Below are positions 1-24,702 of a stretch of 24,702 nt of DNA, in pieces. How positions within the stretch are numbered: position 1 is the first letter of the stretch; the number at the start of each line of letters is the position of its first letter. The stretch is from a virus. The stretch lies in IMG/VR virus record IMGVR_UViG_3300032073_000235, positions 1-24,702 of that record; one strand, 5' to 3'. The notes beneath the pieces were generated by a model that was not told the DNA's origin, did no database searches, and worked only from the letters and a program-made list of their open reading frames with translations. The position numbers and the translations under genes were made by a program.

Positions 1-479
1 CGCCGCAACCGCCAATACCTAACCACATAGTAAGGCGCTCCCACTGTGCCTCGGTCAGGAATAGGCCACACCGTAATGGTAGGTTGGTCACGTAGCCTAT
101 CTACCCAACACTGAATAGGTCTACCTTGGGTAAGTTTATTAGGGATAGAAGCGTAATTGTCTACACTGATTCGGGAAAGATTTAAGTCAGTCTGTAACGT
201 AGTACTACCTTCATTAGTACGGATAACTTGTTCAAGTAAATCAATGGTATCCGCAGGGAGGTTATAAGTAGCAGTGCCTTGCCCAAGGTTTACAAACCCT
301 TCATCAATCGTCCACATATTAACACCACGATTAGCCCACTCTATAGTAAGCAAGTTCATAGAGCGTCTAGCAGTTTTTAAATCGTAACCGGAGTGAAGCT
401 CACGCCCAGCACGTTCAAAAGCTTCTTCAGCAACTTCTGTGAAGTCCATCGTAAATGCTGTAGTTCCAGATGTAGCCAT
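1..479 (-). CDS. Putative tail/head-tail adaptor protein, N-terminal part (cut by window edge)
   Basis: An open reading frame starts at ATG 479 and runs without a stop off the left edge, giving 159 residues of an incomplete protein. It begins MATSGTTAFTMDFTEVAEEA and continues with a segment that includes ARRSMNLLTIEWANRG. From memory, this pattern (helical start, then a 'LN.LL.EWANRG.N.WT' stretch) is shared by many phage tail-accessory or adaptor proteins with a role like P22 gp4/gp10 or T7 gp11, but I cannot confirm the family. The start overlaps the stop of the 92-aa basic gene by one base (TAATG), so translation is probably coupled. It is the last gene visible of the leftward virion module, which fits a tail or connector role. 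The function is inferred from position and weak sequence resemblance. Confidence 0.6.
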   Translation of the reverse strand, partial: MATSGTTAFTMDFTEVAEEAFERAGRELHSGYDLKTARRSMNLLTIEWANRGVNMWTIDEGFVNLGQGTATYNLPADTIDLLEQVIRTNEGSTTLQTDLNLSRISVDNYASIPNKLTQGRPIQCWVDRLRDQPTITVWPIPDRGTVGAPYYVVRYWRLR

Positions 480-757
480 TATTTCTTCTTCCTTTTCAAA
501 GCTTTAACTCGCCTTGGTTTACCTGCTGGTTGGCCCAAACGTTTCTTTTGCGTTATACGAGACTTCTTTTCTGCCGCTGTCATTTCCTTTGACGTTTTAG
601 GTGTTTTACTTGACACCCTTTTAGTAGGTCTACAATAAGGCGTTCCTCGCTTATCCCCTTTCTTACGTCCACAGGCTTTGCCTGTCTTTACGTCTTTCCA
701 ATCTTCTTTGAACCAACGTTTTAGCGCGGCTCCTTTTTCTGTTTTACGAACGGCCAC
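479..757 (-). CDS. Small very basic protein, DUF5872-like
   Basis: The product has 92 aa and is extremely rich in Lys and Arg. It starts at GTG 757 (the codon is GTG, not ATG), preceded by a purine-rich AGGAAGAAGAAAG stretch that can serve as ribosome binding site. The first half has FKEDWKDV, then CGRKKGDKRGTPYCRP with two cysteines, then a Lys-rich tail that includes KRLGQPAGKPRRVKALKRKKK-like sequence. This matches my recollection of the DUF5872 family of short basic proteins in marine phages and some large viruses; no function is known to me. It overlaps the end of the upstream 67-aa gene by 14 bp and the start of the next gene by 1 bp. The charge and the virion-module setting suggest nucleic-acid binding or a minor virion component; that is inference. 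Confidence 0.75.
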   Translation of the reverse strand: MAVRKTEKGAALKRWFKEDWKDVKTGKACGRKKGDKRGTPYCRPTKRVSSKTPKTSKEMTAAEKKSRITQKKRLGQPAGKPRRVKALKRKKK

Positions 758-947
758 TAGCTTTCTTCTTCCTGCACTTGGCTATAGCCCCTGACGCATA
801 CGCAGAAGGAAAAACTTTGTATTGTTTCTTAACCTTCCGATAACAAGCATCTTTAACAGAACCACCTTTTTTAAGGGCGGTTATTTTTCTAGTATTGCGG
901 GGCATTTTAGAAGCGTCCATCATTCCCATACCCCTACACTTCATCAT
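744..947 (-). CDS. Small basic Cys/Lys-rich protein (67 aa)
   Basis: The chosen start is ATG 947 (a second ATG follows at 944), with GAGGT a few bases upstream, giving 67 aa beginning MMKCRGMGMMDASKMPRN. A longer frame is open to a TTG at 1070, but its extra 41 residues lie over a separate small gene (958-1074) in another frame, so the shorter form is preferred. The C-terminal half (DACYRKVKKQYKVFPSAYAS, then GAIAKCRKKK) is a pattern I recall in many marine phage proteins: a Cys, a basic helix, 'PSAYASGA' and a second Cys followed by Lys. Function is unknown. It is one of several consecutive basic proteins here, all highly charged and with paired cysteines. Confidence 0.7.
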   Translation of the reverse strand: MMKCRGMGMMDASKMPRNTRKITALKKGGSVKDACYRKVKKQYKVFPSAYASGAIAKCRKKKASGRS

Positions 948-957
948 ACCAACTACC

Positions 958-1074
958 TCACTTAGCTTTTTTCTTTGATACCTTTTTAGCCGCAGGTTTC
1001 GTAGGCTCTGCTTTAGGTTTTGCTTTAGGGGCAGGTGTTTCGCCCGGATCAGGTCTGCCAAATAAGCCAACCAT
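958..1074 (-). CDS. Very small Pro/Lys-rich protein (38 aa)
   Basis: An ATG at 1074 is preceded by a strong ribosome binding site (AAGGAG, then ATACACT) and opens a 38-codon frame ending in TGA at 958. The product begins MVGLFGRPDPGETPAPKAKP and ends in a Lys-rich tail (KKVSKKKAK). It has no recognisable domain: a short hydrophobic start, a Pro/Ala linker and a basic end. The good Shine-Dalgarno sequence, the tight fit between the 203-aa gene (ending at 1101) and the 67-aa gene (starting at 947), and the composition matching its neighbours support it as real. It is too short for most gene finders. Function is unknown. Confidence 0.6.
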   Translation of the reverse strand: MVGLFGRPDPGETPAPKAKPKAEPTKPAAKKVSKKKAK

Positions 1075-1100
1075 AGTGTATCTCCTTACATATCAATTAG

Positions 1101-1712
1101 TTAAACCATACCACCGCGTGTAAATCCACGCTGCAAAATTGGGCCATCTCCGCGTCTAGCAGCTTTTTTACCTACCTTACCGCCTTTTGCCATCATAGTA
1201 GAAGCGCCAGAATACGCGCCTCTACCCATAGACTTTTCCATGCCTTTGCTTTCGTTTCTACGAGAAGCCATGCTTTGGGACTTCTTGCCATTCCTAGCCC
1301 CCATAGACTCATCTAAGCGGTCGTTGTATCCCTGCTTTTTAACTTTACCACCAGCAGCCATACCGCCTAACTTGTTCTTTTCAAAGTCTTTTTCTCTGTT
1401 TATACGTCTTCGTTCAGCATCAGTATTACTACCTGTTCTGTTACGAATCCTGTAATCTTCATCATCTAAGTTACGAATAACTCTTTTATCATGTGCTCTA
1501 CCACCCCCAGCATACTTTTTAACTGCTTTACCGGGTTTCTTTTTGCTACTATTAAAATAACTAGGCATACCGCCCTCCTTAAAAGTTTTACCTTTGTCCG
1601 CTTTCGCAAACTCTTTACCCACACTTTGTGGGACTCCTGCTTTCTTAGCAAACTTAGGGCTGTTAGCCACTGCCGCCATAAATTTAGCTTGTTTCTTCGT
1701 TTTACTGGGCAT
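1101..1712 (-). CDS. Basic Gly/Lys/Arg-rich phage protein (203 aa)
   Basis: The ATG at 1712 overlaps the stop of the upstream gene as TAATG and gives 203 aa. An in-frame GTG at 1724 would add four residues but lies inside the upstream gene. The N-terminal 45 residues (MPSKTKKQAKFMAAVANSPK, then FAKKAGVPQSVGKEF) resemble a short domain I recall as common in phage proteins. The remainder is low-complexity, with repeated basic and glycine clusters such as MAAGGKVKKQ, MMAKGGKVGKKAARRG and RGFTRGG. The protein is probably largely disordered and strongly positively charged. No enzyme motif is visible. Its place among virion genes suggests an internal or minor virion protein, or DNA condensation; that is inference from charge and position. 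Confidence 0.75.
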   Translation of the reverse strand: MPSKTKKQAKFMAAVANSPKFAKKAGVPQSVGKEFAKADKGKTFKEGGMPSYFNSSKKKPGKAVKKYAGGGRAHDKRVIRNLDDEDYRIRNRTGSNTDAERRRINREKDFEKNKLGGMAAGGKVKKQGYNDRLDESMGARNGKKSQSMASRRNESKGMEKSMGRGAYSGASTMMAKGGKVGKKAARRGDGPILQRGFTRGGMV

Positions 1713-2008
1713 TAACACTTCCACCGTTTTCTGGCTTGACGCAGCCTAGAATTAGGGTCTTTAGCTGCTTTGGGAAATTTTTTCATCTGACCAGCAGAAC
1801 GGGCGCAGAACGACTTACGCCGCTTTGCATCTTTACTGCCTTTCTTTACTGTACCAGTAACGGCTGTCTTGAGTTTAGAGCCGGGGTTGTCCCTACGATA
1901 TTTAGCCACACCCTTCTTGGTCATACCTGCGCCAGATTTAGTCGGACGCTTCTGACCACCTTTAATGGTGTGGCCTTTCATAGTTCCCTTTTTCTTAGAC
2001 GCTGGCAT
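1712..2008 (-). CDS. Small basic Cys-containing protein, DUF6321-like
   Basis: The product has 98 aa, starts at ATG 2008 and overlaps the end of the upstream 139-aa gene by 14 bp. It begins MPASKKKGTMKGHTIKGGQK and has the segment GVAKYRRDNPGSKLKTAVTG, followed by KGSKDAKRRKSFCARSAGQM and a C-terminal 'NSRLRQARKRWKC'. I recall this 'KYRR.NPGSKL...KRRKSFCAR...RL..RKW.C' pattern as DUF6321, seen in phages and environmental viral sequences, with no known function. Charge is strongly positive and two cysteines are placed near the end. The gene is translationally coupled to the next one by TAATG. Confidence 0.75.
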   Translation of the reverse strand: MPASKKKGTMKGHTIKGGQKRPTKSGAGMTKKGVAKYRRDNPGSKLKTAVTGTVKKGSKDAKRRKSFCARSAGQMKKFPKAAKDPNSRLRQARKRWKC

Positions 2009-2414
2009 ACAACTTAGTTACCGTAACAATAAAAGAGTACGTATCTCCTCCTGTTGGGCTTACTGTAGTCGCTACAATATCACCTGTGTTACCTGCTGTT
2101 CCGAAAATTCCGGGGTTAGGAATACCAAAGTCAGTAAAGTCATACTGCTCTGTCCAATCCGCTGGAAGAGTAAAGATAGGAACATCGGTGGTAGCATCAA
2201 ATGCCAAGGTAACAGCCACGCCTGTACTTGCATAAGTAACCGCTTGTACAGTAGCCGCTGTACAAGCTTGCCCAGTAACAGGATCGGCAGAAAGAGCAGA
2301 CACATCAACTATTACAGAAGTAACAACGTCAGTATTACCTACCGCTACATTGCCTCTAATAATAGCTGTGCGACCGCCATCCTGTATGATTTGCGTCGTT
2401 AATGTATCAGCCAT
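1995..2414 (-). CDS. Putative beta-rich virion structural protein (139 aa)
   Basis: The product has 139 aa starting MADTLTTQIIQDGGRTAIIR. It is rich in Thr, Val, Ala and Asp with alternating hydrophobic residues, as expected for a beta-sandwich. I recall 'MADT..TQ...DG.R.A..' proteins beside capsid genes in marine phages, but no function has been assigned to my knowledge. It has no signal peptide or membrane segment. It follows the 200-aa virion candidate by 22 bp (ribosome binding site GGGAGTAAC upstream) and precedes the basic gene cluster. A decoration or tail-component role is the most likely; that is inference. Confidence 0.7.
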   Translation of the reverse strand: MADTLTTQIIQDGGRTAIIRGNVAVGNTDVVTSVIVDVSALSADPVTGQACTAATVQAVTYASTGVAVTLAFDATTDVPIFTLPADWTEQYDFTDFGIPNPGIFGTAGNTGDIVATTVSPTGGDTYSFIVTVTKLYASV

Positions 2415-2436
2415 AAGTTACTCCCTATAGTTTATA

Positions 2437-3039
2437 TTAAGCACTAAATGGAGTAGCACCAGCACCGCCGCCAGCGCCAAAACATACCGCTTCTACGTAC
2501 CACGTATTCGCAGCAACAATAGTACACTTGATAATACTGTCTATGTCACCGCCAGTAGTACCGCCATTCCAAGTGAAGGTAGTATCATTTGGTGTAGCTA
2601 GAAACGTCTTAGTAAGCCCTGCTGAATCTACAGACATTGCGTATCCAGTAAACACATCAGCCCCAGAAGGCTTAATGACTAAGTTGTTAGCAAGGTCAAA
2701 CGCGCTAATAACAATAATCTGAGCACCTAGTTGGTTCTGTTGGTCAGGGGCAGTTGGATCAGTGGCGGGAGTAGTGCTTGAAGGCACAGTATCCAGTATA
2801 GCGGGAAGTGTTAGCTGTCCTGCACCACCTGCATTGTTTGAACCGTAGACATTAATAACCCCTGCATTGCCCGGAGTTATAGCCCCAGTGGGGTTACCCG
2901 CCGCATTTACTGTAGGAGTAGGGAAAATAGAAAGAGCTAACGTAGCGTTGTCAGCAGTGATTGTTTGTGCCGCTCCCGGCCCAGCGGAAACAAAACCGTT
3001 GAGTGACCGGACAGGCCCAGAAAAAGTAGTTCTAGCCAT
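2437..3039 (-). CDS. Putative virion structural protein (200 aa, Gly/Ala/Thr-rich)
   Basis: The product has 200 aa and starts MARTTFSGPVRSLNGFVSAG; the ATG at 3039 is preceded by AGAGGAA. The composition (Gly, Ala, Thr, Asn, Pro) and the C-terminal glycine run FGAGGGAGATPFSA suggest an extended beta-rich surface or fibre-like protein; similar starts (MARTTFSGPV) occur in phage structural proteins I recall. No catalytic motif is seen. It is the first gene after the terminator behind the major capsid gene, so it is probably expressed from read-through or from a promoter in the 3040-3140 leader, which also holds inverted repeats. Confidence 0.7.
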   Translation of the reverse strand: MARTTFSGPVRSLNGFVSAGPGAAQTITADNATLALSIFPTPTVNAAGNPTGAITPGNAGVINVYGSNNAGGAGQLTLPAILDTVPSSTTPATDPTAPDQQNQLGAQIIVISAFDLANNLVIKPSGADVFTGYAMSVDSAGLTKTFLATPNDTTFTWNGGTTGGDIDSIIKCTIVAANTWYVEAVCFGAGGGAGATPFSA

Positions 3040-3060
3040 TATAAATTCCTCTCATGCGAG

Positions 3061-3142
3061 TTGGGGTATATCTGTCTGCATGAAGTCAGTCGGGCGCTGT
3101 CAGATATACGGGTTAATCCCGATTGCAGAAAGTGTACCCCAA
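3061..3142 (-). ncRNA. Possible structured RNA leader with competing or pseudoknotted stems
   Basis: The 168 bases between two virion genes carry several perfect inverted repeats. Stem A pairs 3061-3068 (TTGGGGTA) with 3135-3142 (TACCCCAA). Stem B pairs 3067-3074 (TATATCTG) with 3101-3108 (CAGATATA). Stem C pairs 3075-3080 (TCTGCA) with 3124-3129 (TGCAGA). A small hairpin CGGG-TTAAT-CCCG lies at 3109-3121. Stems B and C cross each other, so they either form a pseudoknot or are alternatives, and A and B share two bases. In the leftward transcript this lies just past the capsid terminator and upstream of the 200-aa virion gene. A cis-regulatory RNA or small RNA is inferred; the pairing itself is visible. 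Confidence 0.4.
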
Positions 3143-3167
3143 TAAAAAACCCCGCACAAGGCGGGGT
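3143..3167 (-). terminator. Intrinsic terminator after the major capsid gene
   Basis: A 7-bp G/C-rich stem (ACCCCGC at 3149-3155 with GCGGGGT at 3161-3167, 5-base loop) is followed on the minus strand by a run of T (complement of the A-run 3144-3149). This orientation fits leftward transcription ending 40-65 bases past the stop codon of the capsid gene. Confidence 0.85.
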
Positions 3168-3207
3168 CAAAATCATTCGTACATCTTATTATGATTTTAA
3201 GGAGGAG

Positions 3208-4119
3208 CTATGTAGCACCGGGCGAACCGTACACGCCAAGTGGGTCAGATACGCCGAAGCTGTATCGCTCACGAGCCTTGTAACGGCTGTTGCCTGTATC
3301 GAAATCAGCATCCATAGATGTAGACATCGGTGTACGGACAAAGTGCTTAAGTCCATTTGGAACGTCGGTCATCAAGAACCATGCGTTGCCATCAGTCAGA
3401 TAGTTATTAACTGTATAACCCTCTGGGACTGAGCCATTGTTACGCATTGCGTTGATGTCGTTGTCAGCAGTGCTCACTCTAAGCTCGGAATCCATCAAGC
3501 GTGTAGCAACGAATTGCAACGCAGGAGGAATAACAAGCTTACGAGGTTTAGCTGCAATCAACAGGCCACGCTCATCAGTCCAAGCTGCTATTGAAATAAT
3601 CGCTGCTTCCAAGGAAGTTTCGTTTAAATCAACGCCAGTAGCTGGAGTATTCGCGTTAGTTCCACCCGAAACTAATGGATGTGCGGTCGAGAATAAAACC
3701 TGACCGTCTCCATAAGTAGGCCCACCAGCAAAACCAGTGTTGAGTATGGTCGCACCTTTAACTTGCTTGGTGTAAGCCATTGCTCTAGCTAGTGCTTTCG
3801 TATAACGCGCTGAAAGCGAATCGTATAGGTTATCCTCAATAGCTTCTTCAGTTATTGAAAATCCCATAGCAATCGTTTCATTTACGTAACGAGCTGTGTA
3901 GGTTTCTTGGGCATTGTCATACTGAATAGCTGAACCTTCGTTCTTAACAGGTGCAGCGCCAAAGCCTGACAATTTTACTTCTTCTTCAAAGGAACGGTCA
4001 GAAGTCTCTGTCTCAAAGATTTCTTTAGTTTCCTCACCGTATCGTGCGTACTCAAGGCCAAACAGGGCATTTAGACCCGGTAATAGTTCCTTGAGGAGTT
4101 GCGCTCTTGAAATAGCCAT
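3208..4119 (-). CDS. Major capsid protein
   Basis: The product has 303 aa beginning MAISRAQLLKELLPGLNALF, then GLEYARYGEETKEIFETETS with DRSFEEEV soon after. These features (the 'LKELLPGLNALFGLEY' start, the 'TSDRSFEEEV' stretch, then 'AYTKQVKGATILN' and the 'FLMTDVPNGLKHFVRTPM' region) are typical of major head proteins of marine phages as I recall them, which have the HK97 fold. It would form the icosahedral shell. Its context is strong: decoration-like protein and scaffold immediately upstream in transcription order, and a strong intrinsic terminator directly downstream, which would give a defined, abundant transcript. The ribosome binding site is AAGGAGATTGAC just before ATG 4119. Confidence 0.9.
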   Translation of the reverse strand: MAISRAQLLKELLPGLNALFGLEYARYGEETKEIFETETSDRSFEEEVKLSGFGAAPVKNEGSAIQYDNAQETYTARYVNETIAMGFSITEEAIEDNLYDSLSARYTKALARAMAYTKQVKGATILNTGFAGGPTYGDGQVLFSTAHPLVSGGTNANTPATGVDLNETSLEAAIISIAAWTDERGLLIAAKPRKLVIPPALQFVATRLMDSELRVSTADNDINAMRNNGSVPEGYTVNNYLTDGNAWFLMTDVPNGLKHFVRTPMSTSMDADFDTGNSRYKARERYSFGVSDPLGVYGSPGAT

Positions 4120-4131
4120 CTGTCAATCTCC

Positions 4132-4737
4132 TTAAGCTGTACCGGTGCTGTTGGTGTATGAGTGCGATCCGGGGTTAAATTTAACCACCACATCAGTGAA
4201 CGCATCACCTACTTCACTGCCCGGAGCATCGATAAAATCAATAACTCTGAAAGCAATACCCGTAGTAGCTGCGGTAGTTGCGTCTAATGCTACATTAGAA
4301 TTACCTGTAGCTGTACTTCCAGTGGCAGTAGATTGAACTGCCGCTAACGGTGCATTCATACCCAGTGTAGCTTGGGCCATTGCTCCATCAGCTTGTACTT
4401 GGAAGGCAACATCTGGGTCATCAACGATGAATGCTAACGCATCAGAAGCCACTGTGCCGGTAGGCCAGTACTGACGGTTAACAAAACCTAGTGTCGCATC
4501 TGTATAAGAACAACCCATAAACACACCAATAGTACCGGCGGGGAATGGATCAGCGGCGGAACCTATATCCGTACACAGTTCAATAGTACCTGCAGCATTA
4601 ATTACGACAATTGAGCCATAAAAAATATTAGTACCATAACCGGACGCAATAGGAAGTTTGCGAGTGGCCCCTGCATAAGGGAGTCCGCTCACCTCGTTTA
4701 TAGGCCGTAGCCCATAAGGGGTAGCTGTAGTAGCCAT
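4132..4737 (-). CDS. Putative head decoration/capsid stabilising protein
   Basis: The product has 201 aa beginning MATTATPYGLRPINEVSGLP. It contains 'ASGYGTNIFYGS', 'GVFMGCSYTD', 'RQYWPTGT' and 'AFIVDDPDVAFQVQADG' segments, which I recall from a protein family encoded next to the major capsid gene in many phages and usually annotated as decoration or hypothetical structural protein. The composition suggests a beta-rich fold without catalytic residues. It lies 12 bp upstream of the capsid gene in the same transcript with AGGAGATATA before ATG 4737. Its role in stabilising capsomers is inferred from position. Confidence 0.75.
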   Translation of the reverse strand: MATTATPYGLRPINEVSGLPYAGATRKLPIASGYGTNIFYGSIVVINAAGTIELCTDIGSAADPFPAGTIGVFMGCSYTDATLGFVNRQYWPTGTVASDALAFIVDDPDVAFQVQADGAMAQATLGMNAPLAAVQSTATGSTATGNSNVALDATTAATTGIAFRVIDFIDAPGSEVGDAFTDVVVKFNPGSHSYTNSTGTA

Positions 4738-4750
4738 CTATATCTCCTAA

Positions 4751-5197
4751 TTATCCTTTACCGAAAGTAACCTTAGAAGTCCGTTCATTAAACATAGGCA
4801 TTCTAGGGTCAGACTCTCGCATTAAATTATTGTCTACAGAACGTATTTGCGCTTCATTAGTTTCTTTATAATGAGCACTGCGTTCCTCAACAAGTTCTTT
4901 TGGAGCTTTGCAAAGCATTAGACCGCCCATAACAATATTGTCTTTAAAGCGATCATTCTCAATACTCACCAAATGAATCTCAGGGTGGTCTGAGGCTTTA
5001 CACGGCTCCCAACCTTCTCGTAGCTTAGAAGAAACGTTGGTTGGATCAGCTTGACCGTTTGTAGCAACGCGAACCCAATGAAAAGTGTAACCATCTTGCG
5101 GGGTAGGATCAGGTAGAAGCTCTGGCCTTTTCCACGCAGGTTTACGGACTTTCTTTTCTTTGGTATCTAGTTCTCTGTCTAATCTGTTCTCAGCCAT
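4751..5197 (-). CDS. Conserved phage protein between scaffold and decoration genes (148 aa)
   Basis: The product has 148 aa, starts MAENRLDRELDTKEKKVRKP and is charged throughout, with a central ordered-looking part (GYTFHWVRVATNGQADPTNV, then REGWEPCKASDHPE). I recall similar proteins in head modules of marine phages without assigned function. It starts at ATG 5197 with AAGAGGAAATACAA upstream and overlaps the end of the scaffold gene by 8 bp, so translation is probably coupled to it. A head-morphogenesis role is suggested only by location. Confidence 0.7.
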   Translation of the reverse strand: MAENRLDRELDTKEKKVRKPAWKRPELLPDPTPQDGYTFHWVRVATNGQADPTNVSSKLREGWEPCKASDHPEIHLVSIENDRFKDNIVMGGLMLCKAPKELVEERSAHYKETNEAQIRSVDNNLMRESDPRMPMFNERTSKVTFGKG

Positions 5198-6269
5198 TTG
5201 TATTTCCTCTTAAATCTGCAACCTGTTGGGCGTAATCTTCCAGCGGTACTCCAAGACGTTTCGCTAAAGCAACTTGTGTCTGCGATAATGTAACCTTATT
5301 AGGTTTCGTGCTCCGCGTAGCGGGTGCAACCACATTGCTCGATTTTTTCTTGGGTGTTTCCGGTTCATCTTCTATCCCCTCATCAAATTCAGCGGGGAAC
5401 ACTTCACGCATCCGAGAATTAATCTTCTCGTAGTATTCATCAGATTGAGGACTTACACCCTCATTAACTAATTTTGTATGCAACCCATAAGCTAACGCTG
5501 TCATCTCTGGATTGCCTTCTGGCCCGTTTCCGAACCATGTATTATTATCGGCCCATGCTTCAGCTTTTTCATCACGTTCAAATTGCTGCGGCTCCGGGGA
5601 CGCAAGTTCTTGTGATTGAACAGTATTTTGTTGTGGTTGTAAAGCTTGAGTTTGTTTAGGTTTTAAACTATTTACTTTATCTGCTCGTATTTGTGCTTGG
5701 TTTAACTGCTGTTGTGCCTCAATAAGTTTGTCAGTTTCCCCGTTATCATGTGCTTGTTTAAGGCTTTGTTGGGCTACAGCAAGCTCAGACTCAACTTGTT
5801 TTTTAGCAGATTGAATTAAAGCGTTATGATTTTGATCCCCTGTAGCCTTTAGCTGTTGGTTTTCTTCCATAAGCTTTTGAGCATACAGTATGGCTTCTTC
5901 TTTTTGGCGTAACGCTTGTTCTTTAACCCTACGCTCATCGTGGTAGCCTTTACTAAAGTGCTGTATACGCTTCTTAACTTTTTCTGAATAATTTTCTAAC
6001 TCATCGTCGGTTACTTCTTCTGGCGGCTTAGAAGGTTTACGCCCCCTATCCGCTTCAGGGGTATCATCAACTACCTCTACTTCTATATTTTTATCTTCTA
6101 CTACTTTTACTTCTGTGGGTTCTTTCTTAGGTGTCTGCATGACTTCACGCCCTACAGCACCCTCCACTTCTATCTCGGAAGTTTCCTCTGGGGTATTGAC
6201 TTCGATCTCAGCCGCAGCATCTATCTTGTCAGGATCAGGGAACTCGTATTCTACTTTCTGGATAGGCAT
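5190..6269 (-). CDS. Capsid assembly scaffolding protein
   Basis: The product has 359 aa and is very acidic at the N-terminus, with long Glu/Gln/Lys-rich helices: roughly residues 90-205 look like continuous coiled coil (QALRQKEEAILYAQKLMEEN, then AQQSLKQAHDNGETDKLIEA). The C-terminal region is shorter and basic (PKKKSSNVVAPATRSTKPNK, ending in a helical 'VALAKRLGVPLEDYAQQVADLRG'), as expected for the part of a scaffold that contacts the capsid protein. No enzymatic motif is seen. Size, composition and position between portal and capsid genes fit a scaffolding protein that templates procapsid assembly and then leaves. The start ATG 6269 has AAGGAGTAACTT upstream. Confidence 0.85.
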   Translation of the reverse strand: MPIQKVEYEFPDPDKIDAAAEIEVNTPEETSEIEVEGAVGREVMQTPKKEPTEVKVVEDKNIEVEVVDDTPEADRGRKPSKPPEEVTDDELENYSEKVKKRIQHFSKGYHDERRVKEQALRQKEEAILYAQKLMEENQQLKATGDQNHNALIQSAKKQVESELAVAQQSLKQAHDNGETDKLIEAQQQLNQAQIRADKVNSLKPKQTQALQPQQNTVQSQELASPEPQQFERDEKAEAWADNNTWFGNGPEGNPEMTALAYGLHTKLVNEGVSPQSDEYYEKINSRMREVFPAEFDEGIEDEPETPKKKSSNVVAPATRSTKPNKVTLSQTQVALAKRLGVPLEDYAQQVADLRGNTNG

Positions 6270-6279
6270 AAGTTACTCC

Positions 6280-6690
6280 TTAGTTTGCGCGAGATATTAC
6301 ACTCGGATCATCAACGACAGCTTCAATAGAATCATCATTCATCAGACGATACTCTTGTTTGCCAACTTTAAAACGTGTGCCGGTATTAGCCCGAAACATT
6401 ACATAGTCACCTTGTTTACACCAAGGGCCAGTAGGGAATCGTTCTTTATCCGCATACGCTTGCTCCCCCATGTCCAGCACCAGCCCTATCGTAGACAGGA
6501 TGTACTCTTCATGGAGTGTCTTTGCAGCTTTAGCTATTCCACCCGCAAAAGTTTCTTCTACGTTAGGTAGCGCAATAAGTACTCTGTATCCCACAGGCTT
6601 GGGGATAAGGGCATCTAAGTCTTTCTGTGCTGCATCTTCCTCTTCTATCTTTTCTTGGCGTTTCATTTCTAACGCTGTCATTTCAGTCAT
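6280..6690 (-). CDS. Phage-encoded GroES-like co-chaperonin
   Basis: From ATG 6690 the product has 136 aa. Residues 1-28 are a charged helix; residues 29-125 match the GroES/Cpn10 fold: 'PKPVGYRVLIALP' as first strand, 'EETFAGGIAKA' at the position of the GroEL-binding mobile loop, 'STIGLVLDMGEQAY', then 'CKQGDYVMFR' and 'YRLMNDDSIEAVV' at the end of the barrel. The role would be capping GroEL during folding of phage proteins such as the capsid subunit. No GroEL gene is seen here, so host GroEL is the expected partner. An upstream ATG at 6723 would add 11 residues, but 6690 gives an 8-bp overlap (ATGACTGA) with the preceding gene and is preferred. The N-terminal extension is unlike bacterial GroES. 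Confidence 0.85.
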   Translation of the reverse strand: MTEMTALEMKRQEKIEEEDAAQKDLDALIPKPVGYRVLIALPNVEETFAGGIAKAAKTLHEEYILSTIGLVLDMGEQAYADKERFPTGPWCKQGDYVMFRANTGTRFKVGKQEYRLMNDDSIEAVVDDPSVISRAN

Positions 6691-6880
6691 GTTGGTTTTC
6701 CATATGGATACGCGAGAGGTCATTTATTTCTCGTAATGCGGTGTCCAGACCCCGAAGCACACCACACACTTCTCTATAAGCGGCGTAGTCTTTAGCTCCA
6801 CCGGATTGTATAAAGTCTTCGCTAGACCGTTTCTGGTCTGTAATTTTTTCTACTAATACTTCAAAGACAGTTTTAGCCAC
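6683..6880 (-). CDS. Small conserved phage protein (65 aa)
   Basis: It starts at GTG 6880, overlapping the stop of the preceding gene by one base (TAGTG). The product has 65 aa and is helical and charged, with 'GGAKDYAAYREVCGVLRGLD' in the centre followed by 'TALREINDL'. I recall short proteins with 'AKDYAEYR...G...GL..A..EI.DL' near portal or scaffold genes in many podoviruses and siphoviruses, without known function. It ends within the start of the GroES-like gene. It is a likely morphogenesis accessory factor by position only. Confidence 0.7.
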   Translation of the reverse strand: MAKTVFEVLVEKITDQKRSSEDFIQSGGAKDYAAYREVCGVLRGLDTALREINDLSRIHMENQHD

Positions 6881-7110
6881 TACCTACCCCCTTCAAAATC
6901 TACAAATATAGGAGTTTGTTCCCCAACCCATGCCCCCACTACATTAAACTCAAAAAACTCATTGGCTTCTTCTTGGGTCATACCATCCCTTTTTTCCAAA
7001 ACCTCAATACATTTTTCTCGGTCATATACCGCAATTGTTGGTTGCCCACAACGCTCCCCAGTTCCTATAAAGGCGGCATCAAATCCGTCTGCAAGTAAAA
7101 GTTCTTCCAT
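6880..7110 (-). CDS. Small conserved phage protein downstream of portal (76 aa)
   Basis: The product has 76 aa. It begins at ATG 7110, overlapping the portal stop as TAATG, and contains 'DGFDAAFIGTGERCGQPTIA', 'YDREKC', 'RDGMTQEEANEFFEFNVVGA' and 'WVGEQTPIFV'. This pattern is widely shared by phage hypothetical proteins as I recall, from many hosts, but no function is known to me. No membrane segment or metal site is evident apart from two isolated cysteines. Coupled translation with the portal suggests a role in head or connector assembly; this is inference. Confidence 0.75.
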   Translation of the reverse strand: MEELLLADGFDAAFIGTGERCGQPTIAVYDREKCIEVLEKRDGMTQEEANEFFEFNVVGAWVGEQTPIFVDFEGGR

Positions 7111-9596
7111 TATCTATCCTCTCGGTCATCGCGGTAGGCTTCAGACGCATCACGATGCGCTTCGGCTCTAGTTCGTTCTTCTTCACTAGCTGCTTTAGTC
7201 ATATCCATTATAGTTTTAGCTTCGGCTATATCATTCTTAGCTTCTGCTTGTTGGTTTTGTGAAGCTATCCTATTGGCTTCTAACGTAGCGTTTGTCTGTG
7301 CTTTTTCTTTATCCAGTGCGATACGTTCTTGATCTAACGCTCCATCCATCGCATCTTTAGCGGCCTTACGCTGGAGTTCACCCTGCTTAAGTTGCAATTC
7401 TGCTTGCTTCATCTGGAATGCAGGGTCTTGCGCCTGTTGCTGCGCCTGTTGCTGCGCGGCTTGTGCTTGTTTTTGTTGAGTAAGTTCTATAGCAGCTTCA
7501 CTAAGTAACCTAGACAAGTTCTCCTCTACAACCTCTGGCATTTCTTCGCTAGGCGGCGGAAGTGTCGCACCTAATCTTTCTTCTATTTGCTGCCTATACA
7601 AGAAACCCATGTGTTCTGCTATGTGTGCTTTAAGCGCAGCGACAATCTGCTGTGCAGCGGGGTTCTGTCCGATAAACGCCGCAATCTGTGGGTCTTGTAA
7701 AAACGCCTCATGTACCGCAATGTGTGCTTTATGATCTTGATATATAAAGGCTTTTATAGGTTTACCTACCAATACGTTCATGTTCTCACTTACTGGGTCG
7801 GTGGGTTTAATATCATCCTTAGTAGGTACTAACTTGTCTGCGTTCTTAATACCTAAGACCTCAATCATCTGCCGGTGCAGTTGAGGTAGGTCGTATATCT
7901 GAGGGGTAGCCTGTGCCATCTGTAGTACGGTTTGGTATTGCACAACTCGTTGTGCCATCGTACTACTGTTGGGGTCGCTGACAGGAATTACTTCCACCGT
8001 GGCATAGTCGGCTTGGCGGGCGCGAGGCGTACCACGGTCAGGCTCATAACCATACTCTAGCGGTGCGTACTCAGCCATAATCGCTCTGAGCAGTTTAAAC
8101 TCCTGCTTCATTGCGTAGTGGACACGGGATTGAACCGCAGCCATTGGCTTGAGAGTGCGCTCCAACAGAGCGAGAGTTGTTCCGACAGGCGCATTTGCGC
8201 TCATATCGGAGATATTCATGTCCGCAATAGCCCCTAATCTGCGGCCTTCTTCAGTTATCTTGTCTAATAAGGCCAATAGCGTCTGACTTGGCTCTTTATA
8301 GGGTAATGGGAGGATATTCTCGCGGATTGACCCGCTAGGCACGTCCACATCGCGGAATTCACCCGGCCCGATGGGAGTATCGCCCGTAGTTACGCGCATA
8401 CCACGGGATTTCAGGCCACCCGGTAGGTTAGATAGCGTACCTGCGTCCACTAATTGGCGAATTATAGAGGTTCCAGCCCGTGCATAGCCCCCAATAATGT
8501 GAATTAGGCCCAATCCGTAGAAGCCAAACCCCGGAACGTACGCATAATGTACAAAATGCTGGCGTTTTAGCTTTAAAGGGTCATCGGGATTCCAATTTCT
8601 ACGCACTGCCAGCACTGTTCCTGTGCCTTTTTCAATAGTAATGACGTAAGGCTTGGCAATTTGCAGGGAATCGTCTTTCTTATCTGCCCCATCTACCTCG
8701 TCAATCACAATATCCGCGTGTATTTCGTACACCGCGTAGCGGTCATCAGCAGAAAGAGAGATTCCAGACTGTTCAGCCTTGGCTTCTTCAATGTCTGTAG
8801 TGAAAGACACGGGGTCGCCGAGGTCTACTTCCCGATAAAACCCTGCATCTTGCAGTTTTATCATCTCATTCTTGGTTTTACGCATCACATGAGTGACACG
8901 CTCTGCTGATTCTAGGTTAGACGCGCCATAAGGGACGATCATATCTTCCGCTGGAATGTAGATTGCGGTCTGCCTATTCAAGTTTGGATCAAAATAAACT
9001 TTCTTAAAAGCCGATCCAGCTAATCCTAGGCTGTACAGCATACGTTCGTGTTCTGGCCTGTACTCCACCATCACATCAGTAAGCTCGTAGTTCATATCGG
9101 TTTTAACGCGCAGAGCTGCGTCTTCTTTTTCTTGCGTCATCTCACCCAGTATCTGCGTTTTCACCGGGCCAGCCGCTGGGAATGTCTCACTCATGGCTTC
9201 CGCTTGGAATCTTATAGCCGCTTCTGCTAGTACTGTGCTATACACACCACAAGCATTTTCCCAAGGCTCAGTCCTGTCCTCGTAGCTAAACCCTAAAACC
9301 TCTAAACCTTTTACAAAAGTCTCAGCCCAATCACGGCGCGAACCTACGTCACCATCCACGGCTTGTACTAGCTCACTCGATAACTCGTTTAACTGTCCGT
9401 CATCTAGGTATTCTGCAAGGTTTGCTTCAAACGGTGCGTTAGTAATGTCCGAGTCTTCCATGTCTGGAACCAGTGTTATCTCTACACCACCGTCTTCCAG
9501 TGTAACCATCTCTGGTTCTATCTCAATTTCTAACTGCTCCACCACTTCGACATCTTCCCCTAGTGGGGCTGCAAATAAACTTTTCTCAATAGCCAT
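7110..9596 (-). CDS. Portal protein (828 aa)
   Basis: The product has 828 aa, larger than a typical 500-750-aa portal. It contains the portal-type features 'GDVGSRRDWAETFVKGLEVL', 'DRTEPWENACGVYSTVLAEA', 'GLAGSAFKKVYFDPNLNRQT' and 'AGTSIIRQLVDAGTLSNLPG', followed by an Ala/Gln/Glu-rich C-terminal coiled coil (about residues 690-828, with AQQQAQQQAQ) like the barrel extension of P22-type portals. It forms the dodecameric ring at the head vertex through which DNA is packaged and to which the tail binds. It sits directly after the large terminase, with the start overlapping the terminase stop (TAATG). The glutamine tract is coded by a short direct repeat around 7435-7475. Confidence 0.9.
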   Translation of the reverse strand: MAIEKSLFAAPLGEDVEVVEQLEIEIEPEMVTLEDGGVEITLVPDMEDSDITNAPFEANLAEYLDDGQLNELSSELVQAVDGDVGSRRDWAETFVKGLEVLGFSYEDRTEPWENACGVYSTVLAEAAIRFQAEAMSETFPAAGPVKTQILGEMTQEKEDAALRVKTDMNYELTDVMVEYRPEHERMLYSLGLAGSAFKKVYFDPNLNRQTAIYIPAEDMIVPYGASNLESAERVTHVMRKTKNEMIKLQDAGFYREVDLGDPVSFTTDIEEAKAEQSGISLSADDRYAVYEIHADIVIDEVDGADKKDDSLQIAKPYVITIEKGTGTVLAVRRNWNPDDPLKLKRQHFVHYAYVPGFGFYGLGLIHIIGGYARAGTSIIRQLVDAGTLSNLPGGLKSRGMRVTTGDTPIGPGEFRDVDVPSGSIRENILPLPYKEPSQTLLALLDKITEEGRRLGAIADMNISDMSANAPVGTTLALLERTLKPMAAVQSRVHYAMKQEFKLLRAIMAEYAPLEYGYEPDRGTPRARQADYATVEVIPVSDPNSSTMAQRVVQYQTVLQMAQATPQIYDLPQLHRQMIEVLGIKNADKLVPTKDDIKPTDPVSENMNVLVGKPIKAFIYQDHKAHIAVHEAFLQDPQIAAFIGQNPAAQQIVAALKAHIAEHMGFLYRQQIEERLGATLPPPSEEMPEVVEENLSRLLSEAAIELTQQKQAQAAQQQAQQQAQDPAFQMKQAELQLKQGELQRKAAKDAMDGALDQERIALDKEKAQTNATLEANRIASQNQQAEAKNDIAEAKTIMDMTKAASEEERTRAEAHRDASEAYRDDREDR

Positions 9597-11131
9597 TAGT
9601 AATACCCGCCTCTACGCTGTTTAAAGTATTGCACTTCTTCTGCTTCATCCGAAGGCAATCTTAAGAACCCACCTTTTCTGTACCGCATCATAGCTAACGA
9701 TACAGAGTCTACATAGTCATCATGCTCTCCAGACGGAAAACTTGCTACCTCGTCAATAACTTCTTCCGCCCAGTTTGTATTCGGTGCCCATACCAAACCT
9801 GAAGCAAATAAGTCCGACACTGCGTTTAATCTGGTTATCTTGTCGTTACCCCGTGTTGGAGTGAACTCTTGCACCGGTATACCCATAGCCCGAAGCTCGT
9901 AAATTAGGGGCGCTCCCGACGCTTTTTTCTCTACAAGTAAAGAATCTGGTTCCCACTCATCGTACTGCTCTACAGATATACGTTTTAATTTGGGGAACTC
10001 CATCCTTTCCCTAAACGCATTTAACAATATTACGTTCGCCTGTTCTACTCCATTATCATCTGGGTGGTAAAATACTCCCCATGTCGTACAAGCCGAGTAG
10101 TCAGCTCGATTGTTCTTTTCAAACGCTGTATCCCACGCCATTAAGACAAACTCACAGGGGGGAGGGTCTTCTTTTTCCCACGTCATCCACCACTCACGTT
10201 TTACAATAGCAGATACTTCCGATGTAGGATTCTGCTGATACTGCGCCATCCACTTAGAGTTTGGCAGTTCCTGCTTTAGTACATGCAGCTCTTCTCGTGA
10301 CCAGAACTCAGGCCACAGCGGTGTACCACTAGGCATAAGTGCAGGAAATTCAATGACTTCCCACTCATCCCCACCACGCTCCGCTGCCGCTTTCAACACT
10401 TTAGCGGTCAGGTCACGCTTCGACCAACGGGTCATTACTATGACAATAGCACCGCCCGGTTGCAGTCGCTGCCTTGGCCCTGATGTGTACCACTCGTAAG
10501 TCTTGTCGTAGACATCTGGGTTTATCTCAGCCAACGCTGCTTCTTGTTCTGAGTGCGGGTCATCAATAATCAATAAGTCCGCGCCCTTACCAGTAACCGC
10601 ACCGCCCACACCAATCGCAAAGTAATCGCCGCCCTTACTGGTGTTCCACCGTCCTGCCGCTTTACTGTCTGCTGACAGATGTAAATCAGGGAATATCTCA
10701 TGGTATGCGTCCCGATCTACCAAGTTCCTAACCTTACGACCAAATCCTACCGCAAGCTCTGCGGTATGCGAGGTCTGGATGACTTTCTTGTGGGGGTACT
10801 GCCCCAAAAACCAAGCAGGAAGAAGGTAACTAGCAAACTCAGACTTAGTATGACGAGGAGGCATATTAACAATAAGGCGCTTACACTCGCCCCTAGCCAC
10901 CCGTTCAAATGCTTCAGCCATCTTGCCATGATGTTTCCCGCTAATAAACGTAGGCCACATCTGCGTAGTAAAATCTATAAACCGAGTCTGGGCCTTTTTC
11001 TGTTTCTTCAGCTTCGCCAGATGTTCTAGCTCAACTAATAACTTTTCCTGTTCCGCCTGTGACAACAACGGCAATACGTTAGGTATGTCTTTGAGAGAAA
11101 TGTTATCAAACGGAGATGTTGTGTTCGTCAT
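9596..11131 (-). CDS. terL: Terminase large subunit
   Basis: The product has 511 aa with the two-domain terminase layout. The ATPase domain has a Walker A-like 'PPRHTKSE' (about 91-98), Walker B 'LLIIDDP' (186-192) and coupling motif 'MTRWSKRDL' (233-241). The RNase H-like nuclease domain has 'MAWDTAFE' (Asp334), 'LLVEKKASG' (Glu401) and 'HDDYVDSVSLA' (Asp471/Asp475). It drives DNA translocation into the procapsid and cuts the concatemer. It overlaps the upstream TerS candidate by 26 bp and couples to the portal gene through TAATG. The family's active-site residues all appear intact. Confidence 0.95.
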   Translation of the reverse strand: MTNTTSPFDNISLKDIPNVLPLLSQAEQEKLLVELEHLAKLKKQKKAQTRFIDFTTQMWPTFISGKHHGKMAEAFERVARGECKRLIVNMPPRHTKSEFASYLLPAWFLGQYPHKKVIQTSHTAELAVGFGRKVRNLVDRDAYHEIFPDLHLSADSKAAGRWNTSKGGDYFAIGVGGAVTGKGADLLIIDDPHSEQEAALAEINPDVYDKTYEWYTSGPRQRLQPGGAIVIVMTRWSKRDLTAKVLKAAAERGGDEWEVIEFPALMPSGTPLWPEFWSREELHVLKQELPNSKWMAQYQQNPTSEVSAIVKREWWMTWEKEDPPPCEFVLMAWDTAFEKNNRADYSACTTWGVFYHPDDNGVEQANVILLNAFRERMEFPKLKRISVEQYDEWEPDSLLVEKKASGAPLIYELRAMGIPVQEFTPTRGNDKITRLNAVSDLFASGLVWAPNTNWAEEVIDEVASFPSGEHDDYVDSVSLAMMRYRKGGFLRLPSDEAEEVQYFKQRRGGYY

Positions 11132-11726
11132 CTACATTCTCTTCTTCAGTATCAAAATTGACCACACCCAGTAGTTCGTCCAGTTCTTCTTCAGAGTCTT
11201 CAGGTAAAGATGTTACGTCTATTAACGTAGCGTTAAGAAGGTTCTTAACCTTGTCCTTGATTGCCTTCTCCAGCTCCTCTGGACTCTTGTAGTTAATAGT
11301 AATCTCACTTCGTTCTGTGAAGATACCTATATCACTGTGTTTACCAAGAAGCTCTAAAGCCTTTAGCTCGTAACGCGGGTCACCGCAGTCAGCTATCTCC
11401 ATGAGTTTATTAGTTATCGCAGACCGTGCCTGTGCTGCATCCATTGCTAGTTGAGCACCGTAGGTCCGAAGGAACGCAGCCGCAGCGAACGCTGTGGTCT
11501 GATTTGTAAGATTTGCTGGTTTATTCGCTTCCGCTACAGCGCGGAGTAATTCTTGTTCTTTAGCCACATCCCCTTCAGATATATCCAAAGATGCGCCCAT
11601 TTCTACTTGTAATTCTGCTGTGTTGCCCGCTACTGCTATCTCTTCAATCAGAGTCGCAGGTTTCTCCTCCGACAAGTCGTAAGGAATAGGGTGGTCCTTT
11701 GTAGGTTCCACTTGTACAACTGACAT
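11106..11726 (-). CDS. Putative terminase small subunit
   Basis: The product has 206 aa, starting MSVVQVEPTKDHPIPYDLSE, with acidic ends and a helical core. The core 'AQLAMDAAQARSAITNKLME', 'CGDPRYELKALELLGKHSDI' and 'GIFTERSEITINYKSPEELE' is of the type found in small terminases, where a DNA-recognition helical domain is followed by an oligomerisation part; similar 'KALELLGK.SDIGLF.ERSE' stretches occur in small terminases I recall. It is the first gene of the leftward operon and overlaps the large terminase gene. It would recognise the phage packaging site. No classical helix-turn-helix is obvious by eye, so the call rests mainly on position and resemblance. Confidence 0.7.
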   Translation of the reverse strand: MSVVQVEPTKDHPIPYDLSEEKPATLIEEIAVAGNTAELQVEMGASLDISEGDVAKEQELLRAVAEANKPANLTNQTTAFAAAAFLRTYGAQLAMDAAQARSAITNKLMEIADCGDPRYELKALELLGKHSDIGIFTERSEITINYKSPEELEKAIKDKVKNLLNATLIDVTSLPEDSEEELDELLGVVNFDTEEENVDDEHNISV

Positions 11727-11913
11727 ACGCAGGTATCCGAAATACCGAGTTTTGCGAAGTGTAACACAGGTATACCCCCTGTATTCAAGAGGAGGTACGG
11801 GACTCCAAAGGGGGGTGTTTCCCTGTGAAGGGGGGTAGGGTGCGAGTCAGACGGGTGTAGGAAAAAGGGGGTGGGGGTAAGTCATTGATTTAATTAAGGT
11901 TTACTACTTGAGT

Positions 11914-11942
11914 TTGTCAAGTTGTGTGATTCAATGTGTAAA
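11914..11942 (+). promoter_or_regulatory. Possible early rightward promoter
   Basis: TTGTCA (11914-11919) and TGTAAA (11937-11942) are separated by 17 bp, an acceptable but imperfect match to a sigma70-type -35/-10 pair, inside the divergent region and oriented toward the 227-aa gene. Confidence 0.3.
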
Positions 11943-11998
11943 ATACTATGTATATGGAGCCGCCCCCCCTAATTGGTGGAAAGGGGTATACCCCACCC

Positions 11999-12206
11999 GT
12001 ACCACAATTTAATGCAAGATTCTGTGAATATGCTAGACTATATATAAGTGAGAGAAATTATCTCGCTTTGCCTAGGAATTCCTAGGCAATCCAATCGACT
12101 CTCAATTCGTACCACGTTGCACTCTTTATCAATTCGTACCACGTCACACTACTAAGTAAGTGGGAGCGCGTGTACCACATTGTTACAAGGGAAGCGCGTG
12201 TACCAC
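11999..12206 (+). repeat. Iteron-like GTACCAC direct repeats, cluster of five
   Basis: GTACCAC occurs in the same orientation at 11999, 12109, 12136, 12172 and 12200, with three further copies at 13066, 13232 and 13488. The cluster contains longer matches: CAATTCGTACCACGT twice 27 bp apart (ending at 12116 and 12143) and AGCGCGTGTACCACATT twice 28 bp apart (around 12165 and 12193). All eight copies lie outside protein genes within about 1.5 kb. Such spacing, close to multiples of a helical turn in part, is typical of initiator or regulator binding arrays; the binding protein is not known. Confidence 0.75.
12068..12089. repeat. Perfect 22-bp palindrome, copy 1 of the family
   Basis: The half-site TTGCCTAGGAA is followed by its exact reverse complement. 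It shares the central TAGGAATTCCTA with four other copies in the right arm. It lies upstream of the early operon, after an AT-rich TATATATAAG stretch, where it could act as an operator. Confidence 0.85.
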
Positions 12207-12226
12207 ATTAAGAGTCAAACATAATC

Positions 12227-12246
12227 TGCCTAGGAATTCCTAGGCA
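12227..12246. repeat. Perfect 20-bp palindrome, copy 2
   Basis: The half-site TGCCTAGGAA is followed by its reverse complement. It lies only 19 bases before the ATG of the 227-aa gene, so in RNA it could form a hairpin next to the start codon, or as DNA it could be an operator close to the transcription start. Confidence 0.85.
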
Positions 12247-12265
12247 ACAACTAAGAGTAAATAAA

Positions 12266-12949
12266 ATGAAAGCACATACTAAAGAAACTAAAGCTACTAA
12301 TAATACTGATAGCAAAGTAAACATGACTCCTATTAATGCAGCACGTAATAAAGTGTCTAAAGCATGGTCGGGGGAAGCTACTGCTATGACCAACATTAAT
12401 AGTGCATTGCACTCGTACGCTACGCAATTGGATCTTAACGGACTAGGAATAGTTGCACTAATTAATGCGGATAAAACGAAATCAAAATGGGAGACATTCC
12501 AAAAAAGATATGGTGATTTATTTCCACGTGAGTTATGGGACGCTGGGCATAAAGAGATAGCAACACTAAAGAAGTTATGGCTTCAGTATTATTCTAATGG
12601 ATCGCAAACGTTTGCAGCATGGCTTCAAAATTTCAAACTCAAACTAATGTTGGTACAAGGCAGTAAAGAACCAACTGCTGAAGCCAAGGCAAGACGAAAA
12701 GATAATCGCAAGTTATTTAATGCTGCTAAGAAAAAATACGAAGCGGGCAAAAATAAACCAACAGTACAAACGGCCACAGTTAAGATTAGCAAGAAAGCGA
12801 AATCTATTGGGGTACGCTTGAATCAAGTAGTGGAGTTATTGGAGGGCATCCAAAAACTAGAGAGCGATGCAGGTCAAAAGAAAGTAGAAACAATCCTTGC
12901 CAGTATCGAAACACTACGCACCAAAGTAGAAACAATGGAGTCTAAATAA
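12266..12949 (+). CDS. Unknown early protein with C-terminal coiled coil (227 aa)
   Basis: The product has 227 aa, Lys-rich (strongly basic overall), starting MKAHTKETKATNNTDSKVNM. Residues 20-130 look helical with several tryptophans (KSKWETFQKRYGDLFPRELW, LKKLWLQYY). A basic linker (AEAKARRKDNRKLFNAAKKK) follows, then a C-terminal helix of heptad character (VRLNQVVELLEGIQKLESDA). I do not recognise the family. As the first gene of the rightward arm, right next to the repeat array, it could bind that array (origin or early regulation), but no DNA-binding fold is identifiable by eye. The ribosome binding site is weak (AAGAG). The stop overlaps the next start (TAATG). Confidence 0.8.
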   Translation: MKAHTKETKATNNTDSKVNMTPINAARNKVSKAWSGEATAMTNINSALHSYATQLDLNGLGIVALINADKTKSKWETFQKRYGDLFPRELWDAGHKEIATLKKLWLQYYSNGSQTFAAWLQNFKLKLMLVQGSKEPTAEAKARRKDNRKLFNAAKKKYEAGKNKPTVQTATVKISKKAKSIGVRLNQVVELLEGIQKLESDAGQKKVETILASIETLRTKVETMESK

Positions 12950-13062
12950 TGAATAACAGAATCAAACATAAAGCATTCATTGCATCTAAGTCTAGACTAA
13001 AACAATCCATCGAGAAGCGTAAAGCGATTAAGGAAGCGCGGAAGTTAAAACGCAAACAGTAA
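12949..13062 (+). CDS. Very small basic protein (37 aa)
   Basis: An ATG at 12949 overlapping the stop of the 227-aa gene (TAATG) opens 37 codons ending at TAA 13060-13062. The product begins MNNRIKHKAFIASKSRLKQS and continues with Lys/Arg-rich helical sequence (EKRKAIKEARKLKRKQ). It is almost entirely a basic amphipathic helix, so RNA or DNA binding is plausible. It lies just before a strong terminator, as the last gene of a two-gene unit. No family is recognised. Confidence 0.65.
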   Translation: MNNRIKHKAFIASKSRLKQSIEKRKAIKEARKLKRKQ

Positions 13063-13080
13063 AACGTACCACGTCACACT

Positions 13081-13114
13081 TTGCCCCATGTTTATCGCAT
13101 GGGGCAATTTTTTT
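13081..13114 (+). terminator. Intrinsic terminator after the first early unit
   Basis: A perfect 10-bp stem (TTGCCCCATG at 13081-13090 with CATGGGGCAA at 13098-13107, 7-base loop) is followed by seven T residues (13108-13114). It is a strong rho-independent terminator for rightward transcription. Confidence 0.92.
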
Positions 13115-13153
13115 GGGCTTCAAAAAAGTGCCCAGATTTCGCTCATTTTCGCT

Positions 13154-13173
13154 TGCATAGGAATTCCTATGCA
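13154..13173. repeat. Perfect 20-bp palindrome, copy 3
   Basis: TGCATAGGAA is followed by its reverse complement. It is located 40 bases past the terminator and about 80 bases upstream of the TATAAT box, an operator-like position. Confidence 0.85.
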
Positions 13174-13181
13174 GTATCTAG

Positions 13182-13231
13182 ATCATCATTATCAAATGAT
13201 GATAGTTATGGAGCTGCTGCGCCATAACTAT
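13182..13231 (+). repeat. Two adjacent perfect hairpins
   Basis: ATCATCATT (13182-13190) pairs with AATGATGAT (13195-13203) around a 4-base loop. ATAGTTATGG (13202-13211) pairs with CCATAACTAT (13222-13231) around a 10-base loop. The two share two bases. No T-run follows, so they are not terminators. They may be protein-binding dyads or part of an RNA. Confidence 0.6.
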
Positions 13232-13259
13232 GTACCACAATGTTACGGTATCTTATAAT
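13231..13259 (+). promoter_or_regulatory. Probable promoter for the long early operon
   Basis: A perfect TATAAT (13254-13259) lies 17 bp after TGTACC (13231-13236), a weak -35 match that is itself part of a GTACCAC repeat. The repeat overlapping the -35 position suggests that the repeat-binding factor could activate or block this promoter. It would give a leader of roughly 295 bases before ATG 13562. Confidence 0.45.
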
Positions 13260-13561
13260 GTTATGTTTAACTTTACGCCCTAATGCTTTGATGCACAAAG
13301 CAAAACAGCCTATTGTGTAATGTTACACAAAAAAAGAACATACAAACTTTTACTAGTGTCTGTTCAAGCCTCTTGTGCAAATAAAAGTAAAGCATAAAAC
13401 GTATACCTTTTTTCTTTTTTCTCGTAACAATATAACAATACAAACATAACATTCCTACAGACCTACGTATTCGTGGCTTCTGTGTTTGTACCACATTGTT
13501 ATTCTACTCGTAACAATACACACTACTTTTATAACATTGTAACACCACAAAGGAGAAACCT

Positions 13562-13753
13562 ATGGCAACTTGCCGTTTATGTAACAAACCATACTCACCC
13601 GCACGCAAGCAGTTGGGTATCGATACGTGTTTCAAGTGTGGAGAACTTGAAGCTAAACAAGTAAGACATACGATAGCACCGCTAAACAAAAGTAATTACA
13701 TGGTGCTGTCGAAGGATGAACTAAAGCAACTCAACCCTAAACGTACTACATAA
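13562..13753 (+). CDS. Small zinc-finger protein (63 aa)
   Basis: The product has 63 aa with paired cysteines C4-x2-C7 and C23-x2-C26 (MATCRLCNKPYSPARKQLGI, then DTCFKCGE), a treble-clef or zinc-ribbon-like arrangement, followed by 'RHTIAPLNKSNYMVLSK'. I recall phage proteins with the same 'C..C...YSP.R...G...C..CGE..A......APL.KSNY' pattern and unknown role. It probably binds nucleic acid or protein. It is the first gene of the long early operon, with AAAGGAGAAACC as ribosome binding site. Confidence 0.8.
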   Translation: MATCRLCNKPYSPARKQLGIDTCFKCGELEAKQVRHTIAPLNKSNYMVLSKDELKQLNPKRTT

Positions 13754-13764
13754 GGAGAACGACA

Positions 13765-13935
13765 ATGAATGAAGAAGAGTTAAACACACATGACCCGCAT
13801 AACGAATACGTATGGGCAGACACTACACCTACTTGGGTAATGGTACTGAAAGTATTAGGAGTTATCGCAGGTGCTATTGGGACGGCTACGTTCTGTTACT
13901 TGTTCACAATAGTTATTTTTCAAATAGGAGGATAG
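13765..13935 (+). CDS. Small single-pass membrane protein (56 aa)
   Basis: An ATG at 13765 follows AAGGAGAACGACA and opens 56 codons ending TAG 13933-13935. The N-terminal 22 residues are acidic and polar (MNEEELNTHDPHNEYVWADT). Residues about 24-54 form one long hydrophobic helix (VLKVLGVIAGAIGTATFCYL, then FTIVIF), consistent with a single transmembrane span. No signal cleavage site is evident. The function is unknown; short membrane proteins in phage early regions can act in superinfection exclusion or host takeover, but nothing here proves it. It is followed at once by another small membrane protein. Confidence 0.7.
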   Translation: MNEEELNTHDPHNEYVWADTTPTWVMVLKVLGVIAGAIGTATFCYLFTIVIFQIGG

Positions 13936-13938
13936 AAG

Positions 13939-14121
13939 ATGGATATGAATTTAATACTAGCAATACTTGTGGCTACTAACGTAGTCATGGCGATACGCAT
14001 ATACAAACTTGAAAAGGGGTTGAAGTACAGCGACATAATGATAATGGCTGTCATGGAGGAAAGTGCGCCCAAGCTGTACGCCGAATATGAGGAATGGATG
14101 GAACGGCGTGAAGCATCGTGA
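13939..14121 (+). CDS. Small membrane protein with cytoplasmic helix (60 aa)
   Basis: The product has 60 aa with an N-terminal hydrophobic helix (MDMNLILAILVATNVVMAIR) and a charged C-terminal helix (PKLYAEYEEWMERREAS). The ribosome binding site AGGAGG lies within the last codons of the preceding gene. Together with the preceding 56-aa protein it makes a membrane-protein pair. The family is not recognised. Reading direction, strong ribosome binding site and operon position make it credible despite the size. Confidence 0.7.
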   Translation: MDMNLILAILVATNVVMAIRIYKLEKGLKYSDIMIMAVMEESAPKLYAEYEEWMERREAS

Positions 14122-14157
14122 AGGTAATAAACAAACTACTACTTTAAGGAGACTATT

Positions 14158-15042
14158 ATGTTTGGAGGAATAACAGATTTACCACAGCTACACTCGTACG
14201 AATCAGCACTGGGACATTACACCCAGATAAAACCTATAAGGGGCAGCAACAATGTACGCCCCATCTGTAAGACTAAAAATGGTAGACGCAAGAAGCACAT
14301 GCAGATCATCAAGCGCGATGATGCGATAGCGTGTCGGCTGTACGATACCGACGTGGTGACCTTCTATAAGGATGGCACAGTTGAGTACAACTCAGGTCAC
14401 CATATCACTAACACTACGCACGCATTTGCTAGTGGGATTCTCTTTCCGCATGTTTGGTTTGCTACGAAACTTGGTAATACGGAAGTATTTATAGGGAAAA
14501 GGTTCTGGAGTTGGCGTGAGCCAGATCAAGTATCAACTACTTACCATGTCCCCCCTAGTAAAACCATCAAGATGAAATGTGAGGGTGATTCATGGGTTGC
14601 TATCGACCCGCCGAAACACTTTGAGTATTACCTCAAGCGCAAGGAGTACAACGCTAAACGTAAGCCGCTCAAAGAGTTTCAAGACCATTGCATACGCATG
14701 GCTAAACTAGCCGACGCTAAAGAGGTGCAAGGGGATAAACTTTATGACGTGCATGAAGATTGGTACTACCGCGATATATACAAAGACCTCGTAGAGGGGT
14801 CAAGCTCATGGGGTCGGCTTGTACCTATACTACTAGAGACAGCACGAGCAAGAGGTAACTTTTGGGATAGAAAACGTAGAAATACTTATTATTTCAATAC
14901 GCGAATAATCAAAGGTGCGATCAGCGACATAGTGAAGTATGCGTTCGCTGATGAAGTCTTTGAGGAGAAGGAAGTACACAAAAAGACTTTCAACGGCAAT
15001 GAAAGATACATCTGGAAAAAATACGAAGGAGGTAGAGAGTAA
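14158..15042 (+). CDS. Conserved phage protein of unknown function (294 aa)
   Basis: The product has 294 aa. The part around residues 57-87 (IACRLYDTDVVTFYKDGTVE, then YNSGHHITNTT) matches a pattern that I recall in many phage hypothetical proteins ('.RL..TDVV.F..DG...LNSGG..T.TT'), a beta-meander at the N-terminus. The C-terminal half is helical and basic. No catalytic motif is visible. It is preceded by AAGGAGACTATT. It lies directly upstream of the MoxR ATPase gene but is separated from it by 74 bp holding a short AACTTT tandem repeat and a palindrome, so it may be regulated separately from what follows. Confidence 0.75.
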   Translation: MFGGITDLPQLHSYESALGHYTQIKPIRGSNNVRPICKTKNGRRKKHMQIIKRDDAIACRLYDTDVVTFYKDGTVEYNSGHHITNTTHAFASGILFPHVWFATKLGNTEVFIGKRFWSWREPDQVSTTYHVPPSKTIKMKCEGDSWVAIDPPKHFEYYLKRKEYNAKRKPLKEFQDHCIRMAKLADAKEVQGDKLYDVHEDWYYRDIYKDLVEGSSSWGRLVPILLETARARGNFWDRKRRNTYYFNTRIIKGAISDIVKYAFADEVFEEKEVHKKTFNGNERYIWKKYEGGRE

Positions 15043-15057
15043 AACGCGCACGACCTT

Positions 15058-15075
15058 AACTTTAACTTTAACTTT
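15058..15075 (+). repeat. Short tandem repeat (AACTTT)3
   Basis: Three perfect AACTTT units, flanked by partial units, sit in the 74-bp gap just before palindrome copy 4. Confidence 0.7.
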
Positions 15076-15082
15076 AAAAATC

Positions 15083-15102
15083 TGCATAGGAATTCCTATG
15101 CA
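15083..15102. repeat. Perfect 20-bp palindrome, copy 4
   Basis: TGCATAGGAATTCCTATGCA lies immediately upstream of the AAGGAG ribosome binding site and 14 bases before the ATG of the MoxR-type gene. It could be an operator, or an RNA stem that affects translation of the downstream genes. Confidence 0.85.
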
Positions 15103-15116
15103 CAAGGAGAAATAGA

Positions 15117-16181
15117 ATGCAAATGAATGAAATCCAAACTGTAACATTGAAAGAAGCTATCCAACTTATTGTCAATAACCCCAACGTGAGATTTATGCTC
15201 CGAGGCGAGCCGGGGGTTGGAAAGACTAGTATTGCTCACGAAATATCAAGACAGTCAAAATTACCCCTTGCGATGGGTAGACCTATTGACGTGGGCAACC
15301 TCGACCTTGGTGATGTGTGTATGCCTGTCATTGACCATGAGAATAAAGTCACACGCTACTACCCTAATGCTAGGTTCGGTATCCATAATGGTGAGCCAGT
15401 TGTTATGTGCTTTGATGAATTCACCAAAGGTGCTGACCCTGTAAAGAATATGCTTCACCCTGCGCTAGAAGTATTTATGCCCAGACTGGGAGACTTACTG
15501 ATACCAGAGGGAAGTATTATCTACATGACGGGTAACCTTGACACCGATGGGGTGGGTGATGGACTAGCCCAACACACTAGACAACGCATCGTTGAACTGA
15601 TTGTGCGTAAATCCACTTCATCTGAGTGGCTGGCGTGGGCAGTTAACAACAATATCCAATCTGTTGTGATGGCATGGGTAGACAGATACCCCCAATGTCT
15701 TGACTCCTACCTTGATAATGTTAAGAACGAGTTTATCTTTCACCCATCTAGCCCACAAGATAATGTGGTTTCACCTCGTACACTGGAGATTGCTAGTCGG
15801 ATAATTGAGAGCCGAGCAGGGTACACTGAGAATGCTTTGGTAGCTGCTTTGTCCGGTGCGGCTGGGGCAGCGTTCGCTGCAAGTATTACTTCCTTCATAC
15901 GTTTTCAAGAATCTTTACCTTCTATTCAATCCATCATAGAGACTCCTATGACTGCTTTAGTACCAGAAGAAGCAGGAGCACGGGCAGTATTATGTTTTGG
16001 ATTATTAGGACACGTTGAGAAAGATACGCTGACTAATGTATTGAAGTACCTACGTCGAATGGAAGAGGAGTGGCAAGTTATCTTCTGCGTTGCACTTGCC
16101 AAGCATGAGACTAAGAAGTTGATTGCCTTCGCTAACAGAGACTTTGGTAAGTGGGCTGCTGACAACGAAGACTTACTATAA
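15117..16181 (+). CDS. MoxR-type AAA+ ATPase
   Basis: The product has 354 aa with a complete AAA+ core. Walker A is 'GEPGVGKTS' (30-38), Walker B is 'VVMCFDEF' (95-102), sensor 1 is 'MTGN' (137-140), and arginine-finger candidates are Arg155/Arg157 in 'HTRQRIVEL'. The helical C-terminal part follows from about residue 165. MoxR-type ATPases work as ring-shaped chaperones that remodel or activate partner proteins, usually one with a VWA domain, and exactly such a protein is encoded 12 bp downstream. The target in a phage is unknown. The gene starts with AAGGAGAAATAGA before ATG. An alternative of the same fold is a CobS-like ATPase; the role would be similar. Confidence 0.9.
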   Translation: MQMNEIQTVTLKEAIQLIVNNPNVRFMLRGEPGVGKTSIAHEISRQSKLPLAMGRPIDVGNLDLGDVCMPVIDHENKVTRYYPNARFGIHNGEPVVMCFDEFTKGADPVKNMLHPALEVFMPRLGDLLIPEGSIIYMTGNLDTDGVGDGLAQHTRQRIVELIVRKSTSSEWLAWAVNNNIQSVVMAWVDRYPQCLDSYLDNVKNEFIFHPSSPQDNVVSPRTLEIASRIIESRAGYTENALVAALSGAAGAAFAASITSFIRFQESLPSIQSIIETPMTALVPEEAGARAVLCFGLLGHVEKDTLTNVLKYLRRMEEEWQVIFCVALAKHETKKLIAFANRDFGKWAADNEDLL

Positions 16182-16193
16182 AGGAGAACAACA

Positions 16194-17387
16194 ATGAGGA
16201 ATGCAGAACGAAAGTTTAAAGCTATAAAGATTGGACTCATGCGGTCACCGCCGTTTGGGTTACTACGCGGGATTGCCATGTATGGTAATACTCATCTGAC
16301 TACTGAAATATCTACAGCGTGCACTGATGGTAGAGACGAATGGTACAACCTTGCTTTCTTGTTTGAGGAGATTGCTAACGGAGATAAAGGAGCAGCTTTT
16401 GTATTGGCACACGAGTGGATGCACAAAGCGGCTAAACATTTCTATACATACAAGGGGTTGGAAAAGATAAACCAACAGATTGCTGATATAGCTTTGGATA
16501 TCTGGATCAATGATCGTCTTGTGACCGCTGACCCCAAGTCAATGTACATCGAGTTTCCAGTGGGGAAAGATGGTAAACGCATAGGCATACATATGCCTGA
16601 GTACCACGATTGGTCAGTGAAAGCTATCTTCTATGACTTGTTTGAGAAGGCAAAAGACAATCCAGATTGGGGAGAAGGAGGAGGTGGTGGTCTTGATGAC
16701 CACGATTGGGAAGGAGCAAATAAACTGTCCAAGGAAGAACAGAAACAAGTCGAAGGTGATATCAACGAAGCGGTAAGACAAAGTATCCACGGGATGCGAG
16801 CGGGTGCAGCGGGGCTGCGCGATGCGCTAGGTCTTGGTGAGTTGGTAACACCGAAAGTAGATTGGCGAGTAGCGTTGCGTATATTCCTCAATGCGACTTG
16901 CCGTAAGAAGGAACGTTCTACATGGCGCAGACCCAACCGCCGGTTCTTACACGAAGACATCATTATGCCTACGCTAGAAGGTAATAGCATTAATGAGATT
17001 GTGTTTGCGCGTGACGCATCTGGCTCTATGTATTTCGAGAACAGATTGGCAGAGGTGACAAGCGAAATGGTTGGTATATGTAACACCCTCAACGTTGACA
17101 AGATTCATCTGCTTGACTGGGATGGGAGTGTTGAGTATCGAGGTGTGTTCACCAGTGACCAACTAAAGGACGCTCCAGAACTTAAGACCCCAATGGGTGG
17201 AGGAGGAACTACCCCTCAGTGTGTGGTTGATTACATGGAGAAGGAAGGCATCAAACCAGATTGCGTCGTGGTACTCACCGATGGAGAGATTAATGACTGG
17301 GGTAATTGGACTGTCCCTGTGTTGTGGGGTATCGCTAATCGCAAAACAATAACTGCCCCTATGGGTAAAACAATTAACATTGACTAA
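16194..17387 (+). CDS. HExxH putative metallopeptidase-VWA domain protein
   Basis: The product has 397 aa. The N-terminal half carries 'LAHEWMHKAAKH' with the zinc-protease signature HExxH at residues 73-77, then 'ALDIWIND' as a possible third-ligand region, as in the DUF2201 putative metallopeptidase family. A glycine-rich hinge (EGGGGGLDDHDW, 161-172) leads to a helical linker. The C-terminal VWA-like domain has the metal-ion adhesion site: 'DASGS' (274-278), 'GGGGTT' (336-341) and 'LTDGE' (361-365). It is the expected client or adaptor partner of the MoxR-type ATPase encoded just upstream. Whether the protease part is active is unknown. The ribosome binding site is AAGGAGAACAACA. Confidence 0.88.
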   Translation: MRNAERKFKAIKIGLMRSPPFGLLRGIAMYGNTHLTTEISTACTDGRDEWYNLAFLFEEIANGDKGAAFVLAHEWMHKAAKHFYTYKGLEKINQQIADIALDIWINDRLVTADPKSMYIEFPVGKDGKRIGIHMPEYHDWSVKAIFYDLFEKAKDNPDWGEGGGGGLDDHDWEGANKLSKEEQKQVEGDINEAVRQSIHGMRAGAAGLRDALGLGELVTPKVDWRVALRIFLNATCRKKERSTWRRPNRRFLHEDIIMPTLEGNSINEIVFARDASGSMYFENRLAEVTSEMVGICNTLNVDKIHLLDWDGSVEYRGVFTSDQLKDAPELKTPMGGGGTTPQCVVDYMEKEGIKPDCVVVLTDGEINDWGNWTVPVLWGIANRKTITAPMGKTINID

Positions 17388-17398
17388 AGGAGAACGAC

Positions 17399-17698
17399 AT
17401 GAGTGAAGTAAAAAGAGGAAGAGGTAGACCACGTTTGAGTGACGAGGAGCGAAAGGCTAGAAATACAGAGTATAGAAAGAAGAACGCTCTTAAAAGTAAA
17501 AACGTAACCGCAAGCGTGGAAGCCACAAAAATACTGTGGGATTGCGTGGTTGTTATGTCTGCCAAGATAGGAGTTAAGTTAACCATTAGCCAAGTTATAA
17601 CTTTACTTCTAAACGATTGGCTTGCAGAAAATGATCCTACAGGTGAACTAAGAAACGATGAACGCTACATAAATGACAGAGAAAGGAGAAAGATATGA
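17399..17698 (+). CDS. AT-hook DNA-binding protein (99 aa)
   Basis: The product has 99 aa. Residues 5-12 (KRGRGRPR) are a perfect AT-hook, which inserts into the minor groove of AT-rich DNA. A basic helix follows (EERKARNTEYRKKNALK), then a C-terminal region of beta strand plus two helices ('VTASVEATKILWDCVVVMSA', 'LTISQVITLLLNDWL') that could be a small dimerisation or ribbon-helix-helix-like fold. It lies between the MoxR/VWA pair and the DUF3150-like gene and overlaps the latter by 4 bp (ATGA). It may be a regulator or DNA organiser; which DNA it binds is unknown. Confidence 0.8.
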   Translation: MSEVKRGRGRPRLSDEERKARNTEYRKKNALKSKNVTASVEATKILWDCVVVMSAKIGVKLTISQVITLLLNDWLAENDPTGELRNDERYINDRERRKI

Positions 17699-18564
17699 GT
17701 GCAATAGCAAACAGTGCAGTATTGGTACGTCTAAGTATTGGTGTATGGGGAGCAAGCAAGCGTAACAAAGAACTTGAACATGAGGTTGCTCTAAACAAGA
17801 AAGCTAGTCCCAAAGCCATGCGTATGTATGACAACCTGATGGTGGGTTCAACAGGTCATAGTGATATCCAGAAATATGCAGCGGGGTCACGTCTATGGCA
17901 TAACACCATGACGTTGCCTTGGGATGAACGTGGTTATCGGCTTTGTCCTACTAGTCTATTCTTAGACTACAAATCTCAACACAACTTAAAACGAGTGGGG
18001 TTTGAACAGTTGGTAGATACCTTTCGAGTTAAGTATTTCAGTTATCGTGAGACTGCTGAAGAACATAGAGGAGAGATGTTCAACGAACTTGACTACCCAC
18101 CAGTGAGTGAAGTCATGGGGAAATTTTACTGGGACTTTGCATCTGTACCTGTACCAGAGTCAGGACACTTTTGCGTGGACTTACCCGCGCAGGAGATGGA
18201 GGAACTTAAACTTTCATGCGATGCAGAAGTAGAACGTAAGGTAGCTGAAGCCAGCAAGGAGAATGAGAAACGGATACTCAAAGAGCTGCAAGGTATAAGT
18301 GCGAAGTGTACGGATGAGGAAGATTATGAAAACTTTGAGGATGATAATAGACGATGGCATGACACGTTTGTTTCTAATCCGTTAGACCTATGCCGTATGC
18401 TAAAGCATATGAACTTAACTGATGACCCCAAGATCGAAGAAGCACGTCAACGTCTTGAGGATATTATGGTAGGTAAAACAAAGGAAATGTTCAAAGACTC
18501 TAGCACTGTGCGTAAGACAGTGAAGGAAGAAGTGGACTCTATTATTAATTCATACGATTGGTAG
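17695..18564 (+). CDS. DUF3150-like protein, possible third member of the MoxR/VWA set
   Basis: The product has 289 aa. The N-terminal half has 'LVRLSIGVWGASKRNKELEH', 'WHNTMTLPWDERGYRLCP' (TLPW at 73-76), 'EMFNELDYP' (127-135) and 'VPVPESGHFCVDL' (151-163). I recall this order of motifs (rLs...tg.k.d........LPW.d.g.RlLp....lf...dYP......f.....PvP....fr..l) from DUF3150 phage proteins, which are often encoded beside MoxR/CobS-type ATPases and VWA/CobT-type proteins. The C-terminal half is acidic and coiled. No enzyme motif is seen. The family assignment is from memory and should be tested; the genetic linkage is direct. Confidence 0.65.
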   Translation: MSAIANSAVLVRLSIGVWGASKRNKELEHEVALNKKASPKAMRMYDNLMVGSTGHSDIQKYAAGSRLWHNTMTLPWDERGYRLCPTSLFLDYKSQHNLKRVGFEQLVDTFRVKYFSYRETAEEHRGEMFNELDYPPVSEVMGKFYWDFASVPVPESGHFCVDLPAQEMEELKLSCDAEVERKVAEASKENEKRILKELQGISAKCTDEEDYENFEDDNRRWHDTFVSNPLDLCRMLKHMNLTDDPKIEEARQRLEDIMVGKTKEMFKDSSTVRKTVKEEVDSIINSYDW

Positions 18565-18574
18565 GAGGTATGAT

Positions 18575-19480
18575 ATGAGAGAAGTATATACACACAATGG
18601 TCTTAAAGTAAAAAGAATGCTGAGAAAAATAAAAGATAAAGAACATGGGTCGTTTACAAACATGCCAAGGAATGTATTGATGGACTGTGTGTTAGACCCA
18701 CATCAGCTTATCAACAGAGATACCGCTGACTTTACAGTTGGTCTTTTGACTCATGTATCTGAGAGACATCCAGAATATACATTCTGGGTTGATACTGTTC
18801 TTGATGGCAAGAAAGGTTACATGAAACATATGTATGTGTTCAACGATGAAGAATGTTTGGGCAAGATAGATTGGAGTTACTACAACGACTCGATGGAGTT
18901 TCGCAATGAACGAGTAAGCGCGGATATAAAACGAGGCGACTGCAAGAAAACTTCAAAGATATCTACAGCGAAAAATATTTTTGCTCGTTACTTTTATCCT
19001 CTCACCCTGTATGAAGAAATGGAGACAGTGGAGCTTGATGTGATGGGTGCTTTGGCTGACCATACTTGGTCACTAAAGAGGGGAAGAGACGATGCAAGTC
19101 GTGACATTATAGAGGTGCTAACTACGATGCTCGGACGTGAAAATCCCGAACTACTTGAGTTTGTAAGAGCGAATGGTATGAGTAAACAACTAGAGTCGAA
19201 AGCAAAAGATAAAGAAGCTATAGCAATTACGAATAGTCTTAATAAGTCTATAGAAGATAGCAAAGGTCAGTTTATCTTTCTCAAAGAGAGTATGTACTAT
19301 TCAGCAGCAGCGGGGAAGGTCAGGCGTATGAAACGTGATGATCTTTCTGAAGATGTACTCACTGCTATTGGTTTACTTAAAATTGCAGAAAATAACACAG
19401 CCATCGATGGAGTAGGTTACAAAGCTACTGCTGATAAATTCTATATTACGGAGGAACTAAATTTTGACTTCGACGAATGA
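18575..19480 (+). CDS. Unknown phage protein (301 aa)
   Basis: The product has 301 aa, mixed alpha/beta at the start ('GSFTNMPRNVLMDCVLDPHQ'; 'HPEYTFWVDTVLDGKKGYMK') and helical later ('ALADHTWSLKRGRDDASRDI'; 'LLEFVRANGMSKQLESKAKD'). It contains 'FRNERVSADIKRGDCKKTSK' near residues 109-128. I do not recognise a family or catalytic motif. It follows the DUF3150-like gene by 10 bp (ribosome binding site AGGAGGTATGAT, beginning in the previous gene's end) and its last codons contain the start of the next gene, so it belongs to the same operon as the MoxR/VWA set. Confidence 0.75.
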   Translation: MREVYTHNGLKVKRMLRKIKDKEHGSFTNMPRNVLMDCVLDPHQLINRDTADFTVGLLTHVSERHPEYTFWVDTVLDGKKGYMKHMYVFNDEECLGKIDWSYYNDSMEFRNERVSADIKRGDCKKTSKISTAKNIFARYFYPLTLYEEMETVELDVMGALADHTWSLKRGRDDASRDIIEVLTTMLGRENPELLEFVRANGMSKQLESKAKDKEAIAITNSLNKSIEDSKGQFIFLKESMYYSAAAGKVRRMKRDDLSEDVLTAIGLLKIAENNTAIDGVGYKATADKFYITEELNFDFDE

Positions 19481-19748
19481 TAAACAAACTAGAGGCAAGG
19501 GAGCAAAGCCTTCCATGCTACACACCAACGTGCGACTACCTAAGTATGTAGTAGATTACTTCAAAGAGTTTCCTAGCTATACCAAAGAAATACGTAGGGT
19601 ACTTGAGGAACACGTTGACAAAGCAGATAAGGAAGGGGCTACTCGCGTAGCCCTAGACCAACAACGATGGCAAGACATTCTTGCTGAAGATGAGAACTGG
19701 CCTAACGATGGAAACATTGTAGGGATAAAGGAGGACGATGATGAATAA
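19464..19748 (+). CDS. Ribbon-helix-helix-type DNA-binding protein (94 aa)
   Basis: The product has 94 aa. Start TTG 19464 has GGAGG at a 9-base spacing and overlaps the preceding gene by 17 bp; an in-frame ATG at 19515 would give a 77-aa form that still holds the domain. Residues about 19-51 (LHTNVRLPKYVVDYFKEFPS, then YTKEIRRVLEEHV) fit a ribbon-helix-helix fold: a short basic strand, a helix, a turn and a second helix, like Arc/CopG-type repressors. Such dimers bind palindromic operators, so this protein is one candidate for the repeated palindromes. The C-terminal part is acidic. No toxin gene is seen next to it. Confidence 0.7.
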   Translation: MTSTNDKQTRGKGAKPSMLHTNVRLPKYVVDYFKEFPSYTKEIRRVLEEHVDKADKEGATRVALDQQRWQDILAEDENWPNDGNIVGIKEDDDE

Positions 19749-19863
19749 TGAAGACTTCTGGAAATGGATGGACACTTGCCCAACTCATAAGTGGGAGGTA
19801 GTCCAACACGAAGACGATTACTGTCGAATTATATTTCCACTTGAGGAGAACGATGATGAGTGA
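19741..19863 (+). CDS. Small acidic protein (40 aa)
   Basis: Two ATGs in tandem (19738 and 19741) follow AAGGAGG at a short distance; the second gives 40 aa beginning MNNEDFWKWMDTCPTHKWEV and ending EENDDE. It is too short for common gene finders but has strong initiation signals and sits between two coupled genes. No family is recognised. It has aromatic and acidic residues, a pair of cysteines (12 and 28), and could be a protein-protein interaction peptide. Its last residues are encoded by the ribosome binding site of the next gene. Confidence 0.65.
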   Translation: MNNEDFWKWMDTCPTHKWEVVQHEDDYCRIIFPLEENDDE

Positions 19864-19978
19864 AGATTTGAATTACAACACATGGACAACGGCAGACTTG
19901 CAAAGTTTGTTTGATGAAATAGCAGCAATTCTTGAAGAACGGTATGGAATACTTCAAAAGGAGAACGATGATGAGTAA
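19856..19978 (+). CDS. Small acidic helical protein (40 aa)
   Basis: It starts at tandem ATGs (19853 and 19856), with the second giving 40 aa beginning MSEDLNYNTWTTADLQSLFD. The central part 'LQSLFDEIAAILEERYGIL' is an amphipathic helix. The end, KENDDE, again comes from the next gene's GGAGAACGATGATGA initiation cassette. The family is unknown. The good ribosome binding site (GAGGAGAACG) and operon position support it. Confidence 0.65.
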   Translation: MSEDLNYNTWTTADLQSLFDEIAAILEERYGILQKENDDE

Positions 19979-20228
19979 AGAAAAAAAATATAGCGCAGAA
20001 GCTTGGGACGTAGTGTATTACTTGGTGGATGAAGATGGTAATCCAAAAGAAGATAAAGACGGCAAAGTTGAACTGTATTCTAATCCTGACGGGGACTACT
20101 CCTATATGTCAGATCACATTGATATTGACCAATTAGAAAAATATAATCCAGAAGTACCGAGCCTTAAGCAACCAACCCAAGATGCTTTTATTAAAATGCT
20201 TTTAAACGATGACACAGGAGAACGATGA
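19971..20228 (+). CDS. Acidic protein of unknown function (85 aa)
   Basis: The likely start is ATG 19971 after AAGGAGAACGATG (a second ATG at 19968), giving 85 aa beginning MSKEKKYSAEAWDVVYYLVD. A longer open frame to 19932 exists, but it has no ribosome binding site and overlaps the preceding gene. The protein is rich in Asp, Glu and Tyr (DEDGNPKEDKDGKVELYSNP; SYMSDHIDIDQLEKYN). A calcium- or DNA-mimic role is conceivable because of the charge, but nothing specific is visible. It ends by overlapping the next start codon (ATGATGA). Confidence 0.65.
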   Translation: MSKEKKYSAEAWDVVYYLVDEDGNPKEDKDGKVELYSNPDGDYSYMSDHIDIDQLEKYNPEVPSLKQPTQDAFIKMLLNDDTGER

Positions 20229-20377
20229 TGAAGAAACAAAAGGATGATGGGTCTTGTCCTACTCTAGCAGAGGTACGCAAGCGAGACCCGACAATGAACG
20301 AAAGCAAGTACGCATCCTACAAGCGAGGATGGCTACAAGTTAAAAACAAAAAGATAGCCCTTCCAAAATCTGCATAG
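20228..20377 (+). CDS. Small basic protein (49 aa) ending inside a palindrome
   Basis: The ATG at 20228 (another at 20225), preceded by GGAGAACG, gives 49 aa beginning MKKQKDDGSCPTLAEVRKRD and ending in a Lys-rich tail. The stop codon TAG (20375-20377) lies within palindrome copy 5, and an intrinsic terminator follows 27 bases later, so this is the last gene of the 13562-20377 operon. No family is recognised; the product is basic and helical. Confidence 0.6.
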   Translation: MKKQKDDGSCPTLAEVRKRDPTMNESKYASYKRGWLQVKNKKIALPKSA

Positions 20378-20390
20378 GAATTCCTATGCA
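20371..20390. repeat. Perfect 20-bp palindrome, copy 5
   Basis: It is identical to copies 3 and 4 (TGCATAGGAATTCCTATGCA). It contains the stop codon of the 49-aa gene and precedes the operon terminator and the promoter of the polymerase unit, so it again marks an operon boundary. Confidence 0.85.
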
Positions 20391-20403
20391 ACCTTCCTAC
20401 TAT

Positions 20404-20430
20404 ACCCCGCTTTCGGGCGGGGTTCTTTTT
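20404..20430 (+). terminator. Intrinsic terminator at end of the long early operon
   Basis: A 7-bp stem (ACCCCGC at 20404-20410 with GCGGGGT at 20417-20423, 6-base loop TTTCGG) is followed by TCTTTTT. Both arms are identical to those of the capsid terminator at 3149-3167. Confidence 0.88.
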
Positions 20431-20432
20431 AC

Positions 20433-20461
20433 TTTACAAAGTCCAACCTTTAAGCTATTCT
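20433..20461 (+). promoter_or_regulatory. Promoter for the nuclease-polymerase unit (possibly leaderless)
   Basis: TTTACA (20433-20438; 5 of 6 to TTGACA) and TATTCT (20456-20461; 4 of 6) are separated by 17 bp directly after a terminator. A start seven bases past the -10 box would fall on the A of ATG 20468, where no ribosome binding site is visible. A leaderless mRNA is therefore possible. Confidence 0.45.
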
Positions 20462-20467
20462 ATCTGA

Positions 20468-20773
20468 ATGGCTCTTACCCCCGAAAAGAAAGTTAAGAAT
20501 AAAGTAGTCAAGCTACTGAAAGAATACGAGGCTTACTACTTCTTCCCTGCAACCTACGGCTTTGGTCGTAGCGGTGTGCCAGATATAATTGTTTGTTACC
20601 GAGGACGTTTCATTGGTGTGGAATGTAAAGCAGGTGCAAACAAACCTACCCCATTACAAGAACGAGAGCTTACCGCTATTAACAAAGCCAAAGGCATAAC
20701 ATTTATAATTAACGAAGATAACTTAGGAGTGCTCCAAGAGTACTTAGCATCCCATGAACCTACTCACCCTTGA
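20468..20773 (+). CDS. VRR-NUC domain nuclease (101 aa)
   Basis: The product has 101 aa, almost entirely one VRR-NUC domain: 'GFGRSGVPDIIVCYRGRFIG' with Asp39, then 'VECKAG' with Glu52 and Lys54, and 'PTPLQERELTAI' with Gln64, which together form the PD-(D/E)XK catalytic site. Stand-alone VRR-NUC enzymes cut branched DNA such as Holliday junctions, so it may resolve replication or recombination intermediates before packaging. No ribosome binding site is seen; the start may be leaderless. The end overlaps the polymerase start by 20 bp, suggesting the two products act together. Confidence 0.88.
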   Translation: MALTPEKKVKNKVVKLLKEYEAYYFFPATYGFGRSGVPDIIVCYRGRFIGVECKAGANKPTPLQERELTAINKAKGITFIINEDNLGVLQEYLASHEPTHP

Positions 20774-22601
20774 CTTTGAAACTTACTACTCAAAAGATTT
20801 TAGTTTAAGTAAACTCACTACTGAAGAATATATACGTGACCCTCGTTTTGAAGTCATCGGAGTTGCTGTTAAATGCAATGGGCAGGAACTATCATCAAGC
20901 AGAGCTGCTGCGGCACAATGGTTTTCTGGTAGCAAGAACCAAGTAAAACAATTTTTATCTCAGTTTGATTGGTCAAACTCTGTGGCTTTAGCCCACAACG
21001 CTATGTTCGACATGGCTATCCTTAATTGGCACTTTGGTATTAAACCCAAGTTGATTGCTGATACGTTAGCAATGTCACGCGCTATCCACTCTATTGAAGT
21101 GGGTGGGGGGTTAGCAGCTTTATCTGAGTATTACGAACTAGGTAAGAAAGGAACCGAGGTGCATGACGCGATAGGTAAGAAGCGTTTGGATTTTACACCC
21201 CAAGAATTAAAAGCATATGGTGGGTACTGCATACAAGACGTTGAGCTGACGCACAAACTATTTAAGGTGTTGAGAAAAGGGTTTCCTAATTTTGAACTGT
21301 CGTTAATAGACTTAACCCTACGTATGTTTACCGAACCTGCTCTAGAATTAGATAAAGATATACTTGACCAGCATTTAAAAGAAGTAGTAGATACTAAAGC
21401 AGCTCTAATGGCTAAGATTACCCATGAGAAAACACAACTGACTTCTAACCCACAGTTTGCTGAGTTGCTCCGTGAGTACAACATTGAACCCCCTACGAAG
21501 GTAAGCCCTGCTACAGGTAAAGAGACGTTTGCTTTTGCCAAAAGTGATGAAGGTTTTAAGGCGCTTCAGGACCACAAAAATCCGTCGGTACAGGCTCTTG
21601 TAGCTGCTAGATTAGGAGTAAGGTCTACCATCGAAGAAACAAGGACACAGCGATTCTTGGACATTGCCAGTAGGGGCAAGCTACCCATACCACTACGCTA
21701 CTACGCTGCCCACACAGGCAGATGGGGTGGGGATGACAAGATTAATATGCAGAACTTACCGCGAGGCAGTGAGCTTAAAAAAGCAATGTGCGCTCCAGAA
21801 GGGTACAAGTTTGTGGATTGTGACCTATCTCAGATAGAGGCGCGGACTCTGGCGTGGTTGTCTGAGGAGGACGAATTGGTTCAAGCGTTCGACAGGGGTG
21901 ATGATGTATACAAAATGATGGCCTCTGCTATCTACGATAAGCCCGAAGATGACATATCAAAAGAAGAACGGTTTGTGGGTAAGACTACTATACTAGGTGC
22001 AGGGTATGGAATGGGCGCACTTAAGTTTAGAAACCAGCTCAAGAACTTTGGAGTGGAACTGGAACAGGAAGAATGTGAACGTATTATAAAGGTATACAGA
22101 AGCACTTATGCGGGTATACCTAAGCTATGGAGAGCGGCGGGCGACAAATTAGATATTATTATGCAAGATAAAGTTGCTTACTTTGGCTGCTCTAAAATAC
22201 TTATGGTGGATGGTGTTAAAGGTATAAAGCTCCCTAACGGTTTATATGTTAAGTACCCAAACCTAAGAAGGGAGAGGGACGAAGATGGCAGGACTGAGAT
22301 TGTATACGACACGCGGAAAGGTCGATCCATTATGTCTACTAGGATATATGGAGGCAAAGTTATTGAGAACGTGTGCCAAGCACTGGCAAGAATTGTTATT
22401 GGTGAACAGTTGCTTCGTGTAGCACAGAAATATAAAGTTGTTATGACGGTACATGATGCTATAGGTTGTATAGTCCCAGAGGATGAAGCCGAGGAAGCGA
22501 TGCAGTTAGTAGAGAAGGTTATGAAAATAAAACCTAAATGGGCGCTTGATTTACCCCTCGATTGTGAGGGAGGTTATGGTAATTCTTATGGAACTTGTTA
22601 G
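20754..22601 (+). CDS. polA: Family A DNA polymerase with 3'-5' exonuclease domain
   Basis: The product has 615 aa and is the phage replicative polymerase. The exonuclease domain has 'LDFET' (Asp7, Glu9), 'AHNAMFD' (Asp86) and 'YCIQDVELT' (Tyr158, Asp162). The polymerase domain has motif A 'DCDLSQIEAR' (catalytic Asp357), motif B 'RFVGKTTILGAGYG' (Arg406, Lys410, Tyr418) and motif C 'VHDAIG' (Asp568). The residue equivalent to Phe762 of E. coli Pol I is Leu414; in marine phage studies a Leu here has been linked to slower, more accurate synthesis and temperate lifestyle. Motif C reads HDA instead of the usual HDE. There is no 5'-3' nuclease domain. The start ATG 20754 lies inside the nuclease gene. 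Confidence 0.95.
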   Translation: MNLLTLDFETYYSKDFSLSKLTTEEYIRDPRFEVIGVAVKCNGQELSSSRAAAAQWFSGSKNQVKQFLSQFDWSNSVALAHNAMFDMAILNWHFGIKPKLIADTLAMSRAIHSIEVGGGLAALSEYYELGKKGTEVHDAIGKKRLDFTPQELKAYGGYCIQDVELTHKLFKVLRKGFPNFELSLIDLTLRMFTEPALELDKDILDQHLKEVVDTKAALMAKITHEKTQLTSNPQFAELLREYNIEPPTKVSPATGKETFAFAKSDEGFKALQDHKNPSVQALVAARLGVRSTIEETRTQRFLDIASRGKLPIPLRYYAAHTGRWGGDDKINMQNLPRGSELKKAMCAPEGYKFVDCDLSQIEARTLAWLSEEDELVQAFDRGDDVYKMMASAIYDKPEDDISKEERFVGKTTILGAGYGMGALKFRNQLKNFGVELEQEECERIIKVYRSTYAGIPKLWRAAGDKLDIIMQDKVAYFGCSKILMVDGVKGIKLPNGLYVKYPNLRRERDEDGRTEIVYDTRKGRSIMSTRIYGGKVIENVCQALARIVIGEQLLRVAQKYKVVMTVHDAIGCIVPEDEAEEAMQLVEKVMKIKPKWALDLPLDCEGGYGNSYGTC

Positions 22602-22628
22602 CCCCAGTGGGCGGTGGGCGGGGTTTTT
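22601..22628 (+). terminator. Possible terminator after the polymerase gene
   Basis: CCCC (22602-22605) can pair with GGGG (22620-22623), with a GGGCGGTGGGC loop, followed by TTTTTATT. The stem is short and the loop G-rich, so this is weaker than the other terminators, but its position at the polymerase stop fits. Confidence 0.5.
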
Positions 22629-22803
22629 ATTCATTCTTCCCTAAAAACACCCACAGCGTATAACGTGAGTCTCCTTTGAAGCGGCTTTAAGCAGTTTCCC
22701 ACTCTCTCATGTGTATGCGCCGAAGAAACCACGCTACGGTTAGACGTGTCTTAAGGGTTTACTCCTTTTTTCCTTGGGGGCACGCACTAAATTTGAGGAT
22801 AAT
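22629..22803. other. Non-coding gap before the last unit
   Basis: About 175 bp hold no convincing gene, tRNA or clear promoter. A 32-codon frame from ATG 22710 ending in TGA at 22807 exists but lacks a ribosome binding site. A poly-pyrimidine stretch (ACTCCTTTTTTCCTTGGGGG) lies near 22760. It probably holds the promoter for the 22804 unit, which I cannot place. Confidence 0.4.
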
Positions 22804-22929
22804 ATGAAAATAACTATAGAACTTGATGACCACGATACGAACGACAAGCACGTTGAGAAGTTTCTTAAGCTACTTGAAAGAATTGTAATTGCAATAGAAG
22901 ACGAGCCACAGGAAGACGAGGGTGAGTGA
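22804..22929 (+). CDS. Small acidic protein (41 aa)
   Basis: The ATG at 22804, with GAGGATAAT before it, gives 41 aa: MKITIELDDHDTNDKHVEKF followed by an amphipathic helix (LKLLERIVIAIEDE) and an acidic tail. The start 'MKITIELDD' suggests a short beta strand, and the whole could be a small dimeric helical protein. No family is recognised. The 3' end overlaps the zinc-ribbon gene by 8 bp. Confidence 0.6.
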   Translation: MKITIELDDHDTNDKHVEKFLKLLERIVIAIEDEPQEDEGE

Positions 22930-23098
22930 TGACCTTACCACAAACATTTGTTCTAGATGTAGGGCTACTTCAGAAGAAGTACTTAACATGGATACACACA
23001 AACGTGTGGGGTGGTACTGCTTGAAGTGCCATTACTTTGAGAAAGCAATACTGCGTGAAACAGTTATATACAAGAAAGGAGAGGAATATGTTGTATGA
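22922..23098 (+). CDS. Zinc-ribbon protein, GTG start (58 aa)
   Basis: A frame from GTG 22922 to TGA 23096-23098 gives 58 aa. It has two CxxC pairs, C10-SR-C13 and C33-LK-C36 (NICSRCRATS; VGWYCLKCHYFEKA), a clear zinc-ribbon arrangement. The rest is short strands and a basic tail. The start overlaps the 41-aa gene, and the end overlaps the nuclease start by 11 bp. The sequence AGGAAGACGAGG before GTG can act as ribosome binding site. Zinc ribbons of this sort bind DNA, RNA or protein. It is easily missed because of its size and GTG start. Confidence 0.7.
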   Translation: MSDDLTTNICSRCRATSEEVLNMDTHKRVGWYCLKCHYFEKAILRETVIYKKGEEYVV

Positions 23099-23510
23099 AT
23101 ACAGTTGCACTATACGATCTATTACGGATGGTGATGGGTTACGCGTGGACATCGACTTGGGTTTTGGTGTCACTCTTAGGGGTGACGATGGTAGGGGCGT
23201 TAATATTCGTTTGTTTGGAATTGACGCACCCGAATCTCGCACTAGAAATAAGAAGGAGAAGCTACATGGGTTACTCGCAAAAGAATGCGTCAAGAAGGAA
23301 TGTAGAGTTGGAGAAACGTACGTCCTTAGAACGAAGGAGAAAGGAAAATTTGGTAGATGGTTGGGAGATATCAAAACGTCAAAGGGATGGATTACGAAGT
23401 TCTTACTCCAATCAAAGTTGGCTGTTCCTTATGAAGGACAGAATAAAAAAGAAATTAAAGCAGCTCACGAAAAGAACCGACAAGAGTTAATCAAGATGGG
23501 ACTACTATGA
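23088..23510 (+). CDS. Staphylococcal-nuclease-like (thermonuclease) protein
   Basis: ATG 23088 follows AAGGAGAGGAAT and gives 140 aa; a longer frame to 23037 overlaps the zinc-ribbon gene and has no ribosome binding site. The sequence follows the SNase fold: 'ITDGDGLRVDIDLGFGV' (Asp16 for Ca2+), 'IRLFGIDAPES' (catalytic Arg41, Asp46, Glu49), 'GKFGRWLG' (second catalytic Arg90) and 'LLQSKLAVPYEGQ'. All expected catalytic residues are present. Phage SNases of this type probably degrade host DNA or process DNA. No signal peptide is seen, so it acts inside the cell. It overlaps the next gene by 4 bp (ATGA). Confidence 0.9.
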   Translation: MLYEYSCTIRSITDGDGLRVDIDLGFGVTLRGDDGRGVNIRLFGIDAPESRTRNKKEKLHGLLAKECVKKECRVGETYVLRTKEKGKFGRWLGDIKTSKGWITKFLLQSKLAVPYEGQNKKEIKAAHEKNRQELIKMGLL

Positions 23511-24169
23511 CAACTTGGAGTTACAGTAAGGTTAACTCTTTTAAACAATGCCCTAAAAAATACTACCATATGTATGTTAAGAAAGATGTTAAGGATACAG
23601 GTAGCGTTGCTACAAGGTATGGCAACTTAGTGCATAAAGCTGCTGAAGAATATATAAAAGACGGAAGTGAGTTACCAAAAAAGTACGACTTTATGCAGCG
23701 CACTCTCGATACTTTTAATAACATCAAAGGGGACAAACATTGTGAAATTAGACTTGGGGTAGCTAAGTATGATGATGTCTACGAACCTACTAAATTCTTT
23801 GCAAAAAATGTTTGGTACAGGGGTATAGCTGACTTACTGATAATAAACGAGGACAAAGCGTATCTTATAGATTATAAGACAGGCAAAAGTGCAAACTATG
23901 CGGATACTAAACAGTTAGATTTACTTGCAGGGGCGGTCTTCATAAACTTTCCTGAAGTAAAAAAGATAAAGTCCGCTCTGTCTTTTGTAGTATGTAAAAA
24001 GTTTATATCTAAAGAACACACAGCCGATATGTATAAAGCATACATAAATGTATTCGATGAACTACTAGAAAGAATTGAAGCGGCTTCTAAAGAAGATGTA
24101 TGGAACGCAGTTGAAAGTGGGTTGTGTAAATTTTGCCCCGTTACTAGCTGTGAACATAACAGGAGGTAG
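23507..24169 (+). CDS. Cas4/RecB-like PD-(D/E)XK exonuclease with four cysteines
   Basis: The product has 220 aa with the RecB-family nuclease order: 'YGNLVHKAAEEY' (His43), 'YRGIADLLII' (Asp109), 'AYLIDYKTGK' (Asp122, Lys124) and 'QLDLLAGAVF' (Gln136). Four cysteines are placed as in iron-sulphur Cas4/AddB-type nucleases: Cys15 (SFKQCPKKYY) and C207-x2-C210-x4-C215 (GLCKFCPVTSC). It is probably a single-strand DNA exonuclease used in recombination or DNA processing. No CRISPR array or other cas gene is present, so a CRISPR role is not indicated. Its start overlaps the thermonuclease gene. Confidence 0.88.
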   Translation: MTTWSYSKVNSFKQCPKKYYHMYVKKDVKDTGSVATRYGNLVHKAAEEYIKDGSELPKKYDFMQRTLDTFNNIKGDKHCEIRLGVAKYDDVYEPTKFFAKNVWYRGIADLLIINEDKAYLIDYKTGKSANYADTKQLDLLAGAVFINFPEVKKIKSALSFVVCKKFISKEHTADMYKAYINVFDELLERIEAASKEDVWNAVESGLCKFCPVTSCEHNRR

Positions 24170-24171
24170 TT

Positions 24172-24432
24172 ATGAGTTACTACGCAATAATAGTGGATAT
24201 TGGAGATACAACGTTTGTAGATGGGCATTATGCGGATGAAGATTTAGCAAGCGATGCTTTTGTGCGTTGGAAGGAAACTTACCCAAACCTACATTTTGAT
24301 TTCTGCACTGTACTGGGTAAAGGGTGGATAGCAGATGAACTTTATATGGCTAACAATAGAAAGACTTTGGAGATTGCTAACGAACGTGGAAAAGCTGCGG
24401 TAGCAGCCGTCGATGAAAACGTAATACATTAA
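24172..24432 (+). CDS. Unknown small protein (86 aa)
   Basis: The product has 86 aa beginning MSYYAIIVDIGDTTFVDGHY. It has a beta-rich N-terminal half ('IVDIGDTTFVDG'; 'FDFCTVLGKGW') and a helical end ('KTLEIANERGKAAVAAVDE'). The start follows AGGAGGTAGTT closely. No family is recognised. It is sandwiched between two nuclease-like genes in one operon, so an accessory role in DNA processing is possible but unproven. Confidence 0.65.
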   Translation: MSYYAIIVDIGDTTFVDGHYADEDLASDAFVRWKETYPNLHFDFCTVLGKGWIADELYMANNRKTLEIANERGKAAVAAVDENVIH

Positions 24433-24441
24433 GGAGTAAGA

Positions 24442-24702
24442 GTGCGACCTATATACGAAAAAGATGAAGATAGAACTAAGGAACAGATTATCTTCCAAAT
24501 GCTTGCTAAAAAATTAAATTGCGTATGTATAACTACGCCTAAGTTAAGCAGAATAGATAGACTAATTTGCACCAAGAAAGGAAAATTAAAAGCGTTAGTA
24601 GAGTTAAAGGTAAGAACCAATAAACACGATACATATCCTACATATATGTTAAGCGCAGCTAAATACAGAAAGATGCTCTCTCTAGCAGATGCGTTAAAAG
24701 TA
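24442..24702 (+). CDS. Putative PD-(D/E)XK nuclease, N-terminal part (cut by window edge)
   Basis: GTG 24442, seven bases after AAGGAGTAAGA starts, opens a frame that runs off the right edge (87 codons visible, beginning with M RPIYEKDEDRTKEQIIFQ). 'RIDRLICTKKGKLKALVELK' gives Asp39, then Glu54-Leu-Lys56, the spacing of the catalytic PD-(D/E)XK core, followed by 'RTNKHDTYPTYMLSAAKYRK' like the helix that packs against it. It is probably a further DNA nuclease of this superfamily. The call is from motif spacing only and the C-terminus is missing. Confidence 0.65.
   Translation, partial: MRPIYEKDEDRTKEQIIFQMLAKKLNCVCITTPKLSRIDRLICTKKGKLKALVELKVRTNKHDTYPTYMLSAAKYRKMLSLADALKV

Follow-up and report, generated by a model that had tools for sequence, protein, structure and literature searches.

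The window, the whole 24,702-nucleotide stretch of DNA analysed here, comes from a marine phage and encodes a MoxR-type ATPase, a metallopeptidase-VWA protein and a DUF3150-related protein. Re-derived open reading frames and coordinates agreed with an earlier sequence-only reading, whose genes are real and correctly placed, with a spacing of 12 bp between the MoxR and VWA genes. The three genes share a strand with an endonuclease/Holliday-junction-resolvase-like gene of the shared early cluster (20468..20773, +; phrog_93, 2.1e-19), a family A DNA polymerase, PolA (20754..22601, +; PF00476, 6.7e-40), and a PD-(D/E)XK exonuclease (23507..24169, +; phrog_69, 7.6e-23; PF12705, 4.4e-15). Virion genes are on the opposite strand.

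Genes and control sites of the MoxR locus

The first gene of the module (15117..16181, +) encodes a 354-aa MoxR-type AAA+ ATPase of the N4 gp24 family (phrog_1297 'ATPase', 4.5e-39). It is complete, as had been claimed, with Walker A (GEPGVGKT), Walker B (CFDEF), sensor-1 N140 and the arginine finger R157; G33-x-G35-K36, D100, N140 and R157 were invariant in an alignment of 39 sequences. The best PDB match was midasin (4.6e-25), and a CbbQ/NirQ/NorQ protein (5.1e-5) and NorQ (1.3e-4) were among the others that matched. A search with CbbQ_C (PF08406) gave no match to the window MoxR, while the AAA protein of pR997 matched at 6.5e-18.

The second gene (16194..17387, +) encodes a 397-aa DUF2201 metallopeptidase-VWA protein of the N4 gp25 family (phrog_1314, 1.3e-70) that passed the Pfam cut-offs for DUF2201_N (PF13203; 71.5 bits, 1.1e-19) and DUF2201 (PF09967; 39.5 bits, 7.3e-10). 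A CobT-type VWA identity was rejected because DUF2201 domains are present instead, and an HNH endonuclease label for the family was rejected because the HNH domain is absent in four phage members. The suggested combination of HExxH and a full VWA metal site in one protein was found as HEWMH (residues 73-77; 16410..16424, +) and a DxSxS...T...D MIDAS formed by D274, S276 and S278 (17013..17027, +), T339 (17208-17210) and D363 (17280-17282). D102 (16497-16499, +) is a candidate third ligand of HExxH. H73, E74, H77 and D102 were invariant among 37 aligned phage sequences. The MIDAS residues were invariant in phage relatives and kept in every plasmid orthologue aligned. Plasmids have lost HExxH on at least two occasions, in Paraburkholderia and independently in Variovorax, and both lineages retain MIDAS. 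Since HExxH has been lost while MIDAS is invariant, the core activity, as judged from these residues, looks like VWA docking rather than proteolysis.

The 289-aa DUF3150-related protein (17695..18564, +) had no direct match to PF11348 (DUF3150), and neither did any of 15 aligned phage relatives. A phage-only profile recovered the true PF11348 proteins L112 and L113, which are above the PF11348 cut-off at 35.4 and 33.5 bits, with E-values of 3.2e-18 and 1.5e-13. An AF2 model of the window protein (pLDDT 85.7) matched A0A6J7WV52, a 'DUF3150 domain-containing protein', in Foldseek (E 1.9e-16, TM 0.80), and no match was found among solved structures. The original DUF3150-like guess for this gene thus holds through remote homology, by the phage-only profile and the predicted fold. 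Among the papers searched, none names the DUF3150 family.

Between the VWA and DUF3150 genes of the window lies a gene for a small basic protein (17399..17698, +) with a literal AT-hook motif, GRGRPR, that scored 14.5 bits against a Pfam cut-off of 17.4. Among the first 24 loci, this gene was in that position only in the window, L001 (two copies), L002 and L017. Most relatives lack it and VWA is followed directly by DUF3150, which rules out the AT-hook protein as a core subunit and leaves the idea of a set with its own DNA-binding subunit unsupported. We regard it as a lineage-specific accessory.

Two other proteins flank the module. A fast-evolving 301-aa protein (18575..19480, +; mean column identity 25%, AF2 pLDDT 92.9) is encoded after DUF3150 at every distinct locus of this phage group (63/63). 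By fold it matched uncharacterised phage proteins only, and it was not found in plasmid loci or among the MinM2, N4 and CRP-7 neighbours. A conserved 294-aa protein (14158..15042, +) is encoded directly upstream of MoxR, with 53 matches in loci in the same position; the MinM2 and N4 neighbours tested yielded no homologue of it. In MinM2, MM2_64 and MM2_72 did not match the flanking genes for the 301-aa and 294-aa proteins and were rejected as homologues, in a weak test using single sequences.

A perfect 20-bp palindrome, TGCATAGGAATTCCTATGCA, lies upstream of MoxR (15083..15102) and ends 14 bases before its start. The same family recurs at 12068..12089 (TTGCCTAGGAATTCCTAGGCAA), at 12227..12246 upstream of the first plus-strand gene, at 13154..13173, and at 20371..20390 upstream of the endonuclease-PolA operon. 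The operator-like site noted earlier before MoxR is real, and its core, TAGGAATTCCTA, has five copies in the window. Small proteins encoded at 17399-17698, 19464-19748 and 12266-12949 are the phage's candidate DNA-binding proteins. By chance 0.46 perfect 16-bp palindromes are expected per window, and two copies of one appeared in 0/200 simulations. The palindrome is common to the MoxR module and the endonuclease-PolA operon; sigma-70 promoters in the region were rarer than in shuffles.

Distribution of the trio in phages and plasmids

MoxR, VWA and DUF3150 were all present in 41/41 distinct phage loci, these being the IMG/VR relatives whose upstream sequence was long enough. Trio order varied between MoxR-VWA-DUF3150 and VWA-MoxR-DUF3150 among phage loci, and MoxR-DUF3150-VWA recurred in MinM2 and in the inspected Burkholderiales and Rhodovastum plasmids. 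The trio was also found on ~10 inspected plasmids and in a cyanophage. At one inspected plasmid locus, no MoxR gene was annotated in the gap. On Burkholderiales plasmids the trio often has genes for type IV secretion, instead of recombination, as its neighbours. The sequence-only reading had described one multi-protein unit, and comparison of gene neighbourhoods across phages bears this out for the trio, whose order is conserved in other phages and plasmids and whose DUF3150 kinship stands; the AT-hook subunit has to be dropped from it. The trees, which need 2-3 label changes, did not establish a single origin of the trio.

Other phages carry parts of the set. No DUF3150 counterpart was found by profile in N4 or CRP-7, a search of the N4, LUZ7, A5, pYD6-A and 98PfluR60PP genomes detected none, and DUF3150 also went undetected in two jumbo phages that do have the VWA protein, G and SCTP-2. 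Because the MoxR-DUF2201 pair occurs without detectable DUF3150 in Schitoviridae and other phages, DUF3150 is not always needed.

Canonical DUF3150 proteins form a parallel trio with a CbbQ-type AAA+ and a CobT-type VWA on plasmids. DUF3150 relatives have about 1,000 plasmid carriers, mostly typed conjugative, and several have conjugation genes. The canonical AAA-DUF3150-VWA trios adjoin ssb, bet, recT or lambda-exonuclease genes in 5/7 plasmids, and in two of these five ssb and exo sit between an AAA gene and DUF3150-VWA. Since the window's MoxR and VWA belong to neither the CbbQ nor the CobT type, the recombination link reaches them by analogy. In SXT, transfer fell no more than 10-fold when the bet/exo region carried deletions (PMC2791158).

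A proposed remodelling machine and its alternatives

We propose, at roughly even chances, that the three genes make one mobile-element AAA+ remodelling machine whose client likely acts at an early DNA stage. The proposal starts from what was observed: the identity and linkage of the genes, their catalytic and MIDAS residues, where the set occurs, its place in the early cluster and the palindromes it shares. The suggestion of a chaperone-like machine is supported by family membership, and we infer complex formation, an adaptor role for DUF3150 and a DNA-stage client. MoxR would form a hexameric motor on which the DUF2201 protein docks, its VWA metal site gripping the client, with the helical DUF3150 protein as a third, adaptor-like subunit. 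ATP hydrolysis would then pull on or remodel the client, which may also be clipped by the zincin domain, with cleavage not the core activity. Most likely the client would take part in replicating or recombining the element's DNA or in establishing it on entry, and would not be confined to the virion. The presence of the trio, in its two versions, on many conjugative plasmids suggests a shared early DNA-stage job and not only particle building, and no virion assembly is expected of plasmid carriers, several of them with conjugation genes, which supports a DNA-stage client. So do the strand that the module shares with PolA, endonuclease and exonuclease, the palindrome it has in common with their operon, and the recombination genes next to canonical trios. 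Counting against the proposal are the MoxR-DUF2201 pairs without detectable DUF3150, the type IV secretion neighbours on Burkholderiales plasmids, a recombination link by analogy and the limited effect of the SXT bet/exo deletions.

Phages and conjugative plasmids have entry into a new cell as their joint problem, and a trio common to both could instead serve host takeover or anti-defence by dismantling or inactivating a host complex directed against DNA that enters the cell. The early-type location and operator-like control fit this explanation, and conflict systems include related MoxR-vWA couples (PMC7159879). However, PADLOC gave no match for VWA or DUF3150, its best MoxR match was confined to a 38-residue stretch in the P-loop region of IetA, and the genes resemble core genes more than accessory ones, with a well-conserved order and DUF3150 protein that are less typical of anti-defence. 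We consider it unlikely.

A virion-assembly chaperone, in which the motor and the VWA-peptidase would help virion components to mature or assemble, has been proposed for group 2.2 jumbo phages with the same metallopeptidase-vWA fusion (PMC7824862). The MoxR p618 and VWA p892 of Acidianus two-tailed virus (ATV) interact and are linked to tail development (PMC4124505), in partial support of such a role, and roseophage RPP1 has a second structural module near its gp24/gp25 homologues (PMC4193335). Against these precedents, the same trio is on plasmids, conjugative types make up most of the plasmids with DUF3150, and the window trio is on the replication strand, apart from virion genes, so we find this account more doubtful still; an envelope-machine version (phage tail, plasmid type IV secretion) would partly rescue it. 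A regulated protease, with the zincin as main activity and MoxR feeding it substrates, agrees with invariant HExxH and D102 in every phage relative aligned, but is very improbable given two separate plasmid lineages that lost HExxH and kept MIDAS.

Extending the remodelling machine beyond the window, we tentatively suggest, at somewhat less than even chances, that DUF3150 is a common third subunit of mobile-element AAA+/VWA machines with at least two pairings (MoxR-DUF2201 and CbbQ-CobT) that act, together with Red-like recombination or replication proteins, on element DNA as it enters or replicates. If so, phage 'cobS/cobT' genes labelled as vitamin B12 genes may be of the same machine class. 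Linking DUF3150 to two AAA+/VWA motor kinds in phages and plasmids makes the three-subunit machine testable, and loss of the peptidase motif with retention of MIDAS offers a natural dissection. It also speaks against a role as virion chaperone alone for the MoxR-VWA pair that is widespread in phages.

Comparison with known systems

One close phage counterpart is the N4 gp24/gp25 pair of Schitoviridae, which are middle genes in N4 (PMC4193335) and belong to the same MoxR (phrog_1297) and DUF2201 metallopeptidase-VWA (phrog_1314) families, but differ from the window trio in that DUF3150 was not detected in those genomes. Group 2.2 jumbo phages have a VWA partner with the same metallopeptidase-vWA architecture and are described as having a MoxR and VWA pair (PMC7824862). 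The p618/p892 pair of ATV is a viral MoxR and VWA that interact, described as lacking a peptidase domain (PMC7824862) and linked to the virion tail. CbbQO rubisco activase and midasin share with the window a MoxR-clade motor and a MIDAS VWA arm; in CbbQO these are a motor and a VWA substrate adaptor that requires MIDAS (PMC4660213). Both differ in having no DUF3150, no zincin and known clients. The CbbQ-DUF3150-CobT cassette of SXT/R391-like elements, pCAR1, R478, Rts1 and relatives has the same three kinds of parts, a homologous third protein and a mobile-element setting, whereas its AAA has CbbQ_C and its VWA is CobT-like, without the DUF2201 zincin.

Composition and linkage of the module in phages

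The window carries a MoxR-type ATPase gene (15117-16181), a gene for a VWA protein (16194-17387), and a DUF3150-like gene (17695-18564) on its plus strand. The MoxR protein belonged to phrog_1297, the N4 gp24 family, and midasin was the best solved relative of its profile (4.6e-25). The VWA protein, a member of phrog_1314 (the N4 gp25 family), combined a DUF2201 zincin domain with a VWA domain, and its HExxH motif, D102, and metal-site (MIDAS) residues were without variation across 37 aligned sequences. RefSeq and PHROG_1314 name the N4 gp25 family "HNH endonuclease," which we rejected: Pfam assigned DUF2201 metallopeptidase and VWA domains and found no HNH domain in four members, N4 gp25, LUZ7 gp039, pYD6-A PYDG_00052, and phage G gp576 (loci L028, L119, L121, and L117). 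The name is likely a misannotation propagated through many phage records.

The sequence-only reading had called the third protein DUF3150-like. Although a Pfam search gave no direct match, this assignment holds for a remote branch of the family because of profile, relative, and fold matches. A phage-only profile retrieved Nitrospirota proteins above the PF11348 cut-off (3.2e-18 and 1.5e-13). Among annotated phage records, Synechococcus phage MinM2 supplied the nearest relative, named "DUF3150" (23% identity, 2e-14). The AlphaFold2 model (pLDDT 85.7) had a TM score of 0.80 to a named DUF3150 phage protein and matched no solved structure. A Cupriavidus plasmid homologue matched PF11348 weakly (3.9e-4), and RefSeq names two Cupriavidus homologues DUF3150. 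Within the open-licence papers searched, DUF2201 was seldom mentioned and DUF3150 not at all, an absence that is no proof of novelty.

The earlier proposal of a single multi-gene unit was supported by neighborhood comparison, as MoxR and VWA genes were both present in 41/41 distinct IMG/VR relatives whose sequence reached 3.6 kb or more 5' of DUF3150. Their order alternated between MoxR-VWA and VWA-MoxR, a variation that favors selection on the set over plain inheritance of one segment. MinM2 had the order MoxR, small gene, DUF3150, three small genes, VWA. The counterpart of the 301-aa gene (18575-19480) followed DUF3150 in all 63 loci (55 with a gap, 8 overlapping). The AT-hook gene (17399-17698) was an insertion seen chiefly in the window and its close kin; the near relative L001 had it twice in tandem. 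One locus, L055, apparently contained two tandem MoxR-VWA pairs ahead of a single DUF3150 gene (1528-6968). Whole-record profile searches found no DUF3150 in N4, LUZ7, A5, pYD6-A, 98PfluR60PP, CRP-7, phage G, or SCTP-2; the MoxR-VWA pair and the trio are therefore separate variants. The trio label changed two to three times on the trees, which did not fix the place of trio origin.

Genome layout and repeated palindromes

Virion and packaging genes (capsid, portal, terminase) occupied the minus strand of the 24,702-base window. The plus strand ran in the order 227-aa gene, small genes, 294-aa gene (14158-15042), MoxR, VWA, AT-hook, DUF3150-like, 301-aa gene, 94-aa gene, small gene, endonuclease, family A DNA polymerase, nuclease, and PD-(D/E)XK exonuclease. 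This order, opposite to the virion genes, places the trio in a DNA-metabolism cluster; in G001, a near relative, genes for an SNF2-type helicase and a 937-aa DUF927 protein extend this cluster. The conserved 94-aa protein (19464-19748) weakly resembled the C-terminus of anti-repressor Ant (phrog_377, 2.2e-4) and is a candidate early-region regulator.

A perfect palindrome with core TAGGAATTCCTA occurred five times in the window, far above chance (starts 12068, 12227, 13154, 15083, and 20371), and five times at corresponding sites in each of the near relatives L001 and L002. Other lineages had their own unrelated palindrome in 3-8 copies. Of the 71 loci, 17 had repeated palindromes, and 11 of the 17 had one or more copies adjoining a MoxR or VWA start, often ~30 bases upstream. 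This recurrence across the early region, often near module starts, favors joint regulation of the module and early DNA genes. In the window and in L005/L011, L042, L043, L046, L070, L093, and L099 the palindrome was 16-22 bp long and was present in 3-8 early-region copies, many of them ~30 nt ahead of module genes; its sequence was wholly different from lineage to lineage, and its positions recurred.

Plasmid relatives and proposed activity

By tblastn, 42 plasmids encoded the DUF3150-like protein, almost all of them from Burkholderiales. Every inspected locus encoded an ATP-binding, a DUF3150-like, and a VWA-like protein in that order, the first two being separated by several small genes in a Simplicispira plasmid; at one locus the MoxR gene was unannotated, though there is room for it. 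Several trios lay immediately 5' of type IV secretion genes. A 443-519 aa protein preceded the trio in Burkholderiales plasmids (L110 5058-6593, L115 3030-4589, L108 5246-6577), with no Pfam match in the one copy tested (L110). In the Nitrospirota elements L030, L134, and L116, the companions of DUF3150 were an AAA ATPase of another kind and a DUF1257-like protein (plus DUF2997 in L116), and no DUF2201 protein was found in the records searched.

The MIDAS was invariant across phage and plasmid DUF2201-VWA members. The HExxH position read LKVMQ in two Paraburkholderia orthologues (L108, L130) and ATVLH in Variovorax (L109), all three of which kept the MIDAS, and the tree placed the losses in the two genera as separate events. 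This pattern points to gripping and remodelling as the core activity, with cleavage an extra. In the well-studied CbbQO model, the VWA protein is the substrate adaptor of an AAA+ motor and the MIDAS is required (PMC4660213); the phage machine would likewise grip and remodel a client through its VWA metal site, and cleavage would be additional.

We infer that this client acts at the DNA stage, because of the module's position and the palindrome that it shares with the polymerase operon, because plasmid trios lie near conjugation and not virion genes, and, by analogy, because the canonical trio has recombination genes alongside. An anti-defence role seems less probable, at about one chance in four. 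A role in virion assembly, for which PMC7824862 and PMC4124505 can be cited, is somewhat less probable still.

Comparison with the CbbQ-DUF3150-CobT trio

A canonical DUF3150 protein (1e-60) has an AAA_5/CbbQ_C protein on one side and a CobT-type VWA protein on the other, and searching with it recovered DUF3150 relatives on 1045 plasmids, 925 of them typed conjugative. AAA, DUF3150, and VWA were partners at all seven inspected loci, five of which had bet, recT, or ssb together with a lambda-exonuclease gene alongside; the Comamonas and Alcaligenes loci place ssb and exo between an AAA gene and DUF3150-VWA. Clustered "cobS" and "cobT" of CRP-810-type roseophages, published as vitamin B12 genes (PMC11288001), may encode an AAA+/VWA pair of the CbbQ/CobT type, in the same class. 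MoxR and VWA genes of the canonical group were noted earlier on pCAR1 and as conserved in R478, Rts1, SXT, and R391, and a role in conjugative transfer was suggested (PMC2642839). SXT deletions taking in bet, exo, s067, s068, and s070 lowered transfer up to 10-fold (PMC2791158), and, judging from gene order, s067-s070 would be the AAA-DUF3150-VWA genes.
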